Source: Subtercola sp. (lineage in GTDB: Bacteria; Actinomycetota; Actinomycetes; Actinomycetales; Microbacteriaceae). Taken from it: a DNA stretch of 64,000 nt. The stretch is taken from assembly GCA_025463765.1 (NCBI GenBank), contig JAODBC010000022.1, positions 1 through 64,000 on the forward strand. The letters are read 5' to 3'. A program made the translations under genes and the position numbers. Positions 1 to 64,000 of this stretch are shown one piece after another. Every line of letters starts with the position of its first letter. Position 1 is the stretch's first letter. The notes under the pieces are model-generated. The model was not told the DNA's origin. It did no database searches and saw only the letters and a program-made list of their open reading frames with translations.

Positions 1-534
1 GTCTCTGGGCGTGCGGTGGGTTGGATCGATGGCATCGAAGAATCCGTCCCGCCGAGCGTGGTCGAGCAGACCATCTGCCACGCCGACATCATCACCACAC
101 TGTTCGGGGAGCACGGGGAAGTGCTCCAGCTCGGGAAGACGAAGCGGCTGTTCAGCCCGGCGCAGAACCGGGCGTTGGCGAACCGTGACGGCGGCTGCGT
201 GTGGAAGGGCTGTAACCGGCCACCGCAGTTCTGCGAGAGCCACCACGTCGTCGCGTGGAAAGACGACACGTACTTGCCCGGCAGAACTGATGTGGGTAAT
301 GGTGCGTTGTTGTGCAAGTTCCACCACAACCATTTACACACCAGTGACTGGCGGCTCGTGATGGTGGATGGGGTGCCGCACCTGATCCCACCAGCATGGG
401 TCGATCATCAGCAGCGACCTCAACGGTGCCGACAAACATCAGACCGACTCACGAAAACCGACCCGCCATCGGTGTTCAATCCGCGAAGACGCGACGGCAC
501 ACCCGTGCGCCCCAGATTCACCGACGCCGACTAG
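1..534 (+). CDS. DUF222/HNH endonuclease, C-terminal part (5' truncated by window)
   Basis: Frame open from base 1; HNH motif region ALANRDGGCVWKGCNRPPQFCESHHVVAWKD...GALLCKFHHNHLH typical of actinobacterial DUF222-HNH proteins. Confidence 0.85.
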   Translation, partial: VSGRAVGWIDGIEESVPPSVVEQTICHADIITTLFGEHGEVLQLGKTKRLFSPAQNRALANRDGGCVWKGCNRPPQFCESHHVVAWKDDTYLPGRTDVGNGALLCKFHHNHLHTSDWRLVMVDGVPHLIPPAWVDHQQRPQRCRQTSDRLTKTDPPSVFNPRRRDGTPVRPRFTDAD

Positions 535-581
535 CCGCTGAAGACGCGCGACGCCCGGCGAAGCGCGATACGCTCGGTGCC

Positions 582-675
582 GTTCGACCACCCCCGTGCG
601 ACGACCGCCGTTCGACCACCCCCGTGCGACGACGGCCGTGCCACGACCCCCGTTCGACCACCCCGTTCGACGGGC
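582..675. repeat. Minisatellite of 28-bp units (GTTCGACCACCCCCGTGCGACGACSGCC), two full copies plus degenerate partial copies
   Basis: Direct reading: copies at 582-609 and 610-637, partial units to about 675. Confidence 0.85.
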
Positions 676-694
676 CCGGTGCGGCACGGTCGAG

Positions 695-770
695 GCGTGG
701 CTGGTGAAACCGGCGTATGCAGCATGGCGAGTGCGTGGCTGGTGAGACGGCGGGCGCAGCATGGCGAGGG
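695..770. repeat. Two tandem 38-bp imperfect repeats (GCGTGGCTGGTGARAC...GCAGCATGGCGAG)
   Basis: Direct reading: 695-732 and 733-770. Confidence 0.8.
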
Positions 771-805
771 CGTGCCGGGTACCGTTTGACCCGGCAGCCC
801 GGGCG

Positions 806-1780
806 TCAGTCGGGCGGAGTCAGAACGATTCGGCCGAAGACCTCGCCGGCGTCCATGCGTCTGTGTGCTTCGGATGCCTCGCGGAGGTGCAGCACGTCAT
901 GAACGACGGCGCGCAGCTCGCCACGAGCGGCGGCCTCGAATTGCTCGGCGCGCACGCGATTGCGCTCGGGTATGGGAACGGTGTCGAGGCTGAAGGTGCT
1001 GAACGAAAGCGATCGCTGAAAGCCACGCATGAGCGCCATGCCGAAGTCTGCCGGAGGATACCCGCCGACGACTCCGACCGACACGAGCCGACCGTTCGGG
1101 GCGAGCCTGTCGAAGAAGGTCGGCATTGCCGCGCCTGCCACAACGTCGAGCACGACGTCGTACTCCGGCGGGGCTGTAGACGGTTCGTCGTGCTCAGCAC
1201 CCGAACGGTCGAGCAGCCGGTCGGCTCCGAGCATCCGCAACCGCTCGCCGCGATCAGCGGACGACGTTGTGACGCCGATCGAGCGTGCCCCCAGTGCCGC
1301 GGCGAGTTGCACGGCCGTGATGCCGATGCTGCCCGAGGCGCCGCGAACGAGCAGCGCTTCGCCCGGCACGAAGTGCGCGTGAGCGAGTGCGTAGTGAGCG
1401 ACGGGTCCGGCGCTGCCTAAGGTCACCGCATCGATCGCCGACAGCGCAGCGGGAAGGCGCGTGACATCGTCGAGAGCCGCGACGGCACGTTCGGCGTATC
1501 CACCGCTCAGGCCCGTGAATGCCCAGACCCGCTCGCCGATCCACGACGGGTCGACGCCCTTGCCGACACCGATGACCCGGCCTGCTACTTCGCTGCCCGG
1601 CACCAGGCCTGGGCTGAATCCGCTGCCGAGAGTGCCGCGCCGAATGACCGCGTCGACTCCGCCGACGCCGATGGCTTCGACATCGATCAGAAGGTGGCCC
1701 TGGCCGGGTGTGGGCTCGGGTAAGGCGACTACGGCCATTCCGTCGGCGTCGCCGAATGTATGAATTGTGACTGCTTGCAT
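806..1780 (-). CDS. NADPH:quinone oxidoreductase / zinc-type alcohol dehydrogenase-like protein (MDR family)
   Basis: MQAVTIHTFGDADGMAVVALPEPTPGQGHLLIDVEAIGVGGVD...; cofactor-binding GASGSIGITAVQLAAALGA; internal ATG preferred over ORF-track start. Confidence 0.85.
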   Translation of the reverse strand: MQAVTIHTFGDADGMAVVALPEPTPGQGHLLIDVEAIGVGGVDAVIRRGTLGSGFSPGLVPGSEVAGRVIGVGKGVDPSWIGERVWAFTGLSGGYAERAVAALDDVTRLPAALSAIDAVTLGSAGPVAHYALAHAHFVPGEALLVRGASGSIGITAVQLAAALGARSIGVTTSSADRGERLRMLGADRLLDRSGAEHDEPSTAPPEYDVVLDVVAGAAMPTFFDRLAPNGRLVSVGVVGGYPPADFGMALMRGFQRSLSFSTFSLDTVPIPERNRVRAEQFEAAARGELRAVVHDVLHLREASEAHRRMDAGEVFGRIVLTPPD

Positions 1781-1795
1781 GAATCCGACCGTAAC

Positions 1796-1809
1796 GGACA
1801 CTAGCGTCC
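1796..1809. promoter_or_regulatory. Candidate TetR operator (GGACACTAGCGTCC, near-palindrome)
   Basis: 14-bp inverted repeat with one mismatched pair in the divergent promoter region. Confidence 0.4.
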
Positions 1810-1829
1810 ACTTGGCTAGAGTGAGACCC

Positions 1830-2462
1830 ATGCCCGAAACATTGCCTCACATGCTGCGTGCCGACGCCGAAGATAACCGGCAGCGTGTGCTCGAAGCCGC
1901 ACGCGAGCTGTTCTCCGAACGGGGCCTCGATGTGCCGATGCGCATGATCGCCCGCCGAGCCGGAGTTGGCCCCGCGACCCTGTACCGGCGATTCCCGACG
2001 AAGCAGTCTCTGGTAGATGAAGCGTTCACCGACGAACTCCGTTCGTGTCAGACGATCGTGGCAGAGGCGTGCGCAGACACAGACCCGTGGCGCGGATTCT
2101 GTTCGTTTCTCTTTCGCATCGGCGAGCTGAACGCCCGCAACCAGGGTTTCACCGATGCGTTCATGTCGACGTTTCGCGATTCCGTCGACATCGCGGCTCA
2201 TCGGCAGGGCATCCTGCGTTCACTCGCCGCCCTGTGCCGGCGCGCACAACAGGCCGGCACTATGCGTAGCGATCTGGTGCTGGACGACGTCGTGCTCGTA
2301 CTCATGGCGGGCCGCGGCATCTCCGCGCCGACGGTCGACGCCCGCATCGCTGCCGCCCGCCGCTTCTCGGCTCTGGCGATCGAGGCGTTTCGTGCGCCCG
2401 GCCCCGAAACGGGCATCCACCTGCCGCCGCCCGCTCGCGTCGCGGCCGCGATGCTCGCCTGA
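1830..2462 (+). CDS. TetR/AcrR family transcriptional regulator
   Basis: N-terminal HTH RVLEAARELFSERGLDVPMRMIARRAGVGPATLYRRFPTKQSLV; divergent from the oxidoreductase. Confidence 0.9.
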   Translation: MPETLPHMLRADAEDNRQRVLEAARELFSERGLDVPMRMIARRAGVGPATLYRRFPTKQSLVDEAFTDELRSCQTIVAEACADTDPWRGFCSFLFRIGELNARNQGFTDAFMSTFRDSVDIAAHRQGILRSLAALCRRAQQAGTMRSDLVLDDVVLVLMAGRGISAPTVDARIAAARRFSALAIEAFRAPGPETGIHLPPPARVAAAMLA

Positions 2463-2570
2463 GGTCGCACCCGCGCTCTCGTGAAGCATCAAGCTTGGAG
2501 TGCTACTTTGGCGCCTAGCCCTAGACCCCGGCCTGACAAGTCACTTCGATACGGCGGGAGAGGGTACGTT

Positions 2571-2771
2571 ATGCCACACGATGAGTCGCTCGACTGCATC
2601 GTCTTCGGCTGCGAGTCGGTGGCCGACGAGGTGCTGACCCTTCGGGTCGAAGAGCTGCAGCTGGTTTACGCGGTGTGCGCCTTTCACTGCTGCGATCTGC
2701 GGCGAGGGGCCTATTTTGCCGCGCCCGAACACGCGAATCGCGGCTTCATCGGCCTGAAGGTGGCCGACTGA
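2571..2771 (+). CDS. Small hypothetical protein
   Basis: ORF MPHDESLDCIVFGCESVADEVLTLRVEELQLVYAVCAFHCCDLRRGAYFAAPEHANRGFIGLKVAD preceded by a GGGAGAGGG stretch. Confidence 0.4.
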   Translation: MPHDESLDCIVFGCESVADEVLTLRVEELQLVYAVCAFHCCDLRRGAYFAAPEHANRGFIGLKVAD

Positions 2772-2858
2772 GCGGCTGTATGTGGCGGCGTGACCTCATC
2801 CTCTTATGTCATTATGTAATAACATAGTTGAAACACGGCCACGAAGGCGAGGCGCCCC

Positions 2859-3899
2859 ATGCCCGAATCCGCAGCGCGCAGTCTGCCGCTTTTCGACGCC
2901 GCAGACCCGATGGATGCTCCGCCTCTGCGCTGGGGCATCATGGGCCTCGGCAGCATCTCTGAGCGCTTCACCACCTCGCTGTGTGCGCACACCCGACAGC
3001 AGTTGCAGGCGGCCGGATCGCGCACGCTCGCCAAGAGTACGGCGTTCGCCGCGCGTCACCACATCGCCCGAGCCCACGGTTCGTACGAGGAGCTGGTGGC
3101 CGATCCCGAGGTCGATATCGTCTATGTCGGCACTCCGACGAGCATGCATCACGACTGTGCGATGCTCGCGCTCGAAGCGGGCAAGCACGTGCTCGTCGAG
3201 AAGTCGTTCGCCGCGAACGCGCAGCAGGCCCGGGCGATGGTCGAGGCATCCGAAGCCCGCGGGCTGTTCATCATGGAGGCGATGTGGCCGCGCTTCTTAC
3301 CGTTCATGCGCACCGCGCGTACGGCGGTCGATTCGGGGCTCATTGGGCGACCGCTCACTCTGACGGCCGATCTGGCCGACTACAACGAATACGATGCCGA
3401 CAACTACATGTTCTCGCCCGAGTTGGGCGGCGGTGTGACCCTCGACCGCGGAATCTATCTCGCGTCGCTGAGCTCGCTGCTCATCGGCCCGACGCAGACC
3501 GTCGCGGTCGATGGTCTGCAAGACGCGACCGGTGTGGATGCCCACCTCAACATCACGCTCGGCAACGGTCAGGGCGCGTACTCGCAACTGATGGCCAGCA
3601 TGTACGTCAACGCGCCGTCGAATGCGCGCCTCTCGGGCACGCAGGGGAGCCTGTCGTTCGAGCCGCCGTGGTTTCTCTCGCCGCGCGTGACGCTGTTCGA
3701 TTCGCGGGGCGCGGTGCTCGACGCGGTCGACTCGTACCTGCGGCGCGACGTCGATGCCTTCTGCTATGAGGCGGCGGAGGCCGCACGGGTGATCAGTGCG
3801 GGAGGCATCTCGTCGCCGCTGATGCCGGCTCGGGAGTCGATTTCGATCATCGAGACGCTCGACCGGATTCTGCAACAGGCGCACGCCTCGTGGCAGTAG
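2859..3899 (+). CDS. Gfo/Idh/MocA family oxidoreductase
   Basis: LRWGIMGLGSISERFTTSL ... DIVYVGTPTSMHHDCAMLALEAGKHVLVEKSFAANAQQA. Confidence 0.9.
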   Translation: MPESAARSLPLFDAADPMDAPPLRWGIMGLGSISERFTTSLCAHTRQQLQAAGSRTLAKSTAFAARHHIARAHGSYEELVADPEVDIVYVGTPTSMHHDCAMLALEAGKHVLVEKSFAANAQQARAMVEASEARGLFIMEAMWPRFLPFMRTARTAVDSGLIGRPLTLTADLADYNEYDADNYMFSPELGGGVTLDRGIYLASLSSLLIGPTQTVAVDGLQDATGVDAHLNITLGNGQGAYSQLMASMYVNAPSNARLSGTQGSLSFEPPWFLSPRVTLFDSRGAVLDAVDSYLRRDVDAFCYEAAEAARVISAGGISSPLMPARESISIIETLDRILQQAHASWQ

Positions 3900-4728
3900 C
3901 CGTTGGTGGCCTCATGGCAGCGGCGATCGGTTGGGCGCCGAGGGCGGTCAGTTCTGCCATATCGATGTTGCCGAGCGTCAACGAGCGACCGTAGGTGAAG
4001 CGCACACGGCTGGCCAGCCATGATGTTCTCGACAGCTCCACCAGCTCGCCCGTCTCGCGCAGGCGACTCGCGGTGGTCACCTCGAGCAGCGGCACATCTC
4101 GGTATGCCGCCAGCCAGCCGGCCTGCTCGATGCTGGCGAACGAGATGCGCACAGAGCTGCTGGCGCCGACCAGTGCTGTTGAAAGTGCGGTCGAAGCGGC
4201 AGACGGCAGCTCGGGCATCCACGACTCGGTGATGCCGATGGCGATCTCGTCGACCTGCTGAATGTGCCGACCGAAGCGCACGTCGTCGGGTGAGTCGTAT
4301 TCGACGTCGCGACGAAGAGCCTCGGGAATGCTTGCGTGGTCGGCGGTCTCGATAAGGCGTGAACGCGCGGTGTGGCCCGTGGCCAGCAATTGCTCTCGCC
4401 ACGGCCGAAGCAGGTCGACGTCGCAGCGAAGCAGGTCGCTGATCTCGGTAACGAAAGTGCCAGAACCTCGACGCGAACGCAAGAGCCCCTCACCGGCAAG
4501 GCCCTCAATGGCCCGGCGAACGGTCATGCGGCTGACCCCGTAGTACGTCACCAGTTCGGCCTCTGACGAGATGCGGGATCCGGGAGCGAATTCGCGTAAC
4601 TCGACTCGACGGCGAAGGTCGCGCTGCACCTGGCCCCAGGCGGTGAGGGGGGAGTCGGGTTCGACGACGAAGCGAGTCACCCGTCTATTGTGGCGCATCT
4701 CATCTGGCCCATTCGGGTCGGCGTGCAT
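3847..4728 (-). CDS. GntR family (UTRA-type) transcriptional regulator
   Basis: LRRRVELREFAPGSRISSEAELVTYYGVSRMTVRRAIEGLAGEGLLRSRRGSGTFV; C-terminal ligand-binding domain; exact start uncertain. Confidence 0.85.
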   Translation of the reverse strand: MHADPNGPDEMRHNRRVTRFVVEPDSPLTAWGQVQRDLRRRVELREFAPGSRISSEAELVTYYGVSRMTVRRAIEGLAGEGLLRSRRGSGTFVTEISDLLRCDVDLLRPWREQLLATGHTARSRLIETADHASIPEALRRDVEYDSPDDVRFGRHIQQVDEIAIGITESWMPELPSAASTALSTALVGASSSVRISFASIEQAGWLAAYRDVPLLEVTTASRLRETGELVELSRTSWLASRVRFTYGRSLTLGNIDMAELTALGAQPIAAAMRPPTATATRRAPVAESGRASR

Positions 4729-4844
4729 CTGAGCTTGTCTACGATCCCGTGCAACCTGCTGTAAATGTTCGTTTGTCCTTACTTAAGGGCCGGTTCTGGT
4801 GTTAGCTTGGCGAGCGTGTCAGAGCAGTCACAGAACTCAGGAGT

Positions 4845-6119
4845 ATGGCCGTGAACGAGCCAGCAGCGCCGAAACCGGCCCCTCGAATCGCCATCGTGGG
4901 TGCAGGCCCTGCGGGGTGTTACACCGCGCAGTTCTTGCGCAAGCGCTGGGGGCTCGCCGACATCGTGATCTACGACCGACACGATGCGCCGTACGGCCTC
5001 ATCCGTTACGGGGTGGCTCCCGACCATCTCGGCACCAAGGCCATCGCGAAGCAATTCGATCGGCTGTTCGCCCGTGACGGGGTGACCTTCGTCGGCGGTA
5101 CCGACATCGGCACCGACATCACTCTCGACCAGTTGCAGGCCGACTTCGATGTCGTCGTGCTCGCGACCGGGCTCTGGGCCGACCGGATGATCGATACCTT
5201 TCATACCGCTGACCATGCTGCCGCACCGCTCGCCGGTGTGTACGGCGCGGGCCGGCTGACTCGGCTGATCAACGGGCATCCGGCCGAGAGCGTGCAGGGT
5301 CTGCGCATCGGCCGCCGAACGGTCATCGTCGGCAACGGAAACGTGGCTGTCGACCTGGTGCGGCTAATGCTGACGCCCGCCGACGTGCTCGCCTCCCACG
5401 GCGTGACTGACGATGTCATCGCCGCCCTCACGGCAGGCCCGCTCGAGCACATGGATGTGGTCGGCCGGTCACCCGTGCACGCCGCGAAGTTCGACCTGGC
5501 GATGATTCGTGAGCTCGGCAAGCTCCACGACGTGCGGTTCACGAGCGACTCCCTCGTCGACGACGAGACGGCTGGTGAGGCCGCGGCTACGGATGCTCCG
5601 ACCGACGGCGCCGCAAAGGCCGCCGCGATTCGTGAACTCGTCGAAGGCTCGTCGCCCACGGCGACCCGCACCGTCGCGCTTCATTTCGGCTGGACGCCCG
5701 ACCGGGTCTCTGCCGGCGAGGCCGTCGCGGCAGGCGAGGCTGATGAGGCAGGCGAGCCGGTCGAGGGGGGTGGCGACGCCCGTGGGCATGTCGCGCACGT
5801 CACCTTCACGGCGACACCGGGTGCGGGCCAGGACGGAGCAACCCTTGAGCTCAGCACAGACTCCGTCTGCACCGCCGTCGGCTTCACCGAGACCGAAGGC
5901 GCCCTGCTGCGCCGTGACGCGATCGCGTCGCCGACCGCCGACCTCGACCGCGGTCTGCTCGCCGACGGGCTCTATTGCGTCGGCTGGTTTCGTCGTGGTC
6001 CGGTCGGAACCATACCCGCCAACCGCGCCGACGCCCGCACCGTGGCCGACGCGATCATCCACGACGTCGAGGCGGCGGCGGCCGAGCTCGATGCGGCCGT
6101 CTCGACTTCCCTTTCTTGA
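4845..6119 (+). CDS. FAD-dependent ferredoxin/flavodoxin-NADP reductase, FprA-like
   Basis: RIAIVGAGPAGCYTAQFLRKR ... YDRHDAPYGLIRYGVAPDHLGTKAI ... IVGNGNVAVDLVR ... PVGTIPANRADA. Confidence 0.88.
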   Translation: MAVNEPAAPKPAPRIAIVGAGPAGCYTAQFLRKRWGLADIVIYDRHDAPYGLIRYGVAPDHLGTKAIAKQFDRLFARDGVTFVGGTDIGTDITLDQLQADFDVVVLATGLWADRMIDTFHTADHAAAPLAGVYGAGRLTRLINGHPAESVQGLRIGRRTVIVGNGNVAVDLVRLMLTPADVLASHGVTDDVIAALTAGPLEHMDVVGRSPVHAAKFDLAMIRELGKLHDVRFTSDSLVDDETAGEAAATDAPTDGAAKAAAIRELVEGSSPTATRTVALHFGWTPDRVSAGEAVAAGEADEAGEPVEGGGDARGHVAHVTFTATPGAGQDGATLELSTDSVCTAVGFTETEGALLRRDAIASPTADLDRGLLADGLYCVGWFRRGPVGTIPANRADARTVADAIIHDVEAAAAELDAAVSTSLS

Positions 6120-6172
6120 TCGCCTACCTCTTATACCCACTTGTACCCACGCCTCTCATATAAGGAGAATCG

Positions 6173-6637
6173 ATGAAATTCGTCATTCTGTACGGCACCG
6201 AATCGGGCAATGCCGAGACGGTCGCCGACGACCTGGTCGACGAGCTCTCGGCCGACAACGAGGTCGAGTCGATCGACATGACCGACGCTGACATCGACAC
6301 GCTGACGCCTGACGCGTTTTTTCTCGTCGTCTGCTCCACCCACGGCGACGGCGGCCTGCCGGCCAGTGCGGTGCCGTTCGCCGAGTTGCTCGACGCTGAG
6401 CGACCCGACCTCACGGGCATCCGGTATGCGATGTTCGGCCTCGGTGACAGCTCGTACGAGACCTACAGCCGGGGAAGCGAGCGTATCGACGAGCGTCTCG
6501 CGGCACTGGGCGCGACCCGTGTCGGAGAATACGGGCGGCACGACGCGAGCGACGGATCACTACCGAACGACACCGCACTGGAGTGGGCCCGAGACCTCGT
6601 GTCGACCCTTGACGACGTAGAGGCGGTGGCCCGATGA
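6173..6637 (+). CDS. Flavodoxin / MioC-like FMN protein, probable P450 redox partner
   Basis: MKFVILYGTESGNAETVADDL ... STHGDGGLPASAVPF ... FGLGDSSYETY. Confidence 0.88.
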   Translation: MKFVILYGTESGNAETVADDLVDELSADNEVESIDMTDADIDTLTPDAFFLVVCSTHGDGGLPASAVPFAELLDAERPDLTGIRYAMFGLGDSSYETYSRGSERIDERLAALGATRVGEYGRHDASDGSLPNDTALEWARDLVSTLDDVEAVAR

Positions 6638-7878
6638 GCATCACCACGGCGGTTCACGCGCCCGATATCGTCATTCCCGCCGACCTCACGGTGCACTACG
6701 ACCCACTGTCGTACGCCGATTACGACTACCCGTACGACCTGTTCAAACGGCTGCGCGATAAAGCTCCGGTGTACTACAACGCCGACCGCGACCTCTACAT
6801 CGTTTCGCGCTACGCCGATGTGCGGGCGAGCCTCGGCGACCACGTTCGTCTCTCGAACCGGCTCGGCAATGACATCGACGGCACCCACGATTCGTACGGC
6901 AACGGAATGCTCGTGGCGCTGGATCCACCGCGCCACACCGCCCTGCGTGCCGCCATACGCCGCACCTTCTCGGCCCGCGAGATTCTCACGAAAGAAGACA
7001 GTACGCGTGAGTTCAGCCGAGAGCTGATCGGTTCGATTCGCCGGGCGGGCGGGGGAGACTTCGCCACCGACGTCGCCATTCCGATGGGTATCGGCATGGG
7101 AATCGCGTTGCTCGGCGCTCCGCAGAGCGACAACGAGGCGTTCAGCGAGCACCTGTTGCGCGCGATGGTTCGAATCGTCGGTCACCTCGGTGTTCCCGAC
7201 GATGCCGCGGAGGCCAACCACGAGACCGAGCAGATTCTCGAAGAACGGTTCGCCGAGCGCCGCGCAGCGATCGATGCGGGCGCCGACGGCACCAGTACCG
7301 ATGCCTTCACCCAGATTCTGATCGCGGTGCACGCCGGCAAGGTCTTTCCCGAAGAGCAGGGCGGCCTGGCGCACCTCGTGCTGTCGGCGGCGAGCGATGC
7401 ACCCGCGTCGCTGTTGACCAACTGCATTGCGATTCTCGACAAGTTTCCGGCGCTGCAGAGCTTTCTACGCGACAACCCCTCGATGATTCCGCAGTTCGTC
7501 GAAGAGTCACTGCGCTATGACACACCCGGGCAGAACCTCTCGCGCCAGACGACCGAAGAGATCGAGATCGCCGGCACGGTCATCCCCGAGAATTCGCGGG
7601 TGATGTTCTTGCAGGGTTCGGCCAACCGGGATGAACGGGTTTACGACGACCCCGACAGCTTCGACCTGACGCGCGAGTTCACGCCAGCGAATCGAATCAT
7701 GTCGTTCGGCGACGGAATCCACGCCTGCATGGGCGCTCCTTTCGCCCGGCTCGCGGCCCGGGTTGTCATCGAAGAGCTGGTGCAGGCCGGTGAGTTCCGC
7801 ATCGTCGGTTCGCCCGAACGCTGGACGAAGCAGCTCGTGCGCGGCTTCTCGAAGTTGCCGATTCGGTTCGTGTCGTGA
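6634..7878 (+). CDS. Cytochrome P450
   Basis: ExxR (EESLR), haem-binding loop FGDGIHACMGAPFARLAARV; 4-bp overlap with the flavodoxin gene. Confidence 0.95.
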   Translation: MSITTAVHAPDIVIPADLTVHYDPLSYADYDYPYDLFKRLRDKAPVYYNADRDLYIVSRYADVRASLGDHVRLSNRLGNDIDGTHDSYGNGMLVALDPPRHTALRAAIRRTFSAREILTKEDSTREFSRELIGSIRRAGGGDFATDVAIPMGIGMGIALLGAPQSDNEAFSEHLLRAMVRIVGHLGVPDDAAEANHETEQILEERFAERRAAIDAGADGTSTDAFTQILIAVHAGKVFPEEQGGLAHLVLSAASDAPASLLTNCIAILDKFPALQSFLRDNPSMIPQFVEESLRYDTPGQNLSRQTTEEIEIAGTVIPENSRVMFLQGSANRDERVYDDPDSFDLTREFTPANRIMSFGDGIHACMGAPFARLAARVVIEELVQAGEFRIVGSPERWTKQLVRGFSKLPIRFVS

Positions 7879-8327
7879 CTGGCGCGGCGTCGCCCGAGGT
7901 GAGGCGCCTCGAGTGGGCCGTCAAGCCGAGCTTCGTGGCCTACGTCGAGTCCTTGCCCGACGGCCGTGTCGAGGTCGGGGGCGGGGTGACGCGCGCGAGC
8001 GACGGACGGTTCGTTTTCGGTGCTGACGCCGGGCAGGGCGAGTTCGGTTTCGTCGGCAGTGTGCACTTCTTCGGTCACCACGGTGTGCTCGACGTGACTC
8101 TCGCAGATCCGCGCATCGAAGTGGTCGGCGACAGATTCGTCGTCACGATCGAGGTGCAGGGCGAACGGGTGCACGTGGCCACGGTCGAACAACTGCGAGG
8201 TGACGGCGCCGATGTGCTCTCGGCATCTGGAGTCGAAGCCACCGACGACGGCGCCGCCCTGCTCGGCGGGGTCTACCAGGCAGGCACTCCGCTCGACAAC
8301 CTCACCATCTACAGCGCGGCCGCCTAG
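7875..8327 (+). CDS. HtaA-like domain protein without recognisable export signal
   Basis: LEWAVKPSFVAYVESLPDGRVEVGGGVTRASDGRFVF...GFVGSVHFFGHHGVLDVTLADPRIEV resembles HtaA domain layout (W-x-V-K-x-SF-x-x-Y ... V-x-F-x-GH-x-G-x-L-D); GTGA overlap with P450 stop. Confidence 0.6.
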   Translation: MTGAASPEVRRLEWAVKPSFVAYVESLPDGRVEVGGGVTRASDGRFVFGADAGQGEFGFVGSVHFFGHHGVLDVTLADPRIEVVGDRFVVTIEVQGERVHVATVEQLRGDGADVLSASGVEATDDGAALLGGVYQAGTPLDNLTIYSAAA

Positions 8328-8361
8328 GTCTCGTTTCGCTCGAAGAAAGGTACCTCTTCTC

Positions 8362-9336
8362 ATGCATTACAGAAAGTTCGGTCGCACCGGTTGGGAGGTC
8401 AGCGAGATCTCGTTCGGCGCCTGGCAGCTCGGCGGCCAATGGGGCACCGTCGACGACGAGGAGTCGATCGGCGCGCTGCTGCAGGCCTACGAACAGGGCA
8501 TCAACTTCGTCGACACCGCGGAGCTCTACGGCGGCGGTCACAGCGAAGAGGTCATTGGCGAATCGCTGCGCCGCTGGAACGGCGACAAGATCTATGTCGC
8601 CACAAAGATTCAGCCGAGCCGCTGGCCAAACCCCGACGACGACGACCCCATCATGCGCGGCCGGTACCCCGAGTGGTATCTGCGTGAGGGGGTCGATCTC
8701 GCGCTGCAGCGCCTCGGCGTCGAACGTCTCGACCTGCTGCAGCTGCACTGCTGGGTGCCCTCGGGCAGCTCAGAGCTCGACTGGCTCGAGACGCTGAACG
8801 CCCTCAAGATCGAGGGCAAAATCGACAAGGTCGGCGTTTCGATTCGCGATTATCGCCCCGACGAAGGCATCGATATCGCGAAACTCGGGTTGATCGACTC
8901 GATTCAGGTCATCTTCAACATGTTCGAGCAGCGCCCGACCGAGGGGCTCTTCGCAGCGGGAGCGAGCACCGACACGGCCTTCATCGATCGAGTCGCCTTC
9001 GACTCCGGCTCGCTGTCGGGGCTCTGGACGCCAGAGACCTACGACTCGTGGGAAGAGGGTTCGCAGCAGAAAGAGATGTTCCGCGGCGACCGTTTCACCG
9101 AGACCTTTCAGCGCGTCGAGGCGCTCAAGGAGCTGGTTTCGCCCTACTACTCGTCGTTGGCCGAGGCGGCGATCAAGTACGTTCTGTCGTCGCCCGAGGT
9201 CTCGACTGTCATCGCCGGCATGAGCAGCAGCCGCAACATCGCCCGCAACGTGGGGTACTCCGACGGCGAGCCGTTTCCCGAAGAACTGCGCGCACAGCTG
9301 GCCGACCACGCCTGGATTCGGAACTACTACAAGTGA
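8362..9336 (+). CDS. Aldo/keto reductase
   Basis: MHYRKFGRTGWEVSEISFGAWQLGGQWG...GINFVDTAELYGGGHSEEVIGESLR; downstream of the ORF-track start. Confidence 0.92.
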   Translation: MHYRKFGRTGWEVSEISFGAWQLGGQWGTVDDEESIGALLQAYEQGINFVDTAELYGGGHSEEVIGESLRRWNGDKIYVATKIQPSRWPNPDDDDPIMRGRYPEWYLREGVDLALQRLGVERLDLLQLHCWVPSGSSELDWLETLNALKIEGKIDKVGVSIRDYRPDEGIDIAKLGLIDSIQVIFNMFEQRPTEGLFAAGASTDTAFIDRVAFDSGSLSGLWTPETYDSWEEGSQQKEMFRGDRFTETFQRVEALKELVSPYYSSLAEAAIKYVLSSPEVSTVIAGMSSSRNIARNVGYSDGEPFPEELRAQLADHAWIRNYYK

Positions 9337-10094
9337 GCCCCATTTCAGAGGCTGTCTCTGTCGCAAAACCGGCAGAGATTCGCGCCGAGCTGCTCAGCCT
9401 CGCTGAGCTCGATGCGGCGATCGCGGCGTCGCCGATCGCCTACCTACCGCTCGGCACACTCGAGTTCCACGGGCCGCACCTGCCGATCGGGCTCGACGCC
9501 CTGAACGCGCAGGCCCTGTGCGAAGCCGCGGCGCGGCTGACCGGCGGAATCGTTCTGCCTGTCGTCTACCAGGGCACGGGGGGCGGCCACGGCGCGTACC
9601 CGTGGACCATCATGATGCCCGGGCCCCAAGCTATCGTGGCGAACCTGGTCGCGACGCTCACTCGCCTCGAAGACTTCGGAGTGCGCACGGCGGTGGTTTT
9701 CACGGGCCACTTCGCTGACGAGCAACTGGCGATGGTCGACGACTTGGCAGCGACCTGGAATGGCTCGGCTTCTGCCCTGAGGGTGGTCGGCACCGGAGTG
9801 AACCGCTGCCCAGACGCCCCTCTGCCGCCCGATCACGCCGGCGCGTTCGAAGCGACGTTGCTGTACGCGACGTCGCCCGAATTGGTGCATCTCGACCGGT
9901 TGCCTGCTCTGCATGCGCACCCCGCCGTCGACCCCGGCGACGACCCCTACGGCACGCACCGGCACGACCCCGGGCATCCGCTCTGGGGAATATTCGGGCC
10001 TGACCCGCGCCCAGCCGACCTCTCGAAAGCGACCGAATTGCTAGCGCATCTGGCCAGCTGGCTCGCGGCATCAGCAGTCGAAAATAACGAATAG
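9333..10094 (+). CDS. Creatininase family protein
   Basis: GTG start overlapping AKR stop; IAYLPLGTLEFHGPHLPIGLDALNA ... GGGHGAYPWTIMMP ... HAGAFEATLLYATSPELV. Confidence 0.85.
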   Translation: MSPISEAVSVAKPAEIRAELLSLAELDAAIAASPIAYLPLGTLEFHGPHLPIGLDALNAQALCEAAARLTGGIVLPVVYQGTGGGHGAYPWTIMMPGPQAIVANLVATLTRLEDFGVRTAVVFTGHFADEQLAMVDDLAATWNGSASALRVVGTGVNRCPDAPLPPDHAGAFEATLLYATSPELVHLDRLPALHAHPAVDPGDDPYGTHRHDPGHPLWGIFGPDPRPADLSKATELLAHLASWLAASAVENNE

Positions 10095-10104
10095 GCACTA
10101 CTCG

Positions 10105-10126
10105 TAAGAATGTCTTGACATTCTTA
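10105..10126. promoter_or_regulatory. 22-bp perfect palindromic operator overlapping a -35 box (IolR-like core TGTCTTGACA)
   Basis: TAAGAATGTC-TT-GACATTCTTA; -35 TTGACA 10115-10120, 18-bp spacer, -10 TACGAT 10139-10144. Confidence 0.7.
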
Positions 10127-10231
10127 TCAAGCCCGTTCTACGATCAGCACACCCTGGTGTTAGCAACGCAGCTATCCATTCGGTTCGCAACGCAGCTACC
10201 CCGATGACCTAATGAAAGGAGCCCAGGGAAA

Positions 10232-11284
10232 ATGATTCTCTCGAAGCTCATCAAACCCACGGGCACCACCCGCAAACGTCTTCGCGCCGCATTGCTCATC
10301 ACCCCGGCGCTTGCAGCCGTCGCGGTGCTGTCGGCCTGTTCGCCGCAGAACGGCGGCTCGACCTCATCGACCGGAGACGCCAGCGCCTCCAACGTGAACC
10401 TCGTCGTCATCGGCGGCGCCTCTGACGACGTGTTCTTCTCCACCGTGAAGCGCGGCATCGACGACGCAGCCAAGGTGCCAGAAGCATCGGGTGCGAAGGT
10501 CACCTACCTCGCGCTGAAGAACTACGACAACCTCGGGCCGGATGTGGCGCAGCTCATCACCAACGCTCTGGGCATGAAGCCCAGTGCCATCGCCGTTCCC
10601 GACTGGGTTCCGACCGCTGAAGACCCCGCTATTCAATCGGTTATCGCCGCGGGCATTCCGGTTGTCATCTACAACGCCGGAACGTGGGACCAGGCGAGCA
10701 AGCTCGGCGCCACGACCTACATCGGCACGGATGAGTACCTCGCAGGCAAGGCCGCCGGCGAAGCGCTCGGCAAGGCCGGCTCGAAGAACGCTTCGTGTGT
10801 CAACACGGTTCCCGGTTCGACCAACCTCGAAGACCGCTGCTCGGGTGTCAAAGACGGCATCGCCGAAACAGGGGGAACCTCGAGCGAACTCGCGCTTCCC
10901 GCGACGAGCTTCGGCAACGCTACGGCAGTGACCCAGGCCATCAAGTCGAACCTGCAGCAGAACACTTCGATCGACGCCGTCATCACCGTCGGTGGTTCTG
11001 ACTCCGAGGCGGCCTTCGCTGCGCTCACGCAGGCCAACTCGACCGCCAAGTTCATCACCTTCGGCAACTCGACAACGGTGGATGCCCGCATCCAGGCCGG
11101 TACCCAGCTCGCCTTCATCGATCAGCAGCCGTACGCGCAGGGCTTCTACAGCGTCTCCGCCATGTGGCAGTACGTCGCCTACGGTCTTGAACTGCCGACC
11201 AAGCCGATTCTCACCGGCCCGGCCGTCATCACGAAAGACAACGTCGCAGCCGTCATCGCCGGTTCAGCGGCAGGCGTTCGCTAA
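10232..11284 (+). CDS. Sugar/inositol ABC transporter substrate-binding lipoprotein
   Basis: Signal peptide with lipobox LSACS; periplasmic-binding fold typical of ribose/inositol binders. Confidence 0.88.
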   Translation: MILSKLIKPTGTTRKRLRAALLITPALAAVAVLSACSPQNGGSTSSTGDASASNVNLVVIGGASDDVFFSTVKRGIDDAAKVPEASGAKVTYLALKNYDNLGPDVAQLITNALGMKPSAIAVPDWVPTAEDPAIQSVIAAGIPVVIYNAGTWDQASKLGATTYIGTDEYLAGKAAGEALGKAGSKNASCVNTVPGSTNLEDRCSGVKDGIAETGGTSSELALPATSFGNATAVTQAIKSNLQQNTSIDAVITVGGSDSEAAFAALTQANSTAKFITFGNSTTVDARIQAGTQLAFIDQQPYAQGFYSVSAMWQYVAYGLELPTKPILTGPAVITKDNVAAVIAGSAAGVR

Positions 11285-11300
11285 CCACTCGCTCCACACG

Positions 11301-11330
11301 GGTGCCGGGCCCTCCAGAGGGTCCGGCACC
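11301..11330 (+). terminator. Intercistronic hairpin between binding protein and permease genes
   Basis: GGTGCCGGGCCCTC-CA-GAGGGTCCGGCACC. Confidence 0.65.
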
Positions 11331-11395
11331 ATCACCCCCTCTCATCACTAGCTCAATCGGTCGCCCATCGACTTCTCACGTAAGGAACTAGACAC

Positions 11396-12469
11396 ATGGC
11401 AATCGCCGCTACTACGGGGGTGAAGGCAACCAAGCCGGTTGCCGCACCACCTGCTCCCCGCAATCAGACCTCGTTCGGCCGACTCTCGCGCCGACCCGAG
11501 ACGGGCGCGCTCGCCGGAACCGTTCTGGTCTTCGTGATCTTCACGATTCTGGGAGGATCGAACTTCATCTCCATCGGCGGAGTCGCCAGCTGGCTGAACG
11601 TCGCCGCCGAACTCGCCATCATCGCCCTTCCGGTCGGCCTGCTGATGATCGCCGGAGAGCTCGACCTCTCGGTCGGGTCTGTCGTCGCGGCCAGCTCGAT
11701 GACCATGGCGATCGTCTCGGGTACCTATGGCGCCCCGATGATCGTCGGCATTATCGCTGCCCTCGCCGTGGGTGCCGCCGCGGGCTTCATCAACGGCCTG
11801 ATCGTCTCCCGAACCAACGTGCCGTCGTTCGTCGTGACGCTGGGAATGAACTTCGGTCTGGCCGGTATCACCCTCGGTCTCTCACGGTTGATCACCGGTA
11901 CCACGAACGTTCCGCTCGACCCCGGGCCCTTCTTCAAGGGCCTGTTCGGCAGCCTCATCGGCGGCCAATTCGAGGTCGCCATCTTCTGGGCGCTCGGCGT
12001 CGCTCTCGTCATCGCCTGGCTTTTGCAGATGACTCCGTTCGGCAACTGGGTCTTCGCCATCGGCGGTGACAAAGAGAGCGCACGGGCCACGGGCATCCCC
12101 GTCACCCGCGTGAAGATCTCGCTGTTCATGATGAGCGCCCTGGGCGCGGCCCTCGTCGGCATCATCCAGACCTGCCTCTACAACGGCGCGCAGACGTCGA
12201 CGGGCCAGTCGTTCGTGTTCAACTCGATCATTGCGGCCGTCATCGGTGGTGTTCTGCTGACCGGTGGTTACGGCTCGGTGCCGGGCGTCATTCTCGGTAC
12301 CCTGACGTTCGCCATCGTGAGCCAGGGCATCTACACCACCTCGCTCAGTTCCGACTGGGCCAGCTTCATTCTCGGCGCCCTTCTGCTGGCTGCCGTTCTC
12401 ATGAACAACACGTTCCGTAAGCTCGCTCTCTCGAGCGGTGTGCGGGCCCCGAAGATCAAGAAGGCGTGA
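11396..12469 (+). CDS. Sugar ABC transporter permease (RbsC-like)
   Basis: Hydrophobic protein with IALPVGLLMIAGELDLSVGSVVAASSM and INGLIVSRTNVPSFVVTLG motifs. Confidence 0.92.
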   Translation: MAIAATTGVKATKPVAAPPAPRNQTSFGRLSRRPETGALAGTVLVFVIFTILGGSNFISIGGVASWLNVAAELAIIALPVGLLMIAGELDLSVGSVVAASSMTMAIVSGTYGAPMIVGIIAALAVGAAAGFINGLIVSRTNVPSFVVTLGMNFGLAGITLGLSRLITGTTNVPLDPGPFFKGLFGSLIGGQFEVAIFWALGVALVIAWLLQMTPFGNWVFAIGGDKESARATGIPVTRVKISLFMMSALGAALVGIIQTCLYNGAQTSTGQSFVFNSIIAAVIGGVLLTGGYGSVPGVILGTLTFAIVSQGIYTTSLSSDWASFILGALLLAAVLMNNTFRKLALSSGVRAPKIKKA

Positions 12470-12474
12470 CGACC

Positions 12475-13266
12475 ATGACCGAACCACTGCTCAAACTAGA
12501 CCACGTCGGCAAAAGCTACGCGGGCACCGACGCCCTCGCCGACATCTCCCTGCAGGTCGAGGCCGGCAAGGTGCTCTGCCTGCTCGGCGACAACGGCGCC
12601 GGCAAGTCGACCCTGATCAAGATTCTCTCGGGTTACCACACTCCGACCACGGGCACGGTCGAGATCGAGGGCAAGCCTGTCGTTTTCAACAGCCCGAGGG
12701 ATGCCAGTGCCAACGGCATCGCGACCGTTCACCAGTACGGCGGAACCTTTCCCCTCATGACCGTCGGCCGCTCGTTCTTCGTGGGCGTCGAGCCGACCAA
12801 GGGCTGGGGCCCGTTCAAGCGATTCGACAAGGCCACGGCCAACGAGATCTCGGTTCGAGAGCTGAAGGGCCTCGGCATCACGCGCATCAACGACGGCAAC
12901 CGCCTCGTCGGCGGCATGTCGGGTGGTGAGCGCCAGTCGCTCGCGATCGCCCGTGCCGTGTACTTCGGTGCCAAGCTGCTCATTCTCGACGAGCCCACTG
13001 CGGCCCTCGGCGTGAAAGAGGCCTCCCATGTGCTGCGCATCATCATGCAGGCTCGTCGCAAGGGCATTGCTGTGGTCTTCGTGACACACAACGTGCTGCA
13101 CGCGATGACGGTCGGCGACAACTTCGCCGTGCTGATTCATGGGCGGCTGGCCGACTCCTTCGCCAAGGGCGAGCGTACTCGCGAACAGATCACCGACCTC
13201 ATGGCTGGTGGCGAGGCGATGGCAGAGCTCGAGGCCGAAATCGCCCAGTACGAACTGGAAGCGTGA
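12475..13266 (+). CDS. Sugar ABC transporter ATP-binding protein (single ABC domain, RbsA/FrcA-like)
   Basis: Walker A GDNGAGKST, signature MSGGERQSLAIARAV, Walker B LLILDEPTAAL. Confidence 0.93.
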   Translation: MTEPLLKLDHVGKSYAGTDALADISLQVEAGKVLCLLGDNGAGKSTLIKILSGYHTPTTGTVEIEGKPVVFNSPRDASANGIATVHQYGGTFPLMTVGRSFFVGVEPTKGWGPFKRFDKATANEISVRELKGLGITRINDGNRLVGGMSGGERQSLAIARAVYFGAKLLILDEPTAALGVKEASHVLRIIMQARRKGIAVVFVTHNVLHAMTVGDNFAVLIHGRLADSFAKGERTREQITDLMAGGEAMAELEAEIAQYELEA

Positions 13267-13272
13267 TCGGCG

Positions 13273-14361
13273 ATGACCGCTTTGTCTCCTGCTCCGACGA
13301 CCGACCCCCTTCGGGTCGCCGCGGAGTCCACGCCGACCGTTCTGTGGAACGACTCGGCCGACCCCGACGAACTCTCGCGGTCGATCGGCTTCGGGGCAGT
13401 CGGCGCCACGTGCAATCCGGTGATCGCGCTCGCGGCCATCCGCGCGCGTCTCGACGTCTGGCGCCCGCGGATCGCAGAACTCGCGGTCGAGCATCCTCGA
13501 GCCGGTGAGTCGGAACTCGGCTGGATGGTCGTGCAGGAGCTCTCGATTCAGGCGGCCGCTCTGCTGTACCCGGCTTTCGTCGCCAGCGGCGGGCGTAACG
13601 GCAGGCTGTCTATTCAGACCGACCCGCGGTTGCACCGCGACGCGGATGCGCTCGTGGAACAGGCTGTGCGCTTCAGCGGTCTGGCCGAGAACATCATCGT
13701 CAAGATTCCGGCCACGGCGGTCGGAATCGTAGCCATCGAAGAGGCGACCTATCGCGGCGTGAGCATCAACGTGACTGTCTCGTTCACGGTGGCGCAAGCC
13801 GTGGCATCGGCCGCAGCCATCGAGCGCGGGCTCGACCGCCGTGCCGCGGACGGTCTGCCCGAGCGCGAGTTCGGCTCGGTCGTCACGATCATGGGCGGGC
13901 GACTCGACGACTGGCTGAAGGCCTACACGCAGAAGCACCGCATTCTCATCGATCCGGGCTACCTGGAGTGGGCGGGCGTGGCTGCGCTCAAGAAGGCGCA
14001 TGCCGTCTTCGTCGAGCGCGGCTACCGATCGCGCATCCTCTCGGCCGCGTTCCGCAACTACATGCAGTGGTCGGAGCTGCAGGGCGGAGACCTGGTGGTC
14101 TCGCCGCCGTTCGACTGGCAGGCCCGCATCAACGAAAACCGTCTTCCGGTAGAGAACCGCATCGATGTGCCTGTCGATCCACGCATCATTCAAACGCTGC
14201 GTGAGAAGGTGCCGGAGTTCTCTCGGGCGTACGACGTCGATGGGCTCACGCCCGCCGAATTCGACACCTTCGGCGCCACTCGCGTGACGCTGCGGCAGTT
14301 TCTCGAAGCCGATGCCCAGCTCGACGCGATCGTGCGCGACATTCTGATTCCCGCACCGTGA
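13273..14361 (+). CDS. Transaldolase family protein
   Basis: GAVGATCNPVIALAAI ... GRLSIQTDPRLHRDADALVEQAVRF ... NIIVKIPATAVGIVAIEEATYRGVSINVTVSFTVAQA. Confidence 0.82.
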   Translation: MTALSPAPTTDPLRVAAESTPTVLWNDSADPDELSRSIGFGAVGATCNPVIALAAIRARLDVWRPRIAELAVEHPRAGESELGWMVVQELSIQAAALLYPAFVASGGRNGRLSIQTDPRLHRDADALVEQAVRFSGLAENIIVKIPATAVGIVAIEEATYRGVSINVTVSFTVAQAVASAAAIERGLDRRAADGLPEREFGSVVTIMGGRLDDWLKAYTQKHRILIDPGYLEWAGVAALKKAHAVFVERGYRSRILSAAFRNYMQWSELQGGDLVVSPPFDWQARINENRLPVENRIDVPVDPRIIQTLREKVPEFSRAYDVDGLTPAEFDTFGATRVTLRQFLEADAQLDAIVRDILIPAP

Positions 14362-14368
14362 ACGAGCA

Positions 14369-14400
14369 CGGGCCGTCTCGGTGTTCGCCGTGACGGCCCG
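14369..14400. terminator. Hairpin between convergent genes
   Basis: CGGGCCGTC ... GACGGCCCG, 9-bp perfect arms. Confidence 0.55.
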
Positions 14401-14401
14401 G

Positions 14402-15166
14402 TTACTTTGCGACGAGCGTCGTCTCGAAGCTGTACATGTCGGGGCGGTAGGCGTGATGCCCGAACTCGATCGCTCGACCCGAGCTGTCGAAGGCGACACG
14501 TTCCATGGTGAGAACCGGGCCGCCCTTGTCGATCTCGAGCAGCTCGGTCTCTTCTCGGTTGGCCCGACGGGCGCCGATCTTCTGCTGGGCGATGCGAATG
14601 GTCACTCCGCGGCCGCGCAGAATCTGGTAGAGCCCGCGCTCTTCGAGCTGTTCGGTGGTGATGTCGGAGAACTCCGGCGGCAGGTAGTTCTCGAGCATGG
14701 CGACGGTGACTCCGTCGGTGCTGCGCGTGCGCCGCATGTAGACCACGTCGGAGCCGGGCGTCACGCCGAGGCTGGTCGCGACGGCATCGGTCGCCGGCCT
14801 GATCTCGTGCGCGATCACGCGCGTGCCTGGCTTGTGATGTGCGCTCTGCAGATCTTCGTACAGGCTGGTGAGTTCGACCTGCCGAGTAACGGTGCCTTGC
14901 ACGACCTGGGTTCCGATGCCGCGCCGGCGAACCAGCAGGCCTTTGTCGACGAGCTCTTGAATGGCCCGGCGAACCGTGGGCCGCGACAGGCCGAGGCGCT
15001 GCCCGATGGCGATCTCGTTCTCGAGCCGGGCGCCCGAGGCGATGGCGCCGGAGCGGATGGCCGCTTCGAGTCGGCTCGACACCTGAAAGTAGAGCGGAAT
15101 CGGCCCGTTTCGGTCAAGATCGAGAAAAAGCTCCTCTGGCCAGACCGTCTCATCGCTTGCCATGGC
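14402..15166 (-). CDS. iolR: GntR family regulator, probable IolR
   Basis: PLYFQVSSRLEAAIRSGAIASGARLENEIAIGQRLGLSRPTVRRAIQELVDKGLLVRRRGIGTQVV; divergent from iolC; start chosen at MASDETVWPEE. Confidence 0.75.
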   Translation of the reverse strand, partial: AMASDETVWPEELFLDLDRNGPIPLYFQVSSRLEAAIRSGAIASGARLENEIAIGQRLGLSRPTVRRAIQELVDKGLLVRRRGIGTQVVQGTVTRQVELTSLYEDLQSAHHKPGTRVIAHEIRPATDAVATSLGVTPGSDVVYMRRTRSTDGVTVAMLENYLPPEFSDITTEQLEERGLYQILRGRGVTIRIAQQKIGARRANREETELLEIDKGGPVLTMERVAFDSSGRAIEFGHHAYRPDMYSFETTLVAK

Positions 15167-15310
15167 ATCTCCTTCGATCAGACATTCGTGACTACACGGC
15201 ATATTGTCGGAACAATGTTACCTACAGCATACTTTGTCGGTCGGTTGGTCGCTCGGTCGGCCGCCCGCGCGAGCAGAGGCGTACGTTGACGAAAACCCTT
15301 TATGTGCTAT

Positions 15311-15320
15311 TGTTAAGACA
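15311..15320. promoter_or_regulatory. Candidate IolR box upstream of iolC (TGTTAAGACA; reverse complement TGTCTTAACA)
   Basis: Matches the C. glutamicum IolR motif KGWCHTRACA recalled from literature. Confidence 0.5.
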
Positions 15321-15376
15321 TACAGACGGCGAGCTGCCGGCATCACCCCTGATTTGAGAGAGTTGTACATCGGAGT

Positions 15377-16333
15377 ATGACGGATACGTCCTTTCCCCTC
15401 GACGTGCTGGCCATTGGCCGGCTCGGTGTCGACATCTACCCGCTTCAAGACGGTGTCGGCCTCGAAGACGTGTCGACCTTCGGAAAATACCTCGGCGGCA
15501 GCGCCGCGAACGTCAGCGTGGCCGCTGCTCGCTACGGGCATCCGACCGCCCTGATCTCGCGAGCCGGTGACGACCCGTTCGGCCGCTACCTGCTTCGTGA
15601 GCTCGAGCGCCTGGGTGTGAGCAACCGTTACTTCACGGTCGACCCCGACCTCAAGACGCCGGTGACGTTTTGCGAGATCTTCCCGCCCGACGACTTTCCC
15701 CTCTACTTCTATCGCGAGCCGAAGGCTCCCGACCTCAACATCGCGCCCGCCGACCTCGACCTCGACGCCGTTCGCGCCGCCCGGGTGTTCTGGCTGACCG
15801 TCACCGGGCTCAGCCAGGAGCCGAGCCGTGCCGCACATCTCGCGGCGCTCGCCGCTCGCGGTCGGGCCGAGCACACGGTTCTCGACCTCGACTACCGCCC
15901 GATGTTCTGGTCGGAACCGGCCGACGCTACGGCACAAGTCGCGCTCGCTCTCGAACACGCCACTGTGGCTGTCGGCAATCGTGAAGAGTGCGAGGTGGCC
16001 GTCGGCGAGACCGAGCCGCTGCGCGCGGCGGATGCCCTGCTCGAGCGCGGCGTCACGCTGGCCATCGTGAAGCAGGGCCCGAAAGGTGTGCTGGCGAAGA
16101 CGGCCGACGAGACGGTCGAGGTACCGCCGTATTTCGTCGATGTCGTCAACGGCCTCGGAGCCGGCGATGCGTTTGGCGGGGCCTTGTGCCACGGCTTGCT
16201 CGAGGGCTGGGATCTGACCCGCATTCTCACGTTCGCCAACGTGGCCGGCGCACTCGTCGCCTCGCGCCGCGAGTGCTCAACGGCAATGCCGACGACGGCA
16301 GAAGTCGACGCCATTCTTCAGAGGGGAGCATAA
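15377..16333 (+). CDS. iolC: 5-dehydro-2-deoxygluconokinase (PfkB family)
   Basis: PfkB motifs GKYLGGSAANVSVAAARYG and DVVNGLGAGDAFGGALCHGLL; iol cluster position. Confidence 0.92.
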   Translation: MTDTSFPLDVLAIGRLGVDIYPLQDGVGLEDVSTFGKYLGGSAANVSVAAARYGHPTALISRAGDDPFGRYLLRELERLGVSNRYFTVDPDLKTPVTFCEIFPPDDFPLYFYREPKAPDLNIAPADLDLDAVRAARVFWLTVTGLSQEPSRAAHLAALAARGRAEHTVLDLDYRPMFWSEPADATAQVALALEHATVAVGNREECEVAVGETEPLRAADALLERGVTLAIVKQGPKGVLAKTADETVEVPPYFVDVVNGLGAGDAFGGALCHGLLEGWDLTRILTFANVAGALVASRRECSTAMPTTAEVDAILQRGA

Positions 16334-16334
16334 A

Positions 16335-17246
16335 ATGGGCACCGCCCTCAGCGACTTCGACTTCGCGCGTCTGCGCGACATCAGGGCCAGCAAGCCCGAA
16401 GCGATCGGCGAAGCATTCGCCCGCCGCAAGCGCAGAGAAGTGCTGCGCGGCGACGGCAGACTGTTCATCGTCGCGGCCGATCATCCGGCTCGCGGTGCAC
16501 TGGCCGTCGGATCGGATTCGACCGCCATGGCGAATCGCTACGACCTGCTCGACCGCCTCGCCATCGCGGTGAGCCGGCCCGGCGTCGACGGTGTGCTCGG
16601 CACGCCCGACATCATCGACGATCTTGCTGCTCTCGGCCTGCTCGACGACAAGATCATCGTCGGGTCGATGAACCGTGGCGGTCTGCGCGGCGCGACCTTC
16701 GAAATGGACGATCGCTACACAGGCTTCGACGTGCCAACCATGGTGTCGTCGGGCATCGACTTCGCGAAGACCCTCATTCGCGTGAACCTCGAAGACCCGA
16801 TGACCGCGCTCACGCTCGAGGCCACAGCCAAGGCCGTCACCGAAGCCGCTGCCGCAGGGCTTCCCATCATGCTCGAGCCATTCATGAGCAAGTGGGTCGA
16901 CGGCCGCATCGTGAACGACTTGTCGGCGGATGCCGTCATCTTGTCGGTCTCGATCGCCGCGGGCCTGGGCACGAGCAGTTCGTACACCTGGATGAAGCTT
17001 CCCGTCGTCGACGACATGGAACGTGTCATGGAGGCGACCACAATGCCCACCCTGCTGCTCGGCGGCGACTCCGGGGCAGACCCCGACGAGACGTTCGCCG
17101 CGTGGGAAGACGCGCTCTCGCTTCCCGGCGTGCGCGGGCTCACCGTGGGCCGCACGTTGCTGTACCCGCCCGACGGAGACGTCGCGGCTGCCGTTGATAC
17201 GGCGGCCGGTCTGGTGCATCCCACCGGGCTCGCCATCGCCTCCTGA
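16335..17246 (+). CDS. Cgl0159-like (beta/alpha)8 aldolase-like protein of iol clusters
   Basis: GRLFIVAADHPARGALAVG ... GVLGTPDIIDDLAALGLLDDKIIVGSMNRGGLRG; conserved iol synteny. Confidence 0.8.
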   Translation: MGTALSDFDFARLRDIRASKPEAIGEAFARRKRREVLRGDGRLFIVAADHPARGALAVGSDSTAMANRYDLLDRLAIAVSRPGVDGVLGTPDIIDDLAALGLLDDKIIVGSMNRGGLRGATFEMDDRYTGFDVPTMVSSGIDFAKTLIRVNLEDPMTALTLEATAKAVTEAAAAGLPIMLEPFMSKWVDGRIVNDLSADAVILSVSIAAGLGTSSSYTWMKLPVVDDMERVMEATTMPTLLLGGDSGADPDETFAAWEDALSLPGVRGLTVGRTLLYPPDGDVAAAVDTAAGLVHPTGLAIAS

Positions 17247-17342
17247 GCGGCCCCGCCGCACTCCGCCCTTCGCGCCCCGGCCGCCGCACTCCGCCCGCCG
17301 CACCGACCTCCCGTAGACACTCGAAGAATTGAGGAATCACGA

Positions 17343-18887
17343 ATGAGCACCATCGATTTGAACCCTGACACCACCGCTGACGACGCCGTCACCGAACTGC
17401 CGACTGTTCCGCATTGGATCAACGGGGCCGCGTATTTGTCGAGGAGCGGCCGCGTCGGCGATGTCTACGACCCCGCCCTCGGGGTCGTCACCAAGCATGT
17501 CGCACTGGCCGATCAGGCCGAGATCGAGGCTGCGATCGCCGGTGCCGCAGCGGCGTTTCCCGCCTGGCGCGACACGTCGCTGGCCAAGCGGCAGACCATC
17601 ATGTTCAAGTTCCGTGAACTGCTCGATGCGAAAAAGGGTGAGCTCGCCGAGATCATCACGAGCGAGCACGGCAAGGTCGTCTCCGATGCGCTCGGCGAGA
17701 TCAGCCGCGGTCAGGAGGTCGCCGAGTTCGCGACCGGGCTCTCGCACCACCTGAAGGGCGAGTTCAGCGAGCAGGTCTCGACCGGTATCGACGTGTACTC
17801 CACTCGTCAGCCGCTCGGTGTCGTCGGCATCATCTCGCCGTTCAACTTTCCGGCGATGGTGCCGTCGTGGTTCTTCCCCATCGCGATCGCGGCCGGAAAC
17901 ACGGTCGTGCTGAAGCCGAGTGAGAAAGACCCGTCGGCGGCGAACTGGCTCGCTGAGCTCTGGAAAGAGGCGGGCCTGCCCGCTGGCGTGTTCACCGTGC
18001 TGCATGGCGACAAAGAGGCGGTGGATGGTCTGCTCACCCACCCCGAGGTGAAATCCATCTCGTTCGTGGGTTCCACCCCGATCGCCCGGTACGTGTACGA
18101 GACGGGCACCAAGAACGGCAAGCGCGTCCAGGCGCTCGGCGGGGCGAAGAACCACATGCTCGTGCTTCCCGACGCCGACCTCGACCTCGTGGCAGACGCC
18201 GCGATCAACTCGGGCTTCGGCTCCGCCGGTGAGCGCTGCATGGCGATCTCCGTCGTCGTCGCGGTCGAGCCGGTCGCCGATCCGCTGATCGAGAAGATCG
18301 TGGCGCGCATGTCGACGTTGCGTACCGGAGACGGCCGCCGCGGGTGTGACATGGGCCCGTTGGTCACGAAGGTGCACCGCGACAAGGTCGCCTCCTACAT
18401 CGGCATCGCCGAAGACGACGGCGCGACCGTTGTCGTCGACGGTCGTGACGTGAAACCCGATGGCGACCCGAACGGGTTCTGGCTCGGCCCGACCTTGATC
18501 GACAACGTTCCCACCTCGTCACGGGTGTACACGGAGGAGATCTTCGGCCCGGTACTCGCAATCGTGCGCGTCACCACGTACGAAGAGGGTGTGAAGCTCA
18601 TCAACTCGGGCGCGTTCGGTAACGGCACCGCGATCTTCACCAACGACGGTGGTGCCGCACGGCGGTTCCAGAACGAGATCCAGGTCGGCATGATCGGTAT
18701 CAACGTGCCCATTCCGGTGCCCGTGGCGACGTTCTCGTTCGGCGGCTGGAAAGACTCGCTGTTCGGCGACACCAAAGCCCACGGCGCCGAAGGCGTGAAG
18801 TTCTTCACGCAGCAGAAGGCGATCACCAGCCGCTGGCTCGACCCGAGTCACGGCGGCATCAACCTCGGCTTTCCGCAGAACGACTGA
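17343..18887 (+). CDS. mmsA/iolA: CoA-acylating methylmalonate-semialdehyde dehydrogenase
   Basis: PLGVVGIISPFNFPAMVPSWFFPIAIAAGNTVVLKPSEKDPSA ... GSAGERCMAISVVVAV ... MIGINVPIPVPVATFSFGGWKDS. Confidence 0.95.
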   Translation: MSTIDLNPDTTADDAVTELPTVPHWINGAAYLSRSGRVGDVYDPALGVVTKHVALADQAEIEAAIAGAAAAFPAWRDTSLAKRQTIMFKFRELLDAKKGELAEIITSEHGKVVSDALGEISRGQEVAEFATGLSHHLKGEFSEQVSTGIDVYSTRQPLGVVGIISPFNFPAMVPSWFFPIAIAAGNTVVLKPSEKDPSAANWLAELWKEAGLPAGVFTVLHGDKEAVDGLLTHPEVKSISFVGSTPIARYVYETGTKNGKRVQALGGAKNHMLVLPDADLDLVADAAINSGFGSAGERCMAISVVVAVEPVADPLIEKIVARMSTLRTGDGRRGCDMGPLVTKVHRDKVASYIGIAEDDGATVVVDGRDVKPDGDPNGFWLGPTLIDNVPTSSRVYTEEIFGPVLAIVRVTTYEEGVKLINSGAFGNGTAIFTNDGGAARRFQNEIQVGMIGINVPIPVPVATFSFGGWKDSLFGDTKAHGAEGVKFFTQQKAITSRWLDPSHGGINLGFPQND

Positions 18888-18936
18888 TCTGCCCCCGGCA
18901 GACTTTCAGAGCAGCACATCTCTTCAGGAGCACTAG

Positions 18937-19893
18937 ATGACCGACCAACGATGGTTCTATCGCCGTGGCGAGCTCGCGCGTGGCGCGTGGCAGAGCGCCG
19001 TCGATGGCTCGACTCCGGGCTGGGAGCACACGGGCATCCGTGTCGCCCAGCTGGCCGAGGGCGAGAGCGTCGAGCTCGAGGAGACGGGTATCGAACGCAT
19101 CGTCGTGCCGCTCGCGGGCTCGTTCACCGTGTCGTATGCCGAGAACGGCATGCGAACTGAGGTAGTTCTGAACGGCCGGCCGTCAGTGTTCGACGGGCCG
19201 ACCGACGTGCTCTACCTGTCGGCGGCGGCGACCGCGACCGTTCGGGGGAGCGGTCGGGGGAGCGGTCGGGTCGCCGTTGCGACATCACCGACAGACGACG
19301 TGCGGCCGACGCGGTACATTCCTGCCGAAGACACTCCCGTCGAGTTGCGTGGGGCCGGAGCATCCAGTCGCCAAGTGCACAACTTCGGCACACCCCAGGC
19401 GCTGGATGCGGCGCGCCTCATCGTCTGCGAAGTCATCACTCCCTCGCAGAACTGGTCGTCGTACCCGCCGCACAAACACGACGAGAACGTACCGGGGCAC
19501 GAGACCCGGCTCGAAGAGATCTACTACTTCGAGTCGGCGCCCACGCGGGCCGATGCCTCGAAGGCGCCCGACCCGGAGGCGTCGTTCGGCATGTTCAGTA
19601 CGTACTCGTCGCCGGCCGGAGCCATCGAGATCGATGCTCGGGTGCAAACCGGCGACATCGCCCTGGTGCCGTACGGTTACCACGGCCCGGCCGTGGCCGC
19701 CCCCGGGTACGACCTCTACTACCTCAACGTGATGGCAGGGCCAGACCCTGAGCGGGCATGGCTGATCAGCGACGACCCCGCACATGCGTGGGTGCGCGAA
19801 AGCTGGAACGGACAGGTCATCGACGCACGGCTGCCCTACACGAACGACGCAAGAACGACGGCCACCACCACGAACATGAAAGGCGACATCTGA
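18937..19893 (+). CDS. iolB: 5-deoxy-glucuronate isomerase
   Basis: SSYPPHKHDENVPGHETRLEEIYYFE ... VPYGYHGPAVAAPGYDLYYLNVMAGP. Confidence 0.95.
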   Translation: MTDQRWFYRRGELARGAWQSAVDGSTPGWEHTGIRVAQLAEGESVELEETGIERIVVPLAGSFTVSYAENGMRTEVVLNGRPSVFDGPTDVLYLSAAATATVRGSGRGSGRVAVATSPTDDVRPTRYIPAEDTPVELRGAGASSRQVHNFGTPQALDAARLIVCEVITPSQNWSSYPPHKHDENVPGHETRLEEIYYFESAPTRADASKAPDPEASFGMFSTYSSPAGAIEIDARVQTGDIALVPYGYHGPAVAAPGYDLYYLNVMAGPDPERAWLISDDPAHAWVRESWNGQVIDARLPYTNDARTTATTTNMKGDI

Positions 19894-21803
19894 TGGCGAC
19901 GAAGCGAATGACGGTCAGCCAGGCCCTTGTCGAATTTCTCGGCCACCAGTACACCGTCGATGGCGACATCCGCGAACGCACGATTGCCGGCATGTTCGGC
20001 ATCTTCGGACACGGCAACGTTGCCGGCATCGGCCAGGCGCTGGCTCAATTCAACGCCGAGCAGCCCGACTTGATGCCGTACTACCAGGCTCGCAACGAGC
20101 AGGCCATGGTGCACCAGTCGGTGGGTTACGCCCGCATGCACCGTCGTCGGGCGACGTTCGCCTCGGCCGCATCCGTCGGCCCGGGTGCCGCGAACATGCT
20201 GACGGGTGCTGCGCTGGCCACGGCCAACCGCATGCCCGCCCTGCTGCTGCCCAGCGACACCTTCGCCACTCGGGTCGCCGACCCGGTGCTGCAGCAGCTC
20301 GAACTGCCGCACGACATCGGCATCACGGTGAACGATGCGTTCCGCCCGCTCTCGCGGTTCTTCGACCGCGTGCAGCGCCCCGAGCAGCTCTACTCCATCG
20401 CCCTCGCTGCGATGCGGGTACTCACCGACCCCGCCGAGACCGGCGCCGTCACCATTTCGCTGCCCGAAGACGTGCAGGCCGAGGCGTTCGACGTGCCGCT
20501 GGAGTTCTTGCAAGACCGCGAGTGGCACATCCGCCGCCCGCTGCCCGAGCGCGGTGCGCTCGCCCGTGCTGTGACGGCGATCCGTGGCGCGAAGCGGCCG
20601 ATGATCGTCGCGGGCGGTGGTGTGCTCTACTCGAGCGCCGAAGACGCGCTGCGAGACTTCGTGCAGGCAACGGGCATCCCGGTCGGCTCGTCGCAGGCCG
20701 GCGGCGGAGTGCTGAATTGGGATCACCCGCAGTACCTCGGCGGCGTTGGCGCCACCGGTACCCTGGCCGCGAACCGCATCGCGTCTGAGGCCGACGTCAT
20801 CATCGGAATCGGCACCCGCTACAGCGACTTCACCACGGCCTCGCGCACGGCGTTTCAGAACCCCGACGTGCAGTTCGTGAACATCAACGTGGCCTCGTTC
20901 GACGCCTACAAGCACGGTACGCAGCTGCCCGTGATAGCGGATGCCCGTGAAGCTCTCGAAGCGCTGGCGGCTGAGCTCAACGGGCTGCACATCGACGCGG
21001 CCTACGCTTCGCAGATCGCGAGCGAGAAGGCAGCGTGGGACGCGTCGGTCGACGACGCTTTCGCACCGTCGGGTCTCGCGCTGCCCGGTCAGACCGAGAT
21101 CATCGGTGCCGTGCAGTCGTCGAGCGCCCCCGAAGACGTGATCGTTCAGGCGGCCGGTTCGCTGCCGGGCGACCTGCACAAGCTCTGGCGGGTGCGTGAC
21201 CCGCTGGGCTATCACGTCGAATATGCCTTCTCATGCATGGGTTACGAGATCGCCGGCGGTCTCGGTGCCAAGCGCGGTGCTCTGGCCGACGGCTCCGACC
21301 GCGACGTGATCGTGATGGTCGGCGACGGCTCGTACCTCATGCTCAACACCGAGCTGGTGACCGCGGTCGCCGAGGGCATCAAGCTCATCGTCGTGCTCAT
21401 TCAGAACCACGGGTACGCCTCGATCGGTCACCTGTCGGAAACCGTCGGATCCGCGCGCTTCGGCACCTGGTACCGCGAGTACGACGAGAAGGCCCGCAAC
21501 TTTCAGGGCGAGCAGACTCTGCCCGTCGACCTGGCGATGAACGCGCGCAGCTACGGCATCGACGTCATCGAGGTCGAACCGGGCGCCTCTGCCATCGACG
21601 ACCTCAAGGCCGCACTCGCGGTTGCGAAGGCCTCAGAGAAGTCGACGTTCATCCATATCAACAGCGATCCGCTGCTGTATTCGCCCGATGGGGCGGGCTG
21701 GTGGGATGTGCCCGTTGCCGAGGCCTCGACGCTCGAAAGCACACAACACGCACGCACCGAGTACGAAGAGCAGCAGAAGCTGCAGAAGAAGCTTTTGGGC
21801 TGA
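19893..21803 (+). CDS. iolD: 3D-(3,5/4)-trihydroxycyclohexane-1,2-dione acylhydrolase (ThDP enzyme)
   Basis: MTVSQALVEFLGHQYTVDG ... GMFGIFGHGNVAGIGQAL ... ThDP motif GDGSYLMLNTELVTAV; start overlaps iolB stop. Confidence 0.95.
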   Translation: MATKRMTVSQALVEFLGHQYTVDGDIRERTIAGMFGIFGHGNVAGIGQALAQFNAEQPDLMPYYQARNEQAMVHQSVGYARMHRRRATFASAASVGPGAANMLTGAALATANRMPALLLPSDTFATRVADPVLQQLELPHDIGITVNDAFRPLSRFFDRVQRPEQLYSIALAAMRVLTDPAETGAVTISLPEDVQAEAFDVPLEFLQDREWHIRRPLPERGALARAVTAIRGAKRPMIVAGGGVLYSSAEDALRDFVQATGIPVGSSQAGGGVLNWDHPQYLGGVGATGTLAANRIASEADVIIGIGTRYSDFTTASRTAFQNPDVQFVNINVASFDAYKHGTQLPVIADAREALEALAAELNGLHIDAAYASQIASEKAAWDASVDDAFAPSGLALPGQTEIIGAVQSSSAPEDVIVQAAGSLPGDLHKLWRVRDPLGYHVEYAFSCMGYEIAGGLGAKRGALADGSDRDVIVMVGDGSYLMLNTELVTAVAEGIKLIVVLIQNHGYASIGHLSETVGSARFGTWYREYDEKARNFQGEQTLPVDLAMNARSYGIDVIEVEPGASAIDDLKAALAVAKASEKSTFIHINSDPLLYSPDGAGWWDVPVAEASTLESTQHARTEYEEQQKLQKKLLG

Positions 21804-21818
21804 GAGAGGGAACAGATC

Positions 21819-22748
21819 ATGACCGATACCACCACCCCGAGCATCCGCATCGGAACCGCGCCCGACTCGTGGGGCGTATGGTTTGCGAACGACCCCGGCC
21901 AGATTCCGTGGCAACGGTTTCTCGACGAAGTACAGAAGGCCGGCTACAGCTGGATCGAACTCGGCCCGTTCGGGTACTTGCCGACCGACCCGCACGAGCT
22001 CGAAGACGAGCTGGGCAAGCGCGGCCTGAAGCTCTCGGCTGGCACCGTCTTCACCGGCTTTCACAAGGGCGACGACCAGTGGAAGCGGGCGTGGGATCAG
22101 GCTCTCGAGGTCGCCGGTCTGGCGACGAAGCTCGGCGCAAAGCACCTGGTCGTCATCCCCGATCTGTGGCGAAGCGACGCCACGTCGGAGGTGCTCGAGA
22201 GCCGCACCCTCGACGACGAGCACTGGAAGAAACTGGCCGCGGGCCACGACAAGCTCGGCAAGGCGCTGCTCGAAGAGTTCGGCGTCAAGCAGCAGTTCCA
22301 CTCGCACGCCGACAGTCACGTCGGTACGTACAAGGAGGTCGAGCGTTTCTTGCACGAGACCGACCAGGCGTACACGAACCTGTGCCTCGACACGGGCCAC
22401 TTCTCGTACTACGGCGGCGACAACCTCAAGCTCATCGCGGCCTACCCCGAGCGCATCGGGTATCTGCACCTCAAGCAGGTCGACACCTCGCTGTTGTTCG
22501 ATGTGCTGAAGAACGACGTTCCGTTCGCCGAAGCCGTGACCCAGGGCATCATGAGCGAGCCGGGAACGACGGATGCCGGCGTGCCGGAGCTCGGACCGAT
22601 CATCGACGCCGTGGCCGCCCTCGACCCGAACATCTTCGGAATCGTCGAGCAAGACATGTACGGCACCGACATCGAGTTGCCGCTCGGCATCGCGACCCGC
22701 ACCCGCGAGCACATCTTCGGGTGCACCTCGCATGCGCGCATTCACTGA
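21819..22748 (+). CDS. iolE: Myo-inosose-2 dehydratase
   Basis: IRIGTAPDSWGVWFANDPGQIPWQRFLDEVQKAGYSWIELGPFGYLPTDP; TIM barrel. Confidence 0.93.
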   Translation: MTDTTTPSIRIGTAPDSWGVWFANDPGQIPWQRFLDEVQKAGYSWIELGPFGYLPTDPHELEDELGKRGLKLSAGTVFTGFHKGDDQWKRAWDQALEVAGLATKLGAKHLVVIPDLWRSDATSEVLESRTLDDEHWKKLAAGHDKLGKALLEEFGVKQQFHSHADSHVGTYKEVERFLHETDQAYTNLCLDTGHFSYYGGDNLKLIAAYPERIGYLHLKQVDTSLLFDVLKNDVPFAEAVTQGIMSEPGTTDAGVPELGPIIDAVAALDPNIFGIVEQDMYGTDIELPLGIATRTREHIFGCTSHARIH

Positions 22749-22790
22749 CCCTCATGCTCACGCATCACACAGACCTTCAGGAGTAACAAC

Positions 22791-23804
22791 ATGACTACAG
22801 ATCTTCGTGTCGGCGTCGTCGGCGCCGGCCTCATGGGCGCCGACCACGTTTCACGCATCACCCAGCGCATCAGCGGTGCCGTCGTCTCGGCGATCGTCGA
22901 GCCCGACGCCGGCCGTGCCGCCGCCGCGGCCGCGAACGCACCCGGTTCGCTCGCCTTCAGCCGTATCGAAGACGCCATCGCTGCGGGGGCCGTCGACGCC
23001 GTGCTGATCGCGACCCCGGGCCAGTTTCACGAGCCCGTTCTTGTGCCCGCGCTCGAGGCGAAGCTGCCCATTCTCTGCGAGAAGCCGCTCACGCCCGACT
23101 CCGCTTCGTCGTGGAAGATTCTCGAGCTCGAGCAGAAGCTCGATAAGCCGCACATCCAGGTGGGCTTCATGCGCCGCTTCGACGCCGAGTACCAGAAGCT
23201 GCGCGAACTGATCACCTCGGGCGACGCCGGCGAGCTGATGATGCTGCGTGCCGTGCACCGCAACCCGTCGGTCGGCGAGAGCTACACGCAGTCGATGCTG
23301 ATCACCGACTCCGTCGTGCACGAGTTCGATGTCGTGCCGTGGTTGGCCGGTTCGGGTGTGAAGACCGTCGAGGTCAAGTACCCCAAGCGCAACTCGCTGT
23401 CGCCGTCGCACCTCAAAGAGCCGATTCTGGTGCTGATGGAGCTCGAGAACGGCGTGTTCGTCGACGTCGAGATGAACGTCAGCATTCAGTTCGGCTACCA
23501 GGTCGCCACCGAGGCCGTGTTCGAGCGCGGGCTGGCCCGCATCGGCCAGCCGTCAGGCCTGCAGATCTGGAAAGACGGAAAGTTCGAGATCGCCGAGCAC
23601 CAGAGCTTCGTGACGCGCTTCGCAGCCGCCTACGACACCCAGGTGCAGCGCTGGGTCGACGCCGTTCGCGCCGGCACGCTTGTCGACGGCCCGAACTCGT
23701 GGGACGGTTACCGTGTCGCTCTGGCCTGCGAGGCCGGTGTCGCGGCGCTCGACGGTGGAATCATCAGCGTCGAGGCTCCGGAACGCCCCGCGTTCTACGC
23801 GTAG
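22791..23804 (+). CDS. iolG: Inositol 2-dehydrogenase
   Basis: LRVGVVGAGLMGADHVSRI ... LPILCEKPLTPDSASSWKI ... IQVGFMRRFDAEYQKLRELI. Confidence 0.92.
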   Translation: MTTDLRVGVVGAGLMGADHVSRITQRISGAVVSAIVEPDAGRAAAAAANAPGSLAFSRIEDAIAAGAVDAVLIATPGQFHEPVLVPALEAKLPILCEKPLTPDSASSWKILELEQKLDKPHIQVGFMRRFDAEYQKLRELITSGDAGELMMLRAVHRNPSVGESYTQSMLITDSVVHEFDVVPWLAGSGVKTVEVKYPKRNSLSPSHLKEPILVLMELENGVFVDVEMNVSIQFGYQVATEAVFERGLARIGQPSGLQIWKDGKFEIAEHQSFVTRFAAAYDTQVQRWVDAVRAGTLVDGPNSWDGYRVALACEAGVAALDGGIISVEAPERPAFYA

Positions 23805-23819
23805 GAGAAGGAATCACCC

Positions 23820-24689
23820 ATGGTGCGCATCGCCCTCGACCCCACCCCCTATCACCACGACTACACGCTGCTGCAGTTCCCCGATGTCGCAGCGAGGCTG
23901 GGGTACGAGCACCTGCAGCTGACGCCGCACCCCGACTTCAGCCCGTTCTTTCGGTACCCGAAAGCCGACGACGACCTCGTCGCCAAGCTGAAGAAGGCGA
24001 CGGCCGATGCCGGCGTCTCGATTCCGGCGATCTTGCCGGTGCAGCGTATCTCGTCGCCCGATGAGGCGCTTCGGCTGACCGCTGTGCGCAACTTTCGCCG
24101 GGTCATCCAGTTGGCCGTCGATCTCGAGGTGGGCATCATCAACTCCGAGTTCTCGGGGCGCCCCGAGCTGTCGGAGGAGTCGGAGGCCGCGTTCTACCGG
24201 TCGATGGATGATCTGCTGCCGCTCATCGAATCCGAGGGTCTGCGGCTGAACTTCGACCCGCACCCCGACGACTTCGTCGAAGACGGGCTCGAGGCGTGGC
24301 GGGTGCTGCGCGGGCTCAACTCGAGCGCCATCGGATTCGTGTACGTGGCGTCGCACACCTTCCACTACGGCGATCGGGCGGCCACGCTCATCCCGCAGCT
24401 CGGCGACCGGCTCGGCACGGTGTACACGGCCGACACCTTCGACCACCACCGCTCGCACGGGCTGCGCTACATTTCGAACCCACCCGGAAACGCGGCGCGC
24501 GTACATCAGCACCTGCGCATCGGTGACGGCGACGTCGACTTCGAGGCGCTCTTCGCACTGCTGCGGGCGTCGGGCTACCTAGGCCGGCCCGACGCGCTGA
24601 TCGTGTCGAACGTATTCGCTGAAGACGAGACGGCCGACGAGGTGTCGCGCTACCAGCTGCAGCGGCTGCGCGAGCTGGTCGCCGGATGA
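23820..24689 (+). CDS. Sugar phosphate isomerase/epimerase, IolH-like
   Basis: TIM-barrel protein MVRIALDPTPYHHDYTLLQFPDVAARLGYEHLQLTPHPDFSPFF; end of iol operon. Confidence 0.85.
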   Translation: MVRIALDPTPYHHDYTLLQFPDVAARLGYEHLQLTPHPDFSPFFRYPKADDDLVAKLKKATADAGVSIPAILPVQRISSPDEALRLTAVRNFRRVIQLAVDLEVGIINSEFSGRPELSEESEAAFYRSMDDLLPLIESEGLRLNFDPHPDDFVEDGLEAWRVLRGLNSSAIGFVYVASHTFHYGDRAATLIPQLGDRLGTVYTADTFDHHRSHGLRYISNPPGNAARVHQHLRIGDGDVDFEALFALLRASGYLGRPDALIVSNVFAEDETADEVSRYQLQRLRELVAG

Positions 24690-24711
24690 TCGCTCGGCAG
24701 TCGGGCGCAGC

Positions 24712-25041
24712 GTGATCGCCTGGGCGCGGTACCCCTACAACGGATCTCGGGTGCTCGTCACCGGTGGCGGGTCGGGTATTGGCCGGGCCATCGCGCGCGC
24801 CTTTCTCGAGCAGGGAGCGCGGGTGGCCCTCTCGGGTAGCCACGCTGACGCCCTACGCGAGACCGTGGCGGAGTTTCCGGCCGACTCGACACTCGTGCTC
24901 GAGGGCGACATGGCGGTGCGTTCCGACGTCGAGGCGACCGTCGCTGCCGTCGCCGCGGCGTGGGGCGGCATCGACGTCGTGATCGCCAACGCCGGGCTCT
25001 CCGAAGCCGGCACGATCGATGAGCTCACCGACGAGTCGTAG
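24712..25041 (+). pseudogene. Truncated short-chain dehydrogenase/reductase
   Basis: VLVTGGGSGIGRAIARAFLEQGARVALSG ... DVVIANAGLSEAGTIDELTDES*; read-through VRMRSLNASSG resembles SDR continuation, then lost. Confidence 0.75.
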
Positions 25042-25118
25042 GTGCGCATGCGCTCGCTGAACGCCTCCAGCGGCGCCCCCGCCCCCCGCCCCCACCCCCC
25101 TCCCGCCCCAAACACATT

Positions 25119-25174
25119 CGCGGAGAGACTTCGCGTCCAGAATCCGCGAGTTTCGGACGCAAAGTCTCTCCGCG
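25119..25174. terminator. Long inverted repeat between convergent genes
   Basis: CGCGGAGAGACTTCGCGTCC (25119-25138) and GGACGCAAAGTCTCTCCGCG (25155-25174), 19/20 complementary plus one G-T. Confidence 0.7.
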
Positions 25175-25190
25175 ATGAAGGTGGAGGGGG

Positions 25191-26216
25191 TTAGGGTGCG
25201 GGGAGCGGGATGGGGAAGGCCGCGAGGGCGGCGTCGGCTTCGAGCAGAACCGCGGCGGCGACTTCGAGGCCTTCGAAGCGGCCGAGTTCGACGTCTTCGT
25301 GTTCGATGTTGACGAGCATGTCGGGGTCGACCTCGTGCAGGGCGCGCAGGAACTCGGTCCAGTAGGCGACGTCGTGTCCTTTGCCGAGGGCGACGAAGTC
25401 CCAGGCCGCGGGCTTCGGCCACTCGTTCGCCCACTCGTTGCCGCCGAGGTTGGTGCGCGGTTCGTCGGGGGAGAGCCGGCGAAAGCGGTTGTCGAGCACG
25501 CCGTACAGGGCCGCGGTCTCGGGGTTGAGACGAACATCCTTCGCCGCGGCGTGAAAGATCAGCGGGCCGAGATGCCGGATGACCGCGACCGGATCCATCT
25601 GCTGCCAGAACAGGTGCGAAGCGTCGAGCTCGACGCCGACATTCGTGGCGCCGGTGAGCTCGACGAGCTTGACGATGTCGGCCGAGTTGAAGACGATGTT
25701 CTGCGGATGCAACTCGAGTGCGACCTTGACGTCGTGGTCGGCCGCGAACCGGTCTGTCTCACGCCAGAACTCGGCCGCGACGCCCCACTGGTAGTCGAGC
25801 ACGTCGAGGGCGGCAGAGTTCCAGGCGTTGACGATCCAGGTGGGTTGCGCGGCCCCCGGCTCACCGCCGGGCAGGCCCGACATGGTGACGACGCGGTGCT
25901 GGCCGAGTCGGTGGGCGAGACGGATGCTTCGGCGAACGTCTTCGGCATGCTTCTCGCCGATCGCGCGAGTCGGATGCAGCGGGTTGCCGTTGCAGTTCAG
26001 CCCGGCGATGCTCACGCCGGTGCCCCCGAACAGGCCGAGGAAGTCGTCGCGTGCGGCGTCGGAAACCAGAATGTCGTCGAACGTGGGAATGTGCGTCGCC
26101 GGGAGAAAGCCGCCGGAATTGAGTTCGATGCCGGTGAGGCCGAGGTCGGAGATGACCTGCAGGGCTTCGGGCAGGCTTCGGTCGTGCAGAATCGCGTTGT
26201 AGACACCGAGCTTCAT
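25191..26216 (-). CDS. Sugar phosphate isomerase/epimerase (TIM barrel)
   Basis: MKLGVYNAILHDRSLPEALQVISDLGLTGIELNSGGFLP ... NVGVELDASHLFWQQMD. Confidence 0.85.
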   Translation of the reverse strand: MKLGVYNAILHDRSLPEALQVISDLGLTGIELNSGGFLPATHIPTFDDILVSDAARDDFLGLFGGTGVSIAGLNCNGNPLHPTRAIGEKHAEDVRRSIRLAHRLGQHRVVTMSGLPGGEPGAAQPTWIVNAWNSAALDVLDYQWGVAAEFWRETDRFAADHDVKVALELHPQNIVFNSADIVKLVELTGATNVGVELDASHLFWQQMDPVAVIRHLGPLIFHAAAKDVRLNPETAALYGVLDNRFRRLSPDEPRTNLGGNEWANEWPKPAAWDFVALGKGHDVAYWTEFLRALHEVDPDMLVNIEHEDVELGRFEGLEVAAAVLLEADAALAAFPIPLPAP

Positions 26217-26291
26217 GGTGATTTCTCCTCGTCGTTGAAGGGTAAAACTATGTAAGAATGTAAAGACAAACTATTGATCGAAGGAAGCTCT

Positions 26292-26699
26292 ATGCCACTC
26301 GTGCGCATCGACCACAGCGACGCCCGCAGCAACTCCACCGAGATCGCCGGCGCGATCCACGACGCCATCGTCGCCGTGTACGGCATTCCCGTGCGCGACC
26401 GCTTTCAGGTGATCACGTCGCGCGGGGCGGCGACGATCGTCGCCGAAGACGCGGGGCTCGGATTCGACCGCACAGACCCGGTGATCATCCAGATCTTCAC
26501 CCAGCGGGGCCGTACCGATGAGGCGAAGCAGACCCTCTACGCCGAGATCGCCACGCGACTGGGTGCCGTCGGAGTCGCGCCCGAAGACGTGTTCATCGGC
26601 TATGTCGAGAACGGGCCGCAGGACTGGTCGTTCGGGTTCGGCCGCGCGCAGTACCTGACCGGCGAGCTGGCCGTTCCGGCGGCGCCCGTCTCGCTCTAG
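26292..26699 (+). CDS. Tautomerase family protein
   Basis: MPLVRIDHSDARSNSTEIAGAIHDAIVAVYGIPVRDRFQVI. Confidence 0.8.
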   Translation: MPLVRIDHSDARSNSTEIAGAIHDAIVAVYGIPVRDRFQVITSRGAATIVAEDAGLGFDRTDPVIIQIFTQRGRTDEAKQTLYAEIATRLGAVGVAPEDVFIGYVENGPQDWSFGFGRAQYLTGELAVPAAPVSL

Positions 26700-26722
26700 C
26701 GTGAGCGCCGCCACGAGCGTGG

Positions 26723-28156
26723 TCACCGGCGCCGCGCCGGCTGCACGTCGATGGTGCTGATCGCCTGGGTGCGAAAGTCGTTCTCGATCTCTTCGAGTGA
26801 GCGCCCCTTCGTCTCTGGCACCGCTCGGGTCACGAAGATCAGCGAAATGATGTTGATCAGAACGAACAGCGCGAACGTGCCGGTCGAGCCGAGGGCTGCG
26901 TTCACAATCGGGAACGCGAACGAGATCGCGGCGTTGACGGTCCAGAGCACGAAGACCGCGATGCCCATGGCAAAACCGCGGATGGCCAGCGGAAAGATCT
27001 CGCTGAGCAAGAGCCAGACGCAGGTGCCGATGAAGCACTGCACGAAAGCGACGAACAGCATCATGCACGCGAGAATCAGATAGCTCACCGCGTCGGACTG
27101 CGGCAGGGTGAAGGCGAGCGCGAGCAGCGCCTGCGCGCCGACGACGCCAGAGAAGCCGATGATGAGCATCTTCTTGCGACCGACGAAGCCGAGCAGCCAG
27201 ATGCCCAGGATGGTCGTCACGACGCTGGTCACACCGACGCCGATCGTGGCGACGAGGGCCGCGCTCACGCCCAGGCCGCTGGATTCGAGGATGGTCGGGG
27301 CGTAGTAATTCACGGTGTTGATGCCGGTCGCTTGCTGCACGATCGCAAGACCGCAGCCCACGTAGAGCAGTCGGCGCATCCAGCGGTTGTTCTTCAGGTC
27401 GCGCCAGACCTGGCCCTTTTCGCGTTCGGCGTCTTTGCTGCTTCGCACGATCTCGTTGAACTCACGCTCGGCCTCGTCGGCGCTGCGGCTCAGCTCGAGA
27501 ATCTTGCGCGACTGCTCCCAGCGCTCTTTGATGGCCAGAAAGCGCGGAGATTCCGGCAGAACGAGCATGCCGATCAGCAGTGCGATGGCAGGAATCGTTG
27601 CGACGCCGAGCATGACGCGCCAGACCGACGGGTCGTGGATGAGCGCGTCGAGCGCGGCGTTGATCGCGAAGGCGAGCAGCTGGCCCGTGACGATCATCAG
27701 CTCGTTGATCGTGACCATTCGGCCACGCAGGTGGGTGGGGGCCATCTCGGCGAGGTAGAGCGGGCAGGTCACTGCGGCCGCGCCGACACCCAGGCCGAGC
27801 ACGATGCGCGCGATGATCATGATGGTCACGCTCGGGGCGAGCGCGCAGCCGAGGGCGCCGACGAGAAAGGTGATGGCGCAGGCGATCAGCGTGCCGCGCC
27901 GGCCGAGCTTGTCGGCGAGGCGGCCACCGATGAGCGCGCCGCCGGCGGCTCCCGGAAAGAGCAGGGCAGAGACGACGAGTGCCTCCTGCAGGGCATCCAT
28001 CTGCAGGGCGTCTTTCATGTAGAGCAGGGCGCCCGAGATGACGCCGGTGTCGTAGCCGAAGAGCAGGCCGCCCAGGGTCGAGATGATGGTCAGTTTGACG
28101 AGATAACCCCGATGGGCCCCGCCTGCCCGGACCGAAGCGAGTGGTGATGCTGACAT
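26723..28156 (-). CDS. Sugar porter MFS transporter, probable myo-inositol permease (IolT-like)
   Basis: GYDTGVISGALLYMKDAL ... RLADKLGRRGTL ... PESPRFL ... VPETKGRSLEEIE. Confidence 0.88.
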   Translation of the reverse strand: MSASPLASVRAGGAHRGYLVKLTIISTLGGLLFGYDTGVISGALLYMKDALQMDALQEALVVSALLFPGAAGGALIGGRLADKLGRRGTLIACAITFLVGALGCALAPSVTIMIIARIVLGLGVGAAAVTCPLYLAEMAPTHLRGRMVTINELMIVTGQLLAFAINAALDALIHDPSVWRVMLGVATIPAIALLIGMLVLPESPRFLAIKERWEQSRKILELSRSADEAEREFNEIVRSSKDAEREKGQVWRDLKNNRWMRRLLYVGCGLAIVQQATGINTVNYYAPTILESSGLGVSAALVATIGVGVTSVVTTILGIWLLGFVGRKKMLIIGFSGVVGAQALLALAFTLPQSDAVSYLILACMMLFVAFVQCFIGTCVWLLLSEIFPLAIRGFAMGIAVFVLWTVNAAISFAFPIVNAALGSTGTFALFVLINIISLIFVTRAVPETKGRSLEEIENDFRTQAISTIDVQPARRR

Positions 28157-28286
28157 GTCGATGAACCTCTCCGTTGAGATGAATCGGGCGCCGCAGAGCC
28201 CGTTCCCATAAGTCCTAATGTATTGACATAGTACCCTTTTTTCGAGCGAGTTGTAGCGATGGAGAAGGCGTGCTGCAGGCAGTCGG

Positions 28287-29018
28287 TCAGCTGCCGAGGA
28301 TGCGCAGCAGCTGCCGATGGTCGGAGATCGTATGATCGGGCACGCAGTCGCGGTAGTGCTTCGTACCCTGGTCGGACTCGAATAAGACCGTTCTCATGCC
28401 CGCCTCGCGAGCGCCGAAAATGTCGCGGTGCATGTCGTTGCCCACGTAGAGAGCGTGTTCGGGCGCCACGCCGACGGCATCGAGCGCTTTGTGGAAGAGC
28501 CGGGCGTCTGGCTTGCGGTAACCGTGGTCACCCGAGATGACGATGGAACGAAAGTACTGCGCAATGCCGACTTTGTGCAGCTCGCCGCGGGCGTAGCTCG
28601 ACTGGCCGTCGGTGACGATCGCCAGCTCATACCGCCCGGCGAGCTGCTGCAACACCTTTCGCACGTGCGGGTAGAGCTTCAGCTGACGGCGGGTCACTGC
28701 TCGATACGTCTCCGCCAGCAGCGCCGGCAGCTGCGCCAGCTTCTCGGGGGGCAGACTGCGGGTGAAATCGGTGGCGGTCATCTCGACGAGTGTTCGCCAG
28801 ACCTGAGGGGCGTCGAATTCGGGATAGGTCTCTGCGCTGCTGCGCTGCTGCGCCTTGAGGATGCGAAAGTACAGTTCGCGCACCTCGTGCCGGCGCAAAT
28901 CGATGCCCTGGTAGGTCAGCAGGTGCCCGACGGCTCGAAAGGCGTCGTCGGAGTGGTCGTCGGTGTGAATGTGCACGAGGGTGCCGTTGACGTCGAAGGC
29001 GATCGCACGAACATCCAC
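28287..29018 (-). CDS. HAD family hydrolase
   Basis: MDVRAIAFDVNGTLVHIHTDD ... IVTDGQSSYARGEL ... YRKPDARLFHKALDAVGVAPEHALYVGNDMHRDIFGAREAGM. Confidence 0.85.
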   Translation of the reverse strand: MDVRAIAFDVNGTLVHIHTDDHSDDAFRAVGHLLTYQGIDLRRHEVRELYFRILKAQQRSSAETYPEFDAPQVWRTLVEMTATDFTRSLPPEKLAQLPALLAETYRAVTRRQLKLYPHVRKVLQQLAGRYELAIVTDGQSSYARGELHKVGIAQYFRSIVISGDHGYRKPDARLFHKALDAVGVAPEHALYVGNDMHRDIFGAREAGMRTVLFESDQGTKHYRDCVPDHTISDHRQLLRILGS

Positions 29019-29058
29019 TGCTCACCCCTTTCTCGAGCGGCTCGAGAGCACCATCAAT

Positions 29059-30069
29059 CTAACGCGCGTGCAGCAGCCGTTTGGCCTGTGCGAACAGCCT
29101 GCCGCGGTAGCCGTCGGCGATGTAGTCATTGCGCGCGACGCGCAACAAGTTGAGACCCATGTAGAAGGGCAGCCGAGACGTGATCGACTCGAACGTCGAA
29201 CACTGATCGGGAAAGTGGCGGGCATACTCCCAGAGGAAGTGGCCGATGAAGGGTTCGGCGCGGCGATGGTCTCCGGTGGCCGACATGAACGCGTGCTGCA
29301 GCTCGCCCGTCACCCGGCCGACGTCGAACATGCGGTCGCCCCGCGTCATGCGCTCGAGGTCGATTGCCGCGACGTCGAGGCCGTTGCCGAACAAGAAGTT
29401 GGCGGGCGTAGCGTCTCCGTGCAGCCAGACTTGGCGATCGCACCACATGCGCGGGCGTTCGAGCCAGAGGTCACGCAGCCAGAGCAACTCGTCTGCATCC
29501 CAATTGCCGATGCGGTTCTGGCGGCGCATACCCTCGATGAGGCTCTCGAAGTAGCGGCCGTCGATGCTGAAGTCGACGGTGCTTCCGTTCGCCGTGCGGT
29601 TGTGCAGAGTGGCCAGAAAGAAGGCGAGCGCCTTCAGCCGCCAGTACAGATGCGCGTCGTCGCCGTTCTGTGTGCAGCGCCGGATGGCCTGGCTGAACTG
29701 TTCGCCGTCGTAATACTCCACGGCGAGCACTCCGTTGGTGTCGCGATCGACTCCGAGCGGCCGGATGACGTGATGAGGCGACCCCACGAGGTTGTATTCG
29801 CGCAGCCGGTGCAGGCTGTCGTACTCCCGCGAGGCGGTGCGAGCGGCCCTGTCACGATCCCAGCCGTATTTTGTGCCGTAGAACTTGCAGATGACGCGCG
29901 TGCCGGTGAATTTCTCCTCGTAGCCGTAGACCTCGTTGCTGCCGGTGAGCCGGAAGGCGCGAAAGGCGGGGTGATCGACCCGAACGCCCAGCTGGTCGTG
30001 CATGATGGCGTCGAGAAAGCCGTGCAGGCGGTCGTCGCCGCTCACGAACCCCACATACGTACCGATCAT
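29059..30069 (-). CDS. Aminoglycoside phosphotransferase-like kinase
   Basis: DRQVWLHGDATPANFLFGNGLDVAAIDLERMTRGDRMFDVGR, an APH-like catalytic motif. Confidence 0.75.
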   Translation of the reverse strand: MIGTYVGFVSGDDRLHGFLDAIMHDQLGVRVDHPAFRAFRLTGSNEVYGYEEKFTGTRVICKFYGTKYGWDRDRAARTASREYDSLHRLREYNLVGSPHHVIRPLGVDRDTNGVLAVEYYDGEQFSQAIRRCTQNGDDAHLYWRLKALAFFLATLHNRTANGSTVDFSIDGRYFESLIEGMRRQNRIGNWDADELLWLRDLWLERPRMWCDRQVWLHGDATPANFLFGNGLDVAAIDLERMTRGDRMFDVGRVTGELQHAFMSATGDHRRAEPFIGHFLWEYARHFPDQCSTFESITSRLPFYMGLNLLRVARNDYIADGYRGRLFAQAKRLLHAR

Positions 30070-30168
30070 GTACTACTCCCACGGCCCGGCTCGGCCGATG
30101 CGTCAGCAGAATGTTCACTCAGTATTCACATGGTAGGTGTCGAGGGTTTCCGCAGCGTTTCCGAGAGG

Positions 30169-31545
30169 TCACGCCTGTGCGCCGGGTGATGGATGCCCGG
30201 GCTGGGGCTGAGCGCCCGGCTGGGCATCCGGCTGAGTGTCTGGCCGGGCATCCGGGTGGGCAACCGCCTGGGTGTGGGCCTGGGTGTGGGCCCCAGTCTG
30301 GGCGTCGCGCCGGCGCAGCAGCGGATAGAGGATCAGCCCGAGCACGATGGTGGGCGCGCCGCCGGCGATGAGCCCCCAGCGGCTGCCGAGCTCCTGGGCG
30401 ATGAAGCCCACCAGCGGGCCGCCGACGACCGTGCTGCCACCCCAGGCGAGCGCCCACAGGGCCATCACGCGGCCGCGCATCTCGGGCCGCGCCGCCAGCT
30501 GCAGGGTCGTCTTGGCCGTGGAGTTGAACGTGATGCTGCCGTAGCCGACGAATGCGAGGGCGACGAGCGCGAGGGGCAGCGTGGGGGCGAGCCCGGTGCC
30601 GAGAATGGCCGCGCCCCAGCCGATGGCGGTGATGGCGAGCGACCGCGAATGGCGCGGCGTCGTTCGCGCAGCAGCGACCAGGCCGCCGACGATCGCCCCG
30701 CCGGCCATCACGGCCGCCATCACGCCGTAGGTGGCCGCGTTGCCGCCGAATGCACCCGTGGCCAGCAGCGGCAGCGTGATGGGGAATTCATACGCCAGGA
30801 TGCCCGTGACGGTCAGCATCAGCAGCGGAAAGAGCAGCTCGGGCGTGTGCGCGGCGTAGCGCAGCCCCTCGCGCACCTGGCCGCGGGCGCGGGGCGCACG
30901 TGCCGGCACGAGCAACTCGTCTGTGCGCATGCGTGCGAGGCTCACGATGACGGCGACGAACGAAGCCGCGTTGATCACGAAACACAAGGGAATGCCGACG
31001 AGCGCGACGACGGCTCCGCCGATGACCGAGCCGAGCACCCGTGCCACGTTGAGCGAGACGGAATTGAGCACCACGGCATTCGCCAGCGTCTCGCGCGGCA
31101 CGAGGTCGGCGATGAGGCTCTGCCTGGCCGGGTTGTCGAACACCGTCAGGCAGCCCAGCGCCAGTGAGAGCACGATCAGCAGGGGGAACGTCATGAGGTT
31201 CAGCGCCGCCAGCGCGGCGAACGCCAGTGCGCCTGCCGCCGAGGCGGACTGCGTGAGGTAGAGCAGCTTTCGCTTGTCGTAACGATCAGCGATGACCCCG
31301 CCGAGCGGCCCGAGCAGCACGAACGGCAGCAGGCGCACTCCCGCAACGATGCCGAGCGCTGTTCCGCTGCCGGTGAGCTCGAGCGCCAAGAACGACAGCG
31401 CAAGCGTCTGCATGAAGGTTCCGGCGACCGAGACCGACTGGCCGAAGAAGTACAGCCGGTAGTTGCGCACATGCAGCGACGAGGTCGCGGCGGCGACGCG
31501 GGTTCGAAGGGGTGGATGCCCGCCCAGGGTGCTGGGAACGGTCAT
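30169..31545 (-). CDS. MFS transporter with low-complexity C-terminal tail
   Basis: MFS topology, GPLGGVIADRYDKRKLLYLTQ; tail DAQTGAHTQAHTQAVAHPDARPDTQPDAQPGAQPQPGHPSPGAQA. Confidence 0.88.
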   Translation of the reverse strand: MTVPSTLGGHPPLRTRVAAATSSLHVRNYRLYFFGQSVSVAGTFMQTLALSFLALELTGSGTALGIVAGVRLLPFVLLGPLGGVIADRYDKRKLLYLTQSASAAGALAFAALAALNLMTFPLLIVLSLALGCLTVFDNPARQSLIADLVPRETLANAVVLNSVSLNVARVLGSVIGGAVVALVGIPLCFVINAASFVAVIVSLARMRTDELLVPARAPRARGQVREGLRYAAHTPELLFPLLMLTVTGILAYEFPITLPLLATGAFGGNAATYGVMAAVMAGGAIVGGLVAAARTTPRHSRSLAITAIGWGAAILGTGLAPTLPLALVALAFVGYGSITFNSTAKTTLQLAARPEMRGRVMALWALAWGGSTVVGGPLVGFIAQELGSRWGLIAGGAPTIVLGLILYPLLRRRDAQTGAHTQAHTQAVAHPDARPDTQPDAQPGAQPQPGHPSPGAQA

Positions 31546-32057
31546 CTGCCGGCACGGTCGCCGGCTGGCTGGCTGACCTGGCGAATGGCCCGTTCGCCGA
31601 CCTCGGGCCGCTCGCCGGCCTCGGGCCGTTCGCCGACTGCGGCCAGGCGCGCGATCAGATCGCCGGCAGCGAGCAGCAGTTGCTGCTCGTCGTCGGTGAG
31701 TTCACGGTCGATGGTGGTGCGCAGCCACCGGTCGCGCTCGAAGCGGCTGTCGGCGACGAGGTGCGCGCCCGCCTCGGTGAGTGAGATGTTGATGCGGCGC
31801 GAGTCGATGGTGTCTCGACTGCGTGCGATGAGACCTGCCGCTTCGAGTTCGCGCAGGGCGGCCGCCACGTTCGAGCTGGTCATCTGCAGTTCGCCGGCGA
31901 TGAGTGCGGGCTGACATTCGTCGCCGAGCCGGGCGACGGCGCCGACCACGCGCAGAGACGACCGGGAGACGTCGGCCGCGGGCATCCACTCGCGGCGCTG
32001 CCGCCGGTGCAGGGCGTTCAGCTGGGTCTGCAGGGTGCGCACCTGGGTTTCGTTCAT
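31542..32057 (-). CDS. MarR family transcriptional regulator
   Basis: SSLRVVGAVARLGDECQPALIAGELQMTSSNVAAALRELEAAGLIARSRDTIDSRRINISLTEAG; overlaps MFS start. Confidence 0.88.
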   Translation of the reverse strand: MNETQVRTLQTQLNALHRRQRREWMPAADVSRSSLRVVGAVARLGDECQPALIAGELQMTSSNVAAALRELEAAGLIARSRDTIDSRRINISLTEAGAHLVADSRFERDRWLRTTIDRELTDDEQQLLLAAGDLIARLAAVGERPEAGERPEVGERAIRQVSQPAGDRAGR

Positions 32058-32062
32058 ATACC

Positions 32063-32086
32063 TATTCTACATAGCTATGTGAAATA
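32063..32086. promoter_or_regulatory. Candidate MarR operator
   Basis: TATTCTACATAGCTATGTGAAATA: perfect 12-bp core ACATAGCTATGT, 20/24 palindromic. Confidence 0.6.
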
Positions 32087-32154
32087 GTAAAACCCAAGGG
32101 TAGCGACACGGAGTGCGTGCCGACGGCGTCTACTGAGGCGGGCGCTCGCGTGGA

Positions 32155-32688
32155 TCAGTCGATCTGCGCCGTCGCCACGATGACCGCGCGGCCGAGTTCG
32201 TGACCGAACATCGAGAAGCCCAAGAAGGCGGGGCTGGCGTCGGCGCCCACACCGAGGTCGGCCACGTCGAGGGCGTGCACGACAACGAAATAACGGTGCG
32301 CGCCGTGGCCGGCCGGGGGAGCGCCGCCGATGTACCGGGCTGCTCCGCCGTCGTTGCGCAGTTGAACGGCCGACGCCGGCAACCCTGAACCGGTGTCGTC
32401 GCCGGCGCCCTCGGGCAGCTCGGTGACGTCGGCGGGGAGGCCGGCGACAGCCCAGTGCCAGAAACCCGACCCGGTCGGAGCATCGGGGTCGTACATCGTC
32501 ACGGCGTAGCTGAGCGTGCCTTCGGGGGCGCCAGACCAGCTCAGCTGCGGAGAAGAGTCTTGGCCGCCGGGAACGCCGAAAACACCCGACATCTGAGCCG
32601 GCGGAAGGGCCTCGCCGTCGCGGATCGACGAACTGGTGACGGTGAATGAGGCGACCTCGGGCAGCCGCGCAAAAGGATCGTTAGTCAT
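32155..32688 (-). CDS. YbhB/YbcL (Raf kinase inhibitor-like) family protein
   Basis: [43 protein letters not shown] ... [20 protein letters not shown]. Confidence 0.92.
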
Positions 32689-32784
32689 GACTCCAGTATC
32701 GTCTGCGGGCCGCTCGTATGTGAGCTCTTGCGGTGTGGGCGTCAGCGTGTAAGCCCGTTACGGTGTGGGCCTCTACTGCGTGAG

Positions 32785-32960
32785 GCAAGAAGTGGATGCG
32801 ACCACTCCGATGCGAGCGGCATCGACCCGGGCATCCTGAGCCAGCCAGGCGAGAGCGGCGCGGGCGTCGTCGAGCTGGCTGCCGACGGTGAACTCGGTCT
32901 GTGGCCGGGTGCTCTCGCCGCAGCCGGCGAAGTCGATGCGCAGGGAGGTGACTCCGCGCG
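32785..32960 (-). pseudogene. Alpha/beta hydrolase relic
   Basis: Minus-strand translation GVTSLRIDFAGCGESTRPQTEFTVGSQLDDARAALAWLAQDARVDAARIGVVASTSCLTQ*; no start, no nucleophile elbow. Confidence 0.65.
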
Positions 32961-33112
32961 AGGGTCACGCGGTGCAGGCCCCTGCGTGAGGGGCACTCGC
33001 CAAGGGGGCACTCGCACTGGGGCAAGCCGTCGGCCGGGTGCGGCCAATACCCTGGATGCGACTCGAGGTGTACGCCTTGATGACCTCACCCCCGACGAAG
33101 GTATTCGCTGCC

Positions 33113-33265
33113 ATGAGCCCAGACGATCCCGAACTCGAATCGACCACATCGGCCGACGGCCCCGGCGAATCCGCCACGAAGAAGCGTGGCATCACGCGCC
33201 ACGATGTCACGACGGCCTCGGCGTGGGCGGTACCGGTTGTGGCGCTCGCAATCGCGTCGAACTGA
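33113..33265 (+). pseudogene. N-terminal remnant of an exported protein
   Basis: MSPDDPELESTTSADGPGESATKKRGITRHDVTTASAWAVPVVALAIASN*; signal-like segment ends in a stop. Confidence 0.5.
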
Positions 33266-33438
33266 ACCTGCGGCACGGCCCCCTCGCTGCTCGCTGTGAC
33301 GGCGGCCGGAACCGACAGTTCGTGCCAGACCACCCTGCCGACGGCCGACGTGGCGACCACGAAACTGCTCCAGGGCGAGTCTGGGCGCCCGGGCGCAAGC
33401 CCTAGGTTCGTGACGCACGGCTGGTAACTTGGGGGGCT

Positions 33439-34104
33439 ATGGCGAAAGTTGCACCCTGGCGCTTCGACCCGAATCGCCGACGAGTCGGTCGTGTCGTTGC
33501 GATCGCGGCGGCCGCCGCCGCGTTCGCGCTGCTCGCCGTCACGTCGCTCGCGCCACCGCCGCTTCCGGTCAGCCAGACGTATGCCTTCGCCAGCAGCCAG
33601 GGCACCGTGCAGGTCATCGCGGTGCCAGGCTCGGCTTCGGGCGTGATCGTGACTCGCGACGACTATTCGTCGAAACCGGGGCTGCAGACCTACGAATCGG
33701 GTTCGACGAATCGCGATTGGGCGACCCTGGTGATGTTTCTCGCGGGTTTTCCGATGACCGACTCGAACGTGACGGTCATGATGCGCTGGATGCGGCAGGA
33801 GAACGGGCCGAACGACTGGTGGAATCGTAACAATCCGCTCAACAACGGCTGGGGATCCGGCGGCGGAAGCGGGTTCGGCAGCTACGACAACCTGGTCACC
33901 GCAGCGGTGAACTGTGCCGAGGCGCTGCACAGCGTGGGCGGCTACTCGGCCATCGTGGCGGGCTTCCAGTCCAGCGCCCCCACAGCGCAGATCGAGTCGG
34001 CCATCTGGGCATCGCCCTGGGCGGCCAGTCACTACGCCAACGGATCGCACTGGTCGTACGCACCCGTGCCCGTTTACGCCTCGCCGCCCGGCACCTGGGG
34101 CTGA
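33439..34104 (+). CDS. Exported protein with possible muramidase/glucosaminidase-like domain
   Basis: N-terminal TM/signal; MMRWMRQENGPNDWWNRNNPLNNGWGSGGGSGFGSYDNLVTAAVNCAEALH. Confidence 0.65.
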   Translation: MAKVAPWRFDPNRRRVGRVVAIAAAAAAFALLAVTSLAPPPLPVSQTYAFASSQGTVQVIAVPGSASGVIVTRDDYSSKPGLQTYESGSTNRDWATLVMFLAGFPMTDSNVTVMMRWMRQENGPNDWWNRNNPLNNGWGSGGGSGFGSYDNLVTAAVNCAEALHSVGGYSAIVAGFQSSAPTAQIESAIWASPWAASHYANGSHWSYAPVPVYASPPGTWG

Positions 34105-34326
34105 CGACGCTCGGCGCGCGGTAGTCGCCTGCGTGCGTGGCAGTTCGAACCACCGCGCATGTGCCCAACTACGGCGGATCGTCGCGAGACCGCGGGGGCG
34201 GGGCATCCATTCGGCGCGTGGCCGTGGTGGGATTGCTACAAATGCTCACCTCGATGTTTGGCCGGTCGGCGGGGCTCGGCGCTCGGTGCCGAATGTTTCA
34301 GTTGAGGGAGTACACAAAGGAGAACC

Positions 34327-35568
34327 GTGAAGCCTCTACTCAACCGAACCGTCGCTGTGACCGGAATCGGAGTCGTCACACCCGCCGGCGTCGGCGTCGA
34401 CGCGTTCTGGCAGAGCCTGTTCGAGCCGGGCAGTGACGAGGCCGTGCGCCGCGTCGACGAAGAGGCTCTGAACGTGCGCCGGGTGATGACACACAAGGCT
34501 GCCAAGAACTCCGACGTCAACGTGCACTTCGCGGTGGTCGCGGCCGACGAGGCGCTGCGCGATGCGGGGCTGCTGGCAGGTGCCCGGGGTGAAGGCCCCG
34601 CCGAATCCGACGAGCAGACGCTGGTCGACACCGTCGACCTCGACCGCGCGGCGGTGTCGATGGGAACGGGTATCGGCGGTATCCAGACCTTCGCGGCGCA
34701 GGCCGACGTTCTGCGCGACCGCGGGGAGCGGCTCGTGTCGCCGCACACCGTGCCGATGGTGATGCCGAACGCCGCGGCGGGGGCATTGAGCATCCGCTTC
34801 GGTATGCGGGGCACCGCGACCACGGTCACGACAGCCTGCGCTGCCGGCACCGACGCCATCGCCAATGGCGCCCGGCTCGTGGCGCAAGGCTTGGCCGATG
34901 TGGTGCTTGCCGGGGGTACCGACTCGAGCCTCACGCCCGTGTGCATCGCGGGGTTCGGCAACATGCGTGCGCTGTCGAAGTCGGGCATCTCCCGCCCCTT
35001 CGACCGCGACCGTGACGGGCTCGCCGCCTCAGAAGGCAGCGGGATGCTCGTGCTCGAGCCACTCGACCAGGCCCTGGCCCGGGGCGCACACGTGTACATG
35101 ACGATCGAGGGGGCGGCGTCCACAGCCGACGCCTACCACGTCACTGCGCCGGCGCCCGAGGGCCGTGGGGCCGAGCGCACCATGCGGCTCGCACTCGACG
35201 ACGCGGGGCTGAAGCCCGAAGACATCACGCACATCAACGCCCACGGAACCTCGACGGGGCTGAACGATGCAGCCGAGAGTCAGGCCGTTTCGCGCCTGTT
35301 CGGGTCGTCGCGGCCGGTGATCACCAGCATCAAGGGCGTGACCGGGCACTCGTTCGGTGCCGCCGGCGCCATCGAGGCCGTGGCTGTTGCCCTGACCATC
35401 GCGAACTCCACGGTTCCGCCGACGGCGGGGCTGGTCAACCAAGACGAGGCGATTGACCTCGACATTCCGACCGAGGCGCGCCCCTGGCAACCCGGGCCGG
35501 TGCTGTCGAACAGCTTCGGTTTCGGTGGGCACAACGGCAGTCTGGTGTTCGTGCCCGCCTCGTCTTGA
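34327..35568 (+). CDS. Beta-ketoacyl-ACP synthase II (FabF-like)
   Basis: Catalytic TTACAAGTDAI, DRDGLAASEGSGMLVLE, NAHGTSTGLNDAAES, VTGHSFGAAGAIEA, NSFGFGGHNGSLVF. Confidence 0.92.
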   Translation: MKPLLNRTVAVTGIGVVTPAGVGVDAFWQSLFEPGSDEAVRRVDEEALNVRRVMTHKAAKNSDVNVHFAVVAADEALRDAGLLAGARGEGPAESDEQTLVDTVDLDRAAVSMGTGIGGIQTFAAQADVLRDRGERLVSPHTVPMVMPNAAAGALSIRFGMRGTATTVTTACAAGTDAIANGARLVAQGLADVVLAGGTDSSLTPVCIAGFGNMRALSKSGISRPFDRDRDGLAASEGSGMLVLEPLDQALARGAHVYMTIEGAASTADAYHVTAPAPEGRGAERTMRLALDDAGLKPEDITHINAHGTSTGLNDAAESQAVSRLFGSSRPVITSIKGVTGHSFGAAGAIEAVAVALTIANSTVPPTAGLVNQDEAIDLDIPTEARPWQPGPVLSNSFGFGGHNGSLVFVPASS

Positions 35569-35615
35569 CTTCGGGCGCCAGGTGCTCGCCTACGACACTC
35601 GGTCAGCCTGCTGCG

Positions 35616-36602
35616 TCAGCGGTCGAAACCCGCGGCGGCGTAGATGGAGTCGATGAGGTGCATGTTCGCAACGGGGTCGGCGCCCTCGGTGGGCAGCGAG
35701 TCGCCTGAGGCGAGAGCGTCGACGACGGCGGCGAGCTGGTGGTCGTAGGTGGTGAGGCCCGCGACGGTCGAGACGTAGTCCAGGCCGTCGAGAGTGAGCG
35801 TGATGCTGTGTCCGGCCGACGGAAACACCAGATTGTCGACGTGTAAGCGGCCGAGGCTGCCCTCGACGTCGAGTGACGAATTGAGGCCAACACCCTCGGC
35901 CATGCTCGAGGTGACCTGAGCAACGACGCCCGACGGGAAGAGCAGCCGGGCATCCATCGTCAGATCGGCGCCGAGCGGGTTCAGGGTCGCCTCGGCCGAG
36001 GTGACGGCCGGCTCTTCACCGAGCAGAGTGCGCACCCAGTGCACGGGGTAGCAGCCGAGATCCATCAGCGATCCGCCGCCGACGGCGGGGTCGTGCCGAA
36101 TCGAGCGCGGGTCGTACGGGTTCGAGCCCGAGAAGTCGGCGCGCACCGACACGAGGTCGCCGAGGGCTCCGGATGCCCTGATGCGCCCGATCTCGGCGCT
36201 CAGCGGGTGGTACCGGTCGTGAAAGGCCTCGATGAGGCGCAGCCCGGTCGCGGCGGCGACCCCGGTCATCCGCTCGGCCTGCTGCTGGTTCATGGCGAAC
36301 GGCTTCTCGCACAGCACGTGTTTTCCGGCTTCGAGCGCGGCGATCGACCACGGCATATGCTCCGACGGCGGCAGCGCGTTGTACACGAGGTCGATGTCGG
36401 GGTCAGCGAGCAGCTCGGCGTAACCGCCGTACGAACGGGCGATGCCGTGCGTCTCGGCATACTCGGCGGCAGCGGATGCCCGGCGCGAGGCTACGGCCAG
36501 AATTACTGTGTCGGGCCGGCGACGGGCGGGGCGGATGATCGCGGCCGGTGCGATACCGGCTGCGCCGAGGATTCCGATGCGGAGCGGGGTGGATTCGGGC
36601 AT
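35616..36602 (-). CDS. Gfo/Idh/MocA family oxidoreductase
   Basis: LRIGILGAAGIAPAAIIRPARRRPD ... DLVYNALPPSEHMPWSIAALEAGKHVLCEKPFAMN. Confidence 0.92.
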   Translation of the reverse strand: MPESTPLRIGILGAAGIAPAAIIRPARRRPDTVILAVASRRASAAAEYAETHGIARSYGGYAELLADPDIDLVYNALPPSEHMPWSIAALEAGKHVLCEKPFAMNQQQAERMTGVAAATGLRLIEAFHDRYHPLSAEIGRIRASGALGDLVSVRADFSGSNPYDPRSIRHDPAVGGGSLMDLGCYPVHWVRTLLGEEPAVTSAEATLNPLGADLTMDARLLFPSGVVAQVTSSMAEGVGLNSSLDVEGSLGRLHVDNLVFPSAGHSITLTLDGLDYVSTVAGLTTYDHQLAAVVDALASGDSLPTEGADPVANMHLIDSIYAAAGFDR

Positions 36603-36841
36603 GGGTCCATCGTGCCAGATGCGTTGGGGCCCCGCGGCGCGGCGGCGTTCGGGGTGGCGTGGCGGGTGATTTCAGTGATGGTAGAGCAGCGTGCGTGCAT
36701 CGCGTGACTCGAATCGGAGGGTGCCGCAGACGGGTGCCCTGCTCGAACCGCTTGTAGCGGCGGCGGCGCTCTCGCCCTCGAGCGGTTTGCCGTGAGGGGG
36801 GCTTCGGGCGGCTGAGCTCCGCCGAGGGTATGGTCGCCGGG

Positions 36842-37564
36842 CTATGCGGCGAGAAACGCGTCGAGGGCAGCGAAGGTCGACTCGGGCTGCTCGAGGTGGG
36901 GCAGGTGGCCTGCTTCGTCGATGATGGTGAGCCGGGCATCCGCTATCGCGTCGGCGAAGGCCGCACCGTAGGCCGGGGTCACGATGCGATCGCTCTCGCC
37001 CCAGATGACGAGCGTAGGAACAGCGATCTGGGCGAGACGGCCGAGCAACGTCGGATCGATCATGCCGTTTGCCGTCAATGAGGCCATCGTCGCCATGTTG
37101 CCTCGCTGCGCGGCCTGCTGGGCGGCGGGCAGAGTGGTCGGGTCGACGTAATAGCGCTCGGAGTCGTGCCAGGCGTACTCGGCGACCCCGCGTGCGTCGA
37201 GGCCGAAGAAGTCGCGGATCGGCGCCCCGGGTGCCTCGATGCCGACGGCGTCGATGAGCACCAGTGCGCTGATGCGGTGGTCGGTGTCGCGGGCTGCCAT
37301 GTCGGCGCCGATCCAGCCGCCGAGCGACGACCCGACGACGAGAACGTCGCGCAGATCGTGCTCGGCGAGATAGTCGAGGTACAGCGTGGCGAGGTCGGCG
37401 ACGGTCGAAATGGACTCGGCGCGCGCGGTGCCGTTCCAGCCCGGGTGCGTGGGGGCGGTCACGTCGAAGTTCATGCCCGTCAGATGATTCGCGAGCGAAG
37501 CGACGGTGAAAGGGCCGCCGCCACCGTGCAGAACCAGGGCCGGGCGTGAAGTGGAGGAGGTCAT
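36842..37564 (-). CDS. Alpha/beta hydrolase
   Basis: PALVLHGGGGPFTVASLANHL ... VVGSSLGGWIGADMAARD ... WGESDRIVTPAYG ... IDEAGHLPHLEQPE. Confidence 0.88.
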   Translation of the reverse strand: MTSSTSRPALVLHGGGGPFTVASLANHLTGMNFDVTAPTHPGWNGTARAESISTVADLATLYLDYLAEHDLRDVLVVGSSLGGWIGADMAARDTDHRISALVLIDAVGIEAPGAPIRDFFGLDARGVAEYAWHDSERYYVDPTTLPAAQQAAQRGNMATMASLTANGMIDPTLLGRLAQIAVPTLVIWGESDRIVTPAYGAAFADAIADARLTIIDEAGHLPHLEQPESTFAALDAFLAA

Positions 37565-37668
37565 GATGCTGCCTTTCGTCGATGCCAGCGAGGTTGCGCG
37601 CGGCTGTGTTCCACCGTAAATCAATACGCTTATATACGCAACCTTATATATTGTGTTAGCGTCGCTAT

Positions 37669-38127
37669 ATGGCCATTGATCTCGAAGCCCTCGGGCGCGC
37701 CGTGAAGGTCGCCCAGTACCGTCACCACCGGGCGATGGATGCTCGGCTCTCCTCCGTCGGAACCACCCTGGTGCAGTGGGACGCCCTGCGGGCCATAGGT
37801 CGCGCTCCCGGCGCCTCGGCGCACGATCTCGCGCTGACCACGTTTCAAAGCGACCAGTCGTTCGGCACCCTCGCCACGCGGCTCGTCTCTCAGGGGCTCA
37901 TCGAGCGGGTGCCCGGTCGCGGGCGGCGCATCGAGCACCACCTCACAGACGCGGGGCGCGCCTTGCTCGCCGCCGGCGCCTCGGTCGCAGACGGCATGCT
38001 CGCCCAGTCGTTCGTGCCCCTCACCGAGCCCGAGCGCGCGACCCTGCTCGACCTGCTCGGCCGCCTCACGCCCGACACCTTCTCCGGTGCCGCAATCGAA
38101 TCGTCGAAAAAGCCCGAAAAGTCGTGA
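37669..38127 (+). CDS. MarR family transcriptional regulator
   Basis: Winged-helix DALRAIGRAPGASAHDLALTTFQSDQSFGTLATRLVSQGLIERVPGRGRRIEHHLTDAG. Confidence 0.85.
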   Translation: MAIDLEALGRAVKVAQYRHHRAMDARLSSVGTTLVQWDALRAIGRAPGASAHDLALTTFQSDQSFGTLATRLVSQGLIERVPGRGRRIEHHLTDAGRALLAAGASVADGMLAQSFVPLTEPERATLLDLLGRLTPDTFSGAAIESSKKPEKS

Positions 38128-38145
38128 TTTTCGGGGCCTTTTCGA
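38104..38145. terminator. Inverted repeat spanning the MarR stop codon (convergent junction)
   Basis: TCGAAAAAGCCCGAAAA ... TTTTCGGGGCCTTTTCGA. Confidence 0.6.
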
Positions 38146-38173
38146 AAAGTCGATATGGGCAAACGGGAGGAGG

Positions 38174-39145
38174 TCAGCGGGCGGCGGTGTAGAGGTCCGC
38201 GAAGTGGGTGAAGGCGGCGGCGACGCGGTCGACGAGTTCGTGGGGGCCGATCAGGTCGGCGAGGTGGGCGGCCAAGGGTGCCTCCCAGATGCTGCGCCCG
38301 ATAGCGAAGCCGCGAAAGCCGTCGACGCCGGCGGCGACACTCAGCCAGTGGTCGAGCCGGTCGGCGGGGGCATCGCGGCCGAGCACGATGCACGAAACGG
38401 ATGCCCGATCATCCTGCCTGGCCGTCGCGACGATCTGCTCGGCGGCTTCGCGGGTCTCGAGGCCCTCGATCTTCCAGATGTCGGGTTCGACGCCCGCCCT
38501 CTGAAGCTCGGTCATCACTTGGGTCGTCAGAGCAGGGCGCACGTCGCGGTCGTAGCGCAGGGCATTCTGGTCTACCGCGGCGAGCTGCGCCGGGGTGGCA
38601 GGAATGAGCAGCTCGATGAGAAAAGTGCGCCCCGACTCGCGTAAGACCTGACCGACGGCCGCGAGGTGAGCCATCTGCAGAGCCCGGTCGCTCGCGGCGA
38701 ACTCGGGGTTGTCGCGCACGAGAACTTTGACCTGTTCAGGGTCGAAGGTCTCGACGTGCGTGAGCCACTCGGTTGTGGTGAAGTCGCCGTATTCGAGAGT
38801 GAAGAAGTCTTGACCGCTTTTCTCGATGGGCATGGCGAGGTCGATTCCGGCGGACTTCGCCTTTTCGGCGACGGATGTTCCGTACCGCTCATCGACGAGA
38901 ACCCCGACGGTCGACGCATCGATGCCGCGCGAGACCGCCTCGAGCAGTCCCTCGAAGATGAGCGTCTTGCCGGCGCTGATCTGTTCGATCTGAGCCGGGG
39001 TCGGAGCGCCGTCGATGCCGTAGACGTGCTTCGCGAGGGAGTCGCGGTGATCCATGGCGAGCAGAAGCAGCAGCGGCTCGCCGTCGTTGCTGGCGGGGAC
39101 GACTGGGCCGTCGGCGTGGATGATCGGAATGCCACTATCGCTCAT
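38174..39145 (-). CDS. DUF2090 / 5-dehydro-2-deoxyphosphogluconate aldolase-like protein
   Basis: LLLLLAMDHRDSLAKHVYG ... VLVDERYGTSVAEKAKSAGIDLAMPIEKSGQDFFTLEYGD ... DIWKIEGLETREAAEQIVA. Confidence 0.75.
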   Translation of the reverse strand: MSDSGIPIIHADGPVVPASNDGEPLLLLLAMDHRDSLAKHVYGIDGAPTPAQIEQISAGKTLIFEGLLEAVSRGIDASTVGVLVDERYGTSVAEKAKSAGIDLAMPIEKSGQDFFTLEYGDFTTTEWLTHVETFDPEQVKVLVRDNPEFAASDRALQMAHLAAVGQVLRESGRTFLIELLIPATPAQLAAVDQNALRYDRDVRPALTTQVMTELQRAGVEPDIWKIEGLETREAAEQIVATARQDDRASVSCIVLGRDAPADRLDHWLSVAAGVDGFRGFAIGRSIWEAPLAAHLADLIGPHELVDRVAAAFTHFADLYTAAR

Positions 39146-39196
39146 GATTCGCTCCACGTGATCGGGTACCTTTCGACCGTACGACTCCGCGACGAT

Positions 39197-40087
39197 TTAG
39201 CCTAGGGGGCGGTCGAGATTTGACACCAGGCTCCGATCGAGAAAGTCGAGGATGAGCGCCGACTCGGTTTCGAGCTGGGATTCGAGCAGAAAGTGTCCGC
39301 CGTCGAGCAGGTGAATCTCGGCGTTCGGTAGATCGCGCCGAAACGCCTCCGCGCCGGCAGGTACGAAGACTTTGTCGTTTTTTCCCCACACGATGAGCGC
39401 CGCGACCTGGCTGTCGCGAAAGTACTGCTGCACCCTCGGGTACAGCTCGACGTTGGTGTGGTAGTCAGCGAACAGCATCAGCGCCACCTCGGTATTGCCC
39501 GGGCGCTGCAGGTTCGCGTAGTCGCTCTGCCAGGTGTCGGGGCTGATCGTCGTCGGGTCGGCGGCGCCGGCCAGGTATTGCTCGCGCAGGGATTCCGGCG
39601 TCAGGGCTGCTCGCAGGGGGGTCGCGTTCTCGGCGGTCGGGTTGGCGGTGTATTTCGCGACGTCGGGCCAGAAGATCTCGCCGAATCCCTCGGTATAGGC
39701 GTTGCCGTTCTGGCTGATGAGGGCGGTGATGCGTTCGGGGTGGGCGAGAGCGAGTCGCCAGGCGACGGGTGCTCCGTAGTCTTGCGCGTAGACCGCGTAC
39801 CGGTCGAGGCCGAGTAGCTCCGTCAGCTGGTCGACGACGCCCGCCAGCGCGTCGAAGCTGTAGGCGAACTCGTCGACGCTGGGGGAGTCGGAGTGGCCGA
39901 AACCGAGGTAGTCGGGCGCGACCACGTGGTACCGGTCGGCGAGCAGCGGAATCAGCTCGCGGAACATGAACGAACTCGCCGGTGCGCCGTGCAGCAGAAG
40001 AACGGTGGGCGATGCGGGGTCGCCCGCCTCGCGGTAGAAGACCTGATGGCCGTCGACAGAGACGGTGTGGTAGCTCACGTGAGTCAC
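39197..40087 (-). CDS. Alpha/beta hydrolase (epoxide hydrolase/haloalkane dehalogenase-like)
   Basis: VFYREAGDPASPTVLLLHGAPASSFMFRELIPLLADRYHVVAPDYLGFGHS ... YAQDYGAPVAWRLAL. Confidence 0.9.
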   Translation of the reverse strand: MTHVSYHTVSVDGHQVFYREAGDPASPTVLLLHGAPASSFMFRELIPLLADRYHVVAPDYLGFGHSDSPSVDEFAYSFDALAGVVDQLTELLGLDRYAVYAQDYGAPVAWRLALAHPERITALISQNGNAYTEGFGEIFWPDVAKYTANPTAENATPLRAALTPESLREQYLAGAADPTTISPDTWQSDYANLQRPGNTEVALMLFADYHTNVELYPRVQQYFRDSQVAALIVWGKNDKVFVPAGAEAFRRDLPNAEIHLLDGGHFLLESQLETESALILDFLDRSLVSNLDRPLG

Positions 40088-40165
40088 AGTAACTCCCTTT
40101 CATTGTTTTGCTGGTTAGTCACCATCTAAACCGCTCTAACTGACAAAAGCAAGTAAGCTGGTTAC

Positions 40166-40702
40166 ATGAAGTGGATGAACGACTCGACAGCCGCTGACGA
40201 AGATCTGCTGCTGGCGCTGCTGAACACGACTCCCGTCGTCGATGGTGAGCCGACAGATGTGTTGGCAGACCGATTCGCAAATGGGTCGGCTGATGCTGGC
40301 GCGGGCGAGCTGCGCGAGCTGCGTGAACTCCGCGAGCTGCGTGAGCTGCGCGACGAGCTGCAGGCCGTGGTTCGCGGCGAGACCGGCGCCGAGCACGTCA
40401 ACGCGCGACTGGCCGACGTGAAACTCGTTCCGGCGATCGACTCGTCGGGCGCGGTTCGCTGGCGGCTCGACGGCTCGGGCGATGCCCTTGTGGGCCGTGC
40501 GCTGCTGGGCTGGCTGGCCGTCGTCGAGAAGGGGTCGTCACGGCTGCGGCCGTGCGCCAACGACGAGTGTCAGCTCTTTCTGCTCGACCGCAGCAAGTCG
40601 AACACCGCCCGCTGGTGCTCCATGGCGACCTGTGGCAATCGGCTCAAAGCACGTCGGCACCAGGCTCGTGTGCAGGGTGCGCCCGCGGCCGCGGGGTCAT
40701 AA
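40166..40702 (+). CDS. CGNR zinc-finger domain protein
   Basis: LRPCANDECQLFLLDRSKSNTARWCSMATCGNRLKARRHQAR, canonical CGNR zinc finger. Confidence 0.93.
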   Translation: MKWMNDSTAADEDLLLALLNTTPVVDGEPTDVLADRFANGSADAGAGELRELRELRELRELRDELQAVVRGETGAEHVNARLADVKLVPAIDSSGAVRWRLDGSGDALVGRALLGWLAVVEKGSSRLRPCANDECQLFLLDRSKSNTARWCSMATCGNRLKARRHQARVQGAPAAAGS

Positions 40703-41890
40703 CGACGACGGCGCAGCCTCAAACGCAGGGTGCCGCACCCGCGGCCGCCCGGCGACCACGAGCGTCGCGACGATCACGATCAGCAGCACCGAGGTCGCCA
40801 CCTCAGGCCACGGCAGAATGGCGCTGAGGGCGATCAGCGCCCCGCAGATCGGAACGATGGTGTTCGCCGCCGCGCTCGCGGCCCGCCGAATTGCCAGTGC
40901 CCACACCGCCAGCACGAAAACCGCCACCGGCACTGTCAGGGTCGCGGCGGCCTCGAAGGCTGGCAGCTCGGTCTCGCCAGAATGCAGCGATACCGCCACT
41001 TCGATGCCCGCCGACACTGCCCCGGCTGCGGCGAAGATGAGGTAGTGGGTGTATCCGGTGGTGAGCGACTGCCGCAGATTCGCGAAGTTGTCGTGCTGCG
41101 GTACGGCGAAGTAGATCCACCACATGCCGGCGGTGATGATGAGGCCGCACGCCGCCAAGAGGGCGAGTGGCAGAACGTGGTCGGCATCCTGCAGCCCGTC
41201 GATGATGGCGTTGGCCGATCCGAGCAGCCCTTCGCCGAGCACGACGAGGGTGAAGAGCCCGTAGCGTTCGGCGATGTGGTGGTTGTGCCAGGGGGTGACG
41301 TTCTTCTGCTCGGCCCAGATGGGCACGAGCACCTCGCACAGGGCGAGCACGATGAAGCTCAGGACTCCGAGTGACTCCGGTAGCAGCAGGCGCAGCACCC
41401 AGGCGAGCTGCACCACGGTGATGGCGCCGGCGTAACGCAGGGCGGTCGTGCGGTATTCGGGCGAGTTCACGGCCACGCGAATCCACTGGCTCACCATGGC
41501 GAGCCGCATGATCACGTAGCCGAAGGTCACCGCGGTGAAATCGCCGTTCTGCATGGCGCCTGCGACGCCGGCGGCCAGAACGAGCACGCCGGCCATCTGA
41601 ACGATGGTGGTGACGCGGTACAGCCAATCGTCGTTGTCGAAGGCGGTGGCGAACCAGGTGAAGTTCATCCAGGCCCACCAGATGGCGAAGAACACCATCA
41701 GGTAGGCGCCCACCCCGGATGCGACGTGCCCCTCGACCTCAAGATGGTGCAGGGTTGTCGCCGCGGCCGACACCGCGATCACGAATACCAGGTCGAAGAA
41801 GAGCTCGAGGCTCGAGGCGACGCGGTGCCTCTCGCCCTTGTTGCGCGGTCGTATCGGTAGCAGGTCGAGGCGGTTCAGGATGCTCGGCAT
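40697..41890 (-). CDS. Low temperature requirement protein A (LtrA) family membrane protein
   Basis: VASSLELFFDLVFVIAVSAAATTLHHL ... AERYGLFTLVVLGEGLLGSANAI. Confidence 0.92.
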   Translation of the reverse strand: MPSILNRLDLLPIRPRNKGERHRVASSLELFFDLVFVIAVSAAATTLHHLEVEGHVASGVGAYLMVFFAIWWAWMNFTWFATAFDNDDWLYRVTTIVQMAGVLVLAAGVAGAMQNGDFTAVTFGYVIMRLAMVSQWIRVAVNSPEYRTTALRYAGAITVVQLAWVLRLLLPESLGVLSFIVLALCEVLVPIWAEQKNVTPWHNHHIAERYGLFTLVVLGEGLLGSANAIIDGLQDADHVLPLALLAACGLIITAGMWWIYFAVPQHDNFANLRQSLTTGYTHYLIFAAAGAVSAGIEVAVSLHSGETELPAFEAAATLTVPVAVFVLAVWALAIRRAASAAANTIVPICGALIALSAILPWPEVATSVLLIVIVATLVVAGRPRVRHPAFEAAPSSL

Positions 41891-41905
41891 GCTCCATTCT
41901 CTTAT

Positions 41906-41961
41906 GAACGTGCCCGTGCCCGTGCCCGTGCCGGTGCCCGTGCCCGTGCCTATGCCCGTTT
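41906..41961. repeat. Hexanucleotide microsatellite (GTGCCC)n, about 9 units
   Basis: GTGCCCGTGCCCGTGCCCGTGCCGGTGCCCGTGCCCGTGCCTATGCCCGT. Confidence 0.85.
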
Positions 41962-42078
41962 GCCCCCGGTCACGCCGTGGCGGGTCACGCGCCGGCGTGC
42001 GATCGTTTTTGCGAGGGTGTGTGATGCTCGACGCTGAGGAGCGCTTCGGCTGCGGGAGTCTGGTCGCCGGCGTCAGGC

Positions 42079-42555
42079 TCAGGCGTCGAGGCGGGCCGCC
42101 ACGTCAGCGGGGAAGCCGCCGGTGGAGATGGGGGACCAGCGGGTCGGGGTGAGGCGAATGAGCGACTTGTTCTGCAGCGCCATGGCCTGGCGGTACTCAG
42201 CCCAGTCGGGATGCTCGCCGGAAATGCTTCGGAAGTAGTCGACGAGGGCATCCTCAGCCGCCGGCATGGCGAGCACCTCGGCGTCGCCGTCGAGCTGGAT
42301 CCAAGCGCCGTTCCACTCGTCCGAGAGCACCACGACGCTGGTGCGCGGGTCGCGTTCAGCGTTGCGGGTTTTGGCGCGGCCCGGATAGGTGGCGATGACG
42401 ATGCGGCCGTCGCCGTCGACGCCGCCGGTGACGGGGGAGATCTGCGGGCGCCCGTCGCGGCGGGTGGTGGCCAGCAGCATATGGTGGCGAGGCCGCACGA
42501 AGACGAGCATCCCCTCGCGGTCGACGCGGGTGTCGGTTGCAATAGTTCTAGCCAT
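42079..42555 (-). CDS. PPOX-class F420-dependent oxidoreductase
   Basis: MLLATTRRDGRPQISPVTGGVDGDGRIVIATYPGRAKTRNAERDPRTSVVVLSDEW. Confidence 0.88.
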   Translation of the reverse strand: MARTIATDTRVDREGMLVFVRPRHHMLLATTRRDGRPQISPVTGGVDGDGRIVIATYPGRAKTRNAERDPRTSVVVLSDEWNGAWIQLDGDAEVLAMPAAEDALVDYFRSISGEHPDWAEYRQAMALQNKSLIRLTPTRWSPISTGGFPADVAARLDA

Positions 42556-42586
42556 GCTTCGACGGTACGCCACCCCGCGGCGGGCG

Positions 42587-43810
42587 CTACCCGGCGAGGG
42601 CAGACGCCGACTCGACGTGGTGGGCATGGGCGGCCTCGTGCGGAGCATCCACTTCGACCGGCAGGCTGCGAATTACGCGCTGGTTACGAAAGTGGCCCGC
42701 CACCATGCCGACGACGCCGAGGATCGTCCAGCCGGCCAGCACCAGCCACGGGAAAACCGTGCTCGCGTCGGGAAAGTACGAAAGGTCGCGGATGAGCGTG
42801 GCCGACGCCCCCGGAACGAACCACTGCCCGACGGCGCCCCACGGCGCGACCGTGAACTGCAACGGCTGCGCGGCCGACGACAGCGGGTTGCCGATCAGCA
42901 TCGTGAGCGCCGACCCGACCGCGATGCCGCCCCGGCCGAGCAACGCGTTGGCGCCGACGACGAATGAGGAGGTAGCGGCCATGGCGAGCATGACGGCGAG
43001 AGCGTTGATGATGAACGAGCCCTGCAGAATGCCGAACAGAGGCTGCATGACGACGGTCACGCTGATCCCTGCGACGACGGCATAGACGAAGACGCTGGTG
43101 AGCCGGCGCCAGACGCCGGTGATGAGCAGCGAGATGAGCACTCCGCCGAGGATGCCCCCCAGCACGAGCGGGAAGGCGGCGGCCGTGAGGCCGAGGCCGC
43201 GGGCATCCGTCGACGCCAGTGGCACCACATCGGTGACCGTCACCGTGATGGCGGGTGCGGTGGTGCCGGCGGGAGCCGTGCCGGCGGCGACGGCAGCTGC
43301 GACGGCGGCCTGCGCCGCGGCGTTCGCCTGGGCCTGGATGGGCGTGGCGAGCTGGTTCAGCACCTGGCTCACGGCGGCGCCATTCGCCGAAGCGGTGAGG
43401 ATCTCGGGGCCGGTGGCGACCGTCGCGCTGCCCGCGCTGCCGCTGCCCGTGCTGCCGGTGCCTGCGCTGCCCGTGCCTGCGCTGCCAGCGCTCGCGTCGC
43501 CCAGCACGATGGCTCCATAGACGTCGCGCGTGTTGATGAGGTCGACGGCAGCGGCCCGGTCGGTGACGGCCCTCACGGCGAACGCCCCGTCGGCCTGCGT
43601 ATTCAGCGCATCGGTGACGGCCTCGACCTGCTGCGACGTTCCAGCCACGGCGATCGGAATGTTCTTCACGCTCGACGTGACCGTGGGCCACACGAAGGCC
43701 AGCACGATCAGCGCGACGGCGACCGCGGCACCGACGGCGATGCCGATGGTGCGGCGCCACGCGGTGTGCGGGCGAGTGGATGCTGGTGGTGCTGTGTTGA
43801 CGGTGCTCAT
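42587..43810 (-). CDS. ABC-2/YhgE-like membrane transport protein
   Basis: N-terminal TM, IPIAVAGTSQQVEAVTDALN, several C-terminal TM segments; SAGTGSAGTGSTGSGSAGS loop. Confidence 0.75.
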   Translation of the reverse strand: MSTVNTAPPASTRPHTAWRRTIGIAVGAAVAVALIVLAFVWPTVTSSVKNIPIAVAGTSQQVEAVTDALNTQADGAFAVRAVTDRAAAVDLINTRDVYGAIVLGDASAGSAGTGSAGTGSTGSGSAGSATVATGPEILTASANGAAVSQVLNQLATPIQAQANAAAQAAVAAAVAAGTAPAGTTAPAITVTVTDVVPLASTDARGLGLTAAAFPLVLGGILGGVLISLLITGVWRRLTSVFVYAVVAGISVTVVMQPLFGILQGSFIINALAVMLAMAATSSFVVGANALLGRGGIAVGSALTMLIGNPLSSAAQPLQFTVAPWGAVGQWFVPGASATLIRDLSYFPDASTVFPWLVLAGWTILGVVGMVAGHFRNQRVIRSLPVEVDAPHEAAHAHHVESASALAG

Positions 43811-43945
43811 GGTTGCTCCTGGTGCTGCCGGTGGTGGGTCGCTGAGGCGTTGCTGCTGTGTCGCTGCTGCGGGGCTGTCGCGTCCCTGCCACATCGGTAA
43901 AAAGAATGTTCGTTTTATATTGTGAATGCACCCCGTCGGCTTGTC

Positions 43946-43961
43946 AAGAACGATCGTTCTT
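43946..43961. promoter_or_regulatory. Perfect 16-bp palindromic TetR operator between -35 and -10
   Basis: AAGAACGATCGTTCTT; -35 TTGTCA 43941-43946, 17-bp spacer, -10 TAGAGT 43964-43969; degenerate second copy at 43902-43917. Confidence 0.7.
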
Positions 43962-43975
43962 TTTAGAGTGGACTC

Positions 43976-44587
43976 ATGCCCAAGGTCACCGACGAATACC
44001 GCGAAGCCCGCCGCCACGAGATCGCTCGTGCTGCGCTGCGCCTCTTCGCGCAAAAGGGCTTTCAAGCCACCTCGATGTCCGACATCATCGCCGAGAGCGG
44101 CCTCTCGGCCGGCGCGATCTACGGGCACTACAAGAGCAAAGACGAGCTGATTCACAAGGCGATCTCCGACATCGTGCAGTTCCGGCTCGATGCCGTCGGC
44201 TCGCTCGATGCTGCGCAGCCTCTCGACCCGGGTCAGCTCTTGCGCCGGTTCGTGTCGATCATGAGCGACGAAGTCGGTGACCTCGGGCTGCTGCTGCAGG
44301 TGTGGGCGCAGGCGGCGCTCGATCCGACCAGTCGGCAGGCGACCGACAGCATCGGCGCTCATCTGCGCCGCGTCTTCGAGTCGTTTTTGGCCGATTGGTA
44401 CGTGCGGGGGCTGGGCCAGGCCGAAGCGGATGCCCGGGGCGATGCCGCACTCTTCGCCCCTTTGTACGTGAGCCTGGTGCAGGGTTACGTCATCCAGAGC
44501 ACCATCTTCGAGAGCTTCGACCGCGACGCCTACTTCGCCGCCGCCTCAGCTCTGCAGCCCGCGAGCGCGGTAAACTTGAGTCGATAA
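43976..44587 (+). CDS. TetR/AcrR family transcriptional regulator
   Basis: EIARAALRLFAQKGFQATSMSDIIAESGLSAGAIYGHYKSKDELI. Confidence 0.93.
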   Translation: MPKVTDEYREARRHEIARAALRLFAQKGFQATSMSDIIAESGLSAGAIYGHYKSKDELIHKAISDIVQFRLDAVGSLDAAQPLDPGQLLRRFVSIMSDEVGDLGLLLQVWAQAALDPTSRQATDSIGAHLRRVFESFLADWYVRGLGQAEADARGDAALFAPLYVSLVQGYVIQSTIFESFDRDAYFAAASALQPASAVNLSR

Positions 44588-44646
44588 GCCGCAAGTTCTT
44601 CGCTATGAGCGATATCGCGGGAATAACCCACCCTCCCGGGCGTTAA

Positions 44647-44667
44647 CTTGAGTCGAGGGTACTCAAG
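44647..44667. promoter_or_regulatory. HAIR element (HspR-associated inverted repeat)
   Basis: CTTGAGT-CGAGGGT-ACTCAAG matches CTTGAGT-N7-ACTCAAG exactly; second degenerate site CTTGAGT-N7-CCGCAAG at 44575-44595. Confidence 0.9.
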
Positions 44668-44686
44668 TTTCACCCAGGAGGACATT

Positions 44687-47293
44687 TTGCCTAACAACTC
44701 AAACCCCGAGAACTCCGGCGCCAACTCGTTCGACGAGTTTCTGGCCCGCTACCTCGAGGGTGAGCGTTCTGCTCAGCAGGGCGCCCGTTCCATCGACATC
44801 AGCCGGTTTTTGAGCCGCCGCACCCATGAGGTGCTCGCCGAAGCCGGCAAGTACGCACTCGAGCACGGTCAGTCCGAACTCGATGCGCTCCACATTCTTC
44901 GCACCATCGCCGAGAAAGAACCCGCCGCCGAGGCGATCCGCCGTGTCGGCGCGAACCCCCGCGCCATTGCGGAGGCCGCCGAGCAGCGTCTGCCTCAGGC
45001 ATCCGCTGAGCGTGCCGACGTCGCGCCGTCGTTGACGCAGTCGGCCACGCGCACGTTATTCCACGCCTACCAGGTAGCACGGGCATCCGGTTCGACCTAC
45101 ATCGACCCTGAGCACCTGTTCTTCGCGCTGGTCATCAACCAAGACTCGCCTGCGGGCGCCGTTCTGGCTGCGGCCGGCGTGACTCCGGATGCCCTGCAGG
45201 CCGGCATGCGCGAAACCGTCGGAGCGGGCGCAAGCGGCGCTGCCGCCGGTGAAGCGGGCGAGGGCACCGAGACCGAATCCGACACCCCCACCCTGGACAA
45301 GTTCGGTACCGACCTCACCGAGATGGCCCGCGAGGGTGACCTCGACCCCGTGATCGGCCGGCTCGACGAGATCGAGCAGACCATCGAGATTCTGTCGCGC
45401 CGCACCAAGAACAACCCCGTTCTGATCGGTGAGGCGGGCGTGGGCAAGACCGCGATCGTCAACGGCCTCGCCCAGGCCATCGTCGACGGCGGCGTTCCCG
45501 AGCAACTGCGCGACAAGCGTGTCGTCTCGCTCGACCTGCCCGCGATGCTCGCCGGTACCAAGTACCGTGGCGACTTCGAAGAGCGGCTGACCAAGCTGAT
45601 GGACGAGATCACCGCACACAAGAGCGAACTGATCGTGTTCATCGACGAGATCCACACCGTGGTCGGTGCCGGTGGTTCTGGCGAGGGCGGAATGGATGCC
45701 GGAAACATTCTCAAGCCCCGCTTGGCCCGCGGCGACCTGCACCTCGTGGGCGCCACGACGCTGAAGGAGTACCGCTCGATCGAGAAGGATCCGGCGCTCG
45801 AACGCCGCTTCCAGCCCGTCACTGTCGGTGAGCCGAGCATCGAAGACGCCGTTCTCATCTTGGCGGGGCTCGCCTCGGCCTACGAGGAGCACCACGCCGT
45901 GACCTACACGCCGGAGGCCATTCGCGCATCCGTCGAGCTCTCGGCCCGCTACGTCAGCGACCGCTTCTTGCCCGACAAAGCCATCGACCTGATCGACCAG
46001 GCCGGCGCTCGTCTGCGCCTGCGCCTCGGCAAGAAGGTCGACGCGTCTGCTCTGCTTTCGCAGTTGGGCGAACTCGAAGCTTCGAAGAACTCCGCCGTCG
46101 CGGCAGAGCACTACGAAGAGGCGTCGCGTTTTCGTGACGAGATCGAGGCCGTGCAAGCGAAGCTCGCGAACGTGAAGTCGACAGACATCGCAGATGTCGC
46201 GGCCGTCGTCGGCGAGCCCGAGATCGCTGCGGTCATCTCACGGGCCACGGGCATCCCGGCCAACCGGCTGACGCAAGTCGACCGTGAGCGGCTTGCGCTG
46301 CTCGAAGACGAACTGCACGCCCGCGTGATCGGGCAAGACGACGCCGTGACGGTTGTCGCCAAGGCCGTGCGGCGCAACCGCACGGGCATGGGCGACCGCA
46401 ACCGGCCCGTCGGCAGCTTCTTGTTTCTCGGCCCGACCGGTGTGGGCAAGACCGAGCTGGCGAAGACCCTCGCGGGCTCGCTGTTCGGCGACGAGAAGGC
46501 CATGCTGCGCTTCGACATGAGCGAGTACGGCGAGCGGCACACCGTGTCGCGCCTCGTCGGTGCCCCTCCCGGATACGTCGGTTACGACGAGGCCGGGCAG
46601 CTCACCGAGCGTGTTCGCCGCAACCCCTACTCGGTCATCCTCTTCGACGAGATCGAGAAGGCACACCCCGACGTGTTCAACCTGCTTCTGCAGGTGCTCG
46701 ACGACGGTCGCCTGACCGACGGTCAGGGTCGTACGGTCGACTTTCGTAACACGGTGGTCATCATGACCTCGAACCTGGGCTCGGAGTTCTTGGCCAGCCG
46801 CAGCGGCGGAATCGGTTTTGTGGCCGACCACGCTGCCGGTGGCGGGTTCGGCTCCGACAAGGCGTTGCGCGACCGCGTCATGGGCAAGCTGCGTGAGGCA
46901 ATGCGCCCCGAGTTCTTGAACCGCATCGACGAGATCGTGCTGTTCCAGAAGCTCGAGAAGCCGCAGCTGCGCGAGATCGTTTCGCTGCTGCTGGGAGCCT
47001 CGCGGGCCCGCCTCGCGGTGCGGTCGATCGAGCTGTTGGTGACCGACGAGGGCATCGACTGGATCGCCGACAACGGCTACGAGCCCGAGTATGGTGCGCG
47101 GCCCCTGCGGCGCGTCATTCAGCGGTCGGTGGATGATCGCATCGCCGACCTGCTCGTCTCCGGTGCTCTGACCGACGGCGGTTCGGTGACCGTCTCTGCC
47201 TCGGACTCGGCGGGTGAGCTCAGCGTGATCGCCGCTCCCGCGGTTGCGCCCGGTTCTGCGACCGACGCCCCCGAGCTGGCCCACGCGGCCTAA
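44687..47293 (+). CDS. ATP-dependent Clp-type AAA+ chaperone (ClpB/ClpC-like)
   Basis: Two AAA+ modules: [34 protein letters not shown] start 3' of an AGGAGG RBS rather than the ORF-track start inside the HAIR. Confidence 0.93.
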
Positions 47294-47304
47294 CCCGCCG
47301 CTCC

Positions 47305-47343
47305 CACGAATGCCCGCCCCCGCCTCGAGGGTGGGCATTCGTG
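47305..47343. terminator. Hairpin downstream of the clp gene
   Basis: CACGAATGCCCGCCC ... GGGTGGGCATTCGTG, 14/15 complementary plus G-T. Confidence 0.7.
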
Positions 47344-47380
47344 CGTCCGCGCGCGGCGGGGACGGGCCCTGCCGGTCTGC

Positions 47381-47441
47381 CGCACACTTTGGAACATCTG
47401 CACCTGCTCGAGCGGTAGCGGATGCTCCGAACTGCGCGCGA
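47381..47441. repeat. Imperfect hairpin repeat, copy A
   Basis: CGCACACTTTGGAACATCTGCACCTGCTCGAGC (47381-47413) followed by a partly complementary arm CGGATGCTCCGAACTGCGCG. Confidence 0.75.
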
Positions 47442-47505
47442 CTGCCCGCTCGCCGCTCTCGTAAACCGCCTTGCTGGTCAACGCGGGGAACCCCGGGCTG
47501 GATGC

Positions 47506-48441
47506 TCATCGGCGGCGCAGGGGAACGCCAGCGTTGAGCAGGAAGGCACGAAGCCGGGCCGGGTCGACGGCGCAGTGCCAATCCCAACGGGAGACCTTTT
47601 TCGGCAGCGCGCGGAACCGATCTTCGCGCACCTTCTCTTCGTAGACGACCTGACCGGGGCTGCGGCCGTGCAGGTATTCGGCCTTCAAATACTTCTGCTT
47701 GCCATCCACTTCGCCCAGATGGTCGAACGCCTGCCAATCGAAATCGGCTGCCCCGATGAGCCCCTCGGCATCGGAGTACTCCGACTGGAGAACCGGAATG
47801 ACGAACCCGCTGGCGTACATGTTCACACGGCTCACCGACTCTGCCGGCGAATCAGCGAGTTCGGTGGAGAAATCGAGAATCCGCTCGATTCGTGCATGCG
47901 TTTTGATCGGTCTTGCCGCAGCGAGGGCTTCGTACAGGTCTGCTTTTACGAGATGCCCCCTTCGTTTGCGGTGAAGAGCGAAGTCTGCCGCCGCCACTGC
48001 GGAAAGCGGTGAGCAAACGCTGGCCAGATCGATCACGGTGCGAGCGGCGGAGGTCACGAGCATCCCGTCGATTTCGACGATGTCGACTGCGTCGAGCCGG
48101 GTAGGATGCGCAACGACGCTGTTCCGAGTTCGCCCGCCAGACCCGCGCTCGACCAACCGATGCACTGTAGGTGGCCACCCATCGATCACGGGGATTCCGT
48201 GAACGACTGCGGCCGACCAGTGCGACAGCACAGGACGGCTTTCCTTCGAGTCGCACTCGGCCCGGCACCGCAAGAGATAACGCTCGTCGGGGTTCAGGAG
48301 CGACCATCTGCTGGCGGCGATGTAGACACCGCGTCGGATGCGATGAGCGTCGCCGCGGGAGACGGCGCGCGAGAGTGCGTGTCGGTCGCCACCGCTGCGC
48401 TCGACATCGCGGATGGTGGCGAGTCCATAGTCTTCGATCAT
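47506..48441 (-). CDS. AbiEi-like (type IV TA antitoxin N-terminal domain) protein with DUF559/endonuclease-like C-terminus
   Basis: GLATIRDVERSGGDRHALSRAVSRGDAHRIRRGVYIAASRW; C-terminal ADFDWQAFDHLGEVDGKQKYLKAEYLHGRSPGQVVYEEKVREDRFRALPKKVSRWDW. Confidence 0.7.
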   Translation of the reverse strand: MIEDYGLATIRDVERSGGDRHALSRAVSRGDAHRIRRGVYIAASRWSLLNPDERYLLRCRAECDSKESRPVLSHWSAAVVHGIPVIDGWPPTVHRLVERGSGGRTRNSVVAHPTRLDAVDIVEIDGMLVTSAARTVIDLASVCSPLSAVAAADFALHRKRRGHLVKADLYEALAAARPIKTHARIERILDFSTELADSPAESVSRVNMYASGFVIPVLQSEYSDAEGLIGAADFDWQAFDHLGEVDGKQKYLKAEYLHGRSPGQVVYEEKVREDRFRALPKKVSRWDWHCAVDPARLRAFLLNAGVPLRRR

Positions 48442-48535
48442 GCGCTCGAGCGTGACATCATGGCGCGTTCAAGCCGTGCGTCACCGACGGATCGGTGGAA
48501 AACCCCGATGCCTACGCCGCTGTGGAAAGGCTGCG

Positions 48536-48593
48536 CGCACACTTCGGTACATCCGCCCACGCTCGAGCAGGTGCGCATGTTCCGAAGTGTGCG
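48536..48593. repeat. Imperfect hairpin repeat, copy B (inverted relative to copy A)
   Basis: CGCACACTTCGGTACAT...ATGTTCCGAAGTGTGCG; segment 48561-48593 is the reverse complement of copy A at 30/33 positions. Confidence 0.8.
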
Positions 48594-48634
48594 AGTCGAG
48601 GAGTAGGCGCGGGGAGGGGGCGCGGGAATCCAGG

Positions 48635-48697
48635 TGTGTATACACAGAGGGTTGCGGAAGGCGTGACGCCGCGTTAGAATGACCCTTGTGTATACAC
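48635..48697 (+). promoter_or_regulatory. Promoter with two GntR-type operators (TGTGTATACACA and GTGTATACAC)
   Basis: Operators at 48635-48646 and 48688-48697; -35 TTGCGG 48652-48657, 17-bp spacer, -10 TAGAAT 48675-48680. Confidence 0.75.
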
Positions 48698-48730
48698 GAG
48701 GCGCGATGGCGAGCATAGGGCGGGCATCCG

Positions 48731-49438
48731 ATGGCCCGCGCTAGCGACAGCGCTTACGAGCAGTTGCGCGGCGAGATCGTGAGCTGGCAGCTCGAACCGG
48801 GAACCGTGCTCGCGGAGGTCGAGCTGAGCTCGAGGCTCGGCATTTCGCGCACTCCGGTGCGCGAGGCGCTCGCACGACTCGTGGCCGACGGGCTCGCCGA
48901 GCCGCAGGGCGGGCGCGGGCTCGTGGTCACACAAGTCAGTGCCGAGAACGTGACCGAGTTGTTCGAACTGCGCCAGGCGCTCGAGCAGCAGGCGGCAGCG
49001 CTTGCGGCCGCGCGCCGCGACACGAGCGTGTTCGTCAAGCTGCAAGACGAGCTGCGCGAGGTTCCGGCGCTGCTGGCCGAAGCGGATGCCGCGGCCGACC
49101 CCTCGCGCAAGGCCTACTACGACCTGGTGAGCCGGTTCGACGACGCGGTCGACGACGCCGTGCGCAACCCGTACCTCGTTGGCGCGCTGAATGGAGTGCG
49201 TACGCACCTCTCGCGCATCCGTCGCCTCTCGCATGACAACCCCGCGCGGCTGCTCGAAGCGGCCCGTGAGCACCTGATGATCGTGGACGCGATCGTCGAC
49301 GGCGACGCCCGGCTCGCCGAAGACGCCACGCGCGTGCACCTCTACCGCAGCCTGCAGTCGACACTCGGTTCGCTGAACACCGCGCCGCTTACCAAATCCA
49401 GACAGCCCACCCAACAGAAAGACGTGCCCGCCAGATGA
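48731..49438 (+). CDS. GntR family (FCD domain) regulator of the methylcitrate operon
   Basis: [59 protein letters not shown]; overlaps prpD by ATGA. Confidence 0.9.
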
Positions 49439-50946
49439 AGCTCCACGACGTTCGAGTACACCCCAGCGCTGACAACCTCGCCCGCGAAGACCAGCTCGCC
49501 TACGCCATCGCCGAGGTCGCTGCCGACCCGGTCGCGGTCACCGACGAGGTCACCGAAATGGTCATCAACCGGATGATCGACAACGCCGCCGTGGCGACAG
49601 CATCCCTCACCCGTGGCCCCGCCGTCGCGGCCCGCGCCCAGGCGCTCGACCACCCGCACACTCCGGGGTCGACCGTGTTCGGCGAGGCCCAAGAAACCCG
49701 CGTCAGCCCCGAGTGGGCGGCCTGGGCGAACGGAGTCGCCGTGCGTGAACTCGACTACCACGACACCTTTCTCGCCGCAGAGTATTCGCACCCGGGCGAC
49801 AATATCCCGCCGATTCTGGCTGTGGCACAGCAAGCCGGGAGCAACGGCAAAGACCTCGTGCGCGGCATCGCCACGGGCTACGAGATTCAGGTCGACTTGG
49901 TGAAGGCGATCAGCCTGCACGCGCACAAGATCGACCACGTCGCCCACCTCGGCCCGTCGGCCGCCGCCGGCATCGGCACCCTGCTCGGCCTCGATGTCGA
50001 GACCATCTTTCAGGCCGTCGGCCAGGCGCTGCACACGACCACCGCCACGCGCCAGTCGCGCAAGGGCGAGATCAGCACGTGGAAGGCGCACGCCCCGGCG
50101 TTCGCCGGCAAGATGGCCGTCGAAGCCGTCGACCGTGCCATGCGCGGGCAGACCAGCCCGACCCCCATCTACGAAGGCGAAGACGGCGTCATCGCGTGGA
50201 TGCTCGACGGTAAAGATGCGCACTACGAAGTACCTCTTCCGGAGAAGGGTGAGGCCAAGCGCGCGATTCTCGACACGTACACGAAAGAGCACTCGGCCGA
50301 GTACCAGGCCCAGGCGTGGATCGACATGGCGCGAAAGCTGCACAACGAGCATCCGGAGGTCACCGCCGACAGCGTGGCGAGCATCGTCATCTACACGAGC
50401 CACCACACGCACTACGTGATCGGCTCGGGCGCCAACGACCCGCAGAAGTACGACCCGAAGGCCAGCCGTGAGACGCTCGACCACTCGGTGCCGTTCATCT
50501 TCGCCGTCGCCCTGCAAGACGGTGAGTGGAACCACGAGCGCTCGTACGCCCCCGAGCGCGCCGGCCGGCCCGACACCGTGAAGCTCTGGAACAACATCAC
50601 CACCGAAGAAGACCCCGAGTGGACGCGCCGGTACCACTCCAACGACCCGGCCGAGAAGGCGTTCGGCGGCCGCGTGGAGATCACGCTGACCGACGGAACC
50701 CGCATCGTGGACGAGATCGCTGTTGCCGACGCGCATCCGCTCGGTGCCCGGCCGTTCGCTCGTAAGCAGTACATCGAGAAGTTCCGCACGCTCGCCGACG
50801 GCGTGCTCGAGCCCGCCGAGATCGAGCGTTTTCTCGAGCTCGTACAGCGCCTGCCCGAGCTCGAGCCGCACGAGCTCGCCGGCCTGACCGTCACCGCGCG
50901 ACCCGGGCTGTTCACCCCCGAAACCAACCCGAAGGGTCTGTTCTAA
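49435..50946 (+). CDS. prpD: 2-methylcitrate dehydratase
   Basis: MmgE/PrpD family: [34 protein letters not shown] ... [43 protein letters not shown]. Confidence 0.95.
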
Positions 50947-51852
50947 ATGCTGTATTCCTCTGTGACCGCGGCCGACAAGCGTGCCGCGCTGCGCAAAGCG
51001 CTGGCGACCGGCGAACTGCTGCGCTTCCCCGGTGCATTCAACCCGCTGAGCGCCAAGCTCATCGAAGACAAAGGCTTCGAGGGCGTCTACATCTCGGGCG
51101 CCGTGCTGGCCGCCGACCTCGGGCTGCCCGACATCGGCCTCACCACGCTCACCGAGGTCGCCGGGCGCTCGCAGCAGATCGCCCGCATGACCAACCTGCC
51201 CGCCATCGTCGACGCCGACACCGGGTTCGGCGAGCCGATGAACGTGGCCCGCACCATCCAAACGCTCGAAGACGCAGGCGTCGCCGGCCTGCACATCGAA
51301 GACCAGGTGAACCCGAAGCGCTGCGGGCACCTCGACGGTAAGGCCGTGGTCGACGTCACGACGGCGACCAAGCGGCTGCGAGCGGCAGCGGATGCCCGGC
51401 GCGACCCCAATCTGCTGATCATGGCCCGCACCGACATTCGTGCGGTCGACGGTCTGCAGGCCGCGATCGACCGGGCGAAGGCCCTGGTCGACGCCGGAGC
51501 CGACGCGATCTTTCCCGAAGCGATGCGCGACCTGAGCGAGTTCGAGGCCGTGCGCAAGGCGGTCGACGTGCCGATTCTGGCCAACATGACGGAATTCGGC
51601 AAGAGTGAGCTGTTCAGCAACCAGCAGCTGGCCGACGTCGGGGTGAACATCGTGATCTACCCCGTGTCGCTGTTGCGCCTCGCCATGGGTGCGGCCGAGC
51701 GCGGGCTCGACACGATCGTCGCTGAAGGTTCACTGAACAGCCAGGTGCAGAACATGCAGACCCGCGCGAGACTGTATGAACTGCTCGACTACGAGGCGTA
51801 CAACGCTTTCGATACGTCGGTCTTCAACTTCGAGATTCCGAGCGCACGCTAG
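50947..51852 (+). CDS. prpB: Methylisocitrate lyase
   Basis: LLRFPGAFNPLSAKLIEDKGFEGVYISGAVLAADLGLPDIGL ... HIEDQVNPKRCGHLDGKAVVD. Confidence 0.95.
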   Translation: MLYSSVTAADKRAALRKALATGELLRFPGAFNPLSAKLIEDKGFEGVYISGAVLAADLGLPDIGLTTLTEVAGRSQQIARMTNLPAIVDADTGFGEPMNVARTIQTLEDAGVAGLHIEDQVNPKRCGHLDGKAVVDVTTATKRLRAAADARRDPNLLIMARTDIRAVDGLQAAIDRAKALVDAGADAIFPEAMRDLSEFEAVRKAVDVPILANMTEFGKSELFSNQQLADVGVNIVIYPVSLLRLAMGAAERGLDTIVAEGSLNSQVQNMQTRARLYELLDYEAYNAFDTSVFNFEIPSAR

Positions 51853-51903
51853 GCCGTCGGTCGCACGCGTGCTAACCAGCAAATACCTCACGAGGGAGTG
51901 AAA

Positions 51904-53046
51904 ATGAGCATCACCGATACACCCACCGAAGAAGTGAAGATCTACAAGGGCCTCGCCGGCGTCGTGGTCGACTACACCGCGGTGTCCAAGGTGAATCCTG
52001 AGACGAATTCGCTGCTGTACCGCGGCTACCCGGTGCAAGAGCTGGCGGCGAACTGCTCGTTCGAGCAGGTCGCGTACCTGCTCTGGCACGGCGAACTGCC
52101 CGATGCCGAGCAGCTCGAAGCGTTCATCCGGTCGGAGCGCTCGCAGCGCGAACTGGATGCACCGGTCAAACGTGTGATCGACGACCTGCCGCTCACGGCT
52201 CACCCCATGGACGTCGTGCGTACCGCCGTCAGCGTGATCGGCGCTCTCGACCCGACGACGGATGACTCGTCGCCCGAGTCGAACCTGGCGAAATCGATCA
52301 CGTTGCTGGCCAAGCTGCCGGCGATCGTGTCGTACGACCAGCGCCGCCGCCGTGGCCTCGACCTGGTCGAGCCGCGCGACGACCTCGGGTACTCGGCGAA
52401 CTTTCTGAACATGACGTTCGGCGAGGTGCCGTCGAAGGTCGTGGTCGATGCGTTCGACGTCTCGATGATTCTGTACGCCGAGCACTCGTTCAACGCCTCG
52501 ACGTTCACCGCGCGGGTGATCACCAGCACGCTGTCAGACCTCTATTCGGCGGTCGTCGGTGCGATCGGGGCGCTCAAAGGCCCCCTGCACGGCGGAGCGA
52601 ACGAGGCCGTCATGCACATCTTCGACGAGATCGGCACGGCCGACAAAGCCGAAGAGTGGCTCAACCAGGCGCTCGCCGAGAAGCGCAAGATCATGGGCTT
52701 CGGTCACCGGGTGTACAAGAACGGCGACTCGCGGGTGCCCACCATGAAGGCGGCGCTCGACACGCTCATCGAGGAGTACAACGCCCCCGAGCTGCTCGAG
52801 CTCTACGTGGCGCTCGACGACGCGATGCAGTCGCACAAGGCGATCAAGCCGAACCTCGACTACCCGTCGGGCCCGGCCTACCACCTGATCGGATACGACA
52901 CTGAGATGTTCACGCCGCTCTTCGTGGCCTCGCGCATCACAGGCTGGACGGCCCACATCATGGAGCAGCTCGCCTCGAACGCGCTCATCCGCCCCCTGAG
53001 CGCCTACAACGGCCCCGACGAGCGGCACGTCGCGACCCTGCTCTGA
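51904..53046 (+). CDS. prpC: 2-methylcitrate synthase / citrate synthase II
   Basis: VNPETNSLLYRGYPVQELA ... GPLHGGANEAVMHIFDEIG ... IMGFGHRVYKNGDSRVP. Confidence 0.94.
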   Translation: MSITDTPTEEVKIYKGLAGVVVDYTAVSKVNPETNSLLYRGYPVQELAANCSFEQVAYLLWHGELPDAEQLEAFIRSERSQRELDAPVKRVIDDLPLTAHPMDVVRTAVSVIGALDPTTDDSSPESNLAKSITLLAKLPAIVSYDQRRRRGLDLVEPRDDLGYSANFLNMTFGEVPSKVVVDAFDVSMILYAEHSFNASTFTARVITSTLSDLYSAVVGAIGALKGPLHGGANEAVMHIFDEIGTADKAEEWLNQALAEKRKIMGFGHRVYKNGDSRVPTMKAALDTLIEEYNAPELLELYVALDDAMQSHKAIKPNLDYPSGPAYHLIGYDTEMFTPLFVASRITGWTAHIMEQLASNALIRPLSAYNGPDERHVATLL

Positions 53047-53108
53047 CGGGCATCCGCCCCCGTCGCCCCCCGCCCCTGCCCCTTGTGTCGCTTCGCGCGG
53101 CCTCGACG

Positions 53109-53154
53109 TTGCGCAAAAGCACCTAAACCCGACGGTTTGGGTGCTTTTGCGCAA
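53109..53154. terminator. Long hairpin downstream of prpC
   Basis: TTGCGCAAAAGCACCTAAACC-CGAC-GGTTTGGGTGCTTTTGCGCAA, 20/21 complementary plus G-T. Confidence 0.8.
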
Positions 53155-53192
53155 ACTGGGCAGAGTGGGGAGGCGGGAGAGGTGGGGTGAAT

Positions 53193-53252
53193 GGATGCCC
53201 GGGGGAGCGGATGCCCGGGGGTAGGGGAGGCCCGGGGGAGCGGATGCCCGGG
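53193..53252. repeat. G-rich minisatellite (GGATGCCCGGGGG-based units)
   Basis: GGATGCCCGGGGGAGCGGATGCCCGGGGGTAGGGGAGGCCCGGGGGAGCGGATGCCCGGGGG. Confidence 0.85.
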
Positions 53253-53254
53253 GG

Positions 53255-53932
53255 TCAGTGGGCGTTGCGGAAGAGCACCTCGGCGTCGCCGTGGGGGTGC
53301 TTTTGCGCAACGTCGGTGGAGGACGAGGCGGCGGGGGAGCGTGAGCCGGTGGGCGAGGACGAGCCGGTGGGGGAGCGTGAGCCGGCGGGCGAGGACGAGC
53401 CGTCGGTGGAGGACGAGCCGGCCGGGTGGGGCACGGCCGGCTGGGGCACGGTGGGGCGAGGGAGGTTCGCGAGGTAGGCGAGCGCGCCGGGGTAGGGGGC
53501 GAGGGAGGCGATGAGGGCGTCGAGCACGTCGGCGGAGGGTGGCCCGGCGATCGCGCGGGCGAGGCGGCGCAGCTGGTCATCCCGCAGGGTGGTGACGGTG
53601 CGCAGCTGACCGCGGGTGTCGATGCCGAAGGCGAGCGCCGACCCGAAGACGACCGTGGTGCCGCCGAGCGTGTGGGCGATGATGGTCGCCCAGCCGTTGA
53701 AGGTCGAAACGCCTCGTGCGGCGTCTTCATCGACGAGCAGGGCGATGCCGCTTTCGAGCGTCACGCTGCGGTACCCCGTGCCCCCGATGCCGTCGTGGTG
53801 TGCGGCAAGCAGGCGCAGCTCGTCGAGGTGCACGAGTTCGGCGGATTCGGGCTCGATTCGAAGCGCCCGCAGGTTCGGAGTTGCGGGTCGCAACGGGGGC
53901 CTCGCGGACGGCGGGGGCGGCGTGGGGGGCAT
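53255..53932 (-). CDS. Hypothetical protein with repeat-derived low-complexity C-terminus
   Basis: Globular part LRALRIEPESAELVHLDELRLLAAHHDGIGGTGYRSVTLESGIALLVDEDAARG...; tail SSSPAGSRSPTGSSSPTGSRSPAASSSTDVAQKHPHGDAEVLFRNAH. Confidence 0.65.
   Translation of the reverse strand: MPPTPPPPSARPPLRPATPNLRALRIEPESAELVHLDELRLLAAHHDGIGGTGYRSVTLESGIALLVDEDAARGVSTFNGWATIIAHTLGGTTVVFGSALAFGIDTRGQLRTVTTLRDDQLRRLARAIAGPPSADVLDALIASLAPYPGALAYLANLPRPTVPQPAVPHPAGSSSTDGSSSPAGSRSPTGSSSPTGSRSPAASSSTDVAQKHPHGDAEVLFRNAH
53333..53404. repeat. Two tandem 36-bp repeats (GGGGGAGCGTGAGCCGGYGGGCGAGGACGAGCCGKY)
   Basis: 53333-53368 and 53369-53404, with 18-bp sub-periodicity. Confidence 0.8.
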
Positions 53933-54146
53933 CGTTCGAAAACACTAGGGGCTCGGGCCCTGCCGAATGACCGCAATTCAGCTTTGTGCACCACTGGTTC
54001 ACCCGACCTTCATCTGGGCCAGTGCGTTCGTGCACCCGGCCACGCGGTGTACATGTCTCCTTAAGCCGACGGATGTTCACCGTCAATGTTGCACGATCAC
54101 AGTACTGACGAAAAATAACCTTTGACCCGACTATGAAGAGGCACCT

Positions 54147-54854
54147 GTGACGAGCGGCCCGAGCATTGTGTTCACCGAGTTCGCCACACGAACCGATCCG
54201 GTTCTGCGCGGCTGGGCCGACTTCAGGGCGCAAGTTCTGGCGGGGGCGCGCACGGCTCTAGGCAGTGCGGATTCCCGCGGGGGCAATACGGATGCCCGCA
54301 AAGGCAGTGCGGATGCCCGCGGGGGCAATACGGATTCCCGCGGGGGCAGTGCGGATGCCCGCAGAGGCAGTTCGGATGCCCGCGGTGGCGCCGAACGAAA
54401 GCCGGAGTCTGCTGCGCGGCGCACCGAGGTGGGGGCTCCCGGGGCTCGCTCTGGCATCTGGCGACTGGTCGCGTCGAATCACCGCGAGGTCGCCCGCAGC
54501 CTCTACCTCTACGAATCGCTGGCGCAGGCGAAAGAGCACGTGAGAGATCTGCAGAACGGCGAGCGAGCGGTGAGTGTTCGACTCGTGAAGGGCCCCACTG
54601 CGGGCCAGCACGGCTGGGTTGCGTCGGTGGGCGATGTCGCGATCATGTCGTGCGGCCGGTGGTACAGCGCATCGAGCCTCTGTCGTGAGTCCGCGCAGTA
54701 TTCGCTCGAAGCTCTGAAATCGGCCCGGCTCGCGGCGACGTCGCGCGCGACCGGATCGACCGGATCGACCGGGTCGGACGGGTCGGGCAGATCGCCGGGT
54801 TCGTCGAGTCGCGCGTCGGTGCGCTCGGGGGCGCAGAAGGTGCCGACGTGGTGA
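54147..54854 (+). CDS. Hypothetical protein with six heptapeptide repeats
   Basis: (A/T/S)D(S/A)R(G/K/R)G(N/S/A) x6; globular WRLVASNHREVARSLYLYESLAQAKEHVRDLQNGERAVSVRLVKGPTAGQHGWVASV. Confidence 0.65.
   Translation: MTSGPSIVFTEFATRTDPVLRGWADFRAQVLAGARTALGSADSRGGNTDARKGSADARGGNTDSRGGSADARRGSSDARGGAERKPESAARRTEVGAPGARSGIWRLVASNHREVARSLYLYESLAQAKEHVRDLQNGERAVSVRLVKGPTAGQHGWVASVGDVAIMSCGRWYSASSLCRESAQYSLEALKSARLAATSRATGSTGSTGSDGSGRSPGSSSRASVRSGAQKVPTW
54267..54392 (+). repeat. 21-bp coding minisatellite, six units
   Basis: GCGGATKCCCGCGGGGGCARY-type units in register from 54267. Confidence 0.92.
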
Positions 54855-55651
54855 AGGCGCGGGCGGTGCTGAAAACGGGCATGGCCGTGCTCGCGATGTC
54901 GTTCATCGGTTACGTCGCGGTCAATGCCGCGCCGGCCTTCGGGGAGGGCGGTGCGGGGCGGGTCACAGCCGGCGAAGCGGCGTCAGCGTCGGCGTCGGCT
55001 CCGGCGGCGTCGGAGCAAAACGCATCGGCCCCTGCAGCCACCCGGCCCGATCCGACCTCTGCAGTACCCGCGCCTTCGGGCGGCAATTCGGGCCGTGTCG
55101 ACGCGGCGTGGGCTGCTCAGGTGGCGACGCGCACCGGTATTCCCGTTCGCGCGGTTCTCGGTTACGCAGGAGCGGCGGTGGCGCTCGCTGTCGAGCAACC
55201 CTCGTGCCACCTCGGCTGGAACACGCTCGCCGCGCTCGGCGACATCGAGTCCGGGCACGGAGCTCACGCGGGTTCGAGCCTGAACGCTGCGGGAGTCGAC
55301 ACCCCCGGCGTCTTCGGCCCTGCCCTCGACGGCGGCGCCTACGCTCGAGTCGCCGATTCCGACGCCGGGGCGCTCGACGGCAGTTCGAACGGCGACCGGG
55401 CCGTCGGGCCGCTGCAGTTCATCCCGTCGACCTGGGCGCGGTGGGGTGCCGACGGAAACGGTGACGGGCGCGACGATCCGCAGCAGATCGACGATGCCGC
55501 GCTCGCGGCGGGCCGGTACCTGTGCAGCTACGGCGATCTGTCGTCGGCGCAGGGCTGGCGGGCATCCGTGTTCGCCTACAACCACGTCGACTCGTACGTC
55601 AATGCCGTTGCGAACACCGCGAACGCCTACGCGGCTGCCGCGGCAGGATGA
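54848..55651 (+). CDS. Exported lytic transglycosylase-like protein
   Basis: N-terminal TM/signal; NTLAALGDIESGHGAHAG ... DRAVGPLQFIPSTWARWGADGNGDGRDDPQQIDDAALAAGRYLC. Confidence 0.88.
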   Translation: MVKARAVLKTGMAVLAMSFIGYVAVNAAPAFGEGGAGRVTAGEAASASASAPAASEQNASAPAATRPDPTSAVPAPSGGNSGRVDAAWAAQVATRTGIPVRAVLGYAGAAVALAVEQPSCHLGWNTLAALGDIESGHGAHAGSSLNAAGVDTPGVFGPALDGGAYARVADSDAGALDGSSNGDRAVGPLQFIPSTWARWGADGNGDGRDDPQQIDDAALAAGRYLCSYGDLSSAQGWRASVFAYNHVDSYVNAVANTANAYAAAAAG

Positions 55652-55740
55652 CCGAGGCGGCAGGATGACCGAGGCGGCAGGATGACCGGGCAGCAGGATG
55701 ACCGGGGCGGCAGAATGACCGGGGCGGCAGAATGACCGAG
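55641..55740 (+). repeat. About six 17-bp tandem units each carrying ATGACC
   Basis: ATG positions 55648, 55665, 55682, 55698, 55715, 55732. Confidence 0.9.
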
Positions 55741-57897
55741 CCCGACGACGACCTCGGGCTCATCTCGGGGCGCTACCGGCTGGGCGAGCTGCTCGGCACG
55801 GGCGGTTCGGCGTCGGTGTTCGAAGCCGTCGACACTCAGGCCATGGACACGCAGGCCGTCGACACGCAGGCCGTCGACACGCAGGCCGTCGAGACGCAGG
55901 CCGTCGAGACGCAGACCGTCGAGACGCAGACCGTCGACTCGCAGGCCGTCGACTCGCAGGCCGTGGACACGCAGGCCGTGGACTCGCAGGCCGTCGACTC
56001 GCGGGTGCCGGGTGCGCGGCCTGCCGCGGCGGGTGAAGGAGGCGCCGCGGGGGCGGCCTCGGCGCGTGCCGCACCGACGATCGTTGCGCTGAAGATCTTG
56101 CATCCGCATCTGTCGCGCTCAGCCAGCGCGCGCGAGGCGTTTTTCGTCGAAGCGTGGGCGGCGTCAAAGCTTCGGCACCCGAACATCGCCGGGGTGCTCG
56201 GCGTCGGTGTACACGATTCGTCGGGGGAGCAGCGCGCCTGGATCGCGATGCAACGTGCCGAGGGAACAAGTCTCGCGGAGTTCGTCGACGCGCACGGCGC
56301 CCTCACGGTTTCGCAGGCGCTCGACCTCGCCGACGGCGTGCTGCAGGCGCTGGAAGCGGCACACGCCCTGGGGCTGGTTCATCGCGATATCTCGCCAGCG
56401 AACATCATGATCGCCGCAACCGCAACCGCAACCCCGCCTGGCGCCCCACCCCGGCTGCGCTCGGTGCAGGTGGTCGACTTCGGCCTCGCCGATGCGGCGG
56501 GCCGGCCCGCGCTCGGCTTCGACATTCTTCGCAGCGCATCGAGCAGCGCGTCGAGCAGCGCATCGAGAAGAACGTCGAGCAGAACGTCGAGGTCGCGCGC
56601 CTCGCAAGGCGTTCTCGGCAGCGCCAACTACATGGCGCCCGAGCAGGCCCTCGGGCTCGCCGTCGACGAGCGCGGCGACCTCTACCAGCTCGGCGCGGTG
56701 CTCTACTTCGCCGTGACGGGTCAGCCCCCGTTCCTCCGAGACTCCACTTCGGCCGTGATGCGCGCACACGTCACCGCCCCGCCGCCCATCGCATCGGTCA
56801 GCCGGCCGGGCATCGACCGCAGGTTCGACCGGATGATCGCGCGGGCCATGCTCAAAGACCCCGCCCTCCGGCCCCAGTCGGCTGCCGCGTTCCGCGCGCA
56901 GGTGACCGAACTGGCAGCTGCGCTCGACCGGGGCCATGCAAACGAACGAGTGACCGTTGTTCACCCGGCAGACCGCACGATCGGCACGGTCTCGACCGCG
57001 GGCACCGTGCGGATGCCCGCGGTGGCCCCGCCGCACACAGCGCCGCCCACGACCTCGCGGTCGCCGGGCGCGGTGGCTGTCGCGCCGTCGGCCCCCGTCG
57101 TGGCGTCGGCTCGGCGCGCGGGCCCAACCACGACCGCGACCACGACCGCGCCACGAACTCGCGCACGCTCGGGCGGGGCGATCTGGCTCGCCGCCATTCT
57201 CACGGCGACGGTCATCGCCGTGGTCTGGGTGCTCGGTTCCAACGTGTCGAGTTCTTCGTCGATCGCCGCACCCACGGTCGCTTCAACCGCGTCGCCGGAG
57301 TCGTCGTCGCCTGAGCCGTCGCCATCCGGGCCCGGTTCGTCGGCCGCCCCGCAGCCGTCGCCGACCGCGGCAGGCGTGCCGACGGTGACCGCTCCGCCGC
57401 CACAGACCGCCCCGCCAGGCCTCGGGCCGGCCCTCGTCGGCGTGCCGCCCGTGTCTTTACTGAGCCTCGCGGATGCCCGGCTCGCCGCTCAGGCACGGGG
57501 ACTCACGATCGGCGCCGTCACCCCTCAAGACTCCGCCCTGCCCGCCGACACGGTACTCGCCAGTGACCCTGCAGTCGGTACGACGGTGCCGATCGGTTCG
57601 GTCGTGAACCTGACAGCCGCATCGGGCAGCAACCTCGTTCCGCCGATCGTCTCCCTCACTCAAGCCGAGGCGATCGACGCCGTGCAGGCAGCAGGACTCG
57701 TCGCTGTCGTGACGTTCCTGCCGTCGTCGAGCCGAACGGCGGGAACCGTTTCGAGTACCAGTCCTCGCACCGGCACGCGTGTTGCCCTGGGCTCGTCGGT
57801 GACGATCGCGGTCGCTCAGCCACCCGTTCCGGTGCCGACGACGAGCGCCACACCCGGCGCACCGGTGCCCAGCACGAGCCCGACGGCCACGCGGTGA
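55732..57897 (+). CDS. PASTA-domain Ser/Thr protein kinase (PknB-like) with repeat inserts in the kinase domain
   Basis: GTGGSASV, VALKILHP, HRDISPANI, VDFGLA, YMAPEQALG motifs; TM IWLAAILTATVIAVVWVLGSN; extracellular PASTA-like repeats. Confidence 0.9.
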   Translation: MTEPDDDLGLISGRYRLGELLGTGGSASVFEAVDTQAMDTQAVDTQAVDTQAVETQAVETQTVETQTVDSQAVDSQAVDTQAVDSQAVDSRVPGARPAAAGEGGAAGAASARAAPTIVALKILHPHLSRSASAREAFFVEAWAASKLRHPNIAGVLGVGVHDSSGEQRAWIAMQRAEGTSLAEFVDAHGALTVSQALDLADGVLQALEAAHALGLVHRDISPANIMIAATATATPPGAPPRLRSVQVVDFGLADAAGRPALGFDILRSASSSASSSASRRTSSRTSRSRASQGVLGSANYMAPEQALGLAVDERGDLYQLGAVLYFAVTGQPPFLRDSTSAVMRAHVTAPPPIASVSRPGIDRRFDRMIARAMLKDPALRPQSAAAFRAQVTELAAALDRGHANERVTVVHPADRTIGTVSTAGTVRMPAVAPPHTAPPTTSRSPGAVAVAPSAPVVASARRAGPTTTATTTAPRTRARSGGAIWLAAILTATVIAVVWVLGSNVSSSSSIAAPTVASTASPESSSPEPSPSGPGSSAAPQPSPTAAGVPTVTAPPPQTAPPGLGPALVGVPPVSLLSLADARLAAQARGLTIGAVTPQDSALPADTVLASDPAVGTTVPIGSVVNLTAASGSNLVPPIVSLTQAEAIDAVQAAGLVAVVTFLPSSSRTAGTVSSTSPRTGTRVALGSSVTIAVAQPPVPVPTTSATPGAPVPSTSPTATR
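55828..56004 (+). repeat. 15-bp coding minisatellite, 11 full copies plus a partial (VDTQA)n
   Basis: GTCGACACGCAGGCC-type units encoding VDTQA/VETQT/VDSQA. Confidence 0.93.
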
Positions 57898-57905
57898 CGA
57901 TGCCA

Positions 57906-57957
57906 CCCGGTCACGACAACCGCCCGGTCACGACAACCACCCGGTCACGACCACCAC
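57906..57957. repeat. 17-bp tandem repeat, three units
   Basis: CCCGGTCACGACAACCG CCCGGTCACGACAACCA CCCGGTCACGACCACCA. Confidence 0.85.
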
Positions 57958-58102
57958 TCGGGCGACCGCCCCAAACCGCGTCGCTTCATCACGACCACGC
58001 AACGTCTGCTTCATACGCGATTGGCCTGCCGTTCATCCGCCGCCCGCACCATCGAGCCTGTGGTGATCAGCCTGCCCGAGGCGTGCCTCGAGGAGGTGCG
58101 CT

Positions 58103-59269
58103 GTGGCTAAGAGACGAACGTTCGAGTCACTGACCGACGTGCACAGCCTGCTCACCGACAAGACCAGCGTGAAAGAACCTGTCGAACGCGTTTTCGCCGA
58201 GGAGATCGAGGGCTCTGAGCCGCAACGACCCGACGACTCGCCTGAAACCGATGGCCGCACGACACGAAACCGCCGTGAACCGACGAATTACGGCGGCGAC
58301 GACCGCCGCTCGCTGGTCTCGACGCCGTCACGCTCGGACTCGGTCTTCAAGTTGGTCTCTTTCACCGCCGGCGCGACGACCGTGGGAATCATGCTCGCTG
58401 TCGGGCTCTTCCTCTCACTGCGCGCGAATGATGCGCTGCAGGTCGAGGGCATCAATTTTCTGTTCGAACAGCAGTGGTCGCCAGACACTCACCAGTTCGG
58501 AATCGCCGCAGTGATCTTCGGAACGTTCACCATCGCGATCATCGCGATGTTCGTCGGTGTACCACTCGCTGTGGGTACAGCGTTGCTGCTCTCCGAGGTC
58601 GTGCGAGGGCCGTTGCGGTCTTTTATGGTGTCGATGGTCGACCTGATGGCCGCCGTTCCGAGCGTCGTTTTCGGGCTGTGGGGGCTTTTCTTTCTGCAGG
58701 CCAACGTCATTCCGGTGTCGAAATGGATCTCGACGTACTTCGCCTGGATTCCGGTTTTCGCCGTGCAAGACTCGGCGACCGGCCAGACCCTCACCGAAGC
58801 GAGCGCGTTCACGTCGTCGGCCTTCATCGCAGGCATCGTCGTGGGGCTCATGGTCGTGCCCACGCAGACCTCGGTGATGCGCGAGGCCTTCTCGCAGGCT
58901 CCCGTCGGCGAGCGCGAGGCGGCTTTCGCGCTCGGCTCGACCCGGTGGGGCATGATCCGAACGGTGGTGCTGCCGTTCGGCCGGGGCGGGATGATCGGGG
59001 GCGTGATGCTGGGCCTAGGACGGGCCCTGGGCGAGACCATCGCGGTGTACCTGATCATCTCGCCCATCTTCACCATCAACTGGGAGGTGCTGAAGACGGG
59101 CACGAACTCCGTCTCGGCGCTCATCGCCCTGCGCTACGGCGAGGCCACGCAATTCGGCCTCTCCGCCCTGATGGCCGCGGGCCTCGTGCTGTTCTTGATC
59201 ACCCTGATCGTGAACTTCACGGCCTCGTCGATCGTCGCCCGATCGCGCTCCGGCGCCCAAACGAATTGA
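58103..59269 (+). CDS. pstC: Phosphate ABC transporter permease PstC with about 90-aa N-terminal extension
   Basis: EVVRGPLRSFMVSMVDLMAAVPSVVFGLWGLFFL ... FALGSTRWGMIRTVVLPFGRGGMIGGVMLGLGRALGETIAVYLI. Confidence 0.9.
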   Translation: MAKRRTFESLTDVHSLLTDKTSVKEPVERVFAEEIEGSEPQRPDDSPETDGRTTRNRREPTNYGGDDRRSLVSTPSRSDSVFKLVSFTAGATTVGIMLAVGLFLSLRANDALQVEGINFLFEQQWSPDTHQFGIAAVIFGTFTIAIIAMFVGVPLAVGTALLLSEVVRGPLRSFMVSMVDLMAAVPSVVFGLWGLFFLQANVIPVSKWISTYFAWIPVFAVQDSATGQTLTEASAFTSSAFIAGIVVGLMVVPTQTSVMREAFSQAPVGEREAAFALGSTRWGMIRTVVLPFGRGGMIGGVMLGLGRALGETIAVYLIISPIFTINWEVLKTGTNSVSALIALRYGEATQFGLSALMAAGLVLFLITLIVNFTASSIVARSRSGAQTN

Positions 59270-59282
59270 CCCAGGCAGACGG

Positions 59283-60665
59283 ATGACCGACGTCACCACT
59301 TTCGAGCGCCCCGTCGCCGACGACCTCGAGCCGGGCGCCGAGCCCACGGCCGGCCATACGACGGCCGGCCAGACGACGGCCGGTCACGCGACGCCTCCCA
59401 CGTTCATCCCGAACCCGGCCGACACGCCGATCGGCCCGCGCCGCGGGGTGCGCGAGTCGACACTGGATGAACGGTTCAACATCATCGGGGCTCTGCTGGC
59501 AGGCCCGGCCATCGCCACCGTGCTGTTCGGCTGGTTGACCCCGCTGACCGGCCCGGTGGGCTGGGTCGTCATCGCCTATCTCGCCTTCATCGGCATCTAC
59601 GTTCTGCTCGTGTCGCTGCGCGCCGACCGCGAAGAGGTCAAAGACCGCGTGCTCAGCGTGCTGCTGATCAGTGCCGGGGTGGTTCTGTTCGGCGCTCTCG
59701 TGTTCGTGGTGGTGTACACCGTCAGTCGGGGCTTCGAGGCGCTGCTGCACGTCAACTTCTTCACCCAGACCATGCAGCTCGCGGGGCCGCTCGACGGGCT
59801 CGACGTCGGCGGAATCTCGCACGCGATCGTGGGCACGCTCATCCAGATCTCCATCGCACTGGTCATCACCGTGCCGCTCGGAATCACGACCGCGGTGTTC
59901 TTGAACGAGATCGGCGGGCGTTTCGCCCGATTCGTGCGCACCATCTCTGACGCGATGACCGCGCTGCCGTCGATCGTGGCGGGGCTGTTCATCTATGCCG
60001 CGTTCATCCAGCTCGTCACGCATCAACGTTCGGGGTTGGCGGCTGCGCTGGCGATCTCGGTAATGATGCTGCCCATCATGATCCGGGCATCCGATGTGGT
60101 GCTGCGGCTGGTGCCGGGCAACCTGCGCGAAGCGTCGTACGCGCTCGGCTCGACGCGCTGGCACACGGTGTGGTCTGTGGTGCTGCCGACGGCTCGCTCG
60201 GGCATCGTCACCGCGGTGATTCTGGCGACGGCGCGTGGAATCGGCGAGACCTCGCCCGTTCTGCTCACGTCGGGCATCACCGCCGTGATGAACGTGAATC
60301 CGTTCGAGGGGCCGATGATCTCGTTGCCGTTGCAGGTGTTCGACTTCGTGAAGTCGCCCGAGCCGGCCCTTGTCATTCGCGGATTCGGCACCGCCGCCGT
60401 GCTCATTCTGCTCGTGCTGCTGTTGTTCGTCGTGGCGCGCATCATCGGCGGCAAGGGGCCCGGGCAGCTCTCCGATGCTCAGCGTCGCCGGGCGGCGCAG
60501 CGGTCGATGGATGATCTGCAGCGCATCACGACCAAGAGGTATTCGGTCCCCGCAGTAGTACCCGCTTCGCCCGCCATGACCAGCACACCCGCCAGCACAC
60601 CGGCCAGCACGCCCCCCACACCGCCGGCCCCGACACCGACACCCACCGAGGAGCCGACACCGTGA
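59283..60665 (+). CDS. pstA: Phosphate ABC transporter permease PstA
   Basis: ITVPLGITTAVFLNEIGGRFARFVRTISDAMTALPSIVAGLFIYAAF ... YALGSTRWHTVWSVVLPTARSGIVTAVILATARGIGETSPVLL. Confidence 0.9.
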   Translation: MTDVTTFERPVADDLEPGAEPTAGHTTAGQTTAGHATPPTFIPNPADTPIGPRRGVRESTLDERFNIIGALLAGPAIATVLFGWLTPLTGPVGWVVIAYLAFIGIYVLLVSLRADREEVKDRVLSVLLISAGVVLFGALVFVVVYTVSRGFEALLHVNFFTQTMQLAGPLDGLDVGGISHAIVGTLIQISIALVITVPLGITTAVFLNEIGGRFARFVRTISDAMTALPSIVAGLFIYAAFIQLVTHQRSGLAAALAISVMMLPIMIRASDVVLRLVPGNLREASYALGSTRWHTVWSVVLPTARSGIVTAVILATARGIGETSPVLLTSGITAVMNVNPFEGPMISLPLQVFDFVKSPEPALVIRGFGTAAVLILLVLLLFVVARIIGGKGPGQLSDAQRRRAAQRSMDDLQRITTKRYSVPAVVPASPAMTSTPASTPASTPPTPPAPTPTPTEEPTP

Positions 60666-62302
60666 CGCCGCGCATCCGTTTCATCCGCTTGGTCACTGCC
60701 GCCGCGGCACTCATCGTGCTGCTGTTCAGCTCGGCCGGCGGGGTCGCCGTGCAGAGCGCTTCGGCCGACACGTACGTGCCCATCAGCGGCAGTGGCTCCA
60801 CGTGGTCGCAGAACGCGCTCGACCAGTGGCGAAAGAACGTCGCGGCGAACTACGGCATGACGGTGAACTACTCGGGCACCGGGTCATCTGCCGGGCGACA
60901 AGACTTCATCACCGGCGCGGTCGATTTTGCGGTGAGCGAGATTCCGTTTCAGGCGCAGCCCGAAGACGGCTCTGCGCCCGAGGTTCCGTCGACGAAATAC
61001 GCCTACATGCCGATCGTCGCCGGTGGCACGTCGTTCATGTACAACCTCAAGATCGGTGGCAAGCGGGTCACCAACCTGCGTCTCGACGGCGACGTGATCA
61101 CCAAGATCTTCACCGGGGCCATCACGAACTGGAACGACCCGGCCATCCAGAAAGACAACCCGGGCCTGGCCATGCCCGACAAGCCCATCGTGCCGGTGCT
61201 GCGCAGCGACGGATCGGGTTCGACGGCGCAGTTCACCCTGTGGATGTCGAAGAAGCACTCCGATCTGTGGAACACGTTCTGCACCTCGGTCGGCCGCGCC
61301 ACTCCGTGCGGGCTCACCTCGCAATACCCCGGGTTCGGCAACGCCAAGCTGCAGAACGGCTCGCTCGGTGTCGCCGGCTACGTCAGCCAGGATTACGGCG
61401 AAGGCGCCATCACGTACGTGGAATACTCCTACGCCCTGAAGTCGGGCTTTCCCGTGGCGAAGGTGCTCAACAACGCGGGCTACTACATCGAGCCGACCGC
61501 TCCCTCGGTGGCCGTCGCGCTCGTCGGCGCGACGATCAACCCCAACCTCACCCAGGAGCTGAGCGGCGTCTACAACAACACCGACCCGCGAACGTACCCG
61601 CTGTCGAGTTACTCGTACATGATCATCCCTACCGAGGTGAAGGGCATCTTCACGGCGGAGAAGGGCAAGACGCTGGGCGCATTCACCAGCTATCTGCTCT
61701 GCGAGGGCCAGCAACAGGCGGCGGCTCTCGGGTATTCGCCGTTGCCGCTGAACCTCGTGCAGGCCGCCTCCGACCAGGTCAAACGAATACCGGGAGGCCC
61801 GGCGGGCGGTGTAGATCTGGCGAACTGCAACAACCCGGCACTCACGATTCTCAACTCGGCGCCGCAGCCCGCCGCGTGCGACCAACAAGGCCCCAATCAG
61901 TGCACGACCGGAACGGCCGGCGCCGTCACAGACACGCCCGTAACCGGGTCGGGGTCTGGCGGCGCGGCGGCGAACGCCCCCGCCGGTTCGGCTGGCGCTG
62001 CCGGCTCGGCGGCTGCGGCGGCAAGCGGTGCGGCGGCGGGCGGTGCGGCAGCGGCGAGTTCGGCGGCGGCTGATCCTGCGGCGGCGGCGGCCGCCTCGAA
62101 CACGGCCGTCTACGACGCGAACGGGGCTGTGGTGACCGGGTCTGCGGCTGTGGGTGCGGCGGTCGCCGTCTCTAGACCGCTGTCGCTCGACGACTCGGCT
62201 TTCGGAGCGCAACAGATCGTGATGATCGCGGCGGGCGTGCTTCTGCTGCTGGCCATCGTGCTGCCACCGTTTCTCTCTCGTCGACTTCGACGGCATCGTT
62301 AG
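60662..62302 (+). CDS. pstS: PstS-like phosphate-binding protein with C-terminal TM anchor
   Basis: VPISGSGSTWSQNALDQWRKNVAANYGMTVNYSGTGSSAGRQDFITGAVDFAVSEIPF ... VLRSDGSGSTAQFTLWM; Ala/Gly-rich linker then QQIVMIAAGVLLLLAIVLPPFLSRRLRRHR. Confidence 0.9.
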   Translation: MTPRIRFIRLVTAAAALIVLLFSSAGGVAVQSASADTYVPISGSGSTWSQNALDQWRKNVAANYGMTVNYSGTGSSAGRQDFITGAVDFAVSEIPFQAQPEDGSAPEVPSTKYAYMPIVAGGTSFMYNLKIGGKRVTNLRLDGDVITKIFTGAITNWNDPAIQKDNPGLAMPDKPIVPVLRSDGSGSTAQFTLWMSKKHSDLWNTFCTSVGRATPCGLTSQYPGFGNAKLQNGSLGVAGYVSQDYGEGAITYVEYSYALKSGFPVAKVLNNAGYYIEPTAPSVAVALVGATINPNLTQELSGVYNNTDPRTYPLSSYSYMIIPTEVKGIFTAEKGKTLGAFTSYLLCEGQQQAAALGYSPLPLNLVQAASDQVKRIPGGPAGGVDLANCNNPALTILNSAPQPAACDQQGPNQCTTGTAGAVTDTPVTGSGSGGAAANAPAGSAGAAGSAAAAASGAAAGGAAAASSAAADPAAAAAASNTAVYDANGAVVTGSAAVGAAVAVSRPLSLDDSAFGAQQIVMIAAGVLLLLAIVLPPFLSRRLRRHR

Positions 62303-62317
62303 GGCCGCCACGCTGCT

Positions 62318-62361
62318 GCCGGATGACCGTTTCGAACCTCTGCGTTCGGCGGTCATCCGGC
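62318..62361. terminator. Hairpin downstream of pstS
   Basis: GCCGGATGACCG ... CGGTCATCCGGC, 12-bp perfect arms. Confidence 0.7.
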
Positions 62362-62531
62362 TTGCCCTTCGCCCCTCAGAACGCGGGTGGGTCTGCTCTG
62401 AGGCGCCTACCCCAGCACGCAATCTCTGAAGCCGGACTCGTTCGTGATTCGTTCATCTGAGCGACACGAACCGACCCTACTTTGATGCCGTTCCCCTATG
62501 AAACCGCTGATTTTCAGCTTGGAGTCTGCCC

Positions 62532-64000
62532 GTGTTCTCTTCGCCTCGTCACAGACTGAGGAAGCGCCGCACCGTCGCGAAGTCCGCGATGGTGGGCGTG
62601 GTCGTCGGCCTGGCCGTCGGGGCTATCGTCGCGTTCAGCGGCATCGCCGTGACGCCGCAGACCGCGCGGGCCGATGCCTCCTCTGCCGTCACCGTGACGG
62701 CGGCATCGCAAGACACCGACCTCGCGACTGCACCGTTTCCGAAACTCTCGGTGACCGTATCGCAGACGCGCGACCTCACCTCGCAGGGCATCCAGGTCTC
62801 GTGGACCGGCGCCGCGAAGTCGGAGGTGCCGAGCGGCCAGACCGGCGGCACGAACTTCTTTCAGATCGCGCAGTGCTGGGGAGCCGACAACGACACCCAG
62901 CCCGACCGCACGAAGTGCCAGTACGGCGCGTTCGGCACCCCCGGTGATTCGCGCGATTCGTTGTTCTCAGATGCCAGCCCGGCCACCGAAGATGTGACGT
63001 ACACGGCACCCTCGACGGGCCCGTTCAACCCAGCCTACAGCGCTATTCCGTTCGTGTCTGCCACGGGCGTCACGGTGAGTTCCATCAAAGACGGTGTCAA
63101 AGACGACACGGTGAACGTGAACAGCAACCAGTTCTTCACGCAGCAGACCACCAACGAGATTTCGTGGGCCGGTTCGGGCACCGACGGCACCGGCTCGGCG
63201 AAATTCGAAGTGCAGACCGCGGCGCAGTCGCCTGGGCTGGGCTGTGGAGCCCGCGTGGCCGCCGCCGATGGCGCAGCGGTCGGAACGTCGTGCTGGCTGG
63301 TGATCATTCCCCGCGGCACAGCCGACGCCGGTGGCAATAACGTCACCGGTTCCGGGCTCTTCTACGATGCGTGGAAGCACCGCGTCGCCGTGAAGCTGTC
63401 GTTCAAACCGCTCGGTGTCAGCTGCACGATCGGTGCGGCCGAGCGTCAGCTCTCGGGCAGTGAGCTGATCGCGGGCGCGGTCGCCTCCTGGCAACCCGCG
63501 CTCTGCGGGGCGGCGGGCGGTTCGGCGTACACCATACTCTCGGGCAGCGAATCCGATGCGGCTCTCGCCGCGAACGGCACCGAGGTGCAGCCCCTGGCGT
63601 TGACGTCGCGCGCCCTGTCGATCGCCGACGTGCCCGACGAGCTCGAATACGCTCCGGTGGCATTGACCGGGGTGTCGATCGGGTTCGCCATCGACCGTGA
63701 GCCGAGCGCGTTCGGCGACGTTCCGGCCAGTGCCGAAGACAGTGCCCGGCTGCCGTTCACGTCGCTGAACCTGACCCCGCGCCTGGTGGCGAAGCTGCTC
63801 ACGAACTCGTATCTCGACTCGTTGCCGACCGGTGCCGACAAGTCGGAGCTGAACTACAAAAGCCCGACCGACCCTGGCAAGAACGCCAGAAACCTGACGC
63901 TCGACCCCGACTTTCTCGCTGTCAACGATAAGGAATGGCAGTACCAGAACATCACCTCACCGTCGCTCGCCGACCTGCTCGAGCCGCAGGGGCGCTCTGA
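62532..64000 (+). CDS. Large secreted protein, 3' truncated by window (absent from ORF track)
   Basis: GTG start; VFSSPRHRLRKRRTVAKSAMVGVVVGLAVGAIVAFSGIAVTPQTARADASSAVTVTAASQD...; frame appears open to the window end. Confidence 0.75.
   Translation, partial: MFSSPRHRLRKRRTVAKSAMVGVVVGLAVGAIVAFSGIAVTPQTARADASSAVTVTAASQDTDLATAPFPKLSVTVSQTRDLTSQGIQVSWTGAAKSEVPSGQTGGTNFFQIAQCWGADNDTQPDRTKCQYGAFGTPGDSRDSLFSDASPATEDVTYTAPSTGPFNPAYSAIPFVSATGVTVSSIKDGVKDDTVNVNSNQFFTQQTTNEISWAGSGTDGTGSAKFEVQTAAQSPGLGCGARVAAADGAAVGTSCWLVIIPRGTADAGGNNVTGSGLFYDAWKHRVAVKLSFKPLGVSCTIGAAERQLSGSELIAGAVASWQPALCGAAGGSAYTILSGSESDAALAANGTEVQPLALTSRALSIADVPDELEYAPVALTGVSIGFAIDREPSAFGDVPASAEDSARLPFTSLNLTPRLVAKLLTNSYLDSLPTGADKSELNYKSPTDPGKNARNLTLDPDFLAVNDKEWQYQNITSPSLADLLEPQGRS

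Follow-up and report, generated by a model that had tools for sequence, protein, structure and literature searches.

The closest described relatives of the protein reported here are the CR domains (PF04213) of Corynebacterium HtaA, ChtA and HtaB, which capture haem outside the cytoplasmic membrane. The structurally solved members come from corynebacteria and are either secreted or located at the cell surface; in these, the iron is held by an axial tyrosine, a histidine hydrogen-bonds this tyrosine as a helper, not as an iron ligand, and, in the HtaA and ChtA domains, a serine and a tyrosine contact the haem propionate (PMC12494546). An open-access literature search that covered HtaA domain-containing proteins as well as HtaA in combination with P450 returned no report of a cytoplasmic HtaA tied to a P450; subscription papers lay outside its scope. 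The way in which bacterial P450s obtain their haem inside the cell is still, for the most part, unsettled.

The window analyzed here, a stretch of 64,000 nucleotides from Subtercola sp. (contig JAODBC010000022.1), encodes an HtaA family protein without a leader directly behind a cytochrome P450 gene (Table 1). The 150-residue product matches the Pfam profile PF04213 with 83.7 bits (cut-off 24, E = 2.9e-23) over profile positions 3-163 of 164, and its significant hits by sequence in the PDB are structures of HtaA (8smu, E = 9e-8; 6jsa, E = 6e-6), confirming the HtaA-like membership that the initial annotation had put forward for checking against this profile. A model predicted from a two-sequence input was of low confidence (pLDDT 52.8), and its ten top Foldseek matches in the PDB were all HtaA or HtaB, with TM scores of 0.43-0.64. 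The domain begins about nine residues past the start codon and stops four residues before the C-terminus; since it fills nearly the whole chain, neither a leader nor an anchor fits, in line with the annotated absence of a signal peptide or transmembrane segment.

Table 1. Features of the window around the leaderless HtaA gene, in window coordinates.
Feature	Position	Strand	Basis or remark
Leaderless single-domain HtaA protein, 150 aa, GTG start	7875..8327	+	PF04213; PDB HtaA matches
Codons of S19-Y23 (SFVAY), propionate Ser and axial Tyr	7929..7943	+	Alignment with HtaA structures
Codon of H68, helper His	8076..8078	+	Alignment with HtaA structures; His in 39/42
Codon of Y134, propionate Tyr	8274..8276	+	Alignment with HtaA structures; invariant, 42/42
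GTGA, HtaA start codon overlapping P450 stop, predicted translational coupling	7875..7878	+	Sequence; NTGA overlap in 9/9 adjacent pairs
Cytochrome P450, partner gene, Cys-ligand motif FGDGIHACMG	6634..7878	+	PF00067; motif
Flavodoxin, probable electron donor of the P450	6173..6637	+	PF00258, 105 bits
FAD/NAD(P) reductase, probable flavodoxin reductase	4845..6119	+	PF07992; fused in frame with flavodoxin and P450 in L053
GntR-type regulator, divergent	3847..4728	-	Of the complete relatives compared, only G947 lacks an orthologue beside the operon
Gfo/Idh/MocA-family dehydrogenase	2859..3899	+	PF01408; inside the operon in Subtercola lobariae
Aldo/keto reductase after HtaA	8362..9336	+	PF00248; found in every complete operon compared
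Creatininase-family hydrolase, weakly similar to IolN of the inositol pathway, start approximate	9345..10094	+	PF02633; NCBIfam
Sugar-type ABC transporter: binding protein, permease, ATPase	10232..13266	+	
Myo-inositol catabolic genes: IolC, Cgl0159-like, MMSDH-type aldehyde dehydrogenase, IolB, IolD, IolG-like dehydrogenase, others	15377..24689	+	NCBIfam

Alignment with the solved HtaA and ChtA domains revealed that the window protein carries all of their haem-contact residues, Ser19, Tyr23, His68 and Tyr134. The SF-x-x-Y and GH-x-G features pointed out in the initial annotation are found as SFVAY (S19-Y23) and GHHG (G67-G70), aligned with the haem site of 8smu; its statement that Tyr and His are both haem ligands needs correction, as the tyrosine is indeed axial but the histidine is only the helper bonded to it (PMC12494546). 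Among 42 leaderless HtaA members, the axial and the propionate tyrosine are each invariant (42/42), the helper position is occupied by His in 39, Tyr in two and Phe in one, and the Ser19 position holds Ser in 35 and Thr in four. Judged from this site, the window HtaA is likely to bind haem.

All six HtaA genes of the window's genome are leaderless and none is secreted; the window HtaA used alone to scan genome contigs returned one locus. A survey of 150 genomes of the same family contributed twenty further short HtaA genes, selected on score and frame length and blind to their neighbours; together with the six, these make up 26 leaderless loci. The probable starts of all 26 members examined leave no space for a leader and their C-terminal tails are short, and PF04213 was matched by every one of 25 further leaderless members tested. 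In a maximum-likelihood tree, which is unrooted and whose bootstrap is incompletely settled, one branch (support 95/83) parts 42 leaderless from 36 secreted HtaA domains, a supported branch that points to the leaderless proteins as a separate lineage.

These leaderless genes are strongly associated with P450s. The window's genome has ten P450 genes, and five of its six HtaA genes lie within 2 kb of one; a P450 occurs within 8 kb in 13 of the 20 leaderless loci from other genomes of the family, and in none of 20 secreted-HtaA loci. At a distance of 2.5 kb or less, 16 of the 26 leaderless loci have a P450 against 0.22 expected from each genome's P450 number (tail P 4e-28), or 11 of 20 when the window's genome is set aside (P 3e-20), with the reading of both P values limited by loci that are not fully independent because the genera are related. 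Chance adjacency was rejected on this excess. In three genomes (G053, G055 and G146) the HtaA neighbour is the sole P450 found. Outside the window's bacterial family the link is weaker, and in the order and class surveys about seven leaderless loci had a P450 within 8 kb and most of the others had none. A Rhodococcus erythropolis R138 plasmid carries a touching gene row of P450, ferredoxin, reductase and, last, HtaA; in Paenarthrobacter aurescens TC1, Arthrobacter sp. D5-1 and a Citricoccus plasmid, HtaA lies 4-7 kb from a P450 system, and some leaderless genes have no P450 within 8 kb.

In the window, the GTG start (7875-7877) overlaps the TGA stop of the P450 gene (7876-7878), as annotated at the outset, and a 4-bp stop-start overlap (ATGA, GTGA or TTGA) recurs in all nine directly adjacent P450-HtaA pairs, which cover three P450 groups. 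A mis-called HtaA start was rejected because the overlap recurs at nine loci. Because stop and start overlap, both proteins should be made together, and translational coupling of the two genes is predicted. The partner P450s are diverse: their median identity is 25%, and linking those with identities above 40% sorts them into nine groups. Co-evolution of HtaA with its P450 was considered and discarded: the overall correlation (Mantel r 0.77) reflects near relatives only and vanishes with one pair per P450 group (r 0.16, P 0.24).

Several further arrangements were observed around these genes. L053 (8420-11389, minus strand) encodes a single-frame reductase-flavodoxin-P450 fusion of 989 residues in the gene order of the window, with HtaA directly behind. 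L011 (2958-6167, minus strand) encodes a P450-reductase-flavodoxin fusion of 1069 residues in the opposite domain order, with LysR and a leaderless HtaA next to it, and L054 and L061 contain long P450 frames similar to this fusion, again with LysR and HtaA. On two Rhodococcus plasmids (L174 and L175, about 5860-8450), HtaA lies directly behind a Rieske oxygenase and a VanB-type reductase, with a P450 about 3 kb downstream. A P450-free leaderless HtaA in L046 (about 7986-12085) lies some 2 kb from a gene that by eye resembles a subunit of cytochrome bd oxidase, another haem enzyme.

The operon itself is conserved as a unit of reductase, flavodoxin, P450, HtaA, aldo-keto reductase and creatininase-family hydrolase with a divergent GntR gene, present in G1124 and G007 (same genus), Subtercola lobariae (L112), G053, and, in another family, G867. 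Between the window and G867, identity is 79% for the P450 and 41% for HtaA. Three genomes (G1064, G1021 and G947) keep the orthologous operon with its P450 and have no HtaA genome-wide, and HtaA is therefore dispensable. The suggestion that the protein is dedicated to a P450 is strongly supported as regards the link, through the nine overlaps, the nine P450 groups, the excess of neighbours and the P450-free secreted loci, but not as an indispensable partnership. An N-terminal Cys-Pro tail occurs on the P450 of two of the three HtaA-less orthologues and of G1125, whose contig ends there, and on none of the HtaA-paired orthologues, a contrast that in such very small numbers is suggestive only. 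In L160 and L162 (HtaA-less) and L164 (neighbour beyond the known sequence) the tail contains CPF or CPY, which might be a haem motif of the Cys-Pro kind, and L163 has neither tail nor HtaA.

A search for the window P450 in 327 genomes of the order found only the window's own. In this P450 and the four HtaA-paired orthologues compared, the usual threonine of the I-helix is alanine (SDAP), a replacement that may affect the oxygen chemistry of the window enzyme. The operon looks like one for O-methyl-inositol catabolism: IolC, IolB and IolD score above curated NCBIfam cut-offs, and the nearly complete myo-inositol region adjoining the P450 operon (8362-24689) suggests demethylation of methyl inositols by the P450. 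By analogy, the enzyme would O-demethylate a methyl inositol of the pinitol or rhizopine type, and the product would then enter the inositol pathway. The ABC binding protein has a rhizopine-type family as its top NCBIfam match, below the cut-off of that family.

Taken together, the conserved haem site, the diversity of the partner P450s and production in step with them argue for a haem-handling accessory, and the same diversity makes haem a more likely common need than any one substrate. The preferred reading, to which a probability of about 0.5 is given, is that the leaderless HtaA is an accessory that binds haem in the cytoplasm and either keeps or delivers it for the P450s made alongside. 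In such a scheme, the HtaA-fold protein would serve the P450 encoded just upstream, binding one haem through Tyr23 with the aid of His68, while Ser19 and Tyr134 would contact a propionate; the haem would then be handed to the apo-P450, or a haem pool would be kept ready under strong P450 production. Delivery to, or support of, the P450 itself carries roughly even odds. Many bacterial P450s produced in E. coli are loaded with haem although no dedicated helper is present, which counts against this role, as do the HtaA-less orthologous operons, the leaderless genes that have no P450 within 8 kb and the two Rhodococcus plasmids in which HtaA follows a Rieske oxygenase; a helper is nevertheless plausible, with support much stronger than a single case would give. 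A wider proposal is advanced tentatively from these sequence comparisons: the leaderless HtaA proteins would form a bacterial family of dedicated haem chaperones that serve P450s in the cytoplasm. They would be a lineage of their own within the corynebacterial haemophore domain, and their partner P450s would belong to nine or more groups, encoded in catabolic clusters of actinobacteria.

Among the other readings, a haem buffer or scavenger, which would take up haem released from P450 that is damaged or in excess and so limit haem toxicity, is unlikely, though close in kind to a delivery accessory, and the data here fit both. The conservation of the haem site and the P450 association suit it equally, and the faster divergence of HtaA than of the P450 between the window and G867 is what might be expected of an accessory that does not meet its partner in a tight interface; against it, a fixed ratio of output to that of the P450 is no less suited to delivery. 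A carrier whose pocket takes the P450 substrate or another small molecule would explain why leaderless genes lie in catabolic clusters, some beside Rieske or flavin oxygenases, but the invariance of the iron-binding and propionate tyrosines, as well as the variety of P450 partners and cluster contents, makes it quite improbable, so that, of the two roles first proposed, one that involves haem is favoured over that of a substrate carrier. Overlap or abutment of the HtaA frame with a LysR or GntR gene in L011, L054, L059, L061 and the Citricoccus plasmid would fit a haem- or redox-sensing partner that reports haem status to the neighbouring regulator; this is very improbable, as the window operon type overlaps the P450 instead, with its regulator divergent, and the HtaA protein lacks a DNA-binding domain. 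An ordinary exported haem-uptake protein with an overlooked leader, as the secreted or surface location of the solved members might lead one to expect, was rejected as scarcely credible, since the same-frame upstream sequence falls inside the P450 gene, no examined member has room for a leader or a long C-terminal tail, and the tree separates secreted from leaderless domains.

The many leaderless HtaA genes that lie beside P450s across actinobacteria suggest an intracellular helper, hitherto unrecognised, that would hold or deliver haem for these enzymes. A small soluble putative haem binder that is produced alongside P450s of many kinds lends itself to a direct and cheap co-expression test, and HtaA co-expression could aid the production of poorly haem-loaded P450s. 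By proposed role, not by sequence, it may be likened to eukaryotic PGRMC1 and PGRMC2, haem-binding proteins which support P450s or chaperone haem, the support of P450s by PGRMC1 being reported as haem-independent (PMC8591507). For the window P450, the model, again by likeness, is the sugar-catabolic P450 of marine bacteria that removes the O-methyl group of 6-O-methyl-D-galactose, a system that differs in sugar and organisms and whose abstract makes no mention of HtaA (PMC10033563). The Corynebacterium domains (6JSA, 6JSB, 8SMU) share with the window protein a full-length PF04213 domain, the axial tyrosine, the helper histidine and the Ser/Tyr propionate contacts. In contrast to the HtaA and ChtA haemophores, which have an export signal and are anchored or secreted, the window protein is a single domain without leader or anchor, in a separate tree lineage, and none of its neighbours is an Hmu haem-import gene, these being a P450, redox partners and sugar or inositol genes; the HtaA fold would thus have moved from extracellular haem capture to intracellular metabolism.
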